NCBI GenBank assembly: GCA_013360675.1
Contig: JABWBB010000004.1
Coordinates: 1-64,000, forward strand
Direction of reading: 5' to 3'
DNA: 64,000 nucleotides
Source of the DNA: Phycisphaerales bacterium
GTDB taxonomy: Bacteria; Planctomycetota; Phycisphaerae; Phycisphaerales; UBA1924
Both the position numbers and the translations under genes were made by a program. Positions within the stretch are counted from its first letter, which is position 1. Each line of letters opens with the position of its first letter. This document shows positions 1 to 64,000 of this stretch, piece after piece. The notes beneath the pieces were generated by a model. It was given only the letters and a program-made list of their open reading frames with translations, was not told the DNA's origin and did not search any database.

Positions 1-192
1 CACCGGCTTGCGCTCGAGCGCACGCTCGAGGCCATCGACGACGCGGCGCGATGGAGCGGGGAAGCGCACGCGCCCGAGCTCGTCGCCGCGGGGCTGCGAC
101 GGGCGCTCGATCTGGTGGGCGAGCTGGCCGGCCGCCTGACGCCCGACGAGGTGCTCGGGCGGATCTTCGCGGGGTTCTGCATCGGCAAGTAG
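1..192 (+). CDS. mnmE: MnmE (TrmE) tRNA-modification GTPase, C-terminal fragment
   Basis: The frame is open from base 1 and encodes the last 63 residues of a protein whose start lies outside the window. It ends in the sequence FCIGK, the hallmark C-terminus of MnmE. MnmE works with MnmG to place the carboxymethylaminomethyl group on U34 of tRNAs, and the tail cysteine is known to be essential for that activity in E. coli. The helix before it is rich in Leu, Ala, Glu and Arg, as in the MnmE helical domain. The GTPase domain is not in the window. The call rests on the tail motif and the helical pattern. Confidence 0.85.
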   Translation, partial: HRLALERTLEAIDDAARWSGEAHAPELVAAGLRRALDLVGELAGRLTPDEVLGRIFAGFCIGK

Positions 193-247
193 CCACGATC
201 GGCGGTGAAACTTGGGGTTTTCGGTCCTCGCGGGCGTGGTGATGCGG

Positions 248-253
248 TAGGAT
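248..253 (+). promoter_or_regulatory. -10 element TAGGAT for a leaderless clpS transcript
   Basis: The hexamer TAGGAT ends six bases before the clpS ATG at 260. A transcript starting the usual six to eight bases after it would begin at or beside the start codon. No Shine-Dalgarno sequence lies between them. Confidence 0.5.
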
Positions 254-259
254 GGTTCC

Positions 260-604
260 ATGGAACAGGCCCCTGAACCCACGCCTCCGGCGCAGCCCGC
301 CCCCGAGACGACCGCTCCTGCGGCGTCCACGGCGACGGCGGTAAAGCCCAAGCCCCCGCGGGTGGATTCGCTCCCTCCCTTCCGCGTGCTGCTGCACAAC
401 GATGACGTGAACGAGATCCTGTACGTGGTGGGGACGATCCAGGAACTGACGACGCTGACCCGAGAACACGCGGTGCTGGCCACGCTCGAGGCGCACCGCA
501 CGGGCGTCACGCTGCTGCTCACGACCCATAAGGAACGGGCCGAGCTCTACCGCGATCAGTTCAAGTCCAAGAAGCTGACGGTCACGATCGAGCCGGCGAC
601 CTGA
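260..604 (+). CDS. clpS: ClpS, adaptor of the ClpAP protease
   Basis: This 114-residue protein is the N-degron adaptor that delivers substrates with destabilising N-terminal residues to the ClpA unfoldase. The first 35 residues are a flexible Pro/Ala/Thr-rich arm, which in ClpS proteins enters the ClpA pore. The folded core begins at PPFRVLLHNDDVN, with the conserved Asn-Asp-Asp that lines the N-degron pocket, and continues to LEAHRTG, where the family histidine lies. No clpA is nearby, so the gene is detached from its partner. A weak inverted repeat (AGGCCA at 604-609, TGGCCT at 624-629) follows the stop codon but has no U-tract. Confidence 0.93.
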   Translation: MEQAPEPTPPAQPAPETTAPAASTATAVKPKPPRVDSLPPFRVLLHNDDVNEILYVVGTIQELTTLTREHAVLATLEAHRTGVTLLLTTHKERAELYRDQFKSKKLTVTIEPAT

Positions 605-854
605 GGCCATATCACATCTGGTTTGGCCTTGTGCCAACGCGCCGCGGAGTTTTTTCGTCGCGTGCCGGGAATTGTCCCGCATGATCGAGAAGCCTTGGCC
701 ACGTGCCGCAGACCGCGTGCGGGCGGGTGTGTTTCACGCTGCGCCGGATCGAAGATGCAAGTGGGGGTCCGGGCGGACGATGGACTGCATGTCGGCAGGC
801 GTGCAAGGCGGGCTTCTCTACCCGTCACCTGCGTCGGACATGGAGGCGTGAGGC

Positions 855-1334
855 GTGGCAACCACTCTGCATCTCGGGGACTTGCTGGTCCGCAACGGCG
901 TCATCACCCCGCGTCAGCGCGACGACGTGCTCGACGCGCAGCGCACACGGGGCGGGCCCTTTGGCGCGCTCGCCGAAGAAATGTTCGGCGTCAGTCCGCA
1001 GGCGATCGAGAAGGCCTGGGCCGAGCAATACGCCGCCCTGGTGCCCCACATCGATCCGCGGGCGCACAGCATCAACCCGCGGGCGCTCGACACGATCTCG
1101 CGCCGCCAGGCGTGGCAGTTCTGCATCCTGCCGCTGGACTTCGCGGGCGAGGATCTGCTGGCCTGCACCACGCACGACAACCTGATCCGCGCGCTCAAGT
1201 TCGTCGGGTGGCGCCTGGGGCATGCCTGCCAGTTCCTGATCGCCGAACCCGGCCCCATGGGCGAGGCCCTGGCCCGGCACTATCCCTTGGCCGGGATGAC
1301 GCCGGGCGACCTGCGCACGGGGGTGGCGGTGTAG
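855..1334 (+). CDS. Stand-alone MshEN-like domain protein (GspE/PilB N-terminal type)
   Basis: This 159-residue protein begins with LGDLLVRNGVITPRQRDDVL, which matches the pattern of MshEN domains found at the front of type II secretion and type IV pilus ATPases (GspE, PilB, MshE). In several ATPases that domain binds cyclic di-GMP. No ATPase domain follows, so this is a free-standing module. A second helical half (residues about 40-110) and a C-terminal beta segment are visible but carry no motif I recognise. The GTG start has GGAGG eight bases upstream. A pilB homologue is encoded at 10875-12812 and a diguanylate cyclase at 6296-7657, so a role as a c-di-GMP receptor or pilus accessory protein is plausible but inferred. 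Confidence 0.65.
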   Translation: MATTLHLGDLLVRNGVITPRQRDDVLDAQRTRGGPFGALAEEMFGVSPQAIEKAWAEQYAALVPHIDPRAHSINPRALDTISRRQAWQFCILPLDFAGEDLLACTTHDNLIRALKFVGWRLGHACQFLIAEPGPMGEALARHYPLAGMTPGDLRTGVAV

Positions 1335-1456
1335 GCAGCGCGGCCTGGTCCCGGCATGCAGCCCAAGAGCCAGCGAGGGATTTCCTGGCTGGCGAACGCA
1401 AGCGCAGAGAGCCCTCCCTGACGGTCGGGCTGCATGTCAGGCGCATGGCCTTGTCT

Positions 1457-1500
1457 GGGTGCCACCACGCGATGCGAAGACGCATTGGGTAGTGGCACCC
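1457..1500. repeat. 44-base imperfect palindrome (REP-like hairpin)
   Basis: GGGTGCCAC at 1457-1465 is the exact reverse complement of GTGGCACCC at 1492-1500. Inner arms ATGCG (1472-1476) and CGCAT (1481-1485) extend the stem around an AAGA loop. It sits alone between the MshEN-like gene and rimO. No U-tract follows, so a simple terminator is less likely than a REP-type element. I saw no second copy in the window. Confidence 0.6.
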
Positions 1501-1528
1501 GGTTCCGGAGCGATTGAGCCACCCTCCC

Positions 1529-1534
1529 TACGAT
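1529..1534 (+). promoter_or_regulatory. -10 element TACGAT next to the rimO start
   Basis: TACGAT is followed by five G residues and then the GTG start of rimO at 1540, the same layout as at several other genes here. The five Gs are too close to the start to act as a normal Shine-Dalgarno sequence. Confidence 0.4.
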
Positions 1535-1539
1535 GGGGG

Positions 1540-3153
1540 GTGACGAAAAAGACCCGCACAACCAAGCCCAAGGACGACGGGATTCATTCGATCTCGCTGG
1601 TCAGCCTGGGCTGTCCCAAGAACCTGGTGGACTCCGAGAAGATGCTCGGGCTCCTCGCCGAGGCGGGCCTCACGCCCGTCTCGTGCGACGCGGACTCATT
1701 CGGCGGGGCCGACGCGGTGGTCGTCAACACCTGTGGCTTTCTCGAAGCCTCGAAGGACGAGTCGCTGGGGGTCATCAAGGAGGCCATCGCCGCCAAGGAG
1801 CGGGGCGAACTCAAGCGGGTCGTCGTCGCGGGCTGCCTGGTGCAGCGTCACCGGGCCAAGATGCTTGAGTGGGCGCCGGGCATCGACGCGATGGTGGGGG
1901 TCTTTGATCGCGACAAGATCGTCGAGGCCGTCCGCGGCGGGGCCGAACGGACCACGCTCGACGGCGCGCCCGGGTACTGGATCTCGGGCAATGCGCTCAT
2001 CGCGGCGAAGGAGCGCGGGCGCAATGTCACGGGCCTGACCATCGGCGGCAAGAACGACACGGGCGTGGGCTACTTTGAGGACGACTCGGCCCGCCTGCGC
2101 CTCACGCCGCGCCATTACGCGTATTTGCGGGTGGGCGAGGGGTGCAACCAGAACTGCGCGTTCTGCACCATCCCGTCGATCCGGGGCAAGATGCGGAGCA
2201 AGCCCGTCGAGGCGATCGTGCGCGAGGCCAAGGAACTCATCGCCGACGGGGCCTTCGAGCTGATGCTCATCGGGCAGGACACGACAAGCTGGGGCGATGA
2301 CATCGGCAAGGGCATGGCGGCGGGGGCGGGGCTGCCCGCGATGCTCGAGGGCGTCTGCAACGCGATGGACGAGGAAGGCTGCCGCGGGTGGGTGAGACTG
2401 ATGTACGCCTATCCCAGCAACTTTTCCGACGCGATGATCGACGCCTTTGCCGGGCTGGTGTCGCGCGGGCGGCTGCTGCCGTATATCGATATCCCCCTGC
2501 AGCACGCCAGCGACGCGATGCTCACGAAGATGCGCCGCAACGTCACCCGGGCCAAGCAAGAGCACGTCATCACCCGCCTGCGCGAGCGCGTGCCGGGCAT
2601 GCGCATCCGCACCACGTTCATCAGCGGCTTCCCCGGGGAGACGCAGGCCGACCACCAGGAACTCCTCGAGTTCATCGAGAAGATGCGATTCGAGATGGTC
2701 GGGGTCTTCGAGTATTCCAAGGAAGACGGCACCCCCGCGGGTCGCATGGAAGAAGACGACGCCCTGCGCATCCCCGACGATGTCAAGGCCCAGCGGCGCA
2801 GCGAGGTCATGGAACTCCAGCAGCGCATCGCCTTCGAGCAGGCCGCCCACCTGGCGGGCGGGTTCGAGCGCGGCGGGCTGGCCAAGGCCACTCGCGCCGA
2901 CGTGCTCATCGACGCCAAAATGCGCACCAGCGGGCGCAAGACCTCGGGCGTGGGTGAGGGCGGGCGGCTTCACCTGGGTCGCACCAAGTGGCAGGCCCCC
3001 CAGATCGACGGCGTGACCTACATCCAGAGCCGCGAGCCCCTGGCCCCGGGCGAGCTTGTCCCCTGCGCCATCGTGGGGGCGGATGGGTACGACCTGGTCG
3101 CCACGCCCATCTCCGAGCTGTCGGGCGAAGTGAAACTCAAGGTCCTCAAGTAA
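1540..3153 (+). CDS. rimO: RimO, ribosomal protein S12 methylthiotransferase
   Basis: This radical-SAM methylthiotransferase adds a methylthio group to the conserved aspartate of ribosomal protein S12. The N-terminal UPF0004 domain opens with SLGCPKNLVDSEKM and contains NTCGF and AGCLVQR, whose cysteines bind one iron-sulfur cluster. The radical-SAM motif GEGCNQNCAFCTIPSIRGK (CxxxCxxC, residue about 200) binds the second. A TRAM domain ends the protein. At 537 residues it is longer than the usual roughly 440, mainly from an insertion between the first two domains and another near residues 255-280. I chose the GTG at 1540 because longer versions add a non-conserved N-terminus that crosses the upstream palindrome and the -10 element. 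Confidence 0.93.
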   Translation: MTKKTRTTKPKDDGIHSISLVSLGCPKNLVDSEKMLGLLAEAGLTPVSCDADSFGGADAVVVNTCGFLEASKDESLGVIKEAIAAKERGELKRVVVAGCLVQRHRAKMLEWAPGIDAMVGVFDRDKIVEAVRGGAERTTLDGAPGYWISGNALIAAKERGRNVTGLTIGGKNDTGVGYFEDDSARLRLTPRHYAYLRVGEGCNQNCAFCTIPSIRGKMRSKPVEAIVREAKELIADGAFELMLIGQDTTSWGDDIGKGMAAGAGLPAMLEGVCNAMDEEGCRGWVRLMYAYPSNFSDAMIDAFAGLVSRGRLLPYIDIPLQHASDAMLTKMRRNVTRAKQEHVITRLRERVPGMRIRTTFISGFPGETQADHQELLEFIEKMRFEMVGVFEYSKEDGTPAGRMEEDDALRIPDDVKAQRRSEVMELQQRIAFEQAAHLAGGFERGGLAKATRADVLIDAKMRTSGRKTSGVGEGGRLHLGRTKWQAPQIDGVTYIQSREPLAPGELVPCAIVGADGYDLVATPISELSGEVKLKVLK

Positions 3154-3244
3154 CCCCGGCCCTGATCCCGGCGTGGCACCTGATTCGGGGTCGGCGGCAG
3201 CGGAGCGGGTTCGTGGGGTGGACCTTCCAGCCGCGGACGGGGAA

Positions 3245-4501
3245 GTGCCGATACTCTTGCCCACCTTGATCCGATCGTGGCAGACCATCGCCCTGTGTGT
3301 CATCGCCCTGCTGGTGCTGGGGGTGGTGATGGTCAACTCGGCGGGGATGAGCGTGACGCCGGTGGGGGCCGACCGCCCCGAGGCCCCGCCCATCTCGGCC
3401 CGCACGATCCTGACCTCGCGCTCGACGGTGTACATGGCGCTGGCCCTGGCGGCGATGGCGGTCGCCGCCTGCCTCCCGATCCGGGCCTTGTCGTCGTGGG
3501 TGCAGGGCTTTGGGGGGCGGCGTGGGGAAGGGGCGCTCAAGCCGCTGCTGATCGTCGCCGGGGCCATCCTGGCGGTCTGCTGCCTGGTCTACCTGCCGGG
3601 CATCGGGAAAGAGGTCAACGGATCGCACCGCTGGCTGCGATTGCCGATCCCCCAGTTGGGGGATGCGCTCTCGGTGCAGCCCAGCGAGATCGCCAAGTGG
3701 GGTCTGGTGGGGCTGGTGGCCTGGTACGGGGCGGTGCGCCGCGAACGTCTGCCGGAGCTCCTGGGAGGTCTGCTCCCTGGCCTGGTGGCCATCGGCATGG
3801 TCAGCGTGGTCATCGTCAAGGAAGACCTGGGCACAGGCGTGCTGATCGCGACGGTCTGCTGCCTGATGCTGGCGGCGGCGGGGGCGTGGGGGCGTTGGTT
3901 CTGGCAGGCGCTGATCTTCGTGCCCCCGGCGTTGATCGGCGTGGTGCTGGCGGTGGTCACGAGCGACTATCGCACCAAGCGCATCCTGGCCTTCGTGAAC
4001 CCCTACGAGGACGCGCAGGGGATCGGCTATCACACGATCCAGTCGCTGGTCGCGGTGGCGGGGGGGGACATCTTCGGGCGCGGGCTGGGGCACGGGCTGC
4101 AGAAGTTCGCCTACCTGCCCGAGGACACCACCGATTTTCTCTTCGCGATCATCTGCGAGGAACTGGGCGTGCCCGGGGCGATGATCGTCGCCTCGCTCTT
4201 CGCGGGGATCGTCTGGTGCGGGATGACGATCGTGCGGGCCGAGCGCGACATGCTGCTGCGGCTGTGGGGCTTTGGCGTGATCGCCATGGTCGGGCTGCAG
4301 GCGGTCTTCAACCTCGCCGTCGTCACGGGGCTGGCCCCCACCAAGGGCATCGCCCTCCCGCTGCTCTCGTCGGGCGGGACGGGCTGGATCCTGACGGCGT
4401 TCTCGATCGGCATCGTCATCGCGATCGAGCGTTCGCGTGAAGCCGGCGTCGTCACCTCGCGCCTCGAGGCCCACACCGGGGCGGCGTCGGTCGCGGCATG
4501 A
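3245..4501 (+). CDS. ftsW: FtsW/SpoVE-type peptidoglycan glycosyltransferase
   Basis: This polytopic membrane protein of the SEDS family polymerises lipid II into glycan strands. About ten hydrophobic segments are visible. The conserved loop with VQPSEIAKWG, the KEDLGTGVL segment and the C-terminal LPLLSSGGTGW are SEDS hallmarks. It overlaps murG by four bases (ATGA) and is therefore probably translationally coupled to it. That pairing favours FtsW over RodA, which is encoded separately at 31195. The start is uncertain: GTG codons occur at 3173, 3218 and 3245 and a TTG at 3266. A GATACT hexamer at 3250-3255 would fit a start as late as 3266. An insertion of about 40 residues separates the first hydrophobic segments. 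Confidence 0.88.
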   Translation: MPILLPTLIRSWQTIALCVIALLVLGVVMVNSAGMSVTPVGADRPEAPPISARTILTSRSTVYMALALAAMAVAACLPIRALSSWVQGFGGRRGEGALKPLLIVAGAILAVCCLVYLPGIGKEVNGSHRWLRLPIPQLGDALSVQPSEIAKWGLVGLVAWYGAVRRERLPELLGGLLPGLVAIGMVSVVIVKEDLGTGVLIATVCCLMLAAAGAWGRWFWQALIFVPPALIGVVLAVVTSDYRTKRILAFVNPYEDAQGIGYHTIQSLVAVAGGDIFGRGLGHGLQKFAYLPEDTTDFLFAIICEELGVPGAMIVASLFAGIVWCGMTIVRAERDMLLRLWGFGVIAMVGLQAVFNLAVVTGLAPTKGIALPLLSSGGTGWILTAFSIGIVIAIERSREAGVVTSRLEAHTGAASVAA

Positions 4502-5628
4502 GCCCGTCGGACCTGAGCGTCATCTTCGCCGGGGGCGGCACGGGGGGGCACCTCTTCCCCGCGCTGGCCATCGCGCAGGCCCTGCACCGCACGCACCCGG
4601 GGGCACGCTCGATCTTTGTCTGTTCGCAGCGCCCGCTTGATGCACGCATCCTGGCGGGCGAGCGCATCGCCGAGCGCGAGATTGATTTTCGCCCGATCCC
4701 CGCGCAGCCGGTGGGGCTCTCGCCGCGCCGTTTGTTTGCATTCGTGCGCGGGTGGGGCGGGGCGGTGCGGGCCTCGCGAGCGATCATGGCAGAGGAGAAG
4801 GCCGCGGGTCGGGGCGTGGTAGTGGCGGCGATGGGGGGCTTTGTCGCCGCCCCCGCGGTGCGAGCGGCGGTACTCGAGGGGTGCCCGGCGGTGATGGTGA
4901 ACCTCGACGCGGTGCCGGGCAAGGCAAACCGATGGATTGCCAAGCGGGTGGATCGGGTGCTGACCGCGCTCCCGGTGAAGGGGCGCGAAGCGTGGCGGTG
5001 TGTGGGGCCGATCGTGCGCGAGGGGGCGGTGGCCCGTGACGGGGCGATGGCCTGTCGCGCGCGCCTGGGGCTTGATCCCGCGCGCCCGACGCTGCTGGTG
5101 ACGGGGGGTAGCCAGGGGGCGCAGACGATCAATCGATTGGTCACCGATCGTGCGCACGAGGGCGGCTTGTCGGGGTGGCAGGTGATCCACCAGGCCGGGG
5201 CGGGCGGGGCCGACGCCGTGCGTGCGGTTTATGAGCGTGCGGGCGTGGCGTGCGTGGTGGAAGAGTTCATCCGCGATATGGGAACGGCGTGGGGGGCGGC
5301 GGATCTGTGCGTCAGCCGCGCGGGCGCGGGGAGCGTGGCCGAAGCCTGGGCGAACCGGGTTCCGACGTTGTTCCTGCCGTATCCGTTCCATCGCGACGGG
5401 CATCAGGCGGCCAATGCGATGGTGCTGGTGAGGATGGGCGGCGCGGTACTGGCGACCGACCGGATCGACCCTGGGGCGAACACGCGGGTGGTGGCGCCGA
5501 TTCTGCAACGGCTGCTGGTGGATGCGGGGGAGCGTTCGCGAATGCGTGACGCGCTGGGGACGCCCGGACAGGCGTCAGGAGCCGCACAGGCGGCAGCGGC
5601 CCTGTGTGAATGCGTATTTCCCGCGTAG
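4498..5628 (+). CDS. murG: MurG, lipid II synthase (UDP-GlcNAc transferase)
   Basis: MurG adds GlcNAc to undecaprenyl-PP-MurNAc-pentapeptide on the inner face of the membrane, giving lipid II. The N-terminal glycine loop FAGGGTGGHLFPALAIA is diagnostic for the family. The second half contains VTGGSQGAQTIN and the donor-binding SRAGAGSVAEAWANRVP, followed by PYPFHRDGHQAANA with the conserved His and Gln. At 376 residues the length is normal. The ATG overlaps the ftsW stop, so lipid II synthesis and its polymerase are coupled. The usual dcw-cluster neighbours murD and murC are not adjacent, so only this pair remains together. Confidence 0.95.
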   Translation: MSPSDLSVIFAGGGTGGHLFPALAIAQALHRTHPGARSIFVCSQRPLDARILAGERIAEREIDFRPIPAQPVGLSPRRLFAFVRGWGGAVRASRAIMAEEKAAGRGVVVAAMGGFVAAPAVRAAVLEGCPAVMVNLDAVPGKANRWIAKRVDRVLTALPVKGREAWRCVGPIVREGAVARDGAMACRARLGLDPARPTLLVTGGSQGAQTINRLVTDRAHEGGLSGWQVIHQAGAGGADAVRAVYERAGVACVVEEFIRDMGTAWGAADLCVSRAGAGSVAEAWANRVPTLFLPYPFHRDGHQAANAMVLVRMGGAVLATDRIDPGANTRVVAPILQRLLVDAGERSRMRDALGTPGQASGAAQAAAALCECVFPA

Positions 5629-5658
5629 ATTTTGGACCCATCGGGGTCGTGCATTCTG

Positions 5659-5664
5659 TACACT
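5659..5664 (+). promoter_or_regulatory. -10 element TACACT, leaderless layout
   Basis: TACACT ends six bases before the ATG at 5671, and no Shine-Dalgarno sequence is present. A TTGGAC hexamer at 5632-5637 is possible as -35 but the spacer of 21 bases is long. Confidence 0.45.
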
Positions 5665-5670
5665 CTGGGT

Positions 5671-6207
5671 ATGACCGGCGGAGCCGATCGAACAGTGGCG
5701 AGGAGCGCGCGGTGCGTCGTGTGGCACGAGCGGGGGGGCGGGCTCGACCCGGACCTTGGCTCGACCCTGGCACGCATGCAGGGCTTTCGCGTCGTCCGCT
5801 GCGACAGCGACCTTCAGGCGTTTGCGCAGGTGTGCGCCGCGTCTCGCGCGGGCGAGCGCGTCACGCTGCTGCTCGTCGAGCCGTCGCGATTGACGGGCCT
5901 GAGCCACGCGCTGGCGGCGACCGCAACCTACACGCCTCAGGTGCAGATCTGGCGGTTCGAAGCGGGGGCGGCCAAAACTCTGGCGGCGTACACGTCCGTA
6001 CCGAAACCAGTCGCGACTGAGACGACTCCACCCACACGGTTGAAGATGCCCGCGGGGCCGCCGCGGCTTCGGCTGGCGGGCGAGGGGGCTAGCCCGAGCG
6101 TGCCGGCACCCGAGCCGGCCAACGATGAGGACGCGCCCCGCACGCCGCTGCTGACTGATGAGGAGCTGGCGATGCTGTTGGCCACCGACAAGGCCAAGCG
6201 AGGGTGA
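5671..6207 (+). CDS. Unknown protein, possibly a degenerate receiver-like domain
   Basis: This 178-residue protein matches no family I know. The first 100 residues alternate short hydrophobic strands (CVVWHE, FRVVRC, TLLLVEP, QVQIWRF) with helices, the rhythm of a response-regulator-like alpha/beta fold, but no phosphoacceptor aspartate set is evident. The rest is a Pro/Ala/Thr-rich linker and a short acidic helix ending LLTDEELAMLLATDKAKRG. It lies 88 bases ahead of a diguanylate cyclase whose own N-terminus has a similar pattern, so the two may work together (inference). The ATG at 5671 was chosen over an upstream codon because of the promoter element just before it. Confidence 0.6.
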   Translation: MTGGADRTVARSARCVVWHERGGGLDPDLGSTLARMQGFRVVRCDSDLQAFAQVCAASRAGERVTLLLVEPSRLTGLSHALAATATYTPQVQIWRFEAGAAKTLAAYTSVPKPVATETTPPTRLKMPAGPPRLRLAGEGASPSVPAPEPANDEDAPRTPLLTDEELAMLLATDKAKRG

Positions 6208-6295
6208 GCGTTCTCGGACGTGGAGATCGGCGGAAGGGCGATGTCGGGCCAACGATGAACCCGGATCGGGTCGAACTACTAGGAGTAGGTGCGTA

Positions 6296-7657
6296 GTGAA
6301 CGGATCGGAGGCACGTCGCCGGGTGAACGACGCCACGGACAGGCTCGATTTGCGCGTGATCCTCGTCGGTCGGACGGGGCTGGACGCGGCATTGCGCCTG
6401 GACCCGGGGATCGATCTTGCGCGCGCGGGCACGCCGATGGAGGCCATCGGCGAGTTGTCCAGCCCGCTCTCGTCGGATTCGCCCGCCAGCACGCTGGTGA
6501 TCGTCGGGGTCGAGGTACAGAGAGAAATGGCCGCCGCGGGGGCGACGCGCCTGGTCGAGTTCATCGGGGGCCTGCGCACGGTGGACCCTGGCGTGCGCGT
6601 GCTGCGCATGGCGGGCCCTGGCACGGGTGGCGGCGTGACCATCGGAGCGGATCTGTATGACGGGATGATCGAGCCGGGGGCGAGTGCGGCGGCGGTGCGT
6701 GAGATGACCCGCGCCCGAGGGCCTATCCAGTCGGTGATCGCCGAGCCGCTGCAGGGGCCGCGCACGGATGAGGGGCTTGAAGAGCTGCTCGCGGGCGGCG
6801 CTGCCGCACCACGACCGAATGCGACCGACGAGCGCACGACCGGGGACTTGGTGCCGGTGACGCTGGTGCTGCGCGGGCAGGACCCGCAGGCGGCGTGTGT
6901 GGCGCTGATCCGTTCTCGCCTGGGCGACCCATCGATCGAGTTCATCGCGGGCGATGCCGGGAATGCGTCGTGTGCGCCCGTGGCGTGGGAATCGCAGTGC
7001 TATGGGCATCTGCGATCTTCACGAACCAACGCCGCGCTGCTGGCGCCCCATGCCCGCTGGATGGCCGCCTGGATGAGGCTGTGCGATCAACAGTCGCAGT
7101 TGCGAGATGCGGCGTTCACCGATTCGCTGACGGGGGCGAAGAACCGCCGCTATTTCGACGGGTTCCTGGCGCGGGTGCTCGAGCAGGCGCGCGAGGCTCG
7201 GCGCAGCGTGACGGTGATGGTCTTCGACATCGACGATTTCAAGAAATACAACGACAAGTACGGGCACGACGCGGGGGACGAGATCTTGCGCGAGGCCGTG
7301 CGCCTGATGCGCAGTGTGATCCGCCCCTCGGACTGCGTCTGCCGCATCGGCGGGGATGAGTTTGGCGTGATCTTCAACGAGCCCGAGGGTCCGCGCCAGG
7401 AGGGCTCGCGCCCGCCGTCGGATGTCTTCGGGCTGGCGCAGCGCTTCCAGCAGCAGATCTCGGCGCACCGCTTCCCCAAGCTCGCCGACCTCGCGCCGGG
7501 CACGCTGACGATCTCGGGCGGGCTGGCGACCTTCCCGTGGGACGGCACAACCCCAGAGCAGCTTGTCTCGCGGGCCGACCAGCTCGCCATGCAGAGCAAG
7601 CGCCAGGGAAAGAACGCCATCACGGTTGGCCCGGGCGCGCTCCGCGGCGGGCGTTAA
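6296..7657 (+). CDS. Diguanylate cyclase with an unrecognised sensor domain
   Basis: The C-terminal GGDEF domain (about residues 265-450) makes cyclic di-GMP from two GTP. It has DSLTGAKNRRYF, VFDIDDFKKYNDKYGHDAGD and the active-site loop RIGGDEFG. An RPSD sequence lies five residues before that loop, in the position of the RxxD inhibitory site, so product feedback is likely. The first 250 residues look like a degenerate receiver-type alpha/beta domain (LRVILVGRTG, STLVIVGVEV, VRVLRM) plus a linker region. No membrane segment is visible, so the enzyme should be cytoplasmic. The GTG start at 6296 has AGGAG about ten bases upstream. The gene follows an unknown protein with a similar N-terminal pattern. 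Confidence 0.88.
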   Translation: MNGSEARRRVNDATDRLDLRVILVGRTGLDAALRLDPGIDLARAGTPMEAIGELSSPLSSDSPASTLVIVGVEVQREMAAAGATRLVEFIGGLRTVDPGVRVLRMAGPGTGGGVTIGADLYDGMIEPGASAAAVREMTRARGPIQSVIAEPLQGPRTDEGLEELLAGGAAAPRPNATDERTTGDLVPVTLVLRGQDPQAACVALIRSRLGDPSIEFIAGDAGNASCAPVAWESQCYGHLRSSRTNAALLAPHARWMAAWMRLCDQQSQLRDAAFTDSLTGAKNRRYFDGFLARVLEQAREARRSVTVMVFDIDDFKKYNDKYGHDAGDEILREAVRLMRSVIRPSDCVCRIGGDEFGVIFNEPEGPRQEGSRPPSDVFGLAQRFQQQISAHRFPKLADLAPGTLTISGGLATFPWDGTTPEQLVSRADQLAMQSKRQGKNAITVGPGALRGGR

Positions 7658-7669
7658 GACCTCTCGTGC

Positions 7670-7675
7670 TACCCT
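7670..7675 (+). promoter_or_regulatory. -10 element TACCCT, leaderless layout
   Basis: TACCCT ends six bases before the GTG at 7682. The intervening GCGAGC contains no ribosome-binding sequence. Confidence 0.45.
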
Positions 7676-7681
7676 GCGAGC

Positions 7682-8575
7682 GTGGCGCGACGTTATGACA
7701 TGCTGGTGCTCGATCTCGACGGGACAGTACTCGACCCGGCGGGGGTGGTGACGCCGCGCACGCGCGACGCCGTCCAGCAGGCTCGCGACGCGGGAATGCG
7801 CGTGACGCTCTGCACGGGGCGCGGCCTGGTCGAGGCCCGCCCGGCGGTCGTGGCCCTGAACCAGCAAGACCCGGTGATCGTGGCGGGGGGGTCGATCATC
7901 GCCTGCCCGGCGACGCGGCGCACGCTCCACCGCTTTGCGCTCGACCTGTCCCTGGTATCGCGCGCGGTCGAACGATTGCTCGCGCACGACCACCCCGCGA
8001 TGGTGCTCAAAGACCCCGTCGCCGCGGGGTATGACTATCTGATCGTGCGCGGCCCGCGGGGTCTGCGCCTCGACCCGGTGACGGACTGGTGGTTCGACCA
8101 CCTCAACGTCAGCGTGCGCTACGTCGACCACCTCGACGACGACGAGCACCCCGAGCACACGGTGCGGGTGGGGGCGTGCGGCCTGTCGGGGCGGATGGCG
8201 ACGGTGCGCGACGCGCTGCACGAGGCCTGCGGGCGCGAATCGCTGATCCACCACTTCCCCGCGGTGATTGCCCCCGAGCACGCCGGGCGGGCAATCAACG
8301 GGCAGACCATCGACGTGCTCGAACTCTTCCACCTGAGCGCGAACAAGTGGGAGAGCGTGCGCGTGCTGGCGGAGGGGTGGAAGATCCCCCCTGCCCGCAT
8401 CTGCGCCATCGGCGACCAGGTGAACGATGTGTCGATGATCGAGCAGGCGGGGCTTGGCATCGCCATGGGCAACGCGATCGAGCCCGTGCGCAAGGCAGCG
8501 AAGCGGCACACGAAGCGCAACGACGAGGACGGCGTGGCGCACGCGATCGAGCAGGTGCTCGGCGGCCACTGGTGA
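7682..8575 (+). CDS. HAD-superfamily phosphatase, Cof/YbiV type
   Basis: This 297-residue cytoplasmic hydrolase has the HAD nucleophile motif DLDGTVLD near the N-terminus, motif II in TLCTGRG, and motif IV in GDQVNDVSMIEQAG followed by GIAMGNA. The large middle insert (about residues 85-200) is the C2-type cap seen in Cof-type sugar and nucleotide phosphatases. The substrate cannot be read from the sequence. The GTG start is preceded by a leaderless-type promoter. The gene converges tail to tail, four bases apart, with a pseudopilin gene on the other strand. Confidence 0.88.
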   Translation: MARRYDMLVLDLDGTVLDPAGVVTPRTRDAVQQARDAGMRVTLCTGRGLVEARPAVVALNQQDPVIVAGGSIIACPATRRTLHRFALDLSLVSRAVERLLAHDHPAMVLKDPVAAGYDYLIVRGPRGLRLDPVTDWWFDHLNVSVRYVDHLDDDEHPEHTVRVGACGLSGRMATVRDALHEACGRESLIHHFPAVIAPEHAGRAINGQTIDVLELFHLSANKWESVRVLAEGWKIPPARICAIGDQVNDVSMIEQAGLGIAMGNAIEPVRKAAKRHTKRNDEDGVAHAIEQVLGGHW

Positions 8576-8579
8576 ACGT

Positions 8580-9356
8580 TTATCGCCGATCTCGGCCTCG
8601 CACTCCCCACTCGGTTGTGCCGTAGGGAGTCTGGCCCCAATACGAACTGCGGGCGACGGCGGGCAGAGCATCACGCGGGAACATGGGAACAGCGTGCCCG
8701 TCAATGAACCAGACGCTCCCGGGTGAAGAAGACTCGCGATAGTCGAGTGTGCCGACGGGCAGACCCGGGGCCGCGTATCCGCGATGGCCATGCCAGACGT
8801 CGGCCTCGAAGAGCCCGGCCTTGGCATCAGGGAAGACAACGGAAGAAACGCGTTGGATCCTCGCGCCGAGTTGCTGGCCCATTAGTTCGGACGAAAAGCG
8901 CGGATCGAGGTATTCCGGGCGGACAAAGAGCGAGGCCGAAAGCCAACGGTCCACCGGGTAGTCCCACCCCTGCTGGCGGGCGGGCGTGTTGGCGGGGCAG
9001 CGGTAGATCGGGGACGTGCCGGCGACGCCGCTGGTATCGCGCCACATGTCGCTCGTCAGAAGCCTGAATAACTGGTTGGCATATCGCAGCCGGTCGCGCT
9101 GAGTGATTAGCAAGGACGGATCATCGCTACGCGTGGCGGGGAAGGAGTCCCTTGCGTCCATTGTGTAGAGCAGCACGCATCGACCAAGTTCATGCACCCG
9201 CGAAAGGCAGGCGAGCTCGATGCTCTTCTGGCGGCTCTTGGCGATCGAGGGCAGGGCGAGCCCCACCAGCACGAGGATCAGGCCAAGCACGATGACTAGT
9301 TCCGGGAGCGAGAACGCACGGGATTCCCACAAGGGTTGTTGGGCGGGACTTGACAT
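8580..9356 (-). CDS. Type II/IV pseudopilin with DG-type C-terminus
   Basis: This 258-residue protein has a prepilin-type N-terminus: a short charged leader, then AFSLPELVIVLGLILVLVGLALP, cut here to its core FSLPELVIVLG. The expected prepilin peptidase site lies just before the Phe, although the preceding residue is Ala rather than the usual Gly. The helix would insert into the inner membrane and assemble into a pilus-like fibre. The C-terminal VWFIDGHA matches the DG end of planctomycete pilin-like proteins. It is divergent from the cysteine-rich secreted protein at 9414, and the intergenic region holds AT-rich promoter elements for both. Confidence 0.85.
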   Translation of the reverse strand: MSSPAQQPLWESRAFSLPELVIVLGLILVLVGLALPSIAKSRQKSIELACLSRVHELGRCVLLYTMDARDSFPATRSDDPSLLITQRDRLRYANQLFRLLTSDMWRDTSGVAGTSPIYRCPANTPARQQGWDYPVDRWLSASLFVRPEYLDPRFSSELMGQQLGARIQRVSSVVFPDAKAGLFEADVWHGHRGYAAPGLPVGTLDYRESSSPGSVWFIDGHAVPMFPRDALPAVARSSYWGQTPYGTTEWGVRGRDRR

Positions 9357-9379
9357 AGCGTTTTTTTTTGGCGTATATT
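9350..9379 (+). promoter_or_regulatory. Near-consensus sigma-70 promoter TTGACA-N18-TATATT
   Basis: TTGACA at 9350-9355 and TATATT at 9374-9379 are separated by 18 bases. This is the closest match to the housekeeping consensus I found in the window. The -35 overlaps the start codon of the divergent pseudopilin, and a run of nine T lies in the spacer. On the other strand TAATAT (9375-9380) could serve the pseudopilin. Confidence 0.7.
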
Positions 9380-9388
9380 ACTCTTGTT

Positions 9389-9400
9389 TACTCGTGAGTA
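9389..9400. promoter_or_regulatory. Palindrome TACTCGTGAGTA at the predicted start site, candidate operator
   Basis: TACTC and GAGTA form an inverted repeat with a two-base centre, placed about ten bases after the -10 hexamer and just before the AGGAG ribosome-binding site (9400-9404). A further TACTC occurs at 9379-9383. A repressor bound here would block transcription of the gene at 9414. This is inference from position and symmetry. Confidence 0.4.
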
Positions 9401-9413
9401 GGAGTTCGGAATC

Positions 9414-9806
9414 ATGAATATGTGGCGATGCGCATTATGGGCAGGAATCACAGCCGTGACAACCATCGTATATGGCCAGAACTCAGAACCCATGTGCAAC
9501 CGGACGTTGCAAACCACGCCGGGCCAGCACCCCAGCCTGGTCGGCGGTGGATGTACGGACGATCAACCCTGCGGCCTGGCCGTGTACTGTGAACAGAGCC
9601 ACGTCTGCGGGTACGTGCCTCCGGGCGAGGGTTTGCTCTCCTGTGGCACGTATTCAACTGTGACATATACCTGTTCTGTGTACGACAATGGGATATGCAA
9701 GGACAACTACTGCTATCGGAGCGAAGGCAGCGAGCAGGTCTATCCTGATCCGCCGATTCAGACCGTAGTTGGTCGCTATACGGGTCCTCAGGAGTGCGCC
9801 GAGTGA
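9414..9806 (+). CDS. Small secreted cysteine-rich protein, unknown function
   Basis: This 130-residue protein starts with a signal peptide (hydrophobic core ALWAGITAVTTIVYG). The mature part has ten cysteines in about 105 residues, with spacings such as CTDDQPC, CEQSHVC and CKDNYC. That even number fits a disulfide-bonded extracytoplasmic domain. I do not recognise the family; the pattern is loosely reminiscent of small cysteine-knot-like repeats. AGGAG lies nine bases before the ATG and a near-consensus promoter lies further upstream. It overlaps the next gene by 13 bases, so the two are probably made together. Its base composition is visibly less GC-rich than the neighbours, which may indicate recent acquisition. 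Confidence 0.7.
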   Translation: MNMWRCALWAGITAVTTIVYGQNSEPMCNRTLQTTPGQHPSLVGGGCTDDQPCGLAVYCEQSHVCGYVPPGEGLLSCGTYSTVTYTCSVYDNGICKDNYCYRSEGSEQVYPDPPIQTVVGRYTGPQECAE

Positions 9807-10843
9807 TTGTTCGACCATGGGTGTGGGCACTGATCACGAGCGTGTTCGGCCTGCGTGCGGGCTTCGCACCCGGGGCGCCGCCCGGGATGAACGAGATCCT
9901 CGATTGGGCAACCACCTACGACGCGACGCGTGCGGTACGGGTGATTTGGTGCGTTCAGGCCGGGGGCGGTGATGGGACGTATCAGGCGGACCTTGAAGAA
10001 GTGACGCTCCGGCGACCGCACGGGATGCTGCGGGCCGAGTATCGCTATGTCGTGCGTGAGAAGTTCCCCGAGGGGGACATCGCCTCGCGCGTGATGGATC
10101 TCCGATTTATGCACCCCGAGGTCATGCCGTCGTTGATCAACGACGGTGTCGGTGGGGAGATGTATCAACAGACGCAGGCCGGGTGGACGCAGATCATGGA
10201 GTTGAAGCGCCCCTCGTGGGCCGGGGCGCATGAACTGGCGCGCGGGAGATCCTGGCCGGGTTATGTCGGCTGGTGGATTCTCGATCATCCGAGAGACCTT
10301 GCGCGGGCGAAGCACGAATCCGTGGATGTAACGACGAGCCGGGTGACCTTTGTGGATGTGCCCTTCGCGCTCGAGTTCCGTCGGGACGCCGAATGCGGCA
10401 TCGTCGTCCACCGGATTGATCAGTTGGCCGCGGATCGGTCGCGGGTGAGTCAATCCACCCTGTGTGAGGACTATCAGAAGCAAGGTGAGGGCGTGGGGCC
10501 GATGCCGAGGCGCCGGGTGTTGCTGTGCGACTTTGGTGACCTTCCCGGGCGTGAGCCGGGGTTGCAGTCCGCGGGTGTGCGTCACTTTGGCGCGATCGAG
10601 GCGTTCGAGGATCTGCCCGACGACGCGTTCGATCTCGTGAAGATTACGGGGCTGACGGTCGGAACAGAACCGCCCCCGAGGGGCGAGCCGGGACGTGTGC
10701 TCATGACGCCGGACCGTTCGCCCGCGGGCGCTCCGGTGCACGCCGTTTCCACGGTTGGTTTGAGCCCCGTGATCGTCGCGGGGGGTGGGGTCCTGGTCAT
10801 TGCGGGCGTGGTGCTTCTGGCGCGTCGCTCGGCGGCCCGTTGA
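9794..10843 (+). CDS. Secreted protein with C-terminal hydrophobic anchor, unknown function
   Basis: This 349-residue protein has an N-terminal signal peptide (RPWVWALITSVFGLRAGFA), a largely hydrophilic middle with no motif I know, and a C-terminal helix GGGVLVIAGVVLLARR followed by a short basic tail. That tail arrangement resembles sorting signals (PEP-CTERM, GlyGly-CTERM), although no PEP triplet is present. An exosortase is encoded at 61562-62494 in this window. The GTG start overlaps the end of the cysteine-rich gene in another frame. The pair looks like an exported complex at the cell surface, but no function can be assigned. Confidence 0.65.
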   Translation: MRRVIVRPWVWALITSVFGLRAGFAPGAPPGMNEILDWATTYDATRAVRVIWCVQAGGGDGTYQADLEEVTLRRPHGMLRAEYRYVVREKFPEGDIASRVMDLRFMHPEVMPSLINDGVGGEMYQQTQAGWTQIMELKRPSWAGAHELARGRSWPGYVGWWILDHPRDLARAKHESVDVTTSRVTFVDVPFALEFRRDAECGIVVHRIDQLAADRSRVSQSTLCEDYQKQGEGVGPMPRRRVLLCDFGDLPGREPGLQSAGVRHFGAIEAFEDLPDDAFDLVKITGLTVGTEPPPRGEPGRVLMTPDRSPAGAPVHAVSTVGLSPVIVAGGGVLVIAGVVLLARRSAAR

Positions 10844-10846
10844 AGG

Positions 10847-10871
10847 GGGGCGGGCGCATTCGCAACGCCCC
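10847..10871. terminator. GC-rich hairpin between convergent genes
   Basis: GGGGCG (10847-10852) pairs with CGCCCC (10866-10871) in the 31-base gap between two convergent genes. There is no U-tract, so termination activity is uncertain. Confidence 0.3.
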
Positions 10872-10874
10872 GCG

Positions 10875-12812
10875 TCAGTGCGCGCCCTCGGTCACCCGCA
10901 GGACTTCCTGCACGCTTGTGAGCCCGCTGGCGACCTTGCGCATCCCGTCCTGGCGCAGCGTGACCATGCCGCGCTCGATGCACAGGCGCCGGAACTCGGC
11001 GACGTTGGGGTTGCGGGCGATCATGTCGCGCAGCTGGTCATCGACCGCGAGCATCTCGTAGATGCCCACGCGACCGCTGTAGCCGGTGTTGCGGCATTTG
11101 TCGCAGCCCTTGGCCACCCACACCTCGTCGGCGTCGATGCCGTGCACCGTGAGAAACTCGCCCAGCTCGTCGGTGGCGGGCTGCTGCGCCTTGCAGTGGG
11201 CGCACAGGCGGCGGATCAGGCGCTGGGCCAGCACGGCGTTGACCGCCGCCCCCACCAGGAAGGGCTCGAGCCCGATGTTCACCAGGCGGGTGATGCTCGC
11301 GGGGGCGTCGTTGGTGTGCAGCGTGCTGAGCACCAGGTGCCCGGTCAGGGCGGCCTGGACGGCGATGTGCGCCGTCTCGTGGTCGCGGATTTCGCCCAGC
11401 ATGATCACGTCCGGGTCCTGTCGCAGCAGCGAGCGCAGGGCCGCGGCGAACGACATGCCGATCTTGTCGTGCACCTGGGTCTGGGTGATCCCGTCGAGGT
11501 GATACTCGACGGGGTCCTCGACCGTCGAGATATTCATCGAGTTCTTGTCGAGCTGGCGCAGCGAGGCGTAGAGCGTGGTGGTCTTACCCGAACCGGTGGG
11601 GCCCGTGACAAGGATGATCCCGTGGGGCGAATCGATCTGCTTGCGCCAGATCGTGAAGGTCTGCTCGTCGAAGCCCAGCTGCTCGAGCTCGACGCTGATG
11701 GCCCGCTGATCGAGGATGCGCATCACGACTTTTTCGCCCGAGGCCGTGGGAAGGGTCGAGACGCGCAGATCGAGCTTGCGCCCGTTGACCTGGGCCCGGA
11801 TGCGACCGTCCTGGGGCAGGCGGCGTTCGGAGATGTCCAGGTTGGCCATGATCTTGATGCGCGAGGTGATCGCCGCGGCCATCGAGGCGGGCGGGTTCAT
11901 CATCTCGAAGAGTTCGCCGTCGATGCGGAAGCGGACCTTGAGCTTCTTCTCGGCGGGCTCGATGTGGATATCGCTGGCGCCTTCCTTGCTGGCCGACTGG
12001 ATGATGTAGTTGACGTAGCGGATGACCGGGCTCTCGCCGGCCTCCTTGGCCAGGTCGACTTCTTCGGCGCGGGATTTCTCGACGGTGACGTCGCCCTCTT
12101 CGACCTCGGAGAGGATGCGGGAGACGTCCATGTCTTCCTCGCCCTTGACGTTGGCGCCGATCATCTCGAGCGCTCCGCGCACGTCGTAGGCGGGCACCAT
12201 GACGAGTTTCACACCCGGCACGTTGAGAGCGGCGCGGACCTCGTCGACGATGAAGACGTTGTCGGCCTGCGTCGTGCCGATGACGACGCGCGAGCCCTCC
12301 TGGCGGAGTGGCACGACCATGTGGCGCTTGCAGAACTCGGGGGTGAGGCGTTGGAGCAGTTTGCCGTCGAAGCCCCCATCGAGGCCCTTCTCGAGGTTGA
12401 TGCGCTCGAAGGCGATGCCACCGGCCTCGGCCAGGGCTTCGTGCACGGCGATCTCGTCGACGCCCTGCTCGATGAGCACGTCCTGGAGTTTTCGTCCGGG
12501 CGACTGCCGGATCACCTGCTGTGCGTTGGTGATGCGGTCGGGCGTGACGACCCCGCGTGCGAGCAGCACGTCGGTGAAGGTGCCGCCGCGCCGGACTTCG
12601 ATCGCGTTGTCCTGCGGGCGATAGACCTCGGCGATGCCCATGGGGCCCGCGGGAGAAGAGTCTTTGGGTGTGCCCTGGTTGCCCGGGGCCTGGGGGATGG
12701 GCGAGAGGGGAGCCTCGGCCTCGTCGACGCGGTGCTTCTTCGCGGGCGCGGGGGTCCGCGGCGCGTCCACGCCCAGCTCGTTGAGAATGTCGTCGATGTT
12801 GTACTTGGGCAT
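10875..12812 (-). CDS. PilB/GspE-type assembly ATPase
   Basis: This 645-residue hexameric ATPase powers pilin assembly or type II secretion from the cytoplasmic side. An MshEN-like N-terminal domain (about residues 55-200) precedes the secretion ATPase core. The core has Walker A GPTGSGKTTTLYASL near residue 400, an Asp box, Walker B with VIMLGEIRDHETA, and a His box. Near residues 535-575 two Cys pairs (CAHC and CDKC) form the zinc-binding element usual for this family. The start at MPKYNIDDIL was chosen because the longer reading adds an atypical Arg/Ser-rich segment. It is the last gene of the pilMNO block, so it probably serves the type IV pilus-like machine. PilT and PilC are not in the window. 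Confidence 0.92.
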   Translation of the reverse strand: MPKYNIDDILNELGVDAPRTPAPAKKHRVDEAEAPLSPIPQAPGNQGTPKDSSPAGPMGIAEVYRPQDNAIEVRRGGTFTDVLLARGVVTPDRITNAQQVIRQSPGRKLQDVLIEQGVDEIAVHEALAEAGGIAFERINLEKGLDGGFDGKLLQRLTPEFCKRHMVVPLRQEGSRVVIGTTQADNVFIVDEVRAALNVPGVKLVMVPAYDVRGALEMIGANVKGEEDMDVSRILSEVEEGDVTVEKSRAEEVDLAKEAGESPVIRYVNYIIQSASKEGASDIHIEPAEKKLKVRFRIDGELFEMMNPPASMAAAITSRIKIMANLDISERRLPQDGRIRAQVNGRKLDLRVSTLPTASGEKVVMRILDQRAISVELEQLGFDEQTFTIWRKQIDSPHGIILVTGPTGSGKTTTLYASLRQLDKNSMNISTVEDPVEYHLDGITQTQVHDKIGMSFAAALRSLLRQDPDVIMLGEIRDHETAHIAVQAALTGHLVLSTLHTNDAPASITRLVNIGLEPFLVGAAVNAVLAQRLIRRLCAHCKAQQPATDELGEFLTVHGIDADEVWVAKGCDKCRNTGYSGRVGIYEMLAVDDQLRDMIARNPNVAEFRRLCIERGMVTLRQDGMRKVASGLTSVQEVLRVTEGAH

Positions 12813-12837
12813 GGGCGGCTCTTGATGGAGGGGTCGG

Positions 12838-13521
12838 TCAGCGCTTGTTGGGCACGCCGATCTTGACGGGCGAACGCTTGGGCCCTTCACGGTTCTCCGA
12901 ATCCATGGTGAGCGTGAAGGCCATGGCATCGGCGACCAGCACGACCTGGCGGCCCTTGATCGACTCGACCGTGAACTCCTCGTCGACGATCGAGCCCACG
13001 CGGATGGTCGAGCCGTTGATCCGCGCCAGGGGCGTGCGCCCGTCCATCACGGACTGGAGCTTGAGGCTCTCGGCGCGCATCTGCAGCTCGGCGCGGCGCT
13101 GCTCGCGGGCGCGGGCCCGGCGTTCCTCGTCCGAGGGGCCGATGCTCGCGGGCAGCCCGCTCGCGGCGATCTTGGTGGTCTCCGTGTCGAGCATGAAGGG
13201 GCTCTTGCGGAACTCGCCGATGGCCACGTCGAGGGGGCGCTGCACGCGCGCCAGATCGGCCATGATCCGCTCGTAGGAGCGGGCCTTGGCGTCGTCGTTG
13301 GAGGGCAGCTCGGGCGTGGTGGCGGCGAAGGTCATGCCCGCCTTCATCCCAAACTGGCGCATGCCCCACAGGGCCAGCACGCTTACGCCCAGCACCGTGG
13401 CGCAGGTGAGCGCCTGCGCCGGGAGCCGACGCTTGGGCTTGGTGACGAGCGAGGGGGGCGTGCCCAGGGCGGGCGTGCCCAGCGGGTCGGTGGTCGAGGC
13501 TTGCTCGAAGGGCTGATTCAT
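12838..13521 (-). CDS. Unknown membrane-anchored pilus-operon protein (PilP/GspC position)
   Basis: This 227-residue protein lies between pilO and the pilB homologue. It has a short cytoplasmic arm, one membrane helix (ALTCATVLGVSVLALWGM) and a periplasmic part. That part has an Arg/Glu-rich coiled segment (EERRARAREQRRAELQMR) and a final beta-rich domain (TIRVGSIVDEEFTVESIKG). The layout of one helix plus a small C-terminal beta domain recalls PilP or GspC, which link inner-membrane and outer-membrane parts of pilus and secretion machines. Sequence similarity to them is not clear to me, so the role is inferred from position and architecture. Confidence 0.7.
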   Translation of the reverse strand: MNQPFEQASTTDPLGTPALGTPPSLVTKPKRRLPAQALTCATVLGVSVLALWGMRQFGMKAGMTFAATTPELPSNDDAKARSYERIMADLARVQRPLDVAIGEFRKSPFMLDTETTKIAASGLPASIGPSDEERRARAREQRRAELQMRAESLKLQSVMDGRTPLARINGSTIRVGSIVDEEFTVESIKGRQVVLVADAMAFTLTMDSENREGPKRSPVKIGVPNKR

Positions 13522-13522
13522 T

Positions 13523-14080
13523 TCACTTCTCCTCCGCGCTGGCGACGCGCTTCTCGTCCTGGAAGTAGATGCTCAGCGTGAACTGGGCCTGGAGCTCCGC
13601 CTCGTCCTTGAGCAGGCCCGTGAGCTTCATGTCGTGGATCCGCGTGATGCGCGGGAGTTTCTCGACCGCGGCGACGAACGAGAAGAAGCCCACGAAGTTG
13701 CCCATCACCTCGAGCTCGAGGGGCTGCTCCATGTAGAGGGCCGCGGGCACCGGGCGCGACGACTTGATCGCCGGGGCCTTGAGCCCGCTGGCCAGGGCCA
13801 GGTCCGAGACCTGGCGCACGAGCGCGTCGATCTCCTTGGTGCTGGGCAGGCGGGCCTCGATGATCTTGACCCCGCGCCGAATCTCCTCGTTGGCCTTGGC
13901 CAGGTCGGCGTTGCGGGCGGTCTCCTCGCGCAGCTTGATCAGCAGCGATTCCTTGTGCTGCAGGTCGTTCTTCGCCCGTTCGATCTCGCGGTTTTGCGGG
14001 CGGAAGACGAGGTAGTAGCTGGCCACGGGCATGCCCACGACGATGCCCACGATGACGAGGCCCTGAAATCCGGTGCGCAT
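13523..14080 (-). CDS. pilO: PilO-like inner-membrane assembly protein
   Basis: This 185-residue bitopic protein has one N-terminal membrane helix (GLVIVGIVVGMPVASYYLVF), a coiled coil (about residues 30-75) and a small ferredoxin-like periplasmic domain. This is the PilO plan. The segment LEVMGNFVGFFSFVAAVEKLPRI is the characteristic stretch of that domain; its core is GNFVGFFSFVAAVEKL. PilO dimerises with PilN and positions the alignment complex of type IV pili. It is one base from pilN and the downstream gene, so the cluster is clearly an operon. Confidence 0.88.
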   Translation of the reverse strand: MRTGFQGLVIVGIVVGMPVASYYLVFRPQNREIERAKNDLQHKESLLIKLREETARNADLAKANEEIRRGVKIIEARLPSTKEIDALVRQVSDLALASGLKAPAIKSSRPVPAALYMEQPLELEVMGNFVGFFSFVAAVEKLPRITRIHDMKLTGLLKDEAELQAQFTLSIYFQDEKRVASAEEK

Positions 14081-14081
14081 G

Positions 14082-14894
14082 TCACTGTCCCTCCCGCACG
14101 CCGGCGATCGTGCCCGGCGTGTTGGTCTTGGCCTGGTCGCGTTGCGCCTTGTCGGCGACGAGCGTGGTGAGCGACGTGGCGACGTCGCGGGAATCCACGT
14201 TGTCGCGCAGGGCGCACGTGATCTCGAACTTGCGGAGCAGACGATCGCTCTCGCGCGATTCGCGGATGAAACCCAGTTCCACCCGGTCGAAGATCGGGCT
14301 GCTCTTGAGGCTGGCCAGGAAGTCGGCGATGTCGTTGTTCTCTTCCGCCGTCCCGCCCACCGTCAGGGCATACTCGAATCGCGGGGCGGTGACCTTGGGA
14401 AGTTCGGCGGGCGCGGCGGCCTTATCGCCCGTCACCTTCTTGGTCAGCGACTTGATGGCCGGGGCGGGCGCCGCGGGGGCGGCCTTCACCTCGACCCGCG
14501 TGCTCTTGAGCTTGACCTCGTCCAGTCGCATCCGGTCGCTCATCCGCAGGGCGATCTCACCCAACATGGCCCAGCGCGGCACGCGCTCGATCAGGGCCGC
14601 GGTGATCTCGGCCTTCTCGAGCATCGAGGCCCGCTGCGCTTCCAGCGCCTTGAGCTGCTCGATCTTCTGCGTCTCGGCGACGTACATCTCGTTCACTTCG
14701 GTCTGGCGGGCCTTGAGGGCCTGCCAACGGTGGTGCGTGACGAAGAACGCCGCCACCACCGCGCCCAGCACGATCAGGAAGAGCGAGAGCGTGATGAGGT
14801 TGGCCCTCGTGTCGGCCTTGGCCGCGATGTAGTCCTCGGGGAGGAAGCTGCCCGAAGTGGGGGGCGGCGCGAGCGAACGAAGTGAGTTGCTCAT
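14082..14894 (-). CDS. pilN: PilN-like inner-membrane assembly protein
   Basis: This 270-residue protein has a short cytoplasmic N-terminus, one membrane helix (ITLSLFLIVLGAVVAAFFV), a coiled coil and a C-terminal periplasmic domain. In PilN the cytoplasmic segment docks into PilM. The canonical INLLP motif is not obvious, though FLPEDYIAAK lies where the docking peptide should be. A Lys/Ala/Pro-rich insertion occupies about residues 135-165. It sits between pilM and pilO in the usual order, which supports the call. Confidence 0.85.
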   Translation of the reverse strand: MSNSLRSLAPPPTSGSFLPEDYIAAKADTRANLITLSLFLIVLGAVVAAFFVTHHRWQALKARQTEVNEMYVAETQKIEQLKALEAQRASMLEKAEITAALIERVPRWAMLGEIALRMSDRMRLDEVKLKSTRVEVKAAPAAPAPAIKSLTKKVTGDKAAAPAELPKVTAPRFEYALTVGGTAEENNDIADFLASLKSSPIFDRVELGFIRESRESDRLLRKFEITCALRDNVDSRDVATSLTTLVADKAQRDQAKTNTPGTIAGVREGQ

Positions 14895-14907
14895 GGATGC
14901 GTGTTCC

Positions 14908-16098
14908 TTACAGGTCCGTCGGGCTCAGGCAAACACCCAGCGGCACCGTCCAGCCGGGCTGTGATTGACGCAGGTCCACCCCGGTGCAGGGCTCGCTGCC
15001 GGTCCGAACGATGGCGGCCATGGGGTCGGCGATCTGGGCGGGCAGTCGCAGCACGTGGGCGATGTGGCGGCACAAACCCTTGCGCCTCGCCTCACCACCG
15101 ATGAAGACCACCCGTCGCACCGACTGCCCGGGCGATTGCGCCCCGTGATGGCGCAGGCTCAGCAGAATCTCGTCGGTCAGGATTTCCAGCGGTTCGCTCA
15201 GATCGGCGCTGGATGGGCCCACCTCGCTCTGCTCGGCCGACAGCTCCGCGCCAAAGCCCGATGCCGCGGCGCCCATCGCGACGGGCTGGGGGGTGTCCAC
15301 GCGGGTGCGCATCGCCAGCGCCTCGGCGCGCGACACGCCAAGCTGCGAAGCGACGGCTTCGTCCAGGTGTCGGCCGCCGATGTCGATCCGCCTCGCAAAG
15401 ACCAGCTTCGTTCCCTGCGCGATCATCAGGTTGGTCGAGCCCGCCCCCACGTCAAGGAAGAGCGTGGCCTGCGTCGGGTCCGCGGCGTGCTTGAGCACGG
15501 GCTCGAAGGCCCGAAGCGTGGCGGCGTATTCGCCGTGCATGCCCACGGGCACGAGCTTCGCGCCCACGATTGCGCCCATCAGACGATCGACCAGCTCGCG
15601 GGTCACCGAAAGCACCAGCACATCGGCCCGGGCGGGCGTGCCGGCGCCCGTCTCGATGCTGCGATACACCAGCGTGGCGGGGTCCTGCCCGAGTTGCACC
15701 GAGATCGCCGCCTCGACCTGCGAAGCCAGCGACTGTCCCTCCACGCGGTTGATCTGCAGCGGCTTGTACGACGTGGCCCAGGCCGGGATGGCGCACGCGG
15801 CGCGCTTTCCCTTGAACCCGCCCTGCTTCACGATCTTCGCCAGGGCCTCGAACTGGAACATCAGGCGACGTTCGGGGTCGTTGAGCAGGTGCTCGGGCGT
15901 ATCGACCCGCGCCGCGGCGATCAGCGACGGGGGATTGCCTTCTTCGAGCTGAAGCAGTTTGAGCGAGCCGACCCCGAAATCAACCCCGATCGGGAACCCG
16001 ATCCCCGGCACGAGCCCGAAGGGGCTGGCCACCGACGCGGACAGACGGCTGCCAAGCCGCCCGAGCGTCGAGAACTTACGAAGTGACTGGAGTCCCAT
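14908..16098 (-). CDS. pilM: PilM, actin-like cytoplasmic pilus assembly protein
   Basis: This 396-residue protein has the actin/FtsA-like ATP-binding fold of PilM. The first phosphate loop is in IGVDFGVGSLKLLQL, and the second in LFLDVGAGSTNLMIAQG. The adenosine-binding region near the end is VVFIGGEARRKGL. PilM forms the cytoplasmic ring component that binds PilN and transmits the state of the assembly ATPase. The middle is lengthened by a variable stretch near residues 275-305. It is the first gene of the block pilM-pilN-pilO-unknown-pilB, all on the minus strand. Confidence 0.92.
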   Translation of the reverse strand: MGLQSLRKFSTLGRLGSRLSASVASPFGLVPGIGFPIGVDFGVGSLKLLQLEEGNPPSLIAAARVDTPEHLLNDPERRLMFQFEALAKIVKQGGFKGKRAACAIPAWATSYKPLQINRVEGQSLASQVEAAISVQLGQDPATLVYRSIETGAGTPARADVLVLSVTRELVDRLMGAIVGAKLVPVGMHGEYAATLRAFEPVLKHAADPTQATLFLDVGAGSTNLMIAQGTKLVFARRIDIGGRHLDEAVASQLGVSRAEALAMRTRVDTPQPVAMGAAASGFGAELSAEQSEVGPSSADLSEPLEILTDEILLSLRHHGAQSPGQSVRRVVFIGGEARRKGLCRHIAHVLRLPAQIADPMAAIVRTGSEPCTGVDLRQSQPGWTVPLGVCLSPTDL

Positions 16099-16282
16099 CG
16101 CGATGCACGCCCCGTGGGGCCATCACGCCGCCGGATGCGGACGCACGACTCCCCGCGGGTTGGATCGGTCCGCCCCGTCGGGGGGTTCAGCTCCTGCATG
16201 GCGGGCCGTGTGTTTCCCAGTCGTCCCGGGCGGCGGATCCGTCACAGGCAGACCACCCCACCCACTTAGCCCGGTAACACGC

Positions 16283-16969
16283 TCAGGCAAAGGCGCGAGC
16301 ACATTCGCCCAGTGCGGCGAGCGCGCCCTTCAGGTCCCAGCGCTGGGTCGCGCGGTCGCCGCAGGTATTCGATATCACCCGCAGCTCGGCGAAGGGAATC
16401 CCCCGGCGCCATGCCACCAGTGCGACACTCGCCCCTTCCATCGATTCGGCGATCGCCCCGGTGCGCGCACGCAGCGCGTCGCGGGCGGCGTTGGTCCCCG
16501 AGCAGGCAGACACGCAGGCGATCGGCCCCCGTCGTGCTTCTGGCGGCGCAACGACCTCAATCGCCGCGGGGTCCGGGGTCAGGGTGTCGGATTCGGCGAT
16601 CGGAAAACCCAGCGAGGCCAGGGACTGAAAGGCGTCGGGTGTCGCTACGCCCTCATCTCCAAAGACGCACGCAGTCGCGATCACGCGAGAACAGAGCGGC
16701 GCGTCGACAAGTGTTCCAGCGATGCCCAGCGACACCACCAGGGCATGCCGCCCAGGGTCGAGGGCCAGGGCGCAGGCTCCGGCGGCATTGGCCTTGCCCA
16801 CGCCCGTCAGCACCGCGTCGCAGCGATCGGTCATCGAGACACGGGACCAGTACGCAGGCAAATCAAGGATAACGCCCAGCCCCTTCGCGACGGCCTGCCA
16901 TTCGCTTGGGGCGGCGATCGCCAGCAGCACGCGACGTTGATCCAGGAATTGCTTCAGTTCGCCGCCCAT
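16283..16969 (-). CDS. mqnB: Futalosine hydrolase (MTA/SAH nucleosidase family)
   Basis: This 228-residue nucleosidase has the family's glycine region VVSLGIAGTL and the purine-site motif ESMEGASVALVAW. The tail ISNTCGDRATQRWDLKGAL, with Arg-Trp-Asp-Leu, is typical of MqnB rather than of the methylthioadenosine enzyme. MqnB removes hypoxanthine from futalosine in the alternative menaquinone pathway. No other mqn gene is in the window, so the assignment rests on the motif. The ATG at 16969 is preceded by a close -10 hexamer. A much longer reading on the same frame runs antisense through the HlyD-type gene and is not credible. Confidence 0.8.
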   Translation of the reverse strand: MGGELKQFLDQRRVLLAIAAPSEWQAVAKGLGVILDLPAYWSRVSMTDRCDAVLTGVGKANAAGACALALDPGRHALVVSLGIAGTLVDAPLCSRVIATACVFGDEGVATPDAFQSLASLGFPIAESDTLTPDPAAIEVVAPPEARRGPIACVSACSGTNAARDALRARTGAIAESMEGASVALVAWRRGIPFAELRVISNTCGDRATQRWDLKGALAALGECARAFA

Positions 16970-16974
16970 GGGCG

Positions 16975-16980
16975 ATGGTA
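16975..16980 (-). promoter_or_regulatory. -10 element TACCAT, leaderless layout for mqnB
   Basis: On the minus strand TACCAT is followed by five bases (CGCCC) and then the ATG of mqnB. No ribosome-binding sequence fits between them. Confidence 0.4.
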
Positions 16981-17095
16981 TTGACCCTGAAGCGCATCTC
17001 TGTAAAAGAGCGGGGGAGGGGGAATCCCTACGATCGGAGAACCGGGGCGATCCCGCGCAGGTAGACACAAGAGAATGGCGTCCCAGGAGATGTGC

Positions 17096-18919
17096 ATGCC
17101 CAGCCTGAACACACACCAAACCGCCCGACCCAGGCAGCCGCACCGCAGGGGCGGCACGGTGGTCTGGGTCGTGGTGGGCGGGCTGCTCATGAGCGGCGTG
17201 GGGTACGTGACGTATCTGGGCGTGCGCGAGAAGCCCGACAAGCCCACGCTGACCCGCTCGGAACTGGCGACGGTGACGAAGACGAGCTTCGAGGTGGCGA
17301 CCCTGGCCAGCGGCGAGCTCGAGGCGCGGAACAAGATCGAAATCCGCAGCCCGCTCGAGGATCAATCCTCGATCGTGTGGATCATCCCCGAGGGGGTGGT
17401 CGTCAAGGCCGGCGAGCGTCTCATTCAACTCAACGCCGATCCGATCAAACAGAAGGTGGATGAGGAGACACTGCGCCTCGAATCCGCCAAGGCTGAACTG
17501 GTGGCGGCGGAGAACAGCTACAGCATCCAGGCGAATGAGAACCAGAGCCGCCTGAGTCAGGCCGAGCTGAAGGTCGCGCTGGCGGAACTCGCGCTGCGAC
17601 AGTGGCGCGAGGGCGAGGTGGCCAAGAAGCGCCAGGATCTGGCGCTGGCCATCGACAAGGCGACGCTCGAGATCGAACGTCTCGCCGAGCGGTTTGTGCG
17701 CAGCCAGTCGCTGCTGGCCGACGGGTTCATCAGCAAGGACGAATGCGACCGCGACGAGGTGGCCTATATCGAGGCGATCTCGGCGTACAACACCGCGCAC
17801 CTGTCGCGCGACATCTACGAGAACTACGAGTACCCCAAGGAGGAGAAAACCAAGATCTCCGACCTGGAGCAGGCCCGGAGCGAACTCGAACGCGTGCGCC
17901 TCAACAACGAGATCGAGCTGGCCAGCAAGGACGCCAGCCGCCAGAACCGGCGTTCGCAAGCCACGATCATCGAGAACAAGCTCAACAAGATCAAGGCGGA
18001 TTATGAGTCCGCCACCATCAAGGCGCCCCGCGACGGCCTGGTGGTCTATGCCACGACGCTCGATCGGGATTGGCGGGGCGGCGGCGATGGCGGGCTGCAG
18101 ATCGGCCAGCAGGTCTGGTCGAATCAGCTCCTGATCGTGCTCCCCGATACGTCCGAGATGGTCGCCACCGTGCGCGTGCACGAGAGCCTCGCCAGCCGCG
18201 TGACGCCCGGCCTGAGTGTCGCGGTCAAAGTCGACGCGGCGAACGGGCGGGTGTTTCAGGGCGTGGTGGAGTCCATCGGCGTGATGGCCGCCTCGGGCGG
18301 GTGGCGCGATCCGAACCTGCGCGAGTATTCCGTGCGGATCGGCCTGACCGATCATGGCGATGGGCTCAAGCCCGCGATGCGCGCCGAGGCCCGCATCGTG
18401 CTCGAAAAAGTGAACGACGCGCTGGCCGCTCCGATCTCGGCGGTCTTCCAGGATGGCGCGGTGCAGTATGTCTGCGTGCCCAGGGGCGCCAAGTACGTGC
18501 GCGTGCCGATCCGCCTTGGGCGTCGCTCGGACACACAGGCCGAAATCCTCGCGGGCGTCGATGCGGGGGCCTCGGTGCTGCTGCGCGAGCCGGCGGCGGG
18601 CGAGGTGCTCAGCCAGCCCTGGGACACCGCCCAGCTCACGCTGGCGGGCTACACCATCGGCGACAATGGGGATATCACTTCTCCGGCCAGCCGCGGGCCC
18701 GGCGGCGAGGGGCGACGACGTCGGACCTCACCTTTGGGTGACGGGACCAAGCCCGCCGAAGAATCCGGCGATGCGTCCGCGCCCGGCGGAACCGCCGCCT
18801 CACAGGATGGCGAGACGGACGGCGGCAAAGAGTCGCCCGCTGCTTCTCCTGCGGCGACCGGAACCGGGGAATCCACCACGACCGGGGCTCAGATCGAGCC
18901 GGCCAAGACCGGGTCGTGA
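17096..18919 (+). CDS. HlyD/MacA-type periplasmic adaptor protein
   Basis: This 607-residue membrane-fusion protein has one N-terminal membrane helix (TVVWVVVGGLLMSGVGYVTYL). A biotinyl-lipoyl half (LEARNKIEIRSPLED), a long alpha-hairpin coiled coil (about residues 110-310), the second lipoyl half (SATIKAPRDGLVVYAT) and beta-barrel domains follow. Such proteins bridge inner-membrane transporters and outer-membrane channels. The last 80 residues are a disordered Gly/Ser/Thr/Ala/Pro-rich tail unusual for the family. No transporter gene is adjacent, so the partner is unknown; an FtsX-type permease occurs at 49878. AGGAG at 17085-17089 is six bases before the ATG at 17096, which decides the start over the ATG at 17075. 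Confidence 0.85.
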   Translation: MPSLNTHQTARPRQPHRRGGTVVWVVVGGLLMSGVGYVTYLGVREKPDKPTLTRSELATVTKTSFEVATLASGELEARNKIEIRSPLEDQSSIVWIIPEGVVVKAGERLIQLNADPIKQKVDEETLRLESAKAELVAAENSYSIQANENQSRLSQAELKVALAELALRQWREGEVAKKRQDLALAIDKATLEIERLAERFVRSQSLLADGFISKDECDRDEVAYIEAISAYNTAHLSRDIYENYEYPKEEKTKISDLEQARSELERVRLNNEIELASKDASRQNRRSQATIIENKLNKIKADYESATIKAPRDGLVVYATTLDRDWRGGGDGGLQIGQQVWSNQLLIVLPDTSEMVATVRVHESLASRVTPGLSVAVKVDAANGRVFQGVVESIGVMAASGGWRDPNLREYSVRIGLTDHGDGLKPAMRAEARIVLEKVNDALAAPISAVFQDGAVQYVCVPRGAKYVRVPIRLGRRSDTQAEILAGVDAGASVLLREPAAGEVLSQPWDTAQLTLAGYTIGDNGDITSPASRGPGGEGRRRRTSPLGDGTKPAEESGDASAPGGTAASQDGETDGGKESPAASPAATGTGESTTTGAQIEPAKTGS

Positions 18920-18949
18920 TCGGCGCTTTCATCTTGAGCGTCGATGCCG

Positions 18950-18955
18950 TAGCAT
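18950..18955 (+). promoter_or_regulatory. -10 element TAGCAT, leaderless layout
   Basis: TAGCAT ends six bases before the ATG at 18962. The intervening GAAGAC is not a convincing ribosome-binding sequence. Confidence 0.45.
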
Positions 18956-18961
18956 GAAGAC

Positions 18962-19342
18962 ATGAGCCAGAACAGCGGCATGAGTCCGTCCTTTTCGCGT
19001 GCGTTCGTCCCGGGCCTGGTGCTGGGGCTGATCGTGGGGGGCGTGGTGGGCGCGGTGCTGACGCCGATCCTCACCGAGAGCACGTCGCTCAAGACCAACG
19101 CGGTTCCCGGTGGGACGACCCTGCCCATCTCGGAAGAACGCAGCACGCCGCCGATCACCAAGCCCGCGGTGCCATTCCCCGGCGACGCCTCGCCCGGCGC
19201 ACCCAAGGGTGACGCGCCCGCCACACCCGTGGAAGAGAAGCCAGCGACGATCCCCGCCACTCCGATCGAGCCGATGCCCGAGCCCGCGGCGGACCCCGGA
19301 ACCGCGCCCGGTCAGCCCGCCCCCGCGGACACACCCAAGTGA
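18962..19342 (+). CDS. Small membrane-anchored protein with Pro/Ala-rich tail
   Basis: This 126-residue protein has an N-terminal membrane helix (FVPGLVLGLIVGGVVGAVL) followed by about 80 residues dominated by Pro, Ala, Thr and Glu. No enzymatic motif is present. The tail should be extended and lie outside the membrane, perhaps crossing the periplasm. It overlaps the downstream glycosylase by four bases (GTGA), so the two genes are translationally coupled although their products look unrelated. I do not recognise a family. Confidence 0.65.
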   Translation: MSQNSGMSPSFSRAFVPGLVLGLIVGGVVGAVLTPILTESTSLKTNAVPGGTTLPISEERSTPPITKPAVPFPGDASPGAPKGDAPATPVEEKPATIPATPIEPMPEPAADPGTAPGQPAPADTPK

Positions 19343-20172
19343 GTTCGGCGCCGATCGACATCGAGCGGCTGGTCCGCCAGCATGCGCAGACCTCGCGCCT
19401 GCTGGGGGTTGATTTCGTGCCCGCGTATCGGCGGGGCGTGGAGATTGAGTCTCCAGAAAAACCAGCGGCGTCAGGTGTTCATGCGGCGACCACTCCTCCT
19501 GTGGCGATTCCGCCGGTGGCCGTGCCTCGAGGTGCTCCCGCTCACCAGAAAGAGCTCGACCGCCCCGCGGCGCAGCGTGCGCTCGATGCCCTGCGCGAGC
19601 GCTACGAACGCGACGCGCCCCACGAGGCATTCGTCACGGCCCACACGAACATCGTCTTTGGCGAGGGCGATCCGCGGGCCCGCCTGATGTTCGTGGGCGA
19701 AGCACCCGGCGAGGAAGAAGACAAGACCGGAAGGCCCTTCGTGGGGCGCGCCGGTCAACTGCTCAACAAGATGATCGAGGCGATGGGCCTGGCCCGCGAG
19801 GATGTCTACATCTGCAACGTCCTCAAGACGCGCCCGCCCAACAACGCCACGCCCACGCCCACCGAGGCGGCCCTCTGCGAGCCCTATCTGCTTGAACAGG
19901 TCGGCATTGTCTCGCCCGAGGTGATCGTCACGCTGGGCCTGCCCGCGACGCGCACGCTGCTCAAGAGCGATGAATCGATGGCCCGCCTGCGTGGGCGCTG
20001 GGGAAGCCTCGCCCTGTCCGATGGGCGATCGATCCCCGTGATGCCAACGTACCACCCGGCCTACCTGCTGCGGAACTACACCCCCGAGGCCCGGGGGAAG
20101 GTCTGGGCGGACCTGTGCCTGGCGATGGAGCGCCTGGGGCTGCAGCCGCCCAAAGGCCGTCCCGCGTCCTGA
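19339..20172 (+). CDS. Family-4-like uracil-DNA glycosylase lacking most cluster cysteines
   Basis: This 277-residue protein has the core of a family 4 uracil-DNA glycosylase: [24 protein letters not shown] at the active site (core GEAPGEEED), the [11 protein letters not shown] region and the closing HPAYLLR. These enzymes excise uracil from DNA. Family 4 enzymes normally hold a 4Fe-4S cluster with four cysteines: a CxxC before the first strand, one in KCRPP, and one about 15 residues later. Here the CxxC is absent and KCRPP reads KTRPP, leaving only the last (LCEPYL). A 75-residue Pro-rich N-terminal extension replaces the cluster region. The GTG start overlaps the previous stop. Confidence 0.85.
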
Positions 20173-20321
20173 AACCCCTTGAAAACAAGGGTGTTGCGCG
20201 TCTCGCACAAAAAAAGATGAGCGGTCTGCAACCAAGTCCCAGGCGGCTGCGGATGGGTGGTTGTCCACGCGACGGTCGTGTTGATTCATGACGGTCGCCT
20301 TGAAAACCTGACCCCCACGAG

Positions 20322-20366
20322 ACCCGGTGCTTGGCATGTGTTCTGAGCGCCGGGTTTTTCTTTTTT
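20322..20366 (+). terminator. Intrinsic terminator
   Basis: ACCCGGTGCT (20322-20331) pairs with AGCGCCGGGT (20346-20355) with one G-U pair. The stem is followed by TTTTCTTTTTT. It lies 150 bases after the glycosylase stop and upstream of the pilin-like gene. Confidence 0.8.
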
Positions 20367-20398
20367 GCCGTCGCGCCCTGCGATCTGGTTGCACAGGG

Positions 20399-20427
20399 TT
20401 GCCCTTGCGCGGACCCCCGTGGATACT
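20399..20427 (+). promoter_or_regulatory. Promoter TTGCCC-N17-GATACT, leaderless layout
   Basis: TTGCCC (20399-20404) and GATACT (20422-20427) are 17 bases apart. The -10 ends six bases before the ATG at 20434, so the transcript should start at or near the start codon. Confidence 0.6.
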
Positions 20428-20433
20428 GCGGGC

Positions 20434-20976
20434 ATGCAACAGCCGCCAACCCCACCACCCTTTTCACCACTCGGATTCGATCAACCCGCACGCAAAAAAT
20501 CGTCGACGATGCTGATCCTGGGCATCATCGCCGGCTCGCTGGTGCTTGTGCTCGTGATCTGCGGCGGGGTGGGCGCGGTGATCCTGCTCCCTGCGTTGTC
20601 GAAGGCTCGTGATGCGGCGAGAGAAATCCGCGCGATGAGCGAGATGCGGATGACCGCGATGTCACTGGTGATCTATGCCAGCGAGAACGAGGACTGGATG
20701 CCCGAAGTCCGCGAGGGGTGGGCCGAGCGTCTTACGCCCTACCTGATGCAGGGCGCAAACCCGAGCCAGTCGCGATTTGTCGGCGAGACGCAGGTGCCGG
20801 TCATCTATGTGCCCCCGGGCACGCCGGGCGAGTATGACCCTTCGAACACCATCGTGCTTCACGAGGACCCCGACATGCTGCCCGAGGGCAAGGATGTTCT
20901 CGCCGCCTTCGCCGATGGGAGCGTGCGCAAGGTGCCGCGTGAGGAGTTTCGGCGGCTGATGCTCGGGCGAGAATAA
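20434..20976 (+). CDS. Pilin-like membrane protein, unknown function
   Basis: This 180-residue protein has a Pro-rich cytoplasmic arm, one membrane helix (MLILGIIAGSLVLVLVICGG) and then LPALSKARDAAREI, which closely follows the alpha-helical sequence after the membrane part of planctomycete pseudopilins. The E5 glutamate and peptidase site of true pilins are missing. The end carries AAFADGSVRKVPREEF, similar to the C-terminal DG motif of those proteins. It may be a pilin relative that stays membrane-anchored instead of being processed. The ATG at 20434 was chosen because the promoter element lies six bases before it and the longer reading overlaps that promoter. Confidence 0.75.
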   Translation: MQQPPTPPPFSPLGFDQPARKKSSTMLILGIIAGSLVLVLVICGGVGAVILLPALSKARDAAREIRAMSEMRMTAMSLVIYASENEDWMPEVREGWAERLTPYLMQGANPSQSRFVGETQVPVIYVPPGTPGEYDPSNTIVLHEDPDMLPEGKDVLAAFADGSVRKVPREEFRRLMLGRE

Positions 20977-20984
20977 CCAGTTCG

Positions 20985-21022
20985 TCAAAAGAAGCACGCC
21001 ACGCATGGTGTACGTGGCGTGC
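20985..21022 (-). terminator. Terminator of the tricorn-homologue gene
   Basis: GCACGCCACG (20994-21003) and CGTGGCGTGC (21013-21022) form a perfect ten-base stem with a nine-base loop. On the minus strand the stem is followed by TTCTTTTG, a moderate U-rich tail, so it fits best as the end of the minus-strand gene. Confidence 0.65.
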
Positions 21023-21071
21023 GTGCGAAACGTGGAGTGTGAAGTGGCGCGTGTGAATCGCAGCCGCGGCT

Positions 21072-24000
21072 TTACTTGTCCTTGGGGTCGAGGCCCATGC
21101 CGGCGCGGTTGGGGCTGGCGGGGCGTGTGGGCGGCGTATAGGGGTTCTTGGTGATGGCCTCGAGCATCATGGAGATGGCGCGATCGAGCTGGGGGTCGCC
21201 GTCATTCTGCATGAGGGCGGGATCGTCGATGAGTTCGACGTCGGGGTCGACGCCGTGCCCCTCGATGCCCCAGGTGCCGTCGGTTTCGTAGTAGCCAAAG
21301 GTGGGGACGGCGACCGCGCCGCCGTCGATGAGGCCCGGGTTCCCCGAGATGCCCACGAGCCCGCCCCAGGTGCGGGTGCCGATGAGCGGGCCGATCTTCA
21401 TCTGGCGGAAGAGGGCGGGGAACATGTCGCCGCCCGAGCCGGCCAGCCCATTGATGAGCATGCACTTGGGCCCGTTGTGGGCGTCGGGGGGCCAGGTCCA
21501 GTCCTTGCCGTCGCGCACGGCCCAGTAGTTGAGCGCCGGGCGGTTGAGGAGTTCGATGAAGCGCGTGGGGATTTGCCCGCCGCCGTTCCAGCGTTCGTCG
21601 ATGATGAGGGCAGCCCTGCCGCGTTCGCCGTTGAACTGGCGGAAGAGTTCGTTCTGCCCGTCGACGCCGGTGTTGGGGACGTAGATGTAGCCGACCTTGC
21701 CGCCTGTCTTTTCATGGACATAGCGGCGCTTGGCGTCGATCCAGTCGCGGAAGCGGAGATTGGATTCGCTGGTGATGGTGGTGACGACGACCTGGCGCTC
21801 GCTCCCGTCGAGCACGGGCTTGTCGCTGACGCTCAGGACGACGGTGCGCCCCGCGCGATCGATGAAGGCGGCGTAGGGATCGAGGCTTGTGTCCACGGGC
21901 ACGCCGTCGACCGCGAGGAGGAAATCCCCGGCCTTGACATTGACGCCCGGCTGCGACAAAGGCCCGCGGGCATCGGCGTCGTGGGCGCCCCCTTCGATGA
22001 TGCGTGAGATGCGGTACGCGGTGACGGGCTGGCTCTCGTGCTCGACGCGGGCGAGTTCAAAATCGCAACCGAGCAGGCCCACGCCGAGGGAACGCCCACG
22101 TTCGACATCGCCGGGCGCGGTGACATACGCATGCCCGACGTTGAGTTCGGAGATCATCTCGGCGATGACCCAGTTGACGTCCTCGCGCGTGGCGCAATCG
22201 GGCAGGAGGGTGCGGTAGTGCTCGTAGGTGGCCTTCCAGTCGACGCCGTGCATCGTGGGCTCGTAGAAGTAATCGCGGAAGATGCGGTAGGCATCGTGGA
22301 GGATCTGGGCCCATTCGTCGCGCGGGTTGATGCGGACAGTCATGCCCGAAGTAGGGACGGTCTGCGCCTTGCCCCCGCCGGCGGCGGCGTCGAGGATGGT
22401 GAGCGATGTGCCCCGAGAGACGAGGAGCTTCTTGCGGTCCGCGGTCAGTTCGAAGCCGCCAGCGGCGGTGACGGTCTTTTCGTCGCGCTCGTCCGAGTTG
22501 GGATCGAAGATCTTGATCGTGGCACTCTCGCCCGAGCCGCGCGAGCCGGCGCGAACGTAGAGGAGTTTGCCGTCCCCGGTCGCGCGGAGGTTGTAGAAGC
22601 GCCCGGGCCCGACGGGGAGGGTGAGCGTGCGGCGCTCGAAGCCGTCCACTTCGATCTTGATCGCCTTGGCATCATCGGCCTTCGAATCATCGTCCTTCTT
22701 GGCCTCGGCCTTGTCGTCGGACTTCGGGGCGTCGTTCTTGGCGTCGCCGGCGGGCGGAGCGGCGGGCTTGCTGGTGCGCTTGGCGGTCCAGTCGCCGCTG
22801 GCGTTGCCGGCGGACCAAGTGCCGTTGGCCTCGTCGGCGCGGATGGTGCCGGTGATGGTGGCGTCGGCCTCGCCCATCGAGATGGTGACGCTGAAGGTCT
22901 TGTCGTTCTTGTCGAAGGAGCCCGAGCGGATCGACGAACTCCCCATCGCCGAGGAGATCGTCCCCGTCAGCGAGCCGTCGGCGTTGAGCGTGAGTTTCAT
23001 GACGAAGGGGATGCTGACGGGCTGCCCATTGTTGACGGGGGCCATCGTCGTCCCCTCCCACGTGCCCGAGATCGGGTCGATGGCGACGGCGGCTTCCTTC
23101 GTGCCTTCGTCCTTCTTGTCTTCCTTGGCGGGCTTGTCGTCTTTCTTGGCTTCCTTCTTCTCCTCGCGGATCGTCTCTTCATCGTTCTTGGGGAGCCAGG
23201 GGTTCTTGACGTCCGCGCGCAGAGGCGTCATATACAGGCGCATCGAGTTGTTGTAGACGAATGTGGTGTCGAGATCGGAGTAGACGGGGGCGGAGAACTC
23301 GCGGGCCGAGGCGAAGTAGAGCCAGTCGCCCTTGGCGTCGAAGGCGGGCGCGGTGGATGAGAAGGCCGGATCGGTGACGCGGTGGCGCTCGTTGGTGGCG
23401 ACGTTGAGCAGCCAGATGCAGTCGTTGTTGTTGTGCTCGTCGGCGCGGGCGTAGGCGAGCCACGCCGAATCGTGCGACCAGGAGACGGGCTGCTGGCCCG
23501 AGTTGGGGTCGGTGTCGACCAGGCTCGTGGTGCCCGTGGCGATCTCGGTGATGAAGATCTTGCCGCCCCGGTCGACGAAGCAGATGCGCTTCGAGTCGGG
23601 CGACCAGACCGGGTTGAACCGGAAGCCCGGGCCAAGGTCGGTGAGCTTGCGGGGCGCGTCGGGCGCGGGCATCGCCGCCTTGTCGTCGCCCTCGGCCTTG
23701 ATCTCGTCAGGCTTGGCGTCGGGCTTGGCCGCGTCGTCCTTCTTCTCGTCTTTCTTGTCGTCCTCCTTATCGTCCTTCTTTTCGGGGGCCTTCGCGCCCG
23801 AGGGGCGGATCCAGAGTTCGTACTCGCCCGATTCATCCGAGAAATAGGCGATCCAGCGTCCATCGGGGGACCAGGCCGGGTCGCGCTCGAAGACGCCATT
23901 GGTGCGGGTGAGGTTGGTGATGGCCCCTTCCTTGGCGGGGGCGGACCAGAGATCGCCGCGGGCCTCGATCGCGACGCGCTTGGCCCCGGGCGAGATCGTG

Positions 24001-24980
24001 GCACCGGTGATCCGTGGCGAAACATCGACCAGACGCTCGCGCACGCTGGGGCGATCGCCCGGGATCGTGACCTTGACGGCACGATCCTGTCCGCTGCCCA
24101 GGCTCAGCAGGCGAAGCTCCGCACCGAGCTGATACACAAACTCACCCTTGCCGTCGGGCCCTGGGCCGGGGCTGGGCCAACGCACGTCGAACGAAGTGTG
24201 TTGCGTGATCTGACGCTTGGCGCCGGAGGCGATGTCGTAGGCCCAGATATTGAGGCGGTGCTCGGGGCCGGCGTCGGAGAGGAAGTAGGCGGTGCCCGAG
24301 TCGCCCGGGATCCACATGGGGATGGTGTCGGTGCCTTCCCAGTCGGTGATGCGCTTGGAGGACTTGTCCTTGAGGTTGAAGAGCCAGACGTCGGTGGACA
24401 TCCCGCCGCGATAGCGCTTCCAGGTGCGCGTGTCGGTGGAGTGCAGCGTGTAGGCGAGCGTCGTGCCGTCGGGGCTGATGGCCCCGAACCCGGCGTAGGG
24501 GACGGGGAGTTTCTCGGGCATGCCGCCGGTGGGATTGGTGAGGAAGAGCTGGCTCTGACGCGACAGTCCGGCGTAGGCATTGGTGAGGAAGAGGAGTTTG
24601 CCGTCGTTCGTCCAATCGCAGAGCGTCTCGCCGCCGGGGTGGTACGTGGCGCGGACGGCCTGCCCCGCGGCGCCCGTTGGGGCGACGGCGAGGGTGTAGA
24701 GGTCGGTGTTCCCTTCGTAGTTGCCCACGAAGGCGATGGCTTTGCCGTCGGGGCTGAACCGGGGGAAGGACTCCATGCCCTGGGGTGAGGCGATGGGGGC
24801 GGCGACGCCGCCCTCGCGCGGGACCATCCACAGATCGTTGGCGTAGACGAAGCAGATGTGCGTCGCGCTGACGTCGGGCCAGCGGAGCATGGAGGGATGG
24901 GGCTCGATGTCCGCGTGCGTGAGCGGGGTCAGCGCAAGCGGGGCCAGGGCGAGCGAGACGAGAACGGCGAGACGATGCAT
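21072..24980 (-). CDS. Secreted tricorn protease homologue (S41 peptidase)
   Basis: This 1302-residue protein has a signal peptide (VLVSLALAPLALTPLTHA), so it acts outside the cytoplasm. Two beta-propellers with WSPDG- and FSPDGK-type repeats gate a C-terminal S41-type peptidase. IFRDYFYEPTMHGVDW (residue about 895) carries the catalytic histidine region, a PDZ-like domain follows, AGSGGDMFPALF (about 1180) holds the nucleophilic serine, and GHGVDPDVE (about 1240) the final acidic residue. Such enzymes degrade peptides released by other proteases. Two Lys/Asp/Glu-rich linkers (about 395-420 and 610-630) are present. Between about 633 and 735 an extra beta-rich domain beginning ISGTWEGTTM is inserted before the end of the second propeller. 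GAAGGA precedes the ATG. Confidence 0.93.
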   Translation of the reverse strand: MHRLAVLVSLALAPLALTPLTHADIEPHPSMLRWPDVSATHICFVYANDLWMVPREGGVAAPIASPQGMESFPRFSPDGKAIAFVGNYEGNTDLYTLAVAPTGAAGQAVRATYHPGGETLCDWTNDGKLLFLTNAYAGLSRQSQLFLTNPTGGMPEKLPVPYAGFGAISPDGTTLAYTLHSTDTRTWKRYRGGMSTDVWLFNLKDKSSKRITDWEGTDTIPMWIPGDSGTAYFLSDAGPEHRLNIWAYDIASGAKRQITQHTSFDVRWPSPGPGPDGKGEFVYQLGAELRLLSLGSGQDRAVKVTIPGDRPSVRERLVDVSPRITGATISPGAKRVAIEARGDLWSAPAKEGAITNLTRTNGVFERDPAWSPDGRWIAYFSDESGEYELWIRPSGAKAPEKKDDKEDDKKDEKKDDAAKPDAKPDEIKAEGDDKAAMPAPDAPRKLTDLGPGFRFNPVWSPDSKRICFVDRGGKIFITEIATGTTSLVDTDPNSGQQPVSWSHDSAWLAYARADEHNNNDCIWLLNVATNERHRVTDPAFSSTAPAFDAKGDWLYFASAREFSAPVYSDLDTTFVYNNSMRLYMTPLRADVKNPWLPKNDEETIREEKKEAKKDDKPAKEDKKDEGTKEAAVAIDPISGTWEGTTMAPVNNGQPVSIPFVMKLTLNADGSLTGTISSAMGSSSIRSGSFDKNDKTFSVTISMGEADATITGTIRADEANGTWSAGNASGDWTAKRTSKPAAPPAGDAKNDAPKSDDKAEAKKDDDSKADDAKAIKIEVDGFERRTLTLPVGPGRFYNLRATGDGKLLYVRAGSRGSGESATIKIFDPNSDERDEKTVTAAGGFELTADRKKLLVSRGTSLTILDAAAGGGKAQTVPTSGMTVRINPRDEWAQILHDAYRIFRDYFYEPTMHGVDWKATYEHYRTLLPDCATREDVNWVIAEMISELNVGHAYVTAPGDVERGRSLGVGLLGCDFELARVEHESQPVTAYRISRIIEGGAHDADARGPLSQPGVNVKAGDFLLAVDGVPVDTSLDPYAAFIDRAGRTVVLSVSDKPVLDGSERQVVVTTITSESNLRFRDWIDAKRRYVHEKTGGKVGYIYVPNTGVDGQNELFRQFNGERGRAALIIDERWNGGGQIPTRFIELLNRPALNYWAVRDGKDWTWPPDAHNGPKCMLINGLAGSGGDMFPALFRQMKIGPLIGTRTWGGLVGISGNPGLIDGGAVAVPTFGYYETDGTWGIEGHGVDPDVELIDDPALMQNDGDPQLDRAISMMLEAITKNPYTPPTRPASPNRAGMGLDPKDK

Positions 24981-25133
24981 CGGTGGGATTCCTTCGCGAG
25001 GGCTCGGAGATGACCAGGTCCCGCCGCCCCAATGAGTGGGCCGGGGGGGACGCAGAGTGTACAGCGGAGCAGGGATGCGCCTTGGGTGGGTTTCCGTCCG
25101 TCATTCGGGGGGCATGGCGGCCCCGAAGGGGCG

Positions 25134-25139
25134 TAGGAT
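25134..25139 (+). promoter_or_regulatory. -10 element TAGGAT upstream of an SD-led gene
   Basis: TAGGAT lies 33 bases before the ATG at 25173. Unlike the leaderless cases it leaves room for a short leader with an AAGGGAG ribosome-binding site. Confidence 0.35.
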
Positions 25140-25172
25140 GGGTCAGACGCCAGTGTCTTGAAGGGAGCGACG

Positions 25173-25907
25173 ATGTCCAGCGCAGGAACCACCGGAATGC
25201 CCGACGCACGCCTCTACGACGGTGAGGCCGAGAGCCTGCTCAGCGCGGAGCTGTCGCCCGATCGTGTGTCGCTTCTCCCCGTGACCAATAAACGCATCGA
25301 GCGGGCCGAGGACGCGGGCGAACGCATCCGTATTCTCTGGGGCCAGGACCTGCTTCGTGACCTGCTCGACGGGCGGTACCGCACGGTGGTCGTGGGCGTG
25401 AATGACCACGACAACAGCCACGGGATCATCGCGCAGATGTGCGAGCTGGTCTCGACGAGCCAGTGGACGGCAAGGAGCGTGACGAGCTACGCCAAGATGT
25501 TCCACGACGCGGTGTCGATCCACGCCGCCGGGGATAAAGAGCCCTACGTTCTCAAGTTCGACCTGGACAGCCTGCTGGTGCTGGCGGTGCTGCGCCCCAA
25601 GGGACGCGATCATTTCACGCTCGACGATCTGTCGCGCGGATTCAAGACGGTGGTGAAGATGCTGCGCGACCGGCGCGAGCGCTGGCCCTGTGCGGCGGTG
25701 TCGTTCCTCAACGCCAAGGCCAACCGCCTGGTCGGCGGTGACGGCAAAGAGCCCTCGTTTGAAGGTGTCTTGCGCACGATGTTTGAGGCGGGGTTCCGGG
25801 GCGACGTCTACGCCTCGCCCTCGATGTGGCGCCTCGGTCACGTGGGCGTCTTCCCGAGTTATCCCTTCCCCGCGGGTGTGGACCGGATGCGCGCGGGAAG
25901 TTCGTGA
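25173..25907 (+). CDS. Conserved-looking cytoplasmic protein, unknown function
   Basis: This 244-residue soluble protein has no signal peptide, membrane helix or motif that I recognise. It alternates strands and helices (TVVVGVNDHDNSHG, YVLKFDLDSLLVLAVL, AAVSFLNAKANRLVGG), suggesting an alpha/beta fold. The stretch VGVNDHDNSHGIIAQMCELV, with an Asp/His cluster, could be a functional site. The start at MSSAGTTGMP has AAGGGAG about seven bases upstream, which decides it over the TTG 15 bases earlier. It stands alone between the divergent tricorn gene and the regulator pair. I would not assign a function. Confidence 0.7.
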   Translation: MSSAGTTGMPDARLYDGEAESLLSAELSPDRVSLLPVTNKRIERAEDAGERIRILWGQDLLRDLLDGRYRTVVVGVNDHDNSHGIIAQMCELVSTSQWTARSVTSYAKMFHDAVSIHAAGDKEPYVLKFDLDSLLVLAVLRPKGRDHFTLDDLSRGFKTVVKMLRDRRERWPCAAVSFLNAKANRLVGGDGKEPSFEGVLRTMFEAGFRGDVYASPSMWRLGHVGVFPSYPFPAGVDRMRAGSS

Positions 25908-25956
25908 ACCACGCCCCGGGCCAGTGGCGCTGGGTATCGCGCCTTGGTCATTGTGC

Positions 25957-25970
25957 CGAGTCGTGACTCG
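25957..25970. repeat. Palindrome CGAGTC-GT-GACTCG
   Basis: A perfect six-base inverted repeat with a two-base centre lies 17 bases before the -35 element of the promoter at 25987. It could be a binding site for a dimeric regulator, perhaps one of the LuxR-type proteins downstream (inference). Confidence 0.35.
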
Positions 25971-25986
25971 CCGTCGAACTAAGTAG

Positions 25987-26015
25987 TTGCGACGCACCGG
26001 GTTTGGCGATAGCAT
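25987..26015 (+). promoter_or_regulatory. Promoter TTGCGA-N17-TAGCAT for the PAS-LuxR leader
   Basis: TTGCGA (25987-25992) and TAGCAT (26010-26015) are 17 bases apart. An inverted repeat, CGCACC (25993-25998) and GGTGCG (26022-26027), brackets the -10. The promoter lies about 170 bases ahead of the first regulator gene. Confidence 0.55.
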
Positions 26016-26022
26016 GGACGTG

Positions 26023-26082
26023 GTGCGAATTAATCGTCGCGCGGTGGAACGCCTGTTGCTGCGACGCCGTGTCAGTCTTTGA
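26023..26082 (+). CDS. Possible 19-residue Arg-rich leader peptide
   Basis: A GTG seven bases after the -10 opens a short frame encoding 19 residues, seven of them arginine, and ends in TGA. The preceding in-frame GTG at 26020 would add one residue. Its position at the predicted 5' end, in a long leader with a downstream hairpin, resembles attenuation leader peptides. There is no ribosome-binding site, so it would have to be translated as a leaderless frame. It may be chance. Confidence 0.3.
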   Translation: MRINRRAVERLLLRRRVSL

Positions 26083-26113
26083 CAGCGGGCTTTTTCGCGG
26101 GGACTGAGTACCT

Positions 26114-26136
26114 TGCACCGTCGCAAGCACGGTGCA
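26114..26136 (+). repeat. Leader hairpin TGCACCGT / ACGGTGCA
   Basis: A perfect eight-base stem with loop CGCAAGC lies between the short Arg-rich frame and the first regulator gene. It has no U-tract. Its GCACC arm could also pair with GGTGCG near the transcript start, so alternative structures are possible. Confidence 0.4.
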
Positions 26137-26190
26137 CCATGGAGACCGCGTGAAGCCCTGTCCGGAGTCTACCCCGGAGGATGGGTGCCC

Positions 26191-26859
26191 ATGGCGGACA
26201 TTGAATCGATCGCCGGTGATTCTGTGGCGATGTCGCCCCAAAACTTTGCGCCGTTCGACGGCCTGCCCCATCAGGTGGCGGTGGCCTGGTCAGAGGATTT
26301 TTCGCTCCTCTGGTGCAACCACGAGTTCGCCGCCCAGCGGGACAGCACCCCCGCGGAGCTGGTGGGCCGTTCGTTTTATTCAATCCTGCCCGGCCCCGCG
26401 GTAGAAGAGCGGCGAGAGCTGCTCACGCCAGCGATCCGTGATCGTCGAAAGGTCAGCTACATGCAGGTCTGGCGGGGGATGCGCTGCCTGACGCGGGCCT
26501 GGCCGCTCGATATGAGCGCCTTTGCAAAGCGTGGGTGCTTTGTGGTGACACAGCCCGCGCTCTTCAATGGCACGACTCTGCCCAATGTGCCGATGGTGCG
26601 CACGCCCGATCTGGGGCTGTTCGAGGACCTGACCGATCGGGAACTCGAGGTGTTGTACCTTCTGGCCGACGGGCACTCCGCCAAGGAGGTCGCGACGATG
26701 CTGCATCGATCCGTGCGCACGATCGAGAACCACACCGGCGCGATCCATGCCAAGCTGAAGATCACGCGGCGATCGGAGTTGACGCGCTTGGTGGTGGAGC
26801 ATGGCTTGCTCTCCTTCACCCCCGAGCAGTGGGCCTCGATCATCAAGAGCGCCGCCTGA
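26191..26859 (+). CDS. PAS-like/LuxR-type transcriptional regulator, copy 1
   Basis: This 222-residue protein has a PAS-like sensor domain (about 20-125: AVAWSEDFSLLWCNHEFAAQ, then GRSFYSILPG). A LuxR-type helix-turn-helix follows at the C-terminus: LTDRELEVLYLLADG, SAKEVATMLHRSVRTIENH and AIHAKLKI. No phosphoacceptor receiver domain is present, so it should sense a small molecule or protein through the PAS part. It is followed by a paralogue at 27008 with the same architecture, including the closing FTPEQWASIIKSAA against FTREEWAKIVEQAA. The ATG at 26191 has GGAGG ten bases upstream; a GTG at 26185 is an alternative. Confidence 0.88.
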   Translation: MADIESIAGDSVAMSPQNFAPFDGLPHQVAVAWSEDFSLLWCNHEFAAQRDSTPAELVGRSFYSILPGPAVEERRELLTPAIRDRRKVSYMQVWRGMRCLTRAWPLDMSAFAKRGCFVVTQPALFNGTTLPNVPMVRTPDLGLFEDLTDRELEVLYLLADGHSAKEVATMLHRSVRTIENHTGAIHAKLKITRRSELTRLVVEHGLLSFTPEQWASIIKSAA

Positions 26860-27007
26860 TGCGTGGCGCGTATTGCGCATACATCGCTATCGGGCGTGAA
26901 GCGTGAAACTACGCGGAATTGCCTGCTGCGCACGCGTGGAATGGAATTCTGAGTAGGCATGGCTAGAACACTCTGGTGCATCAGTTGTGGGTGCATGGAG
27001 TTTATCT

Positions 27008-27664
27008 ATGAACAATCTCGGGTATGCCATGCAATCAGATTCGTTTGTCTCTCCGGCGATGTATGCGCCGTTGGATGGCTTGCCTCATTCTGCGGCCTTC
27101 GCGATCTCCACCCGGCAAGAGTTGCTCTGGTCGAACGCGGCCTTTGCCTCGCTCGTGGGCCAGAAGCCCGCAATGGGGAGTTCACTGCTTGGAATGTTTC
27201 CGGTAGCAGTCACGCGGCAACTCGAATCTGCGTTGCTCGGCGGGATTACCGAACCCGCCAGCGTTGTACAGATGGTCCGCGGGCGTCGTTCATATGTCCG
27301 CACCTGGCCCCTCGATCCGGCCGCTTTCGGCACTCGCGGGCTCTTTGTGATGATCGAGCCGGCCCTTCTGCGCACGCCTTCTGAACAGACCTTTCCGCTG
27401 GTCGTGGCTTCAGATCTGGGAGAACTCGAGCCGCTCAGCCGGCGTGAGCTTGAGGTTCTCTGGTTCACCGCGGCGGGGCTTTCCGCCGCCGAAACCGCCG
27501 AAACGCTTTCCCGCTCGGTCCGCACCGTCGAGAACCACATCGCCAGTGTGCACAACAAGCTCGGGGTCTCTCGACGCGCAGAACTCACCCGATTCGCCGT
27601 CGAGCACGGCGTGCTGGCCTTCACCCGCGAGGAGTGGGCAAAGATCGTCGAGCAGGCGGCGTAG
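27008..27664 (+). CDS. PAS-like/LuxR-type transcriptional regulator, copy 2
   Basis: This 218-residue paralogue of the preceding regulator has the same order: FAPLDGLPH-like start (here YAPLDGLPHSAAFAIS), PAS-like core, RTWPLDPAAFGTRGLFV, and a C-terminal LuxR helix-turn-helix (LSRRELEVLWFTAAGLS, SVRTVENH, SVHNKLGVSRRAEL). The recognition helix region is nearly identical between the copies, while the sensor halves differ. They may bind similar DNA sites in response to different signals (inference). GGAG lies eight bases before the ATG at 27008. The gene could be co-transcribed with copy 1 across a 148-base gap. Confidence 0.88.
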   Translation: MNNLGYAMQSDSFVSPAMYAPLDGLPHSAAFAISTRQELLWSNAAFASLVGQKPAMGSSLLGMFPVAVTRQLESALLGGITEPASVVQMVRGRRSYVRTWPLDPAAFGTRGLFVMIEPALLRTPSEQTFPLVVASDLGELEPLSRRELEVLWFTAAGLSAAETAETLSRSVRTVENHIASVHNKLGVSRRAELTRFAVEHGVLAFTREEWAKIVEQAA

Positions 27665-27777
27665 GGACGCCCCAGGGTCGCTCGCCACGAGGCCAGTTCG
27701 AGGCATCATTCCTCCTCCCCCAGGCCCTGTGCCCCTCATACCCTGTCCTCAACGCACTCACGCATGAAGGATGGGCG

Positions 27778-28647
27778 ATGCCGTCACGCGCTACCACGAA
27801 GAAGAAGCCGAACACAAAGCGAACGACGCGAGCGGTTCGAATCGCCGCGACGCCGATGCCCGACGTGCAGGCCGGGGCGGATCGGCGTCAGGTGGCGATC
27901 GACCGCGTGGGTGTGAAGGACGTGACCTACCCGATCCGCCTGCGGATGCCCGGGGGGGGCGAGCAGACGACGGTGGCGAGCGTGAACATGTATGTGGCCC
28001 TGCCGCACCACCAGAAGGGGACGCACATGAGCCGCTTCCTGGAGGTGCTCAACGAGCACGCCTGCGAGCCGCTGACCCCCAACCGGATCCCGGCGATCGC
28101 GCGGTCGATCCGGCGCAGGCTCAGCGCCGAGGTGGCCCACTTCGAGGCCCGATTCAAATACTTCATCCGCAAGCCCGCGCCCGTCACGGGCCAGCCGGGG
28201 TTGATGGACTACGACGTGACGTTCGAGTGCACGGCGAACCACGACGTCGATTTCGTGATGAGCGTGGCCGCCCCGGCGACGAGCCTGTGCCCCTGCTCGA
28301 AGGAGATCAGCCTCTACGGGGCGCACAACCAGCGCTGCCGCATCGAGGCCAAGGTCCGCTTCAACGGGACGTTGTGGATCGAGGAACTGGTGGAATCGCT
28401 CGAGAAGGCGGCGAGTTGCCCGGTCTTTGCCGTGCTCAAGCGACCCGACGAGAAGTGGGTGACCGAGAAGGCCTTCGAGAACCCCAAGTTCGTCGAGGAC
28501 ATCGTCCGTGATCTGGCCCTGGGGCTCGACGCCCACCCGCGAATCACCTGGTATTCGATCAACTCGGAGAACTACGAGTCGATCCACAACCACAGCGCCT
28601 ACGCCCAGATCACCCGCGACAAGGCCGAGACCGGTCGGAACCACTGA
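27778..28647 (+). CDS. folE2: GTP cyclohydrolase FolE2 (type IB)
   Basis: This 289-residue enzyme converts GTP to dihydroneopterin triphosphate, the first step of folate and queuosine synthesis. It belongs to the zinc-flexible type IB group. Recognisable stretches are GVKDVTYPIRLR, ASVNMYVALPHHQKGTHMSRF with the conserved His-Met-Ser-Arg, and SLCPCSKEISLYGAHNQR containing the metal-site cysteine. An Arg/Lys-rich N-terminal extension precedes the core. AAGGA about six bases before the ATG at 27778 decides the start; the upstream extension of the frame overlaps the previous gene and is not conserved-looking. No other folate gene is adjacent. Confidence 0.92.
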   Translation: MPSRATTKKKPNTKRTTRAVRIAATPMPDVQAGADRRQVAIDRVGVKDVTYPIRLRMPGGGEQTTVASVNMYVALPHHQKGTHMSRFLEVLNEHACEPLTPNRIPAIARSIRRRLSAEVAHFEARFKYFIRKPAPVTGQPGLMDYDVTFECTANHDVDFVMSVAAPATSLCPCSKEISLYGAHNQRCRIEAKVRFNGTLWIEELVESLEKAASCPVFAVLKRPDEKWVTEKAFENPKFVEDIVRDLALGLDAHPRITWYSINSENYESIHNHSAYAQITRDKAETGRNH

Positions 28648-28745
28648 CGCCGCGGTGGGCGTTGCGCCGATCCATAGGATGATCGCCGACGAAGCGGGGG
28701 CGCTGTTCCCACGCCGACGGCGTTGACCGACCCGGGATCCTTGCG

Positions 28746-31193
28746 GTGCTGGCACGCCTCATACCGAGCATGTTTCAGCGTCGGCTGCTGCTGCTGGCCA
28801 CGGCGGCGGTGGGGGCGCTGGGGGTGCTGGGGTTTCAACTCGGGCACCTGACGCTCTCGCGCGGGGCCGAGCACCGGCGGGCGGCGGAAGAACGCCTGAT
28901 CCGACGCCACTGGACGCCCACGGTCCGGGGGAGCATCCTCGATCGCAAGGGGCGGGTGCTGGCGCAGGACCGCCCCAGTTACGACATCGCGGTCGACTAT
29001 CGCGTCATCACGGGGGATTGGGCGTGGGACAGGGCGTCGGTCGCCGCACGTCGGCGTGCCGGCGGGGCCTGGTTCGACATGACCAGCGATCAGCGGACCG
29101 AGGAGATCGCCGCGCTGTTGCCGACCTATCGCGTGCACCTCGAGAGGGCGTGGGACGAACTGGCCCGTCTGGCGGGGATGGAGCGTGCCGCCCTCGACAA
29201 GGCGGCCTCCGAGGTTCGACGCGAGGTCGAGGGGCGGCATGCCTACACGGTGCGAGTCCGCAAGGAGAAGGAATACGCCACCCTGGCCGAGCGGGGCGAA
29301 GCCCGGACCCCCGAGGTCGAGCGGGCGATCGAACGCCGCGCGGGGCAGGAGATCGCCGAGCAGCGTTCACCCCACGTGCTGGTGCGGCGGGTCAACGACG
29401 AGGTGGGGTTCGCGGCCCGCTTCCTGGCCGATGAAGAGGTCGACCTGGATCTGGCCGGGGCGAGCGGTTCAGAGGGGGCATGGACCGATCGCGTGCCGCG
29501 GATGCCCGGGATGCGGGTTCACGACGCGGGGGATCGGGATTACCCGATGGAGTCGCTGCTGGTCGAGGTGGACCGCTCCACCCTGCCCGGGCCGCTGCGG
29601 GGAGAGGGACGCGCGGAAGTGCGCGTGGACGGTCTGGCGGCCCACGTGCTGGGCACCATGCGCGATCGGCTGTTCGGCACCACGACCGATCCGACCACGG
29701 GCAAGGTGACACCGGGCGACGCCGACGCGCGGCGGCTGTATCTGGGCACCGATCTGGCTGCCGCCACGCGGGCGATGGGGGCCGACGGGCAGGACCTTGG
29801 CGCGTATCGCGAGGGTGATCGCGTGGGGGCGACGGGGGTTGAAGCCTCGCGTGAACATGCGCTGCGTGGTTTGCGTGGCGTGCAGACGCGCCATCTCGAC
29901 ACCGATGCGCGTGATTACGTGCCCAGCGTGCCCGGGCGTGACGTCTCGCTCACAATCGACATCATGCTCCAGGCGCGGGTGCAGGCCGTGATGACGCCAG
30001 AACTAGGGCTCTCGGTCATCCAGCCCTGGCACGCGACCCAGCGCGTCGACGAGCACGGGAACCTCATCCCCGGCGTGCGGCCCGACGGCTCGCCGCTCTA
30101 TGGGGCGGCGGTGGTGCTGGACATCGACAGCGGCGAGATCCTGGCGATGGTCTCGACGCCGACCTTTACGCGGCAGCAACTGCGCGAGCGGCCCGAGACG
30201 ATCTTCGGCTCGGGCGCCGAGGTGCTGGTGACCACGCCCTGGATCAACCGGGCGGTGCAGAAGGCGTACCAGCCCGGGTCGATCGTGAAGAGCCTGCTGC
30301 TGGCCGAGGCGGTGACGCACGGGAACTATCGCCCCGAGCAGCGGATCGAGTGCACGGGGTACCTGTTCCCCGAGCGTCCCGGCTCGCACCGGTGCTGGAT
30401 CTTCAAGCGCAGCCGCACCACGCACAACGCGCAGCTCGGGCACGATCTCGACGGGGCCGAGGCGTTGATGGTCTCGTGCAACATCTTCTTCTTCACGATC
30501 GGGCGTCGCATGGGCCCCGAGGGGATCGCCGACGCCTTCAAGGACTTTGGCGTAGGGCAGATGTTCGGGCTGGGGCTTGCTCGCGCAGGGCAGGAGATCG
30601 AATCGGAGTTTCCCGGACGCCTGGGCTCGATGGGGGATGACCCCCGCGGCGCGGACCTGACGATCGGCGACGCGATCCAGATGGGCATCGGGCAGGGGCC
30701 TGTGCTGTGGACGCCCCTGCACGCGGCCAATGCCTACGCCACGCTGGCGCGTCACGGGGTGTGGGTGCAGCCGCGCCTGATGCTCGACGCCCCGCGGGTC
30801 GAGCCGCGCAATCTCGGGCTGGATGAGCGGGGCGTGCGGATGGCGATGGAGGGACTGCGTCTGTCGGTGAACTCGAACACGGGCACGGGGCACCACATCA
30901 CGATGGACGGGCGCAACGAGCCGATCTTCAACGCGCCGGGGGTCAAGGTGTGGGGCAAGACGGGGACGGCCGCCGCCGAGCCCATCCGTGGTGACCCCGA
31001 CGGGGCCGAGGGACCGCTCGCGCGACAGATCCTCGAGGCGGGGGATCACTCGTGGTTCGTGGTGATGGTCGGACGCGATCGCCCGCGATATGTGATCAGC
31101 GTGGTGAGCGACTATGGCGGCTCGGGGGGCAAGGTGTCGGGGCCGATTACCAACCAGATCATCCACGCGCTGATCCACGAGGGGTACCTGTAG
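28746..31193 (+). CDS. mrdA: Penicillin-binding protein 2 (elongation transpeptidase)
   Basis: This 815-residue class B penicillin-binding protein cross-links peptidoglycan during cell elongation with RodA. One N-terminal membrane helix (LLLLATAAVGALGVLGF) is followed by the pedestal domain starting TVRGSILDRKGRVLAQD. The transpeptidase domain has the serine motif PGSIVK, the SCN motif in MVSCNIFFF, and KTGTAA. It is about 180 residues longer than the typical 630, mostly from an Arg/Glu-rich insert in the pedestal (about residues 75-240). It is one base from rodA, confirming the elongasome pairing. The GTG start has no good ribosome-binding site. Confidence 0.93.
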   Translation: MLARLIPSMFQRRLLLLATAAVGALGVLGFQLGHLTLSRGAEHRRAAEERLIRRHWTPTVRGSILDRKGRVLAQDRPSYDIAVDYRVITGDWAWDRASVAARRRAGGAWFDMTSDQRTEEIAALLPTYRVHLERAWDELARLAGMERAALDKAASEVRREVEGRHAYTVRVRKEKEYATLAERGEARTPEVERAIERRAGQEIAEQRSPHVLVRRVNDEVGFAARFLADEEVDLDLAGASGSEGAWTDRVPRMPGMRVHDAGDRDYPMESLLVEVDRSTLPGPLRGEGRAEVRVDGLAAHVLGTMRDRLFGTTTDPTTGKVTPGDADARRLYLGTDLAAATRAMGADGQDLGAYREGDRVGATGVEASREHALRGLRGVQTRHLDTDARDYVPSVPGRDVSLTIDIMLQARVQAVMTPELGLSVIQPWHATQRVDEHGNLIPGVRPDGSPLYGAAVVLDIDSGEILAMVSTPTFTRQQLRERPETIFGSGAEVLVTTPWINRAVQKAYQPGSIVKSLLLAEAVTHGNYRPEQRIECTGYLFPERPGSHRCWIFKRSRTTHNAQLGHDLDGAEALMVSCNIFFFTIGRRMGPEGIADAFKDFGVGQMFGLGLARAGQEIESEFPGRLGSMGDDPRGADLTIGDAIQMGIGQGPVLWTPLHAANAYATLARHGVWVQPRLMLDAPRVEPRNLGLDERGVRMAMEGLRLSVNSNTGTGHHITMDGRNEPIFNAPGVKVWGKTGTAAAEPIRGDPDGAEGPLARQILEAGDHSWFVVMVGRDRPRYVISVVSDYGGSGGKVSGPITNQIIHALIHEGYL

Positions 31194-31194
31194 C

Positions 31195-32418
31195 GTGGCA
31201 TCGTCACGGGCCAGCGCGGGCGGGTGGGGTATCGTCGCGGGCGTGCGCGCGCTGGCGGGCCTGGCGCGGGGCGTGGGGCCCGCGTGGCTGACGGTGCTCG
31301 CTTCGCTGGGGCTCTCGCTGATCGGGATCCACGCGATCGACGTGGCCGACGCGCTCAAGGGGGGTGAGGGCGTGCTGGGGGTGGCCGCCCTCAAGCAGGC
31401 GGCGTCGCTGGGGGTGGGGGTGGCGGGGGCGGTGCTGATCGCCCTGCCGCACTATCGCGTGCTGGGGGTGGCGTCGTGGGTGCTGCTGGGCGTGTCGCTG
31501 GTGATGATGGTGTTTCTGCTGGTGCCGGGGGTGCCCACGTCGATCGTGCGGGCGCGGAACGGCGCGCGGAGCTGGATCGACCTTGGACCCATCGATCTGC
31601 AGCCGTCGGAACTGGCCAAGATCGCGTATGTGCTGGCGCTGGCCTGGTACCTGCGCTATCGCGACAATCACCGGACGGTGGTGGGGCTGCTGCCCCCCGC
31701 ACTCATCACGGGGCTGCCCGTCGCGCTGATCATGCTCCAGCCCGACCTTGGCACGGCGTCGCTCTTCATCCCCGCGCTCTTTGCGGTGCTGGTGGCGGCG
31801 GGGGCGAAACTCAAGCATCTGGCGGTGATCGTGCTCATCGCGGCGATGGCCGCCCCGGCGTCGTACCCCTTCCTCAAGCCCCACCAGCAGCAGCGCATCA
31901 AGGGGCTGCTGCTCCAGATCCGGGGCGACACCAGCGCGGACCAGGACATCAACATGCAGTCGGTGACGGCTCAGCGCCTGGCCGGGGCGGGCATGGCCGC
32001 GGGGCTGCCCGAAGAACGCGCCCGTTTGCTGCTTCATTACAACCCGCTGCCCGAACGCCACAACGACATGGTCTTTGCGGTGATCTGCAACCGGTTCGGC
32101 TGGGCGGGGGGCGTGCTGACGCTGGGGCTGTACGGCGTGTGGATCGTGGGGGCGCTGCTGACGAGCGCGACCTGCCGCGAACCCTTCGGGCGGCTCGTGC
32201 CCGTGGGGCTGACGGGGTTCATCGTGGCGCAGGTCTTTGTGAACGTGGGGATGAACCTGGGGATCGTGCCCATCATCGGGATCACCCTGCCCTACGTGAG
32301 TCTGGGCGGATCGTCGTTGGTGACGGTCTGGCTGATGACCGGGCTGATCGCCTCGGTCGCGCTGCGACGCCCGAGGCTGGGCCAACGCCACAGTTTCGAG
32401 TTCGACCGGGATGACTGA
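31195..32418 (+). CDS. rodA: RodA peptidoglycan glycosyltransferase
   Basis: This 407-residue SEDS-family polymerase has about ten membrane helices. Family signatures are GARSWIDLGPIDLQPSELAK, MLQPDLGTASLF, LPERHNDMVFAVI and the C-terminal GITLPYVSLGGSSL. It polymerises lipid II as the partner of PBP2, which is encoded directly upstream. The GTG start follows the mrdA stop by one base, so translation is probably coupled. Together with ftsW at 3245 the organism has two SEDS polymerases, one for each of elongation and division by standard reasoning. Confidence 0.93.
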   Translation: MASSRASAGGWGIVAGVRALAGLARGVGPAWLTVLASLGLSLIGIHAIDVADALKGGEGVLGVAALKQAASLGVGVAGAVLIALPHYRVLGVASWVLLGVSLVMMVFLLVPGVPTSIVRARNGARSWIDLGPIDLQPSELAKIAYVLALAWYLRYRDNHRTVVGLLPPALITGLPVALIMLQPDLGTASLFIPALFAVLVAAGAKLKHLAVIVLIAAMAAPASYPFLKPHQQQRIKGLLLQIRGDTSADQDINMQSVTAQRLAGAGMAAGLPEERARLLLHYNPLPERHNDMVFAVICNRFGWAGGVLTLGLYGVWIVGALLTSATCREPFGRLVPVGLTGFIVAQVFVNVGMNLGIVPIIGITLPYVSLGGSSLVTVWLMTGLIASVALRRPRLGQRHSFEFDRDD

Positions 32419-32445
32419 TCGGGCCGGGTGGCTCGTTCCGGGGGC

Positions 32446-32451
32446 TACGCT
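32446..32451 (+). promoter_or_regulatory. -10 element TACGCT near the rsmG start
   Basis: TACGCT lies seven bases before an in-frame ATG at 32459. This suggests that rsmG has its own leaderless transcript besides read-through from mrdA-rodA. Confidence 0.35.
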
Positions 32452-32458
32452 CTGCGTG

Positions 32459-33268
32459 ATGGCCAGAAAGCCCGAACCTGCGCGACGCCCGCCCCCGGAT
32501 GACGCCCTGCCTGTGCCTGCGCCGCTCGAGCCGCCCGCATGGCTGGGCGAGGAGGCGGGCGCGATCGGGGTCGAGTTCGAGCCGGGCGAGGCCCAGCGAC
32601 TGGGGGCCTACCTGGCCTTGCTCTTCCAGGCCAACACCACCATGAACCTGACCAGCGTGACCGAGCCCGACGCGGCGTGGCGCCGGCACATCCTCGATTC
32701 GCTCACGCTAGTGGGGGCCCTGATCGATCTGCCCGAGGGGTCGAGCGTGGTGGATGTGGGGAGCGGCGGGGGCTTGCCGGGCTTGCCGCTGGCGATCTGC
32801 ATGCCCGGGCTGAAGTTCACGCTGCTCGAGGCAACGGGGAAGAAGGCCGAGTTTCTGCGCCGAGCCGTGGCCGCCCTGGATCTGCGCCATGTCGAGGTCG
32901 TGCAGGAACGGGCCGAGCGGTTCGGGCATGACCGGGGCGTGCGCACGGGGGCGGGACGCGTCGGGATTCGGCGTGAGGCATTCGACGCGGTGACGGCCCG
33001 GGCGGTGGCCAAGCTCGCTTCGCTGGTTGAACTGACCGTGCCCCTGGCCAAGGTGGGGGGGCGCGTGCTGCTGATCAAAGGCGAGAAGGCGACGGCGGAA
33101 TTGGAAGAGGCGACCCCCGCGCTGCACCTGCTCAAAGCCGTGCACGCCCAGACGATCGAGACGCCCTCGGGCAAGATCGTGGTGATCGAAAAGCGTGCGG
33201 CGACGCCGCGGGATTATCCGCGGCGCGACGGCGAGCCCACCCGCTCGCCCCTGGGTGTGAAGGCCTAG
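32459..33268 (+). CDS. rsmG: RsmG (GidB), 16S rRNA G527 methyltransferase
   Basis: This 269-residue SAM-dependent enzyme makes m7G527 in 16S rRNA. The core begins at LGAYLALLFQANTTMNLTSV and continues with RHILDSL. The SAM-binding loop is VDVGSGGGLPGLPLAI, followed by LLEATGKKAEFLR and the DAVTARAVAKL segment, all typical of RsmG. A Pro-rich N-terminal arm of about 40 residues precedes it. An ATG at 32411, overlapping rodA by eight bases, would add 16 residues; I prefer 32459 because of the nearby -10 hexamer and because the extra residues are not conserved-looking. In many bacteria the gene neighbours mnmG, which is not seen here. Confidence 0.9.
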   Translation: MARKPEPARRPPPDDALPVPAPLEPPAWLGEEAGAIGVEFEPGEAQRLGAYLALLFQANTTMNLTSVTEPDAAWRRHILDSLTLVGALIDLPEGSSVVDVGSGGGLPGLPLAICMPGLKFTLLEATGKKAEFLRRAVAALDLRHVEVVQERAERFGHDRGVRTGAGRVGIRREAFDAVTARAVAKLASLVELTVPLAKVGGRVLLIKGEKATAELEEATPALHLLKAVHAQTIETPSGKIVVIEKRAATPRDYPRRDGEPTRSPLGVKA

Positions 33269-33278
33269 CGGGCAGGGG

Positions 33279-33295
33279 ACCCCCGCCGGGGGTTT
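33279..33295 (+). terminator. Short GC hairpin after rsmG
   Basis: CCCCC-GCC-GGGGG followed by TTT lies just before the -10 element of the helicase gene. It could end the rsmG transcript weakly. Confidence 0.35.
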
Positions 33296-33297
33296 CC

Positions 33298-33303
33298 TAC
33301 AGT
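33298..33303 (+). promoter_or_regulatory. -10 element TACAGT, leaderless layout
   Basis: TACAGT ends six bases before the GTG at 33310. CGGCAC between them is not a ribosome-binding site. Confidence 0.45.
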
Positions 33304-33309
33304 CGGCAC

Positions 33310-35418
33310 GTGCAGGAGGCGACGGACATCCTCGGCCCCGACGGGCCCATCGCGCGCGCGCTCGGGGGCGACTTTGAGTCACGCCATGAGCAGGGGCGGA
33401 TGGCCCAGGGCGTCGCCCAGGCGATGGAGGACCGCTCGCATCTCGTGGTCGAGGCGGGCACGGGCGTGGGCAAGAGTTTCGCCTACCTGGTGCCGGCGAT
33501 CCTGCGTTGCCTGCGCAAGGGCGAGCGGGTGGTCGTAGCGACCAACACGATCTCGCTCCAGGAGCAACTCGTCGAGAAGGACATCCCGCTGCTGCGGCGT
33601 GTGCTGGGCGAGGAGGCCACCGAGGGGCTGACCATCGAGGGGCGATCGCCGACGCTGCGCGTGGCGCTGGTGAAGGGGCGGGGGAACTATCTCTCGGTGC
33701 GGCGGCTGAAGCTCGCCTCGCAGCGCCAGGACAAGATCCTGGCCGACCGGGCGGCGCGCGAGAGTCTGCACGCGATCGAGGACTGGGCGTATGCGACGAC
33801 GGATGGGACGCTGTCGACCCTGCCGCCGCTGGCGCGGATGGGCGTGTGGGACAAGGTGCAGTCGGACTCGGGCAACTGCATGGGGCGCCGGTGCCCGACG
33901 TACGAGCAGTGTTTTTATCAGCGGGCGCGGCGCGAGATGGAGCAGGCCAACCTGCTGATCTGCAATCACGCGCTGTTCTTTTCGGATCTGGCGCTGCGCG
34001 GGCAGGAGGCGGGGTTTCTGCCGGCGTACGACCACGTGATCCTGGACGAGGCGCACAACGTCGAGGACGTGGCGAGCGAGCACTTTGGGCTGAGTCTGGC
34101 CGAGGGGCGTGTGGCGCACCTGCTCAACACGCTGTACCAGTCGCGGAGCGGCAAGGGGTATCTGGCGCAGCTGGGACTGCTGTCGGGCGATGCGGGATCG
34201 GTCGAGCGGGCGATCGCGCTGGTGGAGCAGGCGCATGATGCATCGCGAGCGTTCTTCGAGGAGGTGGGCGACCTGGTCAGCCGGCCTCGCGAGGAGAGCG
34301 CGTGGCACCGGCCCGAGGCCGGCAGCGTGCGGATCAATGACGAGGGGGCGGTCACGAACGTGCTCACCCCGGTGATGCGTGAACTGTCGCTGCGCCTCAA
34401 GGGTTTGAAGGAAGCGGCGAAGGTGGACGCAGACCGGTACGAGCTCAACGCCTTTGCGATCCGGGCCGAGATGATCGCGCAGGAGGCGCAGACGCTGGTC
34501 AGCCGCGGGCTGGGGGGGTATGTCTACTGGGCCGAGGTGGGGGGCGAAGAGAGCGCCTTCCGCGGGTCGCGCAAGGTGACGCTGGCCTGCTCGCCCATCG
34601 AGGTGGCGCCGCTCCTCAAGGAACGCCTGTTTTCCAAGGAGTTCAGCGTGGTGCTCACGAGCGCGACGCTCTCGACGCGGCGGGTGTCGGCGGGCGAGAG
34701 TACCGAATCGAGCGAGACGGCCTTCGCGCACACGCTGGCCCGCCTGGGGTGCGAGGGGGCACGCACGCTGCAGCTGGGCAGCCCCTTCGATTTCGCCTCG
34801 CAGATGGAGTTCTACATCGACCCGTGCGACGTGGATGGGCCCCAGGGGCAGGGGCGCGGCGGGGGGCGGGGGTATGCGCAGGCGCTGAGCGAGCGCATCC
34901 TCAAGCACGTCAAGGCCACGCAGGGGGGCGCGTTCGTGCTGTTCACCAGTTTCGCGTCGCTCAACGCGGTGGCGGCGGAACTGGCCGGGCCGCTGGCGGC
35001 CCTGGGCATGCCGCTGCTGGCGCAGGGGCGCGATGGATCACGGGCGCAGATCTTGGCGCGGTTTCGCGAGAATGAATCGAGCGTGCTGCTGGGGGCATCG
35101 AGTTTCTGGCAGGGGGTCGACGTGCGCGGGCGCGGTTTGCGCAACGTGATCATCACGAAACTGCCCTTCGACCCGCCCGACCGCCCCATCACGCAGGCGC
35201 GGCATGAACTGATGGAATCACGCGGGCAGAACCCCTTCAACGAGGATTCGCTGCCGCGGGCCATCATCCGGTTCAAGCAGGGGCTGGGGCGGCTGATCCG
35301 GTCGAAATCGGATTGGGGTCGCGTGGTCGTGCTCGATGGACGGCTGCTCACCGCGCGGTACGCCAAGCGGTTCCTTGCGGCTCTGCCCGACGGGGTTGAG
35401 ATCATTCGTGAAGCATGA
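33310..35418 (+). CDS. DinG/YoaA-type ATP-dependent DNA helicase
   Basis: This 702-residue superfamily 2 helicase unwinds DNA 5' to 3' and is linked to resolution of replication blocks and R-loops. Walker A is EAGTGVGKSFAYL and Walker B is DEAHNVED. Between them four cysteines (NCMGRRCPTYEQC, then LLICNHALFF) match the 4Fe-4S cluster of the DinG/XPD group. C-terminal motifs include ASSFWQGVDVRG and QGLGRLIRSKSDWG. There is no N-terminal exonuclease domain, so it is DinG/YoaA-like and not the exonuclease-fused type. It is followed, with a four-base overlap, by a small DUF protein. Confidence 0.9.
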   Translation: MQEATDILGPDGPIARALGGDFESRHEQGRMAQGVAQAMEDRSHLVVEAGTGVGKSFAYLVPAILRCLRKGERVVVATNTISLQEQLVEKDIPLLRRVLGEEATEGLTIEGRSPTLRVALVKGRGNYLSVRRLKLASQRQDKILADRAARESLHAIEDWAYATTDGTLSTLPPLARMGVWDKVQSDSGNCMGRRCPTYEQCFYQRARREMEQANLLICNHALFFSDLALRGQEAGFLPAYDHVILDEAHNVEDVASEHFGLSLAEGRVAHLLNTLYQSRSGKGYLAQLGLLSGDAGSVERAIALVEQAHDASRAFFEEVGDLVSRPREESAWHRPEAGSVRINDEGAVTNVLTPVMRELSLRLKGLKEAAKVDADRYELNAFAIRAEMIAQEAQTLVSRGLGGYVYWAEVGGEESAFRGSRKVTLACSPIEVAPLLKERLFSKEFSVVLTSATLSTRRVSAGESTESSETAFAHTLARLGCEGARTLQLGSPFDFASQMEFYIDPCDVDGPQGQGRGGGRGYAQALSERILKHVKATQGGAFVLFTSFASLNAVAAELAGPLAALGMPLLAQGRDGSRAQILARFRENESSVLLGASSFWQGVDVRGRGLRNVIITKLPFDPPDRPITQARHELMESRGQNPFNEDSLPRAIIRFKQGLGRLIRSKSDWGRVVVLDGRLLTARYAKRFLAALPDGVEIIREA

Positions 35419-36098
35419 GTGTGGATCCGGGAGATCGCATGGCCAGGAAACCCAAGGCGATGTTTGATGTCCACCCCAGCGTGGCGATCGTGCAGGAATG
35501 GGTGGCGGGGCTGAAGGACAAGACAGGGCGTTCGCTCGAGCAATGGCTGGCGAGCATCCGGCGCGAGAAGCACAAGGACGAGAAAGCCGCCCGGGCGTGG
35601 CTCGTGAGCAAGCATGGCCTGGGCACGTACAACGCGCTGTGGCTGGCGCAGCGTGCCTTCGCCAAGGACATGTCGCTGATGGACGATGACCCCGAGCGGT
35701 ACCTGTCGCTCGCGCCCAAGTATGTCGATGAGCAGTACGAGGGGAAGCGCGGGGCGCTGCGCCCGATCTTCGAGCGGGTGGTGAAGGCGGGTCGCTCGCT
35801 GGGGAAGGACGTGAAGGTGTGTCCGTGCAAGACGATCGTGCCGCTCTATCGCGAGCATGTCTTTGCGCAGATCAAGCCCACGACGAACACGCGCGTGGAC
35901 CTGGGGCTGGCGCTGGGGGCGCTGGTCAAGAAGGGGACGACACTGCCCGAGCAACTGATCGACACGGGCGGGTTCGAGAAGAAGGACCGGATCACCCACC
36001 GGGTCGCGCTGACAAGCCCCGAGCAGGTCGACGAGTTCGTCGAGCGATGGCTGAAGAAGGCGTACGACCTGGACGTCCCCCGGGTTTCTGCCCGGTGA
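35415..36098 (+). CDS. DUF4287/DUF5655 domain protein
   Basis: This 227-residue soluble protein has two parts. The first 75 residues (TGRSLEQWLASIRREK and KAARAWLVSKHGLGTYNA) correspond to DUF4287, and the second part (ALRPIFERVVKAGRSLG to VDEFVERWLKKAYD) to DUF5655, which includes the conserved KTIVPLYREHVFAQIKPT stretch. Both domains commonly occur together in bacteria and have no established biochemical role. The ATG overlaps the helicase stop by four bases, so it is probably translated with it. An ATG at 35439 is a possible alternative start. No membrane or export signal is present. Confidence 0.8.
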   Translation: MSVDPGDRMARKPKAMFDVHPSVAIVQEWVAGLKDKTGRSLEQWLASIRREKHKDEKAARAWLVSKHGLGTYNALWLAQRAFAKDMSLMDDDPERYLSLAPKYVDEQYEGKRGALRPIFERVVKAGRSLGKDVKVCPCKTIVPLYREHVFAQIKPTTNTRVDLGLALGALVKKGTTLPEQLIDTGGFEKKDRITHRVALTSPEQVDEFVERWLKKAYDLDVPRVSAR

Positions 36099-36183
36099 TT
36101 AGGCGTGCTTGGATGAAGGTTGGTATGCTCGGGGTCTACCGTAGAACCAGCGCCCACACGCGGCGTGCAGGAGGCCTCAATCG

Positions 36184-37623
36184 ATGCTTGGACGGATCTT
36201 CAAGGCGTACGACATCCGCGGGACGTATCCCGACCTTCTGAATGATCACATGGCGTGGCAGATCGGGTTTGGGGCGGGGAAATACCTGATCGGCGCCGCC
36301 GCCGCCGCGGGCGATACCACGCCCATGATGCGCAACGTGGTGGTCGGCCGCGATATGCGTACGTCGTCGCCGGTGCTGGCCAAACAGTTGATCCTGGGGC
36401 TCAATGAGTTCGGCGCGGACGTGATCGACGTGGGCATGGTCGACACCTCGATGATCTATTTCGCGGTGAACCACCTCGACTGCGCGGGCGGGGTGATGGT
36501 GACGGCGAGCCACAACCCGCCCAACTACAACGGGTTCAAGGTCTCGGGCCGCAAGGCCAAGCCCGTGGGCGAGGCGACGGGCCTGGCCGACATCCGCAAG
36601 CACGCGGCGATGGTCGACAAGGCGATGATCCAGAAAGATGGCGGGCGCGTTGATGTGCGCGACCTCTGGCCCGCGTACACGCGGCACGTGCGGTCGTTCC
36701 TCGACACGGGCGGGGCGAACCTCAAGATTGTGATCGACGCGTCGAACGGCATGGCGGGCACGATGATCCCCAAGATCTTCGGCAAGGTCTCCTCGATGGG
36801 GGCGGCGCCCGGGCTCGAGATCATCGAGATCAACTTCGAGAACACCAAGGGCGTGTTTGCGCACGAGCCCAACCCGCTGGTCGCCGCCAACCTGCGCCAG
36901 ACGCAAGAAGCAGTGCTGCGCGAAAAGGCGCACGTGGGCTTCTGCTACGACGGCGACGCCGACCGCTGCATGGTGATCGACGAGAAGGGCAACGCCGTCG
37001 GGTGCGACCTGCTGACGGGGCTGCTGGCCAAGCGGTTCTTGGCGCAGTCGCCCGGGGCGGCGGTCTGCTACGACCTTCGTTCGACCAAGGCGGTGGCGGA
37101 AGAGGTGAGCAAGGCGGGCGGGCGTGCTGTGCGATGCCGCGTGGGCCACGTCTTCATGAAGCAGGCGATGGCCGAGCAGGGAGCCTGCTTCGGGGGTGAA
37201 CTCTCGGGGCACTTCTACTTCCGCGACAACTTCAACGCCGACTCGGGCGCGATCGCGATGTGCTCGGTGCTCTCGATGCTGGCCAAGAGCGGGAAGACCA
37301 TGAGCCAGTTGATTTCCCCCATCGCACGCTATGTGCAGTCGGGCGAGATCAACTTCCAGATCGAGGACAAGGACGGGGCGATGCGCGCCATCCTCGAGGC
37401 CTTCGGCCCCGAGTCATCCTACCAGGGCGAGGTGGACGAACTCGACGGCGTGACCATCGACTGCTTCTCCAAGTCGGGCGCGAAGGGTGGCTGGTGGTGC
37501 AACGTGCGCAAGAGCAACACCGAGCCGCTGCTGCGCCTCAACATGGAGGCCCGCGACCGCAAGATTCTCGACAAGATGATCGAGACGATCGCGCCGATGC
37601 TGGGCACCCGGGTCGATCACTAG
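36184..37623 (+). CDS. Phosphomannomutase/phosphoglucomutase
   Basis: This 479-residue enzyme interconverts hexose 1- and 6-phosphates. The catalytic serine lies in TASHNPPNYNGFK (residue about 107), the metal loop is YDGDADRCM (about 256), the sugar-binding loop is GGELSGHFYF (about 340), and the phosphate-binding end contains RKSNTEPLLRLNMEA. Whether glucose or mannose is preferred cannot be read with certainty; the GGELSGH loop fits the PMM/PGM group. It could supply sugar nucleotides for the exopolysaccharide locus at 51-64 kb. AGGAGG (36169-36174) is nine bases before the ATG, and a TATGCT hexamer at 36124 may be the -10, giving a leader of some 50 bases. Confidence 0.92.
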   Translation: MLGRIFKAYDIRGTYPDLLNDHMAWQIGFGAGKYLIGAAAAAGDTTPMMRNVVVGRDMRTSSPVLAKQLILGLNEFGADVIDVGMVDTSMIYFAVNHLDCAGGVMVTASHNPPNYNGFKVSGRKAKPVGEATGLADIRKHAAMVDKAMIQKDGGRVDVRDLWPAYTRHVRSFLDTGGANLKIVIDASNGMAGTMIPKIFGKVSSMGAAPGLEIIEINFENTKGVFAHEPNPLVAANLRQTQEAVLREKAHVGFCYDGDADRCMVIDEKGNAVGCDLLTGLLAKRFLAQSPGAAVCYDLRSTKAVAEEVSKAGGRAVRCRVGHVFMKQAMAEQGACFGGELSGHFYFRDNFNADSGAIAMCSVLSMLAKSGKTMSQLISPIARYVQSGEINFQIEDKDGAMRAILEAFGPESSYQGEVDELDGVTIDCFSKSGAKGGWWCNVRKSNTEPLLRLNMEARDRKILDKMIETIAPMLGTRVDH

Positions 37624-37632
37624 GACCGACGC

Positions 37633-39171
37633 ATGACCCCCTCGGATTTCCTCGAGCGTCACGGGCTGGCGGAGAACCCCTTCCGCGGGGAGGAGGCCCG
37701 GTGCGACGACGTCTTTGCGCGCATGGGCGGGGCGGATTCGACCGCCGACCCGCACGGCGTGCACCACGCCGATTTCGAGAAGATCGCCGGCGACCTGCGT
37801 CGCCCGTCGAGTTCGGTGGTCTTCGGCGAGAAGGGCGCGGGCAAGACCGCGATCCGATTGCAGCTCGAGCGGCGTATCGCCGGGTTCAACAAAGCCAACC
37901 CCGACCGCAAGGTCCTGCTGATCCCGCACGACGATCTCAACGCGCTGCTCGATCGCGTGCACGAACGCACGCCGGGCAAGAGTGTGCTCGAATCGCTCCA
38001 GCAGGTGCGGCTGGTGGATCATGTCGACGCGGTCCTGCACGCGGTAACGCCGCGGGTGATCGATGCGGTCCTCGACCGGCGGCTGTCGCCCGAGATCGAT
38101 CTGGGCGATGATCCACGCAAGACGCTCCGCAAGGCGGAGGCGAGCGTGCGCCACGATCTGCTGCTGCTCCAGGCGGTGTACGACCGGGCGGAGCAGGCCC
38201 CGCTGCGCACGCGGATGCTGCGGCGAACCCTGCGCGTGGGGGCTTCACGCGGGCGCCTGATGGCGGGCGTTCTGGCGGTGGTGGCGCCGCTGGGCATCGC
38301 CGGCGGCGCGTCGCTCTTCTACACCTACGCGCCCGAAGACTGGCGCACGCCCACGGCGATTCTCGCGCTGGCGGGGGTGATCGCGGTATACCTGCTTTAT
38401 TTGTTATGGCTGGTGTGGGGCGAGGGATTCCTGCTTCGACGCCCGGGCCGTCGCCTGCGCCGCCAGGTGCGGGTGATTGCGCGGGCCGAGGCGTCGTATG
38501 CGGCGTCGCTGCGGCTGCTGCCGCGGGCAAGCCGCGATGCTTCGATCCTGCCCATGACCGACTCGGACGAGGCCCGCTACGCGATGCTCGATCGCCTGTG
38601 GCGCGTGCTGGCGGCGTTTGGCTATGCCGGGGGCGTGCTCGTCGTGGACCGCGTCGACGAGCCCACGCTCGTCAGCGGTGACCCCGACAAGATGCGCGCG
38701 GTAATCTGGCCGATGATGAACAACAAGTTCCTCCAGCAGCCGCGGCTGGGCGTCAAAATGCTCCTGCCCGTCGAGCTGCGGCACGCGCTCTTCCGCGAAT
38801 CGAGCGCCTTCTTCCAGGAGGCCCGCCTCGACAAGCAGAACATGATCGAACGCCTCGAATGGACGGGGCCGATGCTCTACGACCTGTGCGAGGCGAGGCT
38901 CGCGGCCTGCGCCAAACCGGGCACCGCCGGGCCCACACTGATGGAGCTCTTCGAGCCGGATGTCTCGCGCCAGGATGTGATCGACGCGCTCGACCGCATG
39001 CACCAGCCGCGCGACGCCTTCAAGCTTCTCTACCGGCTGCTGGGCGATCACTGCGCCCAGGTGACGGCGGGCGAGGAACGCTGGCGCATCCCGCGGCACA
39101 CGCTGCAGAATGTGGTGAAGCAGGAGACCGAGCGGCTGTCGCAGTTGTACCGGGGCGTGCGACCGGCCTAG
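37633..39171 (+). CDS. KAP-like membrane P-loop NTPase, unknown function
   Basis: This 512-residue protein opens with GLAENPFRG, the start seen in ExeA-like and other AAA-type ATPases. Walker A is FGEKGAGKTAIRLQLE (about residues 65-80). Two membrane helices (about 209-232 and 240-263) follow, and only then Walker B, AGGVLVVDRVDEP (about 331-342). Membrane helices between Walker A and B are the hallmark of KAP-family NTPases, which organise membrane-associated complexes. The C-terminal third is helical, with a likely sensor region around KMLLPVELRHALF. It lies nine bases after the mutase gene and converges with uvrD. The KAP label is from architecture, not from a database match. Confidence 0.72.
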   Translation: MTPSDFLERHGLAENPFRGEEARCDDVFARMGGADSTADPHGVHHADFEKIAGDLRRPSSSVVFGEKGAGKTAIRLQLERRIAGFNKANPDRKVLLIPHDDLNALLDRVHERTPGKSVLESLQQVRLVDHVDAVLHAVTPRVIDAVLDRRLSPEIDLGDDPRKTLRKAEASVRHDLLLLQAVYDRAEQAPLRTRMLRRTLRVGASRGRLMAGVLAVVAPLGIAGGASLFYTYAPEDWRTPTAILALAGVIAVYLLYLLWLVWGEGFLLRRPGRRLRRQVRVIARAEASYAASLRLLPRASRDASILPMTDSDEARYAMLDRLWRVLAAFGYAGGVLVVDRVDEPTLVSGDPDKMRAVIWPMMNNKFLQQPRLGVKMLLPVELRHALFRESSAFFQEARLDKQNMIERLEWTGPMLYDLCEARLAACAKPGTAGPTLMELFEPDVSRQDVIDALDRMHQPRDAFKLLYRLLGDHCAQVTAGEERWRIPRHTLQNVVKQETERLSQLYRGVRPA

Positions 39172-39177
39172 CCGTGA

Positions 39178-41499
39178 TTACTGCACGCGCGTCAGGCGGG
39201 CATACTCGAGGATGAGGGTCTTGGTGCCGATATCGCGGAATGCGATAACGGCGCGGGCGTTCATACCGCCCGTGATCGACACTACCTCGCCCATGCCAAA
39301 CTGCGGGTGACGCACGCGCGAGCCCACGGGGAATTCGCTGGCGGGCGTGGGCTTGGGCGGCGTGCGGGCGGGAGCGGAGCCGCGACGGATCGTCTTGATG
39401 CGCTGGTCGTGCTCGGCGTGCGGATCTGCCGCGTCGGGGTCGTAGTCTTCGATGCCGGTGTCGACGCCCAGCGAGCGGGTCTGGGCCTGATCGCGCACGG
39501 CGAGGTGTTCATCGGGCAGTTCGCGCAGGAAACGGCTGGGGACGGTGCGTTCCGAGAGCCCCCGGTGCGTGCGGTACAACGCGCTGGTGATGAGCAGGCG
39601 ACGCATCGCGCGGGTGATCCCCACGAACAGCAGGCGGCGTTCCTCCTCCATCGAGGCCTCGGAATCGAACGATCGCATGTGCGGCAGGGTGCCCTCCTCG
39701 GCGCCGATGATCGCGACGGCGTGGAACTCGAGCCCCTTGGCCGCGTGCAGCGTCATCAGCGTGACCGAGCCCTGAGACGGATCGACGGTGTCGGCGTCGG
39801 CGACGAGGGCGACCGACTCGAGGTATGCGCGGAGCATGGCCAGCAGCGGGGGGGTGCCGCCGGGCTCGGCCGAGGGGTCCGCCGTGGCGTCGTACTCCTG
39901 CTCGAACTGGCGTGCGGAACTGACGAGTTCGTCGAGGTTGTCGAGGCGCTGCGCGTCGGCGTCGGACCCGCTGGTGTGGGCCTGGGCCTTGTACATGGTC
40001 TCGAGGCCCGATTCGCGGATGACGCGGTTGACGAGGTCGGCGAGCGAGCCGCTGATCTCGCTGCCCATGAATGTGCCCCCGCCGCTCCACGCGTCGAGCA
40101 GGGCGATGAACCGGGCGATGCCCCCGGCGGCGCGCGACGAGATGCCGGGCAGGCCACTTGATTCACGCAGCGATTCAAGCAGGGGCTCGTCCTGATCGCG
40201 GGCCCAGGCCTGGACCTTCTCGAGGGCGGCGTCGCCGATGCCCCGCGAGGGCGTGTTGATGATCCGCTCGAGCGAGATGTCGTCGGCGGGGTTGGCCACG
40301 ACGCGCAGGTAGGCCAGGGCGTTCTTGATCTCCTCGCGGTCGTAGAACGCCGTGCCCCGCGCGATGGTGTAGGGCACGCCCGCCTGGCGGAACTCATCCT
40401 CGATCACGCGCGAGAAGGCGTTGGTGCGGTAGAAGACGGCGAAGTCTCGCCACGCCGCCCCGTCGGCCTTGAGCGTCGTGAACCAATCCACCACCAGACG
40501 GGCCTCGTGGCGTTCGTCGCGGCAGAGGACGGCGTCGACCCGGTCGCCCCCGGCGCTGCTCGTGAAGAGCGGCTTGTGCTTGCGCCGCGTGTTGTGGCGG
40601 ATCAGTGCATCGGCGACGGCGAGGATGGGCGCGGTGGAGCGGAAGTTCTGCCCCAGTGTGATGACGCGCGCCCCGGGGTAATGCTCCTCGAACTCGAGGA
40701 TGTTCGAGATGTCGGCCCCGCGCCAGCCATAGATCGCCTGGTCGGGGTCTCCAACCACGCAGATGTTGGGCCGCCCCTCGCCCGCGATGAGCGAGGCGAT
40801 GACGAACTGGGCGTGGTTGGTGTCCTGGTATTCGTCGATCATGAGGTAGCGCCAGCGGCCCTGGAGTTCGGCGCGCACCTCGGCGCTGGTCTTGAGCAGG
40901 CGGGCGGTCATCACCAGCAGGTCGTCGAAGTCGACGGCGTTGGCCTTGCGCAGCGCTTGCGAATACGCCGTATAGACCTTGGCGATGTTGCGCTGCGAAA
41001 AATCGATGGCCTGGGCGGCGTAGGCCTCGGCGTCGAGCAGGTCGTTCTTGGCGTTTGAGATCGCCGACAGCACGCTGCGCGGCGGGAAGTTGCTGGTCGA
41101 GAGCCCCGCCGCCGTGATGACCTTCTTCATCAGCGTGGCCTGGTCGCCCGCGTCATAGATCGTGAACTCGGGCTTGAGCCCCGCGTGCGGGGCATACTTG
41201 CGGAGCAGGCGTGCGCACAGCGCGTGAAAGGTGCTGACCGTCAGCCCACGCGTGGCCTGCGATTCGCCCATGAGCGTGTGCACGCGCTCGCGCATCTCGC
41301 CGGCGGCCTTGTTGGTGAAGGTGAGGGCGAGGATCTGCCACGCGGGGATGCCCTGGGCGATGATGTGGGCGATGCGCCGCGTGATGACGCGGGTCTTCCC
41401 GCTTCCCGCCGCCGCAACCACCAGCACGGGCCCCTCGGTAGCGAGAACGGCGTCGCGCTGTGGCGGCGTGAGGTCGTGGAAGAGATCGAGGTCGTCCAT
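39178..41499 (-). CDS. UvrD/PcrA DNA helicase
   Basis: This 773-residue superfamily 1A helicase moves 3' to 5' in nucleotide excision and mismatch repair. Motif Q/I is LTPPQRDAVLATEG then AAAGSGKTRVITRRI. Motif II is LMIDEYQDTNHAQ, motif III VVGDPDQAIYGWRGA, motif IV LGQNFRSTAPIL, motif V VTLMTLHAAKGLEF and motif VI FVGITRAMRRLLI. The C-terminal tail has RVRHPQFGMGEVVSITGG, the small Tudor-like domain of PcrA/UvrD that contacts RNA polymerase. The start at MDDLDLFHDL was chosen because it matches the family; a TTG 39 bases upstream would extend it. It converges with the KAP-like gene. Confidence 0.94.
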   Translation of the reverse strand: MDDLDLFHDLTPPQRDAVLATEGPVLVVAAAGSGKTRVITRRIAHIIAQGIPAWQILALTFTNKAAGEMRERVHTLMGESQATRGLTVSTFHALCARLLRKYAPHAGLKPEFTIYDAGDQATLMKKVITAAGLSTSNFPPRSVLSAISNAKNDLLDAEAYAAQAIDFSQRNIAKVYTAYSQALRKANAVDFDDLLVMTARLLKTSAEVRAELQGRWRYLMIDEYQDTNHAQFVIASLIAGEGRPNICVVGDPDQAIYGWRGADISNILEFEEHYPGARVITLGQNFRSTAPILAVADALIRHNTRRKHKPLFTSSAGGDRVDAVLCRDERHEARLVVDWFTTLKADGAAWRDFAVFYRTNAFSRVIEDEFRQAGVPYTIARGTAFYDREEIKNALAYLRVVANPADDISLERIINTPSRGIGDAALEKVQAWARDQDEPLLESLRESSGLPGISSRAAGGIARFIALLDAWSGGGTFMGSEISGSLADLVNRVIRESGLETMYKAQAHTSGSDADAQRLDNLDELVSSARQFEQEYDATADPSAEPGGTPPLLAMLRAYLESVALVADADTVDPSQGSVTLMTLHAAKGLEFHAVAIIGAEEGTLPHMRSFDSEASMEEERRLLFVGITRAMRRLLITSALYRTHRGLSERTVPSRFLRELPDEHLAVRDQAQTRSLGVDTGIEDYDPDAADPHAEHDQRIKTIRRGSAPARTPPKPTPASEFPVGSRVRHPQFGMGEVVSITGGMNARAVIAFRDIGTKTLILEYARLTRVQ

Positions 41500-41546
41500 G
41501 GCGTATCCCGTACCCCGCGTCGTGCGGGCAAGGGCCAAGGATAGGT

Positions 41547-43373
41547 TCAGTGCGATTCGCCGCGGGTGATCAGCGTCACCCCGTCGGGCAGCGTGTTGGA
41601 AACGCGTTCGAGCACATCGCCCGCGAAGGCCCGGGCCATGCGGGTGCGCCGGCTCTTGCCCATGATCAGCGTGTCGCAGCCGAAGGTGACGGTGTAGTCC
41701 AGGATCTCGTCGGCGATGTCCGTCGCGGTGACGTAGATAGGCACAAAGGGCACGCCCGCGGCCTTGGCCGTCAGTGCGGCCGTCCCCAGCGAAGCCTGCG
41801 CCTGCGGATCGTCCTCGATCCGGGGCACCTGGTTGGACTGCAGATCAAGCAGGCGGATGGTGCGGACGTACATGGCAAAGAGCGTGGCGCCGCGCTTGCG
41901 CGCCAGATCGACCGCGTATTCCGCCTGGCCCCGCCCGCGTGCGGCGAGCATGATCCGCGGCTTGGAGGGGTCGAGTTTCAGGGGTTCAAGTTTCACCATC
42001 GCCAACCAGCCCGTCTCGGGCTCGGGCAGCACCTCGGGCCCGCGCGACAGACGCAGCCCCCAGCGGACGCCCAGCACGCTGCCCACGAGCGCGCCCGCGA
42101 AGAGCGTGGCCCGGGGCTTGGTCACCACGATCGTCAGCGTTACGCACAGGAGAAACGCCCCCAGCAGGCTCATCCCGATGCGTTGCCAGCGCGTGATGTC
42201 CAGCCGCCGGTTCGCCGCGCACGAGAGCGTGTTGGTCGTGATCGCGCCGCAGACGCCGATCACGTACAGCTCGGCCAGGACCACCACGTCCTGCTCGATG
42301 ACCAGCACGATCGCCGGCGCGATCACCGCGACCAGCAAGCCAACCCACGGCACGCCCGAGTAGTTCAGGCGCGTCAGCGCCCGGGGAAGTTCCTTGTCCT
42401 TGGCCATCGCCCACAGGACCGACATGGTGGCCATGACGGCGGTATTCGCCGCCGACAGCAGCAGCAGCCCGAAGATCACCGCCGTGACTTTGCCGACGAT
42501 GAAACCCTTGCTCGCGCCCAGCCAGTGTGACGCGCTCTCGGTGGCGAGCACCTTCATCGCCGTGTCGCGATAAGCCAGGACCTCGGCGGGCGGGGCGGCC
42601 TTGGCATAATGGGCGGCGTCGGGCATGTGCGTGGCGGCGAGCGCGGGCAGCCCCGCCAGCGCCACGCCAAAGAGAAGGTTGAAGAGCACGACCTCGCCCA
42701 GCACGGGCCAGATCGTGCGTCGGGCCGTGCGCACCACGGGCTTGTGCATCAGGCCGGTCATGTTCGCGACGGCTTCGACCCCGGCCATCGCCAGGCAGAT
42801 CTTGGTGAAGGCGACCCAGGCCTCGCCCGGCGCGGGGAGTGCATCGAACGAGATCGTGCGGATCCCCTCGGGCACGAAGGGCAGGCAGAGGATCGCGACC
42901 AGGCCGGAGACACCCAGCGCCGCGATGGCGATGATGAGCGCGAATCGCCCCGCGCTCTTGGCGCCCATCCAGTTCACGAGTGCGATGAGCGCGAGCGCGA
43001 CGATCGACGCGACCAGCACGATACTCCGCGGTGCGCCGAAGTAGTGGAAGGCCTCGACCACCGAGATCGCCGCGGTCATGATGTAGCCCGCCAGCAGCAG
43101 CGTCGTGCCGACAATGGCCAGCAGCGGGTTGATCTCCTTGGCGGCGGTGTAGACCCCGCCCCCCTCGGGATAGCAGCGGCAGATGATGGTGTAGGCCCAG
43201 GCGACGGCGATCATCACCAGGCCGATCGCCCCCATGAACAGCACCGACCCGTGGGCGGTGAAGTAAAAGGCCAGCCCGAGCACATACAGGCGGCTGGTGC
43301 CCCAGTCACCGTAGAGCATCGGCCCCGCGTGCAGCCAGCTCAGATTGCGTGGGCGATCGCCGCTGACGAGCAT
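41547..43373 (-). CDS. APC-family amino-acid permease with C-terminal universal stress domain
   Basis: This 608-residue inner-membrane protein has about twelve membrane helices in residues 20-445. Helix 3 begins after the CYPEGGGVYTAAKE stretch, which resembles the APC-family substrate loop. From about residue 470 a cytoplasmic universal-stress domain follows, with PRIMLAARGRGQAEYAVDLA and the nucleotide-binding end LIMGKSRRTRMARAFAGDV. Such permease-USP fusions are known in several phyla, where the USP part may sense ATP or cAMP. The N-terminus lacks the first helix of some relatives, beginning directly with GDWGTSRLYVLGLAFYF. The substrate is unknown. No transporter partner or regulator is adjacent. 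Confidence 0.85.
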   Translation of the reverse strand: MLVSGDRPRNLSWLHAGPMLYGDWGTSRLYVLGLAFYFTAHGSVLFMGAIGLVMIAVAWAYTIICRCYPEGGGVYTAAKEINPLLAIVGTTLLLAGYIMTAAISVVEAFHYFGAPRSIVLVASIVALALIALVNWMGAKSAGRFALIIAIAALGVSGLVAILCLPFVPEGIRTISFDALPAPGEAWVAFTKICLAMAGVEAVANMTGLMHKPVVRTARRTIWPVLGEVVLFNLLFGVALAGLPALAATHMPDAAHYAKAAPPAEVLAYRDTAMKVLATESASHWLGASKGFIVGKVTAVIFGLLLLSAANTAVMATMSVLWAMAKDKELPRALTRLNYSGVPWVGLLVAVIAPAIVLVIEQDVVVLAELYVIGVCGAITTNTLSCAANRRLDITRWQRIGMSLLGAFLLCVTLTIVVTKPRATLFAGALVGSVLGVRWGLRLSRGPEVLPEPETGWLAMVKLEPLKLDPSKPRIMLAARGRGQAEYAVDLARKRGATLFAMYVRTIRLLDLQSNQVPRIEDDPQAQASLGTAALTAKAAGVPFVPIYVTATDIADEILDYTVTFGCDTLIMGKSRRTRMARAFAGDVLERVSNTLPDGVTLITRGESH

Positions 43374-43424
43374 GGGTCACGGATCTCCGCGCGGGCGAGA
43401 AGGCACATTACCCGAACCGGCGGC

Positions 43425-44099
43425 TCAGCGCAGCATCGCGGCCATGGCGTCGATCATCTTGCCGATTCCCGTAAAGACCTCGTGGGGCGAGGCGTCGCAC
43501 ATGTAGGCCGGTGTGGTGATGACCTTGTTCGCCGCGTCGGTGTGCGAATGCGTCGCCCCGAGGGCGACGTTGGTCGCGCCCATGGCGGCGACCGCCTTTG
43601 CCGTGCCTTCGTCGTGCCCGATCGTCACGCTGCATCCCGGGCCGGCGTTGCCTGTGCCCAGAACCTTGGCAGCCAGCACCGGCGCGATGCAGCAGAGCGC
43701 AATGGGCTTCTTCTTCGCATGAAACCCCTTGAGCACCCGCGCGACGTCCGGCTCGACGCGGCAATCCGCCCCCTTGAGGGCGAAATCGCACAGGTTCTTC
43801 GCCGCCCCGAACCCGCCCGGGAAGACCACCGCGTCGAAGGCTTCGACGTCGAGCGTCGAAAGCGGGGCGATCTCACCCCGCGCGATGCGGGCGGCTTCGA
43901 CCATCTGGTTGCGAGTCTCGGCGGGCGAGGGCTCGCCTGTCGCGTGGTTCACCACATCACGCTGAGGGGCGTCGGGCGCGAAGCATCGGTACGCCAATCC
44001 CGCCCGCGAGAGATGGATGAGCACGCTGACGGATTCGTGGATCTCGCTCCCGTCGCCGCGCCCGCACCCCGACAGCACCACCGCCACTCGCTTGGCCAT
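43425..44099 (-). CDS. elbB: ElbB, DJ-1/PfpI-family glyoxalase
   Basis: This 224-residue protein begins AKRVAVVLSGCGRGDGSEIHE, exactly the ElbB pattern, and contains FDAVVFPGGFGAAKNLCDFA and the nucleophile elbow PIALCCIAPVLAAK. ElbB has glyoxalase III activity in E. coli and has been linked to isoprenoid synthesis, although its physiological role is unsettled. GGAGGTGAC precedes the ATG by a few bases, and a perfect TATAAT lies 22 bases upstream on the minus strand. It is a single gene between the permease and a small membrane protein. Confidence 0.92.
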   Translation of the reverse strand: MAKRVAVVLSGCGRGDGSEIHESVSVLIHLSRAGLAYRCFAPDAPQRDVVNHATGEPSPAETRNQMVEAARIARGEIAPLSTLDVEAFDAVVFPGGFGAAKNLCDFALKGADCRVEPDVARVLKGFHAKKKPIALCCIAPVLAAKVLGTGNAGPGCSVTIGHDEGTAKAVAAMGATNVALGATHSHTDAANKVITTPAYMCDASPHEVFTGIGKMIDAMAAMLR

Positions 44100-44120
44100 G
44101 CGTCACCTCCGTTCGCGTGG

Positions 44121-44126
44121 ATTATA
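44121..44126 (-). promoter_or_regulatory. Consensus -10 TATAAT for elbB
   Basis: TATAAT on the minus strand lies 21 bases ahead of the elbB ATG, leaving room for the GGAGG ribosome-binding site. The -35 region is not recognisable. Confidence 0.5.
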
Positions 44127-44177
44127 GAGGTGGATCTCCGCACGATCGGCGTGTCATACACCGACGCGATGGCCAAG

Positions 44178-44200
44178 AAAAAAGCCGTCGCAAGGACGGC
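44178..44200 (-). terminator. Intrinsic terminator of the pseudopilin/small-protein operon
   Basis: On the minus strand GCCGTC-CTTGC-GACGGC is followed by TTTTTTCTTG, a standard intrinsic terminator. It lies 30 bases after the stop of the gene at 44231-44512. Confidence 0.85.
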
Positions 44201-44230
44201 GTGTGGTGAACGAACAACGCGTGTGTGTGA

Positions 44231-44512
44231 TCATCGAGGCATGGGTGCCGCGCCGCGTCCGGTGACCTTGGGCTTCCAGTCGTCGGGCACCTTGTTGGGG
44301 TCGTTCTCGGCCATTTCCTGTGCGGCCTGCGCGTTGGCCTTGATCTGTTCTTGTGCCGCCCGGTACTCGGGGGTCGAGGTATCCGCCCCGCCGCGGTAGT
44401 ACCCCACGATCTGCCACACCGCGATGGCGATGAGCAGGATGGAGATGACGGAGACGCCCACAAACTTCCCGCGGTTCTCGGGGAGCAGCATCTCGGAGAG
44501 CATGGCTTTCAT
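44231..44512 (-). CDS. Small single-pass membrane protein, unknown
   Basis: This 93-residue protein begins [17 protein letters not shown], has one membrane helix ([22 protein letters not shown]) and then a short hydrophilic tail rich in Ala, Gln and Glu. Its ATG overlaps the stop of the upstream pseudopilin (ATGA), so it is translationally coupled to it. Position suggests an accessory factor of that pilin-like protein. I do not recognise the family. Confidence 0.7.
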
Positions 44513-45513
44513 CGGATGTCTCGCCCCTGCACGCCGTTGCGCGTGGCCCAGAAGTACGCCGCCGGGAGCGGCGTGATGTTCCACGGCGTCGAGCCGTTGT
44601 TCGAGTTCCAGATGAAGCCCTGCGGCTGGCCGTACTCAAGCCCGTTGAGCTCGCCGGGTCCGGGGTTCCAGAACCCGGCCGGATACCAGAGACGATCGAC
44701 GGGGTTTTGGCCCGCGGGGCCGGTGTCGGCGATGATCGAAGACATGTCCACGGTCTTGCCGCTCCCGTCGACCATGGCGACCTGCGGCTTGGCCCCGGGC
44801 TGGTGCCACATGGGCGGGACCTTCTGCGTGAAATCCTTGTTCTCGAAGAGTTGCACCTTGGCCGAGGGCGTCAGCACGTCGGTCGTGCGATTGCGTCGGA
44901 TGTAAAAGCGGTTTGCCGCTCCCGCGCCCAGGCGGTTGCCCGGCACGAACCGGGCCCAATCCTGCCAGAAGACGGGCGGATACCAGTACGAACTGGGGAA
45001 GATCCACGAGTAGTTGGTCTGCGCGTTGCCGCCGACATTCTCACGGAACCAGCGCTGCAGGGCGAAATCCTGCGGGGCGGCCATGGTCTTGACCCGCGAG
45101 ATCTTGTCGTCGTCGGCGAAGAACATGTGCCCGGCCCAGTGGTAGCCGTACGACTCGGTGCCGCTGCTGCTCTGCACGCCCTGGCCATAATCCCACGCGT
45201 ATTGATAGAGCCCGTGCCCGACGAGCTGCGCGATCTCCGGCGGCTCGAAGACCACGCAGTACGAGTTCCAGCCGCTCGTGGCGCCAAGGCGCATCGGGCC
45301 AAAGGGGTTCAGGAACTCGTCCTTGTTGTCCGCCTGGTAATACCCCATGTACGTCATGTTCTGACGCAGGTTGGAGAGGCTGACCGTGCGTTGCCCCGCC
45401 GACCGGGCGCGGCCCAGCGCGGGCAGCAGCACCGAGATCAGCAGCGCGATGATCGCGATGACCACCAGCAACTCGATCAGCGTGAACGCGGAACGACGGG
45501 TTCGGGCGCGCAT
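44509..45513 (-). CDS. Type II/IV pseudopilin, planctomycete type
   Basis: This 334-residue protein has the leader [17 protein letters not shown] and the continuation [17 protein letters not shown]: a prepilin-type signal with the conserved Glu at position 5 of the mature helix. The rest is a large exported domain rich in aromatic residues and Asn/Gly, with [14 protein letters not shown] near the DG position of related proteins. AAGGAGA is six bases before the ATG. A TATAAA-like hexamer about 70 bases upstream (minus strand) could be the -10. It is one of two pilins in a row, with a coupled small membrane protein behind it. Confidence 0.87.
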
Positions 45514-45657
45514 GACAAGTCTCCTTTGCGGCCTATCCCCACGAGCCAGGCCGCATGGTGTCCCCTATCAGTCTACACCCCTTTATACTTGTGCGGAGAA
45601 AGAAACATGCGCCGTCCCCGCCGAGCGTATGCCAGGGCTATCCCCCCCCAAGGCATG

Positions 45658-45686
45658 AAAAAAGGCCCCGCTTTTCGGGGGGCCTT
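45658..45686 (-). terminator. Intrinsic terminator after the second pseudopilin
   Basis: On the minus strand AAGGCCCC (45686 to 45679) pairs with GGGGCCTT (45669 to 45662), followed by TTTTTT. It lies 40 bases after the stop of the pseudopilin at 45727. Confidence 0.85.
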
Positions 45687-45726
45687 GGGCGGAACGTGAG
45701 TGAGGGCGGCCGAGCCGGATCGGCAA

Positions 45727-46596
45727 TCAGGGCAGGCGGAGGTCTTCGAAGACGAAGGCGTAGCGGTCGTTGGCATAGGCCTGGGCGTTGCGACCCGGGG
45801 TGACCAGCAGGTACGCCGCATGCCCGTCCATGAAGCCCATGACCGACTTGTTGATGTCGTCATACCCGTTCTTGAGTGCGAAGCTCGACGAGGTCTGGTT
45901 GGCGATCACGTCGGCATACTGGTCGTGCATCCAGACGAACCGCGAGGGGAGGAAGGCGTCGGCGAACTTCATCCGCTGGCAGCCGAAGTTGAAGGCGTTG
46001 GTGAAGGAAAGGCGCGGGTAAACCTGGTCCCACCACTTCACGTTGAAGTGGTAGCTGGTGCCCACGTCGTCGTAGCTGTTCACGCCCGGGGTCGGGTTGG
46101 GCCATGTGCGCTGATACGTCGCAATATCACCCGGATCCTTGAAGATCGGGAGCTGGAACGTGTTGCGGTCCGGGGCGGCGGAGGCAAGCCGGATCGGCGG
46201 CGGGGGGGCCTCGATCGTCGCGTCATACACGAACGGATTGAGCGGACGGTCGGCGGCTTCCACATCGAAGGCCCCCGCGGCCCAGTAGGACGAGTTGTTC
46301 TTTCCGCCGTAACTCCAGGTGCACCAGCCCTCGAGCGCGCCCGAGGTGGCCGACTGCGACGTGCCGCGCACGTACGACATGGTCAACGGCATGAAGCCCT
46401 TGTAGCTCTCGCGATAGACCAGCGCCGCCGCCGTGATCTGGCGCACGTTGCTCATCGAGATGGTCAGGCGGGCGGCCTTGCGGGCTTTGCCCAGGGCGGG
46501 GAGCAGCAGACCGATGAGCAGTGCGATGATCGCGATGACCACCAGCAACTCGATCAGCGTGAACGCACGATGTGCACGACGTGGAAATCCGATCAT
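45727..46596 (-). CDS. Type II/IV pseudopilin, planctomycete type
   Basis: This 289-residue protein begins with a basic leader (PRRAHRAF) and [20 protein letters not shown], then [19 protein letters not shown]. The exported domain ends with [17 protein letters not shown], the DG-type C-terminus. The N-terminal helix is nearly identical to that of the neighbouring pseudopilin, so these are paralogues. The ATG at 46596 was chosen over a longer reading because it gives a normal prepilin leader. The 5' leader of the transcript carries three tandem hairpins (46614-46666), and the promoter lies at 46708-46737 on the minus strand. It has its own intrinsic terminator. Confidence 0.87.
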
Positions 46597-46613
46597 GGTC
46601 CGACACCCCTTCA

Positions 46614-46666
46614 CCCCTGAACGGGGGGTTGCGTGCCCCACACGGGGCCAATGCCCCGAATGGGGC
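46614..46666 (-). repeat. Three tandem GC hairpins in the pseudopilin leader
   Basis: Two perfect GCCCC-N4-GGGGC stems (46635-46648 and 46653-46666) are centred 18 bases apart, and a third CCCC-N5-GGGG stem (46614-46626) lies next to the ribosome-binding region. GGGGC of one and GCCCC of the next can also pair (46644-46657), so alternative folds exclude each other. They lie in the predicted 5' leader of the gene at 45727-46596. Confidence 0.65.
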
Positions 46667-46707
46667 CAAATGGCGTCCTCCGGCAGTTGCCCGAAGTCGC
46701 CAACCAC

Positions 46708-46737
46708 ATCCTACTGATTCGAAGAGGATCCGGTCAA
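46708..46737 (-). promoter_or_regulatory. Promoter TTGACC-N18-TAGGAT for the pseudopilin
   Basis: On the minus strand TTGACC (46737 to 46732) and TAGGAT (46713 to 46708) are 18 bases apart. Transcription from here gives a leader of about 100 bases carrying three hairpins. Confidence 0.6.
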
Positions 46738-46899
46738 GGTTGCCTGAAATCGCACGCAGATTGTCGGGTGCCTGTCGCTCTTCCGGCTCGAACGACGGGC
46801 TGCCGGTACGCCGTACCCGAGCATCCTCCCGGGAACCGACAGAGGTCGGGGTGCGAAACGGGTCATGGAAACGAACCCGAAGTCCGTTCTGGGCCGATA

Positions 46900-46922
46900 A
46901 ACAGGGTATCTGAATCCCTGTT
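46900..46922. repeat. Inverted repeat AACAGGG / CCCTGTT
   Basis: A perfect seven-base inverted repeat with a nine-base centre lies 18 bases before the kinase ATG. Its loop contains a TATCTG sequence. It could be an operator or a leader hairpin for the kinase gene. Confidence 0.4.
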
Positions 46923-46940
46923 CGGGGTCTGAATCGCCTA

Positions 46941-48341
46941 ATGTCTGCCCAACGCATGCCCGAGTCGACAAACCAGCCCGATCCCGGCAAAACCAGCCCG
47001 CTGGCGGGCTCCCGTGCCGCCATGGGGAGCCCTGGCGAGGCGGGGGGGTCGATGGAATCGACCGGACCGACCCCGCCGCCCCCGGCCAGCGCTGACGAGA
47101 TCTTGCAGGAACTGGCCAAGAGTGGGACGAATGTCGACACGATGGTCGGGCGCCTGGTGATCGACCAGGGGCTGGCCACACCCGACGAGGTGCGTCACTG
47201 CATCGAACTTTCACGCGCGCTGGCGCAGGAGCGCAACGAGCGTTCGCTGGCCGAGCTGCTCGTCGACAACGCGTACATCACGCATCGCCAGATGACGCGA
47301 CTGCGCGAGGTGGTGGCGGCGGAGCGTTCGGGGCAGAAGATCCCCGGGTACAAGGTGCTGGGGAAGCTGGGCGCGGGGGCGATGGCCACGGTCTTCAAGG
47401 CCAAGCAGATGAGCTTGGACCGCATGGTGGCGATCAAGGTGCTGCCGCGCAAGTTCACCTCGAGCCCACAGTTCATCGAGCGGTTTTACGCCGAGGGCCG
47501 GGCCGCGGCTCAGCTCAACCACCCCAACATCGTGCAGGCGTACGACGTGGGCAAGGCGGGTGAGTACCACTACTTCGTGATGGAGTATGTGGACGGGAGC
47601 ACGGTCTACGACGAGATCGCGCGGAGCAAGCGCTACAGCGAGAAGGACGCGCTGGACATTGTGATCCAGATCGCCGAGGCCCTGCAGCACGCCCACGAAA
47701 AGGGGCTGGTTCACCGCGACGTCAAGCCCAAGAACCTGATGCTGACCAAGGAGGGCGTGGCGAAGCTCGCCGACATGGGCCTGGCCCGGGCGATCAGCGA
47801 CCGCGAGGCCGCCGAGGCCGAGCAGGGCAAGGCCTTCGGCACGCCCTACTACATCTCGCCCGAGCAGATCCGGGGCGAGTTGAACATCGGCCCGCCGGCG
47901 GACATTTACTCGCTGGGGGCGACGCTCTATCACATGGTCACGGGGAACGTGCCCTTCGACGGGAAGAATCCCTCGGCGGTGATGCACAAGCACCTCAAGG
48001 CCGATCTTGTCCCGCCCGACCACGTGAACCCGCGCCTGAGCGCGGGGATCAGCGAGGTCATCGAGATGATGATGGCCAAGGATGTGAAGCGCCGCTATCA
48101 GAAGTGCGCCGACCTGCTCGCGGACCTGCGCCTGGTGCGCAAGGGCGAGCCCCCGGTCATGGCCCGCAAGGAACTGGCGGGGGCGGCGTTGGCCGGGCTG
48201 GCACAGGCCGAGGCGCAGGCCCAGGGCGAGATCGCCATCGCCCCGACCGAACAGCCCATGGTGCGGGCGTGGCTCTTCTACCTGATGCTGGGCGTGGCGG
48301 CCCTGAGCCTGATCGTAAACGTCGTGCAGTTCCTCACCTGA
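46941..48341 (+). CDS. Membrane Ser/Thr protein kinase with MshEN-like N-terminal region
   Basis: This 466-residue kinase has a Pro-rich front, a helical module resembling MshEN (about 65-125: VGRLVIDQGLATPDEVRHCI and LAELLVDNAYITHRQM), and then a complete Hanks-type kinase domain (about 135-395). Visible motifs are GKLGAGAMATVFKAK, MVAIKVLP, HRDVKPKNLM, ADMGLARA (DMG where DFG is usual) and GTPYYISPEQ. One membrane helix (WLFYLMLGVAALSLIVNVV) ends the protein, leaving almost nothing outside. The sensor is therefore probably the cytoplasmic N-terminal region. The ATG at 46941 may be replaced by the in-frame ATG at 46956. Confidence 0.9.
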   Translation: MSAQRMPESTNQPDPGKTSPLAGSRAAMGSPGEAGGSMESTGPTPPPPASADEILQELAKSGTNVDTMVGRLVIDQGLATPDEVRHCIELSRALAQERNERSLAELLVDNAYITHRQMTRLREVVAAERSGQKIPGYKVLGKLGAGAMATVFKAKQMSLDRMVAIKVLPRKFTSSPQFIERFYAEGRAAAQLNHPNIVQAYDVGKAGEYHYFVMEYVDGSTVYDEIARSKRYSEKDALDIVIQIAEALQHAHEKGLVHRDVKPKNLMLTKEGVAKLADMGLARAISDREAAEAEQGKAFGTPYYISPEQIRGELNIGPPADIYSLGATLYHMVTGNVPFDGKNPSAVMHKHLKADLVPPDHVNPRLSAGISEVIEMMMAKDVKRRYQKCADLLADLRLVRKGEPPVMARKELAGAALAGLAQAEAQAQGEIAIAPTEQPMVRAWLFYLMLGVAALSLIVNVVQFLT

Positions 48342-48388
48342 TCCGCAGGGTGTGCCTGTCGGGGACGAATGGGCCCCGCGATTTCTGC

Positions 48389-48417
48389 TTGCCCCGGGGG
48401 TTGGGATGGGTTAGGCT
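48389..48417 (+). promoter_or_regulatory. Promoter TTGCCC-N17-TAGGCT for infC
   Basis: TTGCCC (48389-48394) and TAGGCT (48412-48417) are separated by 17 bases. The -35 and spacing match the promoter at 20399. Confidence 0.5.
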
Positions 48418-48644
48418 TGTGAGGGCAGTCGGCGGCGTGTGCCGCGGCTTGGCCCTAAGGTGCGCCGCGGAGTGCGGCGTGGATGGTGTGGACGAACTCA
48501 TGCGCGACCAGACGATTCTCGTTGTTGCCGCGCCGAGCGTCAGATGTGACGCACGGCCATGAGTGTTCGTGGAACCCGAGATACCTATGACTACAACGGC
48601 CTGCCCGCATGGTGCGGTGCAGGGCGGGGTGGTTGCTGACTGGT

Positions 48645-48652
48645 GGAGGTGA
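48645..48652 (+). promoter_or_regulatory. infC: Strong Shine-Dalgarno GGAGGTGA that decides the infC start
   Basis: GGAGGTGA, nearly complementary to the end of 16S rRNA, lies just before ATC at 48656. Counting from GGAGGT the spacing is five bases. No such sequence precedes the later GTG (48692) or ATG (48716) codons. Confidence 0.7.
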
Positions 48653-48655
48653 GGC

Positions 48656-49378
48656 ATCGCATTCGGTCGATTCAGCCGTGATTCGGCCCCCGTGCAACGC
48701 ACGCGGGTGAACTTCATGATCAAGATCTCGCCCGTTCGCCTGATCGGGGCGGACAACGAGCAGATCGGCGTCGTCGAGACGTCCGAGGCGCAGCGCATGG
48801 CCCAGGAGGCGGGGCTCGATCTGGTCGAGATCGTCCCCGATACGCGCCCGCCCGTCTGCAAGATCATGGACTACGGCAAATTCAAGTACGAAGAAAGCCA
48901 GAAGGCCCGCAAGAGCCGCGCCGCCAGCAAGGCGACGGAGATGAAGGAGATCCGGCTGGGGCGTTCGGTCAAGATCGACCCGCACGACATCCAGATCCGC
49001 ATCGACCAGTCGCGGCGATTCCTGATGGCCGGGCACAAGGTGATGTTCACGCAGCGGTTCAAGGGTCGCGAGATCGCGCACCGCGAACTGGGCATCGAGA
49101 ATCTGGCCCGCGTCCGCGACGCCCTGGCCGACATCGCCAAGGTCGAACAGGCCCCGCGCTGGATGGGCAAGCAGGCGAGCATCATCATGGCCCCCGACAA
49201 GCCCAAGGTCGAGGCCGTCAAGCGCAAGCTCGAGAAGGAGCGCGCCGAGAAGATCGCCGCGGGTCAGAAGATCGAGGAGGAACGCTCGATCGAGGAACTC
49301 GAGGCCGAACTCGAGGCCCAGAACCAAACGATCGACCCGGGCGACGACGAGACGGGCGACGAGAGCGACAAGGACTGA
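48656..49378 (+). CDS. infC: Translation initiation factor IF-3, AUC start
   Basis: IF-3 binds the 30S subunit, keeps 50S away and checks start-codon pairing. The N-domain reads RTRVNFMIKISPVRLIGADNEQIGVV (core ISPVRLIGADNEQIGVV), and the linker and C-domain run from RPPVCKIMDYGKFKYEE to HKVMFTQRFKGREIAH. I place the start at ATC 48656: it is in frame, follows GGAGGTGA at normal spacing, and adds a basic N-terminus before RTRVN. Rare AUU/AUC starts are known for infC and let IF-3 repress its own synthesis. The protein would have 240 residues, with an acidic C-terminal extension of about 45 not found in E. coli. rpmI and rplT do not follow. Confidence 0.92.
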   Translation: MAFGRFSRDSAPVQRTRVNFMIKISPVRLIGADNEQIGVVETSEAQRMAQEAGLDLVEIVPDTRPPVCKIMDYGKFKYEESQKARKSRAASKATEMKEIRLGRSVKIDPHDIQIRIDQSRRFLMAGHKVMFTQRFKGREIAHRELGIENLARVRDALADIAKVEQAPRWMGKQASIIMAPDKPKVEAVKRKLEKERAEKIAAGQKIEEERSIEELEAELEAQNQTIDPGDDETGDESDKD

Positions 49379-49426
49379 TCCGCCGGCGCAAGCCGTCCGC
49401 TTTGGTCGATGCCTTCAAGAACCCAT

Positions 49427-49453
49427 CACGGCCCTTCGGGGCCGTGTTTTTTT
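49427..49453 (+). terminator. Intrinsic terminator of infC
   Basis: CACGGCCC-TTCG-GGGCCGTG followed by seven T, with a stable UUCG tetraloop, lies 50 bases after the infC stop. infC is thus monocistronic. Confidence 0.92.
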
Positions 49454-49471
49454 CGGTGAACCCAACGCGGG

Positions 49472-49756
49472 CTACCCCTGGGGAGTGCGGATCTCGTCGT
49501 CGATCCGCGGGGCCCACCGACGGGCCTTGGCGGCGTCGAACCGCGCGGGCAGCGTGATGGGTGCGTAATCCAGCAGGTACTCAACCACCGCCTGCACCAC
49601 CCGTGACGGGGCCAGCGTGCCCCCGCACCAGAAGTCATGGTCGGCCCACGAGAGCGTCACCACGTGCGCGGATTCCTGACCGTCGCGACGCACGGCGACC
49701 TCGTAGGACCACCCGGCGGGGGCCTGCGTCTCGGTTCTGACATCCACCACGCGCAT
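49472..49756 (-). CDS. Small conserved-looking protein, unknown
   Basis: This 94-residue soluble protein starts MRVVDVRTETQAPAGWSYEV and has VTLSWADHDFWCGG in its centre, followed by a helix and a basic end. AGGAG lies about six bases before the ATG on the minus strand, which supports translation. It stands between the infC terminator and the divergent permease gene. I do not recognise a family. The central Trp/Asp/His cluster could be a functional site, but this is only an impression. Confidence 0.7.
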   Translation of the reverse strand: MRVVDVRTETQAPAGWSYEVAVRRDGQESAHVVTLSWADHDFWCGGTLAPSRVVQAVVEYLLDYAPITLPARFDAAKARRWAPRIDDEIRTPQG

Positions 49757-49877
49757 GAATCGCTCCTGAGTCGAGTGCGGCCCGCCACCGGGCGATGACT
49801 CCACCGGTACCATTCGGCAGGCAGCGTCGCAGGGTTGAGGTCTTCTCCCGGGCTTGCCAAAGAGGGGCTTGCCACGC

Positions 49878-51209
49878 GTGACGTTCCTGCTTGAAACCAT
49901 CCGTCTGGGATTGACCAACCTGCGGCTGCACCTGCTGCGATCGATCCTGACCGCGCTGGGGATCATCCTGGGCGTGGGCGCGGTCATCGTGATGAGCAGC
50001 CTTGGTGAGGGGTCCAAGCAGCAGGCCCTGGCCCAGCTTGAGCGCCTGGGCGCGCGCAACATCATCATCCGCTCCCAGCGCCCGCCCGAGAGCCAGAGCC
50101 AGCAGCAGGGTGAACGGCGCGGCATGGTCAGCAAATACGGCCTGACCAGGGCCGACTTCGAGGTGATCCAGGAACTCCTGCCCGAGATCGAGACGATCGT
50201 GCCGCTCAAGTCGGTCGGGGGGCAGGTGCTGCGCGATCGCTACCGACAGGTGAGCCAGGCCTTCGCCACCACGCCGGACCTGGCCAAGGTGGCGAACCTG
50301 ACGATCGCGCGGGGGCGTTATCTCACCCGCGCGGACATGCAGGACAAGGCCATGGTCTGTGTGATCGGCGCGGAGGTGGCCAAGGAACTCTTCCCGCTCG
50401 AAGACCCTTTGGGGGGTACGCTGCGGATCGACGAGAAGCCGTTCTCGGTGGTGGGGGTGTTGGCCCCGGTCGGGCTGGCGGGCGGGGCCGGGGCCACGCT
50501 CGTGGGACGCGACCTGAACCTTGATGTGCACATCCCGATGACGAGCGCACGCGAGACCTTTGGCGACACGATCGTGCGTCGGCGCTCGGGCTCGTTCGAG
50601 GCCACGGAGGTGCAGATCTCCGAGATCATCATGACGTCCTCCGACCGCGAACGTGTGATCGTCGATGCTCAGCGCGCACGGCGCATCATGAACGTGAGGC
50701 ACCCGGGCCTGCCCGATATCGGCATCATCGTGCCCTACGAACTGCTCGACAACGCCCGCAAGACCGCGTTGACGTACAACCTGGTCTTTGGCGCGGTGGC
50801 GGGCATCGCCCTGCTGGTGGGCGGCATCGGCATCATGAACATCATGCTGGCGAGCGTGACCGAGCGCACACGCGAGATCGGCATCCGCCGGGCCGTCGGC
50901 GCCACGCGACGCCACATCCTCTGGCAGTTCCTGGTCGAGACGAGCGTGCTCTCGGCCATCGGCGGGTTGCTGGGCGTGTGGCTGGGCGTGGGGGCCAGCG
51001 TCTTTGTGGCATGGGGCGTGCCCCGGCTGCCGACCATGCCCGGCATCGGAAAGTACTTCAACGCGGACATCTCACTCCCCACCGAGGTCACCGGGTGGTC
51101 GATCATCGTGAGCTTCGTGGTGGCGACGGCGACGGGCCTGATCTTCGGGCTCTACCCCGCGCGGAAGGCCGCCGCCCAGGACCCGATCGTCGCGCTGCGG
51201 CATGATTGA
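49878..51209 (+). CDS. MacB/FtsX-type ABC permease without its ATPase
   Basis: This 443-residue permease has the MacB/FtsX plan: one membrane helix (LTALGIILGVGAVIVMSSLG), a large periplasmic domain (about residues 50-280), and three C-terminal helices. The segment GGIGIMNIMLASVTERTREIGIRRAVGA includes the coupling motif; its core is TERTREIGIRRAVGA. In MacB the ATPase is fused or adjacent, but here none is adjacent. The GTG at 49878 gives the typical MTFLLETIRLGLTNLRLH start, cut from a longer reading that begins at a TTG. An HlyD-type adaptor lies at 17096, so the two might be distant parts of one efflux system (inference). Confidence 0.88.
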   Translation: MTFLLETIRLGLTNLRLHLLRSILTALGIILGVGAVIVMSSLGEGSKQQALAQLERLGARNIIIRSQRPPESQSQQQGERRGMVSKYGLTRADFEVIQELLPEIETIVPLKSVGGQVLRDRYRQVSQAFATTPDLAKVANLTIARGRYLTRADMQDKAMVCVIGAEVAKELFPLEDPLGGTLRIDEKPFSVVGVLAPVGLAGGAGATLVGRDLNLDVHIPMTSARETFGDTIVRRRSGSFEATEVQISEIIMTSSDRERVIVDAQRARRIMNVRHPGLPDIGIIVPYELLDNARKTALTYNLVFGAVAGIALLVGGIGIMNIMLASVTERTREIGIRRAVGATRRHILWQFLVETSVLSAIGGLLGVWLGVGASVFVAWGVPRLPTMPGIGKYFNADISLPTEVTGWSIIVSFVVATATGLIFGLYPARKAAAQDPIVALRHD

Positions 51210-51218
51210 TGCGGGCGG

Positions 51219-52604
51219 TTACTTACCGCCGATCGGACGCATGCCCTCATTCTTCAGGGCCTGTTCCTCGACGTGGCGACGCCGGGCGATTTTGATCGCC
51301 GTCACCCCGATGTACGACGCGAGCACGAGGGCGAGCAGATAGGCCACGCGCCCGCGGAAGAAGGTGACCGCGATGCCCAAGGCGGCGAAGGAGCCGGCCA
51401 TGGCATAGAGCATGAGCACCGCCCCCTTGACGCCCAGGGCCCGCTTGAGCATGTGGTGCAGGTGCTGGTCGTCCGCCGCCGAGATCGATTTGCGCTCGAG
51501 CTTGCGTCGCACGATGGCGAGGCTGGTGTCGATGATGGGAACGGCGTAGACGATCAGCCCGGCAGCGACCAGGGGCGTCTGCCCCGTGTCGCCCAGCGTG
51601 AGGATGATCACGCAGACCATGAAGCCCATGAGCAGGCTGCCCGCATCGCCCAGGAAAATCGAGGCGGGATTAAAGTTGTGCGGGAGGAACCCCATGCACG
51701 CGCCCAGCAGCGCGAGACACAGCACGATGCGCTGGGCGTCGCGGGGGCCGTCGTCGACCATCGCCAGCCCCAGCGCGATGATCAGCAGTCCCGCCGACGA
51801 GATCGCCGTGGTCCCCGTGAGCAGCCCGTCGAGCCCGTCGATGAGGTTCGAGGCGTTGCAGAACGACAGGACAAGGATGCCGATCAAGGCCGTCCCGCAC
51901 CAGTAGACCACGTCGAAGGGGATCGCCCCGTGCCCGAACAGTTCGAAGGGCAGCGGGATGTGAAAGACGATCGTGGGCGCGTCGTTCACGATGGTGGTGT
52001 TCGCACCGAACCAGCGGAAGACCGGAATGACCACGCCCGCGGCGAGTTTCACGCCCACGTCGTCAATCGCCAGCGCCGCCGCCGCCACCAGTTGTCCGCC
52101 CAGTTTCACGCGCGGCGAGACGCCCACCACGTCGTCGATCAGCCCCGTCAGCATGATCACCGTCATACCCAGCAGGACCGACGGCGGCACCGGATGGCGC
52201 AGAAAGCCATACAGCAGGTGCTGCGTGGGGTGAAAATCGATCAGCCCGTGCACCTTGTCGGCGGCGTAGCTAAAGAGAATCCCACCCAGCAGCCCGAGAA
52301 AGACCGCCGCGCCACCCAGGTAGGCCACAGGCACGCGGTGTACCTTGCGGGCCTCGCTGGGGCGATCGATCACGCCGTGGGCCGTCGCCAGGCGGCGCAT
52401 GATGGGCGTGGCCAGGAGCGTGAGCAGGAAGGCCACTAGGAATACGCCCGCGTAGCCTTGCACGATCTCGAGGCGCGAGATCGAATGGGCCACAAGATCG
52501 GCGGCCTTGTCCGCGCTTGGCGCGAGCGCTGAGCCCGTGTCCGTCAGCGATCGCAGGCGATCGGCAAACTCGGGCGAGGCTGGCAATTCCTGCATCTGCA
52601 TCAT
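51219..52604 (-). CDS. WecA/TagO-type undecaprenyl-phosphate sugar-1-phosphate transferase
   Basis: This 461-residue polytopic enzyme starts a polysaccharide chain by moving a sugar-1-phosphate to undecaprenyl phosphate on the inner face of the membrane. It has about eleven helices. Diagnostic motifs are LTGLIDDVVG (Mg-binding Asp pair), NASNLIDGLDGL, FLGDAGSL, and the C-terminal ISAADDQHLHHMLKR with the HLHH signature. An N-terminal arm of about 45 residues precedes the first helix. It is the last gene of the exopolysaccharide operon and overlaps the epimerase stop by four bases. The sugar cannot be read, though GlcNAc-phosphate is common. Confidence 0.9.
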   Translation of the reverse strand: MMQMQELPASPEFADRLRSLTDTGSALAPSADKAADLVAHSISRLEIVQGYAGVFLVAFLLTLLATPIMRRLATAHGVIDRPSEARKVHRVPVAYLGGAAVFLGLLGGILFSYAADKVHGLIDFHPTQHLLYGFLRHPVPPSVLLGMTVIMLTGLIDDVVGVSPRVKLGGQLVAAAALAIDDVGVKLAAGVVIPVFRWFGANTTIVNDAPTIVFHIPLPFELFGHGAIPFDVVYWCGTALIGILVLSFCNASNLIDGLDGLLTGTTAISSAGLLIIALGLAMVDDGPRDAQRIVLCLALLGACMGFLPHNFNPASIFLGDAGSLLMGFMVCVIILTLGDTGQTPLVAAGLIVYAVPIIDTSLAIVRRKLERKSISAADDQHLHHMLKRALGVKGAVLMLYAMAGSFAALGIAVTFFRGRVAYLLALVLASYIGVTAIKIARRRHVEEQALKNEGMRPIGGK

Positions 52605-53626
52605 CGCGGGCTCCCGGCCAGAGGGGCGGTGGCGCCCAGCGATGAGGCCAAGTCGCGGATCGTCTGCTCGAGCGTGATCGCGGGAGTGAAACCGATGGCC
52701 TCACGCACGCGGGTGAGGTCCGGTCGCCGGGCGGCCAGATCCTCGAACCCCGAGCCGTAGGCCTGGGCATAATCCACATGAACGATGGGCGAACGCGAGC
52801 CGAGCGTCTCGATCACCGTTTCGGCCAGACGCCGAATCGTGATGGGGGTTTCAGCGCCGATGTTGAAGACCCGACCATGACAGGCGGCATCACCAAGCAG
52901 GCGGGGGAGCGCGGGGGCCACGTCTCGCACATCGCAGAAGCAGCGCGACTGCGACCCGTCGCCGTAGACCTCGATCGGGCGGCCCTCGATCGCCGCGGCG
53001 ACGAATCGGGGGAGCACCATGCCATACTCGCCCGCCTGGCGCGGGCCGACGGTGTTGAAGAGGCGAACCACGACAGCCGGAAGCGAATACTGCGAGTGAT
53101 ACGCGAGCGCGAGATGCTCGTCGATAGCCTTGGCGCAGGCGTAGGACCAGCGCGAGACGGTGGTGGGGCCGTAGACCACGTCGTCGTCCTCTCGGAAAGG
53201 CGACCGCAGTCCCTTGCCGTAGACCTCGCTGCTCGAGGTGATGAGCGTGGGCGCGGGCCCGCGCGCGGTGGGGCGGTCGATGGCGAAACGCAGCAACGCC
53301 GCGGCCTGCTCGATGTTCGTCTCGATCGCGCGGATCGGATCGGCGATGACCAACTTCACGCCCACGGCGGCGGCGAGGTGGTAGATCTCGTCGAAGACCT
53401 CGCCCTTGCCCAGCGCGTGGAGGGCCTCGCGCAGGTCCGCCTCAATGAAGCGCAGTCGCTCGTGCGAGGCGGGGAGGTTGGCCCGCCGCCCCGTCGAGAG
53501 GTCATCGACGACGGTCACGCGGTCACCCCGGGCCAGGAGCAACCCGACCAAGTGCGACCCGACGAACCCCGCCCCGCCCGTGACGAGGCAATGCCGAGAT
53601 GAAGCTGGGGTCGGGGCGGGCGCCAT
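52601..53626 (-). CDS. NAD-dependent epimerase/dehydratase (NDP-sugar type)
   Basis: This 341-residue short-chain enzyme has the NAD motif VTGGAGFVGSHL, the TSSSEVYGKG region of the extended SDR family, the catalytic YACAK (Tyr and Lys) and the substrate stretch VVRLFNTVGPRQ. These match UDP-glucose/UDP-glucuronate epimerases or decarboxylases. It probably supplies an activated sugar for the polysaccharide built by this operon. It is 57 bases downstream of the Wzz/kinase-like gene and overlaps the next gene by four bases. Confidence 0.88.
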   Translation of the reverse strand: MAPAPTPASSRHCLVTGGAGFVGSHLVGLLLARGDRVTVVDDLSTGRRANLPASHERLRFIEADLREALHALGKGEVFDEIYHLAAAVGVKLVIADPIRAIETNIEQAAALLRFAIDRPTARGPAPTLITSSSEVYGKGLRSPFREDDDVVYGPTTVSRWSYACAKAIDEHLALAYHSQYSLPAVVVRLFNTVGPRQAGEYGMVLPRFVAAAIEGRPIEVYGDGSQSRCFCDVRDVAPALPRLLGDAACHGRVFNIGAETPITIRRLAETVIETLGSRSPIVHVDYAQAYGSGFEDLAARRPDLTRVREAIGFTPAITLEQTIRDLASSLGATAPLAGSPR

Positions 53627-53683
53627 GGTTTCGGATCTGCCCCCGGAATCGGGGAGTTGAGCGTAGGTCGCCTTTGGGGCGGA

Positions 53684-55909
53684 TCACGCCGCGTCCACGT
53701 ACTCCTGCGCGGCCCGGATGTTGCCCTTGAGGTACCCGCCCGCCGCGGCGCGAACCGCGTTGACGAGCACACCCACGAACTCGCTCTTGGCCTCGCCCAG
53801 CTCGTTGCGGATGCGGTTGATGAGACCGCGCTTCTCCGAGTAGGCCCGGACGACGAGCATGACGGCGTCGCAGCGCTGCGCCAGGCTGATCCAGTCGCCG
53901 CCGACGATCGCCGGGGCGACGTCGACCAGCACCAGGTCATAGTTGGCCCTGGCCCAGGCCAGCACCTCGCCCATGGGATCGGTGGACAGACGCTCGAAGA
54001 CGCGCAGGTCCTTTGTGCCCGCGGGCAGCACGTCCAGCGAGGGCGTGGTGGTCTTCTGGACCACACCCGCCATGTCGCGGCCGCCGCTGCCCTTGTGCAG
54101 CACGTCGGCCAGCCCCGGCCCCTCGCTGACGCCAAAGACCCGGTGCTGCCCGGCGCGCCGGAAGTTGGCGTCGATGACCAGCACCTTCTGATCGGTGGCG
54201 GCGAAGGCCAGCGCCAGATTGGCGATGGTTGAAGTCGCGCCCGAGCCGGGCATGCCCGACATCACCAGCAGGGTGCGAGCCTCGACGCCCTGCAGGCGCT
54301 TGCGCAGGCTCGCGCGGACCTCGCGGAAGGATTCGGCGACGATGCCGCGTGGGCGGTCGCGGAAAGCCGTCTCCGCCGCCCCGGTGCCCGCGGGGTCCTC
54401 GCCTGCGTCGGGCACCCAGCCCACCAGGCGCATGCGGGGCATGAGCGTGATGTCCGAGGGGCCCTTGACGCGCTGATCGATGAGTTCACGCAGCACGACC
54501 ACGCCACCGACCAGGCCCACCACGAGCATGAAGCCCGCCGGGAGCATGATCTCGAGACGCGGGAACGACCAGACGGTGGGCGGACGCTCGGCCTGGGCCA
54601 GCATCACGCGGTTGGCCTGGGCCAGGTCCGAGAGCGAGATCAGCCGCTGAAGTTCCTCGGCGGCCTTGGCCTTCTGGTCCATCTGTGCCTTGATCGATTC
54701 GCCGATGTCGGCCAGCTGCGACTGCACTCGCGTCATGTCGTTGAGGCGCTGCTGCAGGCGGGCGCGCTTCTCGACCAGGCTGCTCTCGACAGCCTCGAAC
54801 TGCTGGATCTGCTTGCGCGTGGCCTCGAGCATCCCGTCGAATCGTTCGCGCAGCAGGCGCTGACGCAGATCGTTCATGTTCTGCTCGACCGCGAGGATGC
54901 GCGAACGCACGTCGCGCACGGCCCGATGCTCCTCGCCGTACTGCTGGTTCAGCATCGACTGCAGCAGATTCTCGTAGCGGTGGCGTTCGGACTGGAGGTC
55001 GAGAACGCGAGGATCGCGCCCGATATCGGCGACCATGTCGTCGCCGAATGCCGTCACCCCGCCCGGGCGGGAGAGTTCGGCCTCCATCTGGTCGCGGCTC
55101 TTGCGCGACGTGTCGAGCTGCTGCTGGTAACGGATGAGTTCCTCGGTGACCTGGCCCAGCTCCACGCGGGCCGAGTCGGACCGTTCGTCCACCGCCGCCA
55201 CCGACTCGGTACGGATCAGGTTCTCGCGGCGCTGGGTGAGGGTCGAGATTTCGGCATCGATGCGGGTCAGCTGGTCGCGGATCGAGCGGGTGCGCTCTTC
55301 GCGGGCCGTGCGACCCTGATCCTGGAGCAGGAGCATGTACTTGGTGCGCACGAGCGTGACGAGGGCGGAGGCGTCGAAGCGATCGGTGTACGAGGCCGAC
55401 AGCTCGATCAGCGACGTTTGCGAGACCACGCCGGCGCGGATCGAATCCTTGAGTTCCTCGAGGGCCTTGATGCGGTTGATGTCCACGCCGTTGGGTTCCT
55501 CGAAGCGCTTGGTCCACTTGGGGGCGTCGCGCTTGAGGGCGGGATCCTCGACGACGGCGTTGAGCACCGCGTCGGAGGTCATCATCTTGGCCTGCGTCTG
55601 CATGAAGCGCAGCATTTCGGTTTCGGAGACGATGTTCACGTCGTCACCGCCGATGCGGGTCACGGGCGGCAGACAGTTGAAGAGGGCCGAGGCCCGGTAG
55701 GTGGGGTAGAAGATGGCCAGGGCGAAGTGGGCCGCCAGGCCCAGCGAGAAGCCGACGATCGCTGCCCCTCCCAGCAACCACTTGTACTTGTTAAGCAGCT
55801 TGATCGGATCCAGCGCGAACGCCGGCCCGCCCGACGCGGGGGCCGACGGAGCGGCGCGCAGGGCCGGGGCATGGAGCGAGGTCGGGACGTTGGTCGGCGC
55901 TGTGGTCAT
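53684..55909 (-). CDS. Wzz/BY-kinase-like protein with degenerate P-loop
   Basis: This 741-residue protein has a Wzz-type N-terminal part: membrane helix (WLLGGAAIVGFSLGLAAHFA), a long periplasmic coiled coil (about 190-440), and a second helix near 470. A cytoplasmic ATPase-like domain follows. In active tyrosine autokinases this domain has Walker A of the form PGEGKST, but here the site reads MSGMPGSGATSTIANLA (residue about 548), with Ala in place of the catalytic Lys. Walker A' reads VLVIDANFRRAG. The end lacks a Tyr-rich cluster, having only two tyrosines. It thus probably regulates chain length without kinase activity, or uses ATP differently. It lies between the TPR protein and the epimerase. 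Confidence 0.88.
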   Translation of the reverse strand: MTTAPTNVPTSLHAPALRAAPSAPASGGPAFALDPIKLLNKYKWLLGGAAIVGFSLGLAAHFALAIFYPTYRASALFNCLPPVTRIGGDDVNIVSETEMLRFMQTQAKMMTSDAVLNAVVEDPALKRDAPKWTKRFEEPNGVDINRIKALEELKDSIRAGVVSQTSLIELSASYTDRFDASALVTLVRTKYMLLLQDQGRTAREERTRSIRDQLTRIDAEISTLTQRRENLIRTESVAAVDERSDSARVELGQVTEELIRYQQQLDTSRKSRDQMEAELSRPGGVTAFGDDMVADIGRDPRVLDLQSERHRYENLLQSMLNQQYGEEHRAVRDVRSRILAVEQNMNDLRQRLLRERFDGMLEATRKQIQQFEAVESSLVEKRARLQQRLNDMTRVQSQLADIGESIKAQMDQKAKAAEELQRLISLSDLAQANRVMLAQAERPPTVWSFPRLEIMLPAGFMLVVGLVGGVVVLRELIDQRVKGPSDITLMPRMRLVGWVPDAGEDPAGTGAAETAFRDRPRGIVAESFREVRASLRKRLQGVEARTLLVMSGMPGSGATSTIANLALAFAATDQKVLVIDANFRRAGQHRVFGVSEGPGLADVLHKGSGGRDMAGVVQKTTTPSLDVLPAGTKDLRVFERLSTDPMGEVLAWARANYDLVLVDVAPAIVGGDWISLAQRCDAVMLVVRAYSEKRGLINRIRNELGEAKSEFVGVLVNAVRAAAGGYLKGNIRAAQEYVDAA

Positions 55910-56056
55910 GGTGAGAATCCAGTCTGCATGCTCGTCAATCCACCCGGCGAGGGTGTGCCGGCCACGCGCGTGCGTGCCGGGGCCTGATCGGGGTGCTTCC
56001 CTAGTTTTCGGCCCAAACGGGGGGCGGCTTCGATGCCTCCCGCAGGTCCATGCGAG

Positions 56057-59000
56057 TTATTGACCCAGGATCTGGGTCCGGACGTCCTGCAACTCCTTGC
56101 GTGTTCCCGGCGAGATCTGGTCCCCGGCCTTTTCCGCCGTATCAATGGCCATGCGGATGCGCACTTTGGCGTCCTCCGCGCGGCCGGCGTTCTGCAATGC
56201 CGTGGCCAGGTGCACCGAGGTCTGCACGACGGCCTGAGGCGTCTGGGCGAACATCAATGCCCGGTCCAGGGCGCTGATGGCCATGTCGTGGTTCTGCAGG
56301 AGGGTATAGACCACCCCCAGCGTATCGAGCACCTCCGAGGCCGACGAGTTCAGCTGTGCCGCCTTCTCGGCCAGGGGCAGCGCTTCCTGCGCCTTGTTCT
56401 GGTGCTTGGCCAGCAGGTAGGCCAGGTTGTTGAGCATCTCGACGTCGTTGGGGAACGCCGTAGTGCCCGCACGCCAGACCTCCTCGGCCTGGGGGTGCTT
56501 CCCCTCGGCGTAGAGCACGCTGCCCAGGCGACGGTACGACAGCATCGCGATGGGCCGATTGGTCGCGTCGAGCTGAGAACGGAACAGGCCGAGTCCCTGC
56601 TCGAAGAGCGCGGTGTCGGCCTTTTGCTGCGTCATCAGGTCGCCACGGAAATACGCCATCCACGCGGGGCTGATGCCCAGCTGTTCGGTGCGTTCAATGA
56701 AGGTGAGCAGGCGCCCGGGCTCGGGGAGCAGGCGACGCATGTCGTTGAACCACGAGAGCATCTGTCCCGGGTTCTCCTGGTCGAGCAGACGCATGGCCTG
56801 GATGGCGAACTGGGCCATGTCCGTGCTGCGCCCCTGTCCGTGGCGGAGTTTCGAGTACGCCATCAGCAGCCCGGGATTGCTGCTCACGCGATCGTCGACC
56901 GTCTTGAGGGCGATCTCCGCCTGCACCAGGTCCGGGGGCTCGGCGTTGAGCAGCGAATCGAGGTAGCGCTGCACGATCGCGGTGTTCTTGTCCGCCTCAA
57001 AAGCGCGGCGGAGATACGTCTGTGCCTGCGCCCACTGCTTGGCGTTGTAGAACACCAGCCCGAACGCGGCGAGGGCATTGGCTTCGCCCTGGCGGCGGCC
57101 GATCACGTCGTTGGCCACCTCGATCGCTTCGCTCGTCCGGCCCATCGCGACCATGTCACGCACGAGGCCGTAGACCAGGTCGTCGTTGCGCGGCGCCACA
57201 CGCGCCGCCTGGCGCAGGTCGCGCAGCGCGTCGTCGAGGCTTCCCCCCTGCAGGTGGGCCTGGGCCCGCATCCGCAGCGCAAACCAGTTGTCCGGGGACA
57301 GTTGCACCACGCGGCTGAAGTCGGCCACCGCGTCGCGGTATTGCTTGGGGTCCTCCAGCAGCATCTCGCCGCGACGGAAGAAGACCGTGGGGTCATCGGG
57401 GAACTTGGAGACCGCCCGGTCGAGCAGTTCCTTGCGCCCTCTCGGATCACCCATCCCCTGCTTGGCATCGGCCATCAGCAGCAGGGTGATAGCGTCGGGG
57501 TCGCGTCCCGCCGCGACCGTGTTGAGAGTCTCGAGCGCTTCGGCGAACTTGCCCAGGCGAACCTGGCACTCGGCCGAGCGCTTCTGATAGAGACGCTCGG
57601 CGGTATCCGCGCCGCCCTTGACCACCGCCGCGGACGCTTCGAGCGCCCGCGCCCAGTCTCCCATCTGGAAGAGCAGATCGCTGGTGGCCTTGTCGATTTC
57701 CAAAGTCTTGGGGCTCTGCTTGCTCTTGCCCTGGGCCAGTGCGGCGATCGCGCCCTCGGGATCGTTCTGGCCGTACAGGAACTGCGCGAGCGCCATGTAC
57801 GGTTCAGAGGTCAGGTTGGTCTGATCGAGTGCGGCGATGTAGTCGTCAAAGACCTTGCGACCCTTGGCCACGTCCTTCTGGGCGTAGTGCCACGCCGCGT
57901 CCATCGAAACGGCGTCGAGCCCGTCGCTGAGGCGACGGACCTGGTCGATGCGAGCCCGCGCATCGGTCCACTGCTGGAGCTGCATGTGGTGGGCGGCCAG
58001 GGCCATGAGGTTGTCGCGGTTCTCGGGGGCGGCGCGGGCGATGTCCTGGCGGCGCTGGAGCGCCTTGGCCTTGTCGCCGATGTCCGCCTCGAGCCCAAGC
58101 AGCACGTTGACGAAGTCGAGATTGCCGCGGGCATAGCGCTCGTTCTCGCGGGCGAGCTTGAGCGCGTCATCCAGGCGTCCGGTCGAGATCATCGCGTTGA
58201 GCAGGTCCATGATGGTCGGCACGTCGTTGGGGCGAAGCTTCATCGCCTCCTGGTATGAACGCACCGCCTCGACGCTGCGGCCCATGCCCTGCTGCATGCG
58301 TCCCAGCAGACGCCACGCCTCGGGCGCGGCACCGCCGGCCTTGACGACCTCTTCCATCAGCGTGACAGCGCCCGCGGCGTTGCCCTGGGTGGCCATGAGG
58401 CGGGCGCGGAAGGTTCGCCCCTGCGCCCGGTCGAGATCATCCTTCTGCGCCCGATCGGTGATCCGTTGCGCATCATCGAAGCGCTTCTCTTCGAGCGCGT
58501 CCATGAACATAATCTCGATCACGCGCGGATCGTCGGGCCCCATGCGGGCGGCCTCGTCGCGGAAGTTCTTCATCATGTCCCGGCGACCCGCCTCGCGGGT
58601 GATCGAGTACTTGGTCAGCACGCGATCGAGCGGGGTCATGTCCTGCGCGTCGAGCAGCGCCATCTGCGCCGCGATCCGGTCTGGGTTCTCCGCAGAGATC
58701 TTCAGCGCCTTGAGCGCGGCGCTCTCGGGGTGGACTGCCAGGCCCGCCTCGATGGCCCGCAGCGCGCCCTCGCGATCGGCCACGCGCATGTGCGCCATGG
58801 CCAGCGCGGTGACGAGCTGCGGGTCCTGATTGTGCCGGGCCGCGGCCTGGCGCAGGAAGTCCTGGATGCGTGTGTGCGCGTCGGGGCTGCCCGTCAGGTC
58901 GCGCGTCATCTTGTCGGCGTCGATCAGCGCCTGGGTCACGGGGTTGTCCGAGCGGGCCTCGCCCATCGCCACCTTGACGCGCTCGAGTCGCTGCGCGACA

Positions 59001-60655
59001 TCCTGGTTCTCGGGCACCAGCCGCAGGAATGCTTCGTACCCCGCCTTGGCTTCGCTCCACTGCTGCAGGCTCGCGCACAGGTCGGCGAAGGAGAGCATCG
59101 CCCGCAGATCCGTCGGACGCACCGCCATGTACTGCTTGAGCAGTTCCTTCGTACGCCCGGTCTGCTGCACGTTGTAGGCCACCTGCGCGCCCAGCCAGAG
59201 GGCCTCGGCGTCGTTGCCGCCCGTGATGCGGATGTAGTTGTCGAGCAGGCGATTCGCCGCCGCATACTGCTTGTCCATCAGCGCGATCATCGCGTCGATG
59301 AGCATCAGACGGGGCGAATCGGGGCGTTCCTCGGCGGCAAACTTCTCGCGGAAAGCCTTGGCCAGCTTCGCGGCTTCGTTCAGAGTCGCTTCGTCCTTGC
59401 CGGTCACCGCGGCGTGTTCCCATGCCTTGCCGGCCCACAGCGCCTGTAGGTAGCGGGCGCCCGTGCGCAGCCCGAACAACCGCACCCCCGCCGCGCCCAC
59501 CGGCTTGGGCGGGAGATCGATGACCGCCTGGACCTGCGAGATCGCCTCGTCGTAGGCCTGGCGCGAGGCGAGCAGGTCGGCCCGCAGCAGCAGCAGTTCG
59601 GCGTCATCGGGGCGCTTGACGATCATGGCCCGCACCACTTCTTCGGTGCGTGCGCCGTTGGCCGTCGGGTCCACGATCTCTTCCGCGGCGCGCAGGCGAG
59701 AGAGCAGCGCCATGGTGGCCTCACCCTCGGGCAGCGCAAGGATGCCCGAGGCGATCTTCTCGATGGAGGCCCTGGTCCGCTCGCGGAAGGCCGTGGTGGC
59801 GTTGCGGAGCTGCGCCAGGTCGGTCACGCCGCGCAATGACTGCCGCGTCGCTTCGAGTTCGTCGCGCAGCGCGTAGGTCTCGACCCAGGGGTGACCGGGG
59901 CGGCGCTGCGCCAGCGTGGCGATCACCTGGGCCGCTTTTTCGCGGGCGGCTTTGGCCTCGTCGAGTTTCTGCGCTGTTTCGAGGCGGGATGCCTGGATCG
60001 TGTACCACCCCTCGAGGGTGATGGCGCACTCCACGTCATCGGGGTCCTGCGCCAGCGCGGCCTCGAGATCTTCGCGGGCGCGTTCCACCACCTCGGGCTT
60101 GAGGTCGGGCGTGCGCTCGATGATCCGCACCCACGCGATGCCCCGATATCGACGCAGCACGTTGGCCTTGGGGTCGGTCAGCGCGTCGCTCCCGGGCGAC
60201 TGGTAGTGCGCCAGAAGGCTCTCGGTTTCGCGGATCATCCCGTCGTTGGCCCCGCGGTTGAACTCCATCCCGTCGATCTCGCTCTTGAGCAGATCGAGAT
60301 ACTTCCGCTGAATGTCGAACTGCCCGCGGCTGACCAGCGCGAGTTGGCGGTGAGCCGCCATATAGAACCCGTAATATTCGCCAAACTCTGACGGCGTGTT
60401 CGGGATCGCCTTCTCCAGGCTGTCAATCCACTTGTTCAGGTATTCGACGTTGCTCTGTTCCTTGTTGACGGCCCTGGAGTAGAGCTCCGCCGCCCCCTTG
60501 TAATCCTTCTCGGCCATCTTCGCATCGCCCAGCCCGGCCAGGTCCGACGCCGACTTCAGGAACACCGTCGATGCGACCCACGCCACCCCGACGAACGCGG
60601 CGAACAACGTCGCCGACAGGATGATGATGAACTTCTTATTGACTTGTGCGGCCAT
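56057..60655 (-). CDS. Giant TPR-repeat protein of the exosortase locus
   Basis: This 1532-residue protein has one N-terminal membrane helix (FIIILSATLFAAFVGVAWVA) and then almost entirely tetratricopeptide-type helical repeats. Examples are AKMAEKDYKGAAELYSRAV, SVEAVRSYQEAMKLRPND and GKHPQAEEVWRAGTTAFPND. It would lie in the periplasm as a long scaffold. Exosortase loci often contain a TPR protein (PrsT in PEP-CTERM systems), but PrsT is a lipoprotein of about 900 residues; here there is no lipobox and the length is much greater. SD-like AGGAG precedes the ATG. The middle of the operon position suggests a role in assembly or export of the polysaccharide. Confidence 0.88.
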   Translation of the reverse strand: MAAQVNKKFIIILSATLFAAFVGVAWVASTVFLKSASDLAGLGDAKMAEKDYKGAAELYSRAVNKEQSNVEYLNKWIDSLEKAIPNTPSEFGEYYGFYMAAHRQLALVSRGQFDIQRKYLDLLKSEIDGMEFNRGANDGMIRETESLLAHYQSPGSDALTDPKANVLRRYRGIAWVRIIERTPDLKPEVVERAREDLEAALAQDPDDVECAITLEGWYTIQASRLETAQKLDEAKAAREKAAQVIATLAQRRPGHPWVETYALRDELEATRQSLRGVTDLAQLRNATTAFRERTRASIEKIASGILALPEGEATMALLSRLRAAEEIVDPTANGARTEEVVRAMIVKRPDDAELLLLRADLLASRQAYDEAISQVQAVIDLPPKPVGAAGVRLFGLRTGARYLQALWAGKAWEHAAVTGKDEATLNEAAKLAKAFREKFAAEERPDSPRLMLIDAMIALMDKQYAAANRLLDNYIRITGGNDAEALWLGAQVAYNVQQTGRTKELLKQYMAVRPTDLRAMLSFADLCASLQQWSEAKAGYEAFLRLVPENQDVAQRLERVKVAMGEARSDNPVTQALIDADKMTRDLTGSPDAHTRIQDFLRQAAARHNQDPQLVTALAMAHMRVADREGALRAIEAGLAVHPESAALKALKISAENPDRIAAQMALLDAQDMTPLDRVLTKYSITREAGRRDMMKNFRDEAARMGPDDPRVIEIMFMDALEEKRFDDAQRITDRAQKDDLDRAQGRTFRARLMATQGNAAGAVTLMEEVVKAGGAAPEAWRLLGRMQQGMGRSVEAVRSYQEAMKLRPNDVPTIMDLLNAMISTGRLDDALKLARENERYARGNLDFVNVLLGLEADIGDKAKALQRRQDIARAAPENRDNLMALAAHHMQLQQWTDARARIDQVRRLSDGLDAVSMDAAWHYAQKDVAKGRKVFDDYIAALDQTNLTSEPYMALAQFLYGQNDPEGAIAALAQGKSKQSPKTLEIDKATSDLLFQMGDWARALEASAAVVKGGADTAERLYQKRSAECQVRLGKFAEALETLNTVAAGRDPDAITLLLMADAKQGMGDPRGRKELLDRAVSKFPDDPTVFFRRGEMLLEDPKQYRDAVADFSRVVQLSPDNWFALRMRAQAHLQGGSLDDALRDLRQAARVAPRNDDLVYGLVRDMVAMGRTSEAIEVANDVIGRRQGEANALAAFGLVFYNAKQWAQAQTYLRRAFEADKNTAIVQRYLDSLLNAEPPDLVQAEIALKTVDDRVSSNPGLLMAYSKLRHGQGRSTDMAQFAIQAMRLLDQENPGQMLSWFNDMRRLLPEPGRLLTFIERTEQLGISPAWMAYFRGDLMTQQKADTALFEQGLGLFRSQLDATNRPIAMLSYRRLGSVLYAEGKHPQAEEVWRAGTTAFPNDVEMLNNLAYLLAKHQNKAQEALPLAEKAAQLNSSASEVLDTLGVVYTLLQNHDMAISALDRALMFAQTPQAVVQTSVHLATALQNAGRAEDAKVRIRMAIDTAEKAGDQISPGTRKELQDVRTQILGQ

Positions 60656-60725
60656 GTGCCTGCTCCTGGTCCTGTTGTGCCTCGTGCCGGCGGCGGCGCG
60701 ACTCTGAAATCAGCGTGTGCACCCT

Positions 60726-61565
60726 TTACGGGGTTGCACCGCCGGGATACCGACCCGCTTCAACTTCCACCCAATCCGGAACGCACCGCATGATCTCGGG
60801 CATCAGTTCGCTCAGCAGCGAGCCCGCCCGCGCCACCAGTTCCTCGCCGCTCGACACGCTCGTGCTCGTCACCTGGATCTTCAGGTAGTACGCGTAGACG
60901 CTCCGCAGGTCGAACGCCAGCAGGCGCACCTGCTCGGCCCGCGAGACCCAGCCCCCGTTGGCCACGAAGAGGTACGCGCTGTACACCTCCGTCCCGCCCG
61001 GGTTGAGGAACTTCATCGTGCGCATCTGCATCCCCGCCGCATCGCGCGGCAGGCGAACGTACGTCCCGGGCCGATCCGAGTATTCATCGGTCACGCGGGC
61101 CTCGAAGAGCGTGGCGTCCTCGTTGACGGCACGCCACTGCGAGGCATCCAGCCCCAGCGGGATATCGCCCAGGATCTGGCCGATCTGCATCCCACCACCC
61201 ACGAAGCAGCGGTCGGGCACGTGCGGCACAGGGCCGATGTTCCCCGTGTAATACGCCAGGTGCAGGTCGATCAGCACCGGCGCGTTCGCATCCGATGACT
61301 TGAGCCGGTACATGCGGCTGAGGTAGTTGGTCGTCCCCAGGACCGACTCGATTTCGGCCTCTTCACGCCGGTCGTTGCCCACGCTGATCCACGAGGTGGT
61401 TTCACGCGGCACGCGCGTCACCAGCCGCCGATCGGGCGCGTGGATCTCCTTCTTCTCGAAGTAGATCTCGAAATACGCCGCCCCGGCGCCCAGCCCCGCC
61501 GCCGCCGCCGCCAGCAGGATCACGACCACCAGGTACGCGGGATTGCGCAGCGCCCCGACAATCAT
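60726..61565 (-). CDS. EpsI-family exosortase-associated protein (DUF3485)
   Basis: This 279-residue protein has one N-terminal membrane helix (YLVVVILLAAAAAGLGAGAAY) and a periplasmic domain. PHVPDRCFVGGG corresponds to the conserved His/Pro/Cys stretch of EpsI proteins. The end is LPEIMRCVPDWVEVEAG-like (here SELMPEIMRCVPDWVEV). In some bacteria EpsI is fused to the exosortase; here it is a separate gene with a four-base overlap of its ATG with the exosortase stop, which shows that the two are made together. Confidence 0.88.
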   Translation of the reverse strand: MIVGALRNPAYLVVVILLAAAAAGLGAGAAYFEIYFEKKEIHAPDRRLVTRVPRETTSWISVGNDRREEAEIESVLGTTNYLSRMYRLKSSDANAPVLIDLHLAYYTGNIGPVPHVPDRCFVGGGMQIGQILGDIPLGLDASQWRAVNEDATLFEARVTDEYSDRPGTYVRLPRDAAGMQMRTMKFLNPGGTEVYSAYLFVANGGWVSRAEQVRLLAFDLRSVYAYYLKIQVTSTSVSSGEELVARAGSLLSELMPEIMRCVPDWVEVEAGRYPGGATP

Positions 61566-62494
61566 GACGGCTTCCCCTTGGCGGTGGAGGGAGCGTCGGC
61601 GACGGCGTGATTCAAAGCCCACACCGCCCCGAGGAAGAGGAACAACCCGGGCACCAGCAGCACCATGCCGATCAGCATGTGCGCGTTACCCTGCGCCAGG
61701 TGCACGTTCACCAGCGTCAACAGCCCAAGCACCGCCACCCGGATCACGTTGAGCAACACCGCCACGGGCATCGCCAGCAGCATGATCGCGCCCCGCTGCC
61801 ACCAGTAGCGGCAAGAGAACACGGCCACGATCGCCGCCAGCGCCAGGAAGGCGATCACCATCCGCATGCCCGAGCAGGCCTCGGCGACGTTGAGCCGCTG
61901 CGGCGGACCGCTCCCGATCACCTCGAGCAGGTTGCCGTCCCGCGTGACCGCGAAGCCCGCCATCGAGCCGATCACCGCCAGCAGCACCTCCGCCCCCTTC
62001 GAGGCGATCAGCTGCAGCTGGAAGGTCACCGTCGCCATGATCTGGGGAGAGATTTGCACGCTGAAGACCAGGAACGCAATCGGGAGGAACAGGTAACGAA
62101 AGGCGCCGGGGCCCAGCAGCAGCAGGGTCGCCCCCGCCAAGGTCAGGATCAGCGCAAAGCCCTGGCTCATGTGGTTGGGCACGCCCACCACGAAGAAGAA
62201 GTACGAGACAATCCCCAGCACGAACGGGGCCAGCCCGGGCCAGAAGGTCCCCATCCGGGCCTGGAGAAGTTCGCGCCAGTTCTGGCGGATCAGGTACCAC
62301 GACACGAACGGGATCAAGTAGACGTGCCCCCAGTCATCGAGCGCGTCCCACGAGAGCTTGTGCTGCGTCCACAGCCAGCGGAAGAACAGTCCCACGAACA
62401 ACACGCCCACGAAGCCCAGCGCGATCCACGTGCGCGTCGTCGGCGCCGCGCGGCTTGACCCCGCCCCGACGACACCGCCCCCCACCGGATTCAT
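61562..62494 (-). CDS. Exosortase (EpsH-type transpeptidase)
   Basis: This 310-residue membrane protein has about eight helices. The catalytic cysteine lies in NVAEACSGMRMVIAF, the conserved arginine in LLNVIRVAVLGLL, and the histidine in AHMLIGMVLL, matching the Cys-Arg-His triad of exosortases. These enzymes cleave C-terminal sorting signals (PEP-CTERM) and are often linked to extracellular polysaccharide. The start at MNPVGGG was chosen because the longer reading has no family character and its upstream part overlaps a promoter-like region. A TAGTAT on the minus strand at 62542-62547 is a candidate -10. No PEP-CTERM protein is obvious in the window. Confidence 0.92.
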   Translation of the reverse strand: MNPVGGGVVGAGSSRAAPTTRTWIALGFVGVLFVGLFFRWLWTQHKLSWDALDDWGHVYLIPFVSWYLIRQNWRELLQARMGTFWPGLAPFVLGIVSYFFFVVGVPNHMSQGFALILTLAGATLLLLGPGAFRYLFLPIAFLVFSVQISPQIMATVTFQLQLIASKGAEVLLAVIGSMAGFAVTRDGNLLEVIGSGPPQRLNVAEACSGMRMVIAFLALAAIVAVFSCRYWWQRGAIMLLAMPVAVLLNVIRVAVLGLLTLVNVHLAQGNAHMLIGMVLLVPGLFLFLGAVWALNHAVADAPSTAKGKPS

Positions 62495-62547
62495 GATCAC
62501 ACCGGACAAAGACCCGCTCCTCTTGCTGATGCGTGCGTCCGATACTA

Positions 62548-62572
62548 CGAACCCGCCCCCCCTGGGGGTTCG
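62548..62572 (-). repeat. Inverted repeat CGAACCC / GGGTTCG at the exosortase promoter
   Basis: A perfect seven-base inverted repeat with an eleven-base centre lies directly upstream of TAGTAT (62547 to 62542, minus strand), the candidate -10 of the exosortase gene. It occupies the spacer and -35 area, so it may be an operator or the end of the wza transcript. Confidence 0.4.
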
Positions 62573-62653
62573 GGAACATTCCAACGATCGGCCAACGACG
62601 CCCCCAGCCTCACGACCGGGCCCTGTTTTCCACGCCCTTCTCGCGGCGGAACG

Positions 62654-64000
62654 CTAGAAACTCCGCTCGACCGGGGGAGGCCCGAAGACGTCGTTGCCAA
62701 AGTTGCGATCCATCAGGAAGCCAAACCCGTACGTCGCCCGGAACCCGTTGCGGACCACCGCCAGCGGCACGGCCCAGAAGTTCGTCCCGATGTTGATCCG
62801 GTCGTTGGGCTTGAGCAACAGGTCCGGCTGCGTCTGCTCGGCGATCGCCCGAAGGTCCAGGCGGATCGTCGCCTGCCGATCGCGGCCGATCATCCGCTGC
62901 AGATCCACGCGCTCGGGGATCGCCAGCCCCGCCAAACCGCCCGCCGAGTCGACCGCTCGCAGCAGCGTCATGCCCCCCGATGCCGGGATGCTGATCGGCC
63001 CCACGCGGTTGATCTGCCCGCTCATATAGATCAGGCCAGAGGTCGGTACGGGCAGACGTACTACGTCTCCGGGGCGGATCACGATGTTCACCGCCTGACG
63101 CCCCGACAGCAGGTCCTTCATCGGCACGCGGATGATCCGCTGCGTCACCAGCATCTCATCACCCGCAGGCGATCCGCTGCCGGGCCCGCCCGGCGCGCTC
63201 GTGCGGCTGACTTGCACCCACTTCCCGTTCAGGAAGACCCATGACGTGGGATTCGTTTCGGGAGCGCTTCCCCCGGCCGGGGCTGGCGCGGGACGGGTCT
63301 CGGGCAGATCCACCACCGGGGGCTGATCCTCCGGCTGCCAGCCGCGCCCGAATGTGCCCGGCGCTCCCGGCGGCGTGCTCGTCGGCGTCGTGGTTGGGGT
63401 GGTCGCGGGAGGGGTCGCGGGCGCAGTCGCAGGTGAGGTGCCGGGCGCGATCTGATCGATCAGATCCAGCACCGCGCCACCCTCGGGGCCCTTCGGGGCT
63501 TCGCTCGGGGGGGGCGTCTGCGGCGACTTGGGCTCGGGGGCGATGTCCTTGATGATGTCGATGATGCTGCGGCCGGGTTCGGTGCCGGGCTTGACCGGCT
63601 CGCGCGGGGGGAGCGTCGGTGTCGAGCCGCGGAAGGTCTCGCTCAGCGGGACCTGGCGGATGATGTAGACCTCGGGGATGTCTTCGTTGAAAACCCCGCC
63701 CACGGTGACGGCGTCGAGCAGGCGATAGTCGGGCTTGGGGATGAGATAGGGCCCGGGATTCTCGACGTTCCCGACGAGCGTAAAGGTCATCTGGCGCTGC
63801 TGGACCGCGCGGACCGAGATCAGCGGATTTCGCACCAGGCGACGCGCCAGCGCGATGAGGGCGCCCTCGATCTCCTGGGTGGTCATTTCCGTGACCGCGA
63901 CGCGACCCAACTGCGGGATCTCGATCGAACCACGGTTGTCGATCGTCACCTCATACAACTCGGGACGCCCCACCTCAACCAGGTCGTACGCGGTGACCTG
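62654..64000 (-). CDS. Wza-type polysaccharide export protein, N-terminus cut off
   Basis: The frame is open to base 64000, so the N-terminus lies outside; 448 codons are visible. The start of what is seen (YDLVEVGRPELYEVTIDNRG, then IEIPQLGRVAV) is the polysaccharide biosynthesis/export domain of outer-membrane Wza channels. SLBB-like stretches follow (FTLVGNVENPGPYLIP and MSGQINRVGPISIPASG). A Pro/Thr-rich disordered linker (visible residues about 130-245) separates the halves, unusual for Wza. The C-terminus ends in a Phe after PPPVERS. It is the first gene seen of the exopolysaccharide operon and lies 159 bases upstream of the exosortase. Confidence 0.88.
   Translation of the reverse strand, partial: QVTAYDLVEVGRPELYEVTIDNRGSIEIPQLGRVAVTEMTTQEIEGALIALARRLVRNPLISVRAVQQRQMTFTLVGNVENPGPYLIPKPDYRLLDAVTVGGVFNEDIPEVYIIRQVPLSETFRGSTPTLPPREPVKPGTEPGRSIIDIIKDIAPEPKSPQTPPPSEAPKGPEGGAVLDLIDQIAPGTSPATAPATPPATTPTTTPTSTPPGAPGTFGRGWQPEDQPPVVDLPETRPAPAPAGGSAPETNPTSWVFLNGKWVQVSRTSAPGGPGSGSPAGDEMLVTQRIIRVPMKDLLSGRQAVNIVIRPGDVVRLPVPTSGLIYMSGQINRVGPISIPASGGMTLLRAVDSAGGLAGLAIPERVDLQRMIGRDRQATIRLDLRAIAEQTQPDLLLKPNDRINIGTNFWAVPLAVVRNGFRATYGFGFLMDRNFGNDVFGPPPVERSF

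Follow-up and report, generated by a model that had tools for sequence, protein, structure and literature searches.

Repeat-driven phase variation has been studied mostly in host-adapted pathogens and commensals. The closest described counterparts of the locus reported here carry a repeat in a promoter region. In Neisseria, according to PMC5320596, the length of a poly-C tract between the −10 and −35 elements of fetA alters expression, and a title cited in that paper states that promoter spacing alters expression of the meningococcal class 1 protein. In Haemophilus influenzae, PMC2651432 describes a repeat in the promoter region of the divergent pilus genes hifA and hifB, which is proposed to alter −10/−35 spacing. 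For Planctomycetes, no phase-variable switch of this type was recognisable from the titles of matching papers in the open-licence full-text literature, a collection that leaves subscription papers mostly outside; no paper in it paired phase variation with a Phycisphaer- name, and none was recognisable by title among the matches listed for the broader phase-variation literature. Here we describe a locus in a 64,000-nucleotide stretch of DNA (hereafter the window; positions 1–64,000 of contig JABWBB010000004.1, Phycisphaerales assembly GCA_013360675.1). We propose, with a probability of roughly three in four, that it is a contingency (phase-variable) cassette in which a slipped-strand promoter controls a pilus-associated, disulfide-rich surface module.

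The promoter at this locus consists of TTGACA (9350–9355, plus strand), which overlaps the start codon of a divergent pilin gene, an 18-nt spacer and TATATT (9374–9379), matching the consensus at 11 of 12 positions. The preliminary description had called it near-consensus. TTGACA-N16-19-TATATT occurs once in the whole 2.92 Mb genome, at this promoter (backward control, 0). Half of the spacer is a run of nine consecutive T (9361–9369), a homopolymer of at least 8 nt between the −35 and the −10, which we propose as the slippage switch. It is the sole run of at least nine in the window, where the four other runs of at least eight are all G8 or C8. An AGGAG ribosome-binding site (9400–9404) lies ahead of the first gene, as previously stated, and the dip in GC reported around 9360–9800 was also recovered (0.56 at 9250–9749, 0.57–0.62 immediately beside it, and 0.63–0.73 elsewhere within 6000–14500). 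The palindrome placed by the same description at the start site is present (TACTC-GT-GAGTA, 9389–9400), but it is weak and imperfect, with arms of 5 bases. Because it was not seen by eye in orthologous promoters it is probably due to chance, and we rejected it as an operator. On the minus strand, a candidate pilin promoter (TTGTCA-17-CATAAT, 9434–9462, identified purely by its 10/12 consensus match) lies inside the first gene. The T tract is not bidirectional by a test for TTGACA on both strands, and no pilin promoter that would have it as spacer was recognisable; the pilin therefore need not follow when the two plus-strand genes switch.

The first gene (9414–9806, plus strand) encodes an exported protein of 130 amino acids with ten cysteines after residue 20, in agreement with the earlier count. 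The second ORF (9794–10843, plus strand) overlaps it; the more likely start is a GTG at 9803, which creates a GTGA start/stop overlap and has AGGAG 8 nt ahead of it. The N-termini of both proteins are signal-like, and the second protein ends in a transmembrane helix with a basic tail (10763–10840). Neither protein matched Pfam or NCBIfam at E values up to 1, and neither had a sequence homologue among 60 relatives at E ≤ 0.01. No usable AlphaFold model of the Cys-rich protein was obtained (pLDDT 41). The model of the anchored protein, of modest confidence (pLDDT 54), has a LolA/LolB-like predicted fold. Its best matches were a LolA-like domain and a DUF1329 protein (Z = 9.0 and 8.8), LolB and LolA entries followed at Z = 8.2, and the best 22 matches were all LolA-like, LolB, DUF1329 or RseB entries; Foldseek paired the model with a LolA superfamily protein (E = 4.1e-4). 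Thus, as far as a model of this quality can indicate, the anchored protein probably adopts a LolA-like half-barrel fold. LolA/LolB/RseB-type proteins share the predicted fold, to which the window protein adds its C-terminal transmembrane anchor.

The divergent gene (8580–9356, minus strand) encodes a pseudopilin in which Cys50, Cys120, a DGH motif and a C-terminal GRD are invariant among seven aligned sequences. Its scores lie below the cut-offs of TIGR02532 (15.9 versus 16.3) and Pfam N_methyl (14.3 versus 21.2), and two of four scanned orthologues pass the TIGR02532 cut-off. The product is prepilin-like, its own TIGR02532 score falling just short. One flank of the cassette carries a HAD hydrolase gene, beyond which lie genes of the MurG and FtsW types; the other carries a minus-strand operon encoding a PilB/GspE-type assembly ATPase that adjoins the cassette (10875–12929), a T2SSB-like protein (12838–13521, below cut-off), PilO (13523–14080), PilN (14082–14894) and a PilM-like protein (14908–16098, below cut-off). 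Loci L036 and L037 and the window (1459–9356) share a radical SAM/FtsW/MurG neighbourhood but differ in where the cassette sits in it, which might reflect a local, possibly transposition-like, move. Elsewhere in the window, a protein encoded on the plus strand (37633–39171) gave a match far below cut-off to the anti-phage protein model NF053860 (78 bits versus 370).

Because the Cys-rich and anchored pair had no sequence homologues, we compared the pilin neighbourhood instead. Six full-length pilin orthologues (35–39% identity) were found in 60 family genomes, seven pilin loci among the named genomes, which are largely the same assemblies, and orthologues in 22 of 400 order genomes, the window's own included (profile E ≤ 1e-25). 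In 22 of 31 orthologous loci, window included, the pilin gene has beside it a gene for a small, exported, Cys-rich protein and, next in order, one for a protein that ends in a transmembrane helix and basic tail, versus 1 of 20 control loci (Fisher p = 2e-6 in a heuristic test with the same geometry for both sets). Controls were loci of weakly related pilins with full flanks; the single positive was L247, and another, L258, lies 1 kb from a G-tract promoter. The expectation of a small exported system whose genes stay together was thus supported. Most loci have the divergent arrangement, whereas the genes point the same way in L036, L037, L078, L087 and L095; some loci add a MauE gene. The Cys-rich protein has positional equivalents in relatives, and even positional equivalents of the LolA-like anchored protein share 14–20% identity with that of the window. 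Sequence comparison thus indicates that both proteins are fast-evolving in a conserved neighbourhood.

Tracts recur at the orthologous promoters, with changes of base. A script looking for a run of at least 8 nt between a TTGACA-like −35 and a TANNNT −10 scored 23 of the 31 loci and found a spacer homopolymer in 14 of the 31, with runs of 8–13 nt in the best −35/−10 pair; the base was G in ten, C in two, A in one and T in one, the window. Competing −10 choices would give spacers of 16 or 21 nt at L083 and 14 or 21 nt at L035. L089 is a weak fifteenth case, recognised by eye (G15, −10 TATACA, spacer 24 nt). Seven of the 31 loci (L037, L078, L081, L085, L086, L088 and L092) have ordinary 17–18 nt spacers with no tract, and eight others either lack a recognisable −35 or −10 around their tract, carry it at the end of a contig, have a run below the length threshold, or could not be resolved. 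Switching is therefore not universal among these loci. At L087, a C12 tract directly follows the ATG of the Cys-rich gene, out of frame, and could be a coding-sequence (translational) version of the switch. The L087 pilin is sister to the window pilin (support 95/88) in a tree whose long branches leave parts unsure and which does not include L092 and L095 (omitted on purpose), L081, L085, L086, L088 and L098 (where the script found no suitable ORF) or L094 (not labelled). The switch may thus have changed both place and base between relatives.

Across the family, the pattern TTGACA-N0-10-G8-N0-6-TA gave 138 raw matches in 64 of 163 genomes, about nine of them (by eye) overlapping repeats, versus 7 matches for the backward pattern and 3, in 3 genomes, when TTGACA was moved 30–40 nt away. 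The corresponding C pattern gave 37 matches in 25 genomes (control, 1), and the T9 pattern 4 matches (control, 1) in 4 of the 163 genomes, that of the window among them. When the phylum was sampled more broadly, the G pattern matched in 39 of 392 genomes, many with singletons (backward control, 7 matches); the design is therefore commonest near the home family and not confined to it. For downstream analyses we used 80 hand-picked regions with G sites, and at 79 sites took the first TANNNT after the tract as the −10. Total spacer length averaged 17.2 nt (sd 2.6, range 11–22), with 59% at 16–19 nt. Tract length and the length of the remaining spacer were negatively correlated (r = −0.39); random pairing gave an sd of 3.36, and a proportion of 0.0005 of shuffles was as narrow as the observed distribution. 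This compensation indicates that the tracts sit in working promoters. The spread of spacers is what slipping would leave in a population, and decayed promoters would fit it too. Eight pairs of aligned promoters, all from genomes other than the window's and not all independent (three come from one promoter trio), had flanks that matched at 78–100%; five differed in tract length by 1–3 nt, and one of these pairs combined G9 and G12 with 90 of 90 identical flanking bases. No comparable pair turned up for the window promoter.

Six sites, among which two in genome G036 are tandem copies, carry TTGACA on both strands around one shared tract, as do two weaker ones. In L135, L096, L185, L186 and L204, one homopolymer spaces two opposite TTGACA promoters with equal spacers (18–20 nt). 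In G036, a single contig of 3.6 Mb, the G-tract promoter pattern has twelve raw matches, and some of these form nearly identical tandem pairs.

Among first genes after G-tract promoters, 67 of 83 were signal-peptide-like (background ORFs, 67 of 251) and 27 of 83 were Cys-rich (background, 13 of 251), with crude predictors applied to the 80 regions and a mechanically drawn background. A classification of ORFs by amino-acid signature over-calls Cys-rich ORFs and was not used for claims. Of the 80 regions, 39 were matched by a pilin or MauE profile. MauE and pilin are fused in eight ORFs; four fusions were scanned with Pfam, and all four passed the MauE cut-off and two the N_methyl cut-off. In all seven cases scanned, the fourth gene or the N-terminal part of a fused pilin matched MauE (PF07291) above cut-off (E = 1.2e-6 to 7.8e-21). 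In methylamine utilisation, MauE serves the maturation of a disulfide-rich subunit; the proteins here belong to the same family and differ in the fusion to a prepilin in those eight ORFs. The window's own genome contains two further G tracts, L130 (G18) and L131 (G12), and downstream of each lie genes for a Cys-rich protein, a membrane-anchored protein and a MauE-pilin fusion. In both fusions the MauE domain is followed by a prepilin-like part, which terminates one or two residues after a GRD. No clear TANNNT −10 was seen at the G18 site.

By analogy with Neisseria fetA/porA and Haemophilus hifA/hifB, slipped-strand change of the spacer seems the most economical account of these tracts. The homopolymer could instead be a fixed promoter element, whether a structural spacer or the site of a tract-binding regulator, with its length maintained and the genes under normal regulation; a tract that does not mutate could still set the geometry of the promoter or be bound by a protein. 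The strong tie between tracts and promoters, the centring of spacers near 17 nt and the equal tract lengths in three of the eight aligned pairs all suit a fixed element, and the rarity of T tracts (4 of 163 genomes) also counts against a switch. However, we consider a fixed element unlikely, given that G, C, T and A are all found at orthologous sites, that tracts range from 8 to 18 nt and spacers from 11 to 24 nt, that tract length differs between promoters with identical flanks, and that the tract of one orthologue lies in coding sequence, out of frame. A further objection to the switch is that homopolymer lengths in metagenome assemblies can be wrong. Taken to its extreme, this would make the whole pattern an artefact of assembly or sequencing, biologically meaningless; most of the genomes are draft assemblies in many contigs, and in L038, L149, L189, L199 and L200 contigs end at or near the tract. 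Yet errors cannot put tracts downstream of TTGACA (138 matches versus 7 and 3) or upstream of exported genes, and the tracts hold in single-contig assemblies (chromosome record CP053450.1; G036, 12 raw matches), although their exact lengths are uncertain. We therefore regard an artefact as very improbable.

Equally improbable in our estimation is the view taken in the preliminary description, of a constitutive surface pair whose second protein is sorted by exosortase. The signal peptide, C-terminal helix, basic tail and strong promoter are consistent with it, and the gene overlap, hydrophobic helix and basic tail that it reported are all present. However, no PEP-CTERM or other sorting-signal model in NCBIfam or Pfam matched the anchored protein at E values up to 1, and alignments of six to seven anchored proteins, inspected by eye, revealed no shared motif before the helix; the transmembrane helix with its basic tail was all they had in common. 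The view also leaves the tract unexplained. What stands of it is a co-occurring exported system; exosortase handling finds no support, and the homopolymer in the spacer had been overlooked.

We therefore return to the slipped-strand promoter. Mispairing within the homopolymer between the −35 and the −10 would shift the spacer one base at a time, so that a sigma-70-type promoter would move between near-optimal spacing of 16–19 nt (ON) and poor spacing (OFF or low). In the ON state it would drive the exported, disulfide-rich small protein and its membrane-anchored, LolA-like partner. The linked pilin could be assembled by the adjacent PilB/PilMNO machine; in the window only the Cys-rich and anchored pair would be switched, and the pilin may use its own promoter. 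Other copies add a redox membrane protein of the MauE type, in some cases as a fusion with the pilin, which may form the disulfides. Together these components would make up a stochastically displayed surface or pilus-tip complex. We favour a disulfide-rich, pilus-associated surface complex whose display would be varied, probably for escape from phages or grazers or for switching of attachment.

Measured against the known systems, the mechanism would be of a familiar kind; what looks new is the gene module, together with the phylum and the scale. The hif fimbriae are of the chaperone-usher type. The six sites with one tract between opposite TTGACA elements, and the two weaker ones, resemble the hifA/hifB arrangement; in contrast to it, the repeat here is a homopolymer and not a TA repeat, the proteins are unrelated and include a type IV-like prepilin, and the window tract is not among the bidirectional ones. 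The likeness to Neisseria porA/fetA, as described in PMC5320596, is a homopolymer in the promoter. Unlike those genes, the sites described here are in Planctomycetota, recur across a family, stand ahead of Cys-rich/LolA-like/pilin/MauE cassettes, and have tracts not only of G but also of T, C or A.

The wider proposal, for which we judge the chances to be even, is that this family of Planctomycetota has a phasome, in which a genome would hold as many as about twelve promoters that slip independently of one another. Many of these would control a disulfide-rich surface module that diverges rapidly and draws on a single set of parts (a Cys-rich exported protein, a LolA-like membrane anchor, a GRD-ending prepilin and a MauE redox partner, which is joined to the pilin in some cases). 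Some tracts would be two-way switches for divergent genes, and in orthologues the ON/OFF logic would have moved between promoter and coding sequence. The combination of a tract and TTGACA would offer a handle by which disulfide-rich pilus modules of a new, MauE-linked class could be found. If our reading is true, populations of free-living planctomycetes would be mixed at their surface, probably as protection against phages or grazers, and a family-wide promoter set in environmental planctomycetes would show stochastic surface switching to be a strategy outside hosts as well, and would indicate which surface molecules of an uncultured group may be targets of phages or grazers.

Follow-up and report, generated by a model that had tools for sequence, protein, structure and literature searches.

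The infC gene of a Phycisphaerales bacterium is in all likelihood translated from an AUC codon at position 48656 of the window (the whole 64,000-nucleotide stretch of DNA analysed here), which would give an IF3 of 240 amino acids (fMet-AFGRFSRDSAPVQRTRVN...). The evidence comes from the pairing of a strong Shine-Dalgarno (SD) sequence with the correctly spaced ATC and, above all, from comparison with the infC genes of relatives. An AUC-started infC is an ordinary case of a phenomenon already known in other bacteria; here we describe how consistently such starts are kept among these planctomycetes, which exceptions occur, and what this may mean for the control of IF3.

The infC locus and its candidate starts

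The infC coding sequence occupies positions 48656-49378 on the + strand, and the family membership of its product is beyond doubt: the protein matches the infC equivalog TIGR00168 (187 bits), carries the two Pfam domains in the expected order, IF3_N at residues 18-86 (PF05198, 101 bits; 48707-48913) and IF3_C at residues 95-180 (PF00707, 87 bits; 48938-49195), and finds IF3 among its PDB matches. Beyond IF3_C lies a C-terminal extension (49200-49375) of about 55 residues, charged and ending in an acidic tail (DPGDDETGDESDKD). About 300 bases upstream of infC ends a serine/threonine protein kinase gene on the + strand (46941-48341; PF00069), and farther away two adjoining genes on the - strand (44509-45513 and 45727-46707) each show a type IV pilin-like N-terminal methylation motif (PF07963).

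Positions 48645-48658 read GGAGGTGA GGC ATC, where the first eight nucleotides (48645-48652, + strand) form the SD sequence and the ATC (48656-48658) is in frame with infC at an aligned spacing of 7 nt. An in-frame TGA at 48650-48652 closes the reading frame, which is open for 241 codons from 48653, and rules out starts farther upstream; infC must therefore start between 48653 and the IF3 domain. The start-like codons up to and at this domain are ATC 48656, GTG 48692, GTG 48707 (within RTRVN) and ATG 48716. The preliminary description had placed the SD sequence, the ATC, the GTG at 48692 and the ATG at 48716 correctly, in both letters and coordinates.

Pairing energies were computed with the anti-SD sequence CACCTCCTTT, taken from five relatives in the family because a contig end truncates the 3' end of the organism's 16S gene. 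The SD sequence ahead of the ATC pairs at -14.7 kcal/mol. For GTG 48692 the only SD match is GTGAT, 14 nt away, while ATG 48716 is preceded by GGTGA (48706-48710, + strand), which pairs at -6.9 kcal/mol with an aligned spacing of 9 nt. The earlier statement that the only strong SD sequence serves the ATC thus holds with respect to GTG 48692, but is too strong for ATG 48716, whose GGTGA had been overlooked. In the same way, the basic N-terminal stretch that an ATC start was said to place before RTRVN is present, but it is only mildly basic (AFGRFSRDSAPVQ).

How much weight can such a motif carry in a GC-rich window? GGAGGTGA occurs twice where 2.4 occurrences are expected, and GGAGG followed after 4-8 nt by ATC occurs 13 times where 16.9 are expected, so that the combination of SD sequence and ATC is not beyond chance on window data alone. 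Because these motif statistics stay at chance level, the claim for the start rests on the comparison with relatives, and this comparison indicates that the motif stands far above chance.

Start codons of infC in relatives

Of 301 genomes of the order that were searched at the protein level, 290 yielded an infC; 130 loci were read. Starts were scored by taking SD sequence and codon as a pair, with an aligned spacing of 5-10 nt and a pairing energy of -4.5 kcal/mol or better; calling each start by the single strongest SD match was tried and dropped, since stronger chance matches occur elsewhere and many loci were missed. With paired scoring, ATC, ATT or ATA follows an SD sequence in 114 of the 130 loci and ATG, GTG or TTG in 8, while five decoy codon sets score between 6 and 24. 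Within the same family, 107 of 115 infC genes have ATC or ATT behind the SD sequence (98 ATC, 9 ATT), mostly at a spacing of 7-8 nt; the automatic count of 108 was lowered by hand because the call for one locus (L008), made at an internal ATC, was false; this locus belongs with the ATG cases. An alignment of upstream regions had been suggested as one way to check the proposed start, and at the homologous position it finds ATC or ATT behind an SD sequence in nearly all of the family and most of the order. The pattern extends farther: ATH with an SD sequence is found in 49 of 90 further planctomycete loci and in 64 of the 78 named infC loci, most of which belong to other phyla (e.g. Actinomycetota, Pseudomonadota). 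Three single planctomycete loci have other codons at the SD-spaced infC position, namely GTC (L235), CTG (L250) and GTT (L266).

The alignment of 64 gap-free loci tells where protein coding would begin. Over the 12 codons before the ATC, amino-acid identity stays at 0.06-0.18 in all but one, the codon containing the SD sequence, where it reaches 0.47; after the ATC, up to RxN, nine of 13 codons show 0.43-0.88 and the four variable ones 0.16-0.27. The 64 loci were chosen partly by their ATC column, whereas the identity step on either side played no part in the choice. Read from the alignment, this step, which falls exactly at the ATC, is the pattern expected of a coding start there, and it speaks against either GTG 48692 or ATG 48716 being the main start. 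Furthermore, in 10 of the 13 codons after the ATC variation is highest at the third position, a pattern indicating that selection acts on the codons right behind the start.

It is very improbable that translation begins instead at GTG 48692 (48692-48694, + strand), yielding a protein of 228 amino acids and leaving the upstream SD sequence unrelated to infC. This GTG is a canonical start codon that keeps the IF3_N domain whole, and it is the one that a mechanical ORF finder takes, just as the preliminary description had foreseen that gene callers would shorten the protein. However, it has no SD sequence at working distance, the codons between the ATC and it are conserved as protein, and 39 loci of the family have no ATG, GTG or TTG at all from the upstream stop to the IF3 domain. 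A start at ATG 48716 driven by the weak GGTGA has next to no probability: relatives frequently have ATG at this codon (49 of 64) and GGTGA lies at an aligned spacing of 9 nt, but such a protein would lose RTRVN (R and N invariant in the 64 loci) together with the first residues of IF3_N, the ATG is the internal Met of a conserved N-[HF]-M-I-R stretch, and GGTGA sits within conserved codons. The AUC at 48656 is thus the reading that we carry forward, as the preliminary description had proposed.

Exceptions within and beyond the family

The preliminary description had named a well-spaced ATG or GTG elsewhere in relatives as evidence that would count against an ATC start, and of this there is essentially none. 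Eight family members (L005, L007, L008, L010, L015, L019, L026, L027) have an ATG at the codon homologous to codon 3 of the window's gene (TTC); in seven of them the SD sequence has kept its former position and is 12-13 nt away from the ATG, where most ATC/ATT relatives have 7-8 nt, and in L019 the spacing is 4 nt. A further locus, L030, has both the ATC and the ATG at codon 3, as expected of an intermediate, but in the phylogeny it is placed away from the ATG loci. In a tree of 30 IF3 proteins, two changes are required to account for the ATG label, and the ATG at codon 3 may have a single origin. The existence of these members indicates that the weak start is dispensable in the family; as a guess, the longer SD spacing may itself keep initiation weak.

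Another kind of exception is found in a different planctomycete order. In 12 of 13 infC loci of the families f27, f48 and f72 (L233, L241, L313-L322) an ACG follows a strong SD match of 5-7 nt at a distance of 7-9 nt, and these 12 loci have no ATG, GTG, TTG or ATH with an SD sequence at working distance ahead of the IF3 domain. The same ACG pattern is seen in L301, of family f18. We predict that ACG is the likely infC start conserved across that order; a limited literature search found no bacterial ACG case.

Discussion

Non-canonical infC starts have been described before. The gene starts at ATT in E. coli and at ATC in Streptomyces, in line with what the preliminary description had said of E. 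coli and other bacteria, and IF3 autoregulates its own translation (PMC5472188); in most Streptomyces species the annotated start is wrong (PMC5472188). In S. aureus an AUA start was found by retapamulin profiling (PMC13009471), and B. subtilis uses AUU (PMC1805508). AUC, AUU and AUA starts of infC, as well as the repression by IF3 of its own AUU-started gene, are thus already published (PMC5472188, PMC13009471, PMC9410913). The present gene is the same as that of E. coli and likewise has an AUH start of the kind that IF3 discriminates against (PMC5472188, PMC9410913), but its codon is AUC where E. coli has AUU, rplT is not beside it, and its IF3 has an acidic C-terminal tail. Streptomyces infC shares the very codon, in a different phylum (PMC5472188); the genes of S. 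aureus and B. subtilis likewise begin at a non-canonical AUH codon, which in S. aureus is preceded by an extended SD sequence (PMC13009471, PMC1805508), but differ in the third codon base and in phylum. Streptomyces sigR, which has a GTC start and is repressed by IF3, also combines a strong SD sequence (AGGAGGTG) with a codon rejected by IF3 (PMC5472188); unlike infC, its control does not act on IF3 itself.

By homology with E. coli, it is quite probable that IF3 represses its own synthesis through the AUC start in this planctomycete. The strong SD sequence would bring the 30S subunit to the infC mRNA, and IF3 itself would reject the pairing of AUC with the initiator tRNA. When IF3 is scarce, AUC would be tolerated and IF3 made; when it is plentiful, initiation at AUC would be aborted, and the outcome would be negative feedback on the level of IF3. 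Alternatively, the AUC could merely set a low expression level, with the feedback inoperative in this lineage, a reading that we consider unlikely. In its favour, the feedback is carried over to this lineage by homology, the infC-rpmI-rplT operon context of E. coli is absent, and a subclade with ATG exists. On the other hand, codons that IF3 rejects are conserved across phyla, which is easier to reconcile with feedback than with low expression alone, and low expression could be had from a weak SD sequence, yet the one here is strong.

As for the operon, rplT was looked for close downstream of infC and lies on another contig (C31, with infC on C17); directly 3' of infC is a stem resembling an intrinsic terminator with its T run (49427-49446, + strand; one found where shuffles give 0.8). 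Given the separation from rplT and this stem, the E. coli arrangement is not shared. No Rfam element is found in the window, and the folding stability of the region around the infC start does not exceed that of shuffled versions (z -0.21); nothing thus points to an RNA operator. The interval 48300-49500 yielded no sigma-70-like promoter.

These results correct where an essential gene starts in a large group of mostly uncultured bacteria, and they show that a start codon against which IF3 discriminates is kept across an order of Planctomycetota. Gene callers confined to ATG, GTG and TTG would place the infC start wrongly or cut the gene short in nearly all of these genomes. More tentatively, and with somewhat less than even confidence, we suggest that weak infC initiation is what is conserved, not one codon: by AUC, AUU or AUA, by ACG in most of one planctomycete order, or, in an ATG subgroup of the window's family, by an SD sequence 12-13 nt off. 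If this is true, these genes would form a natural series for testing the evolution of IF3 feedback. The loci with ACG, and those whose ATG stands at an unusual distance from the SD sequence, are natural variants with which IF3 feedback can be tested.
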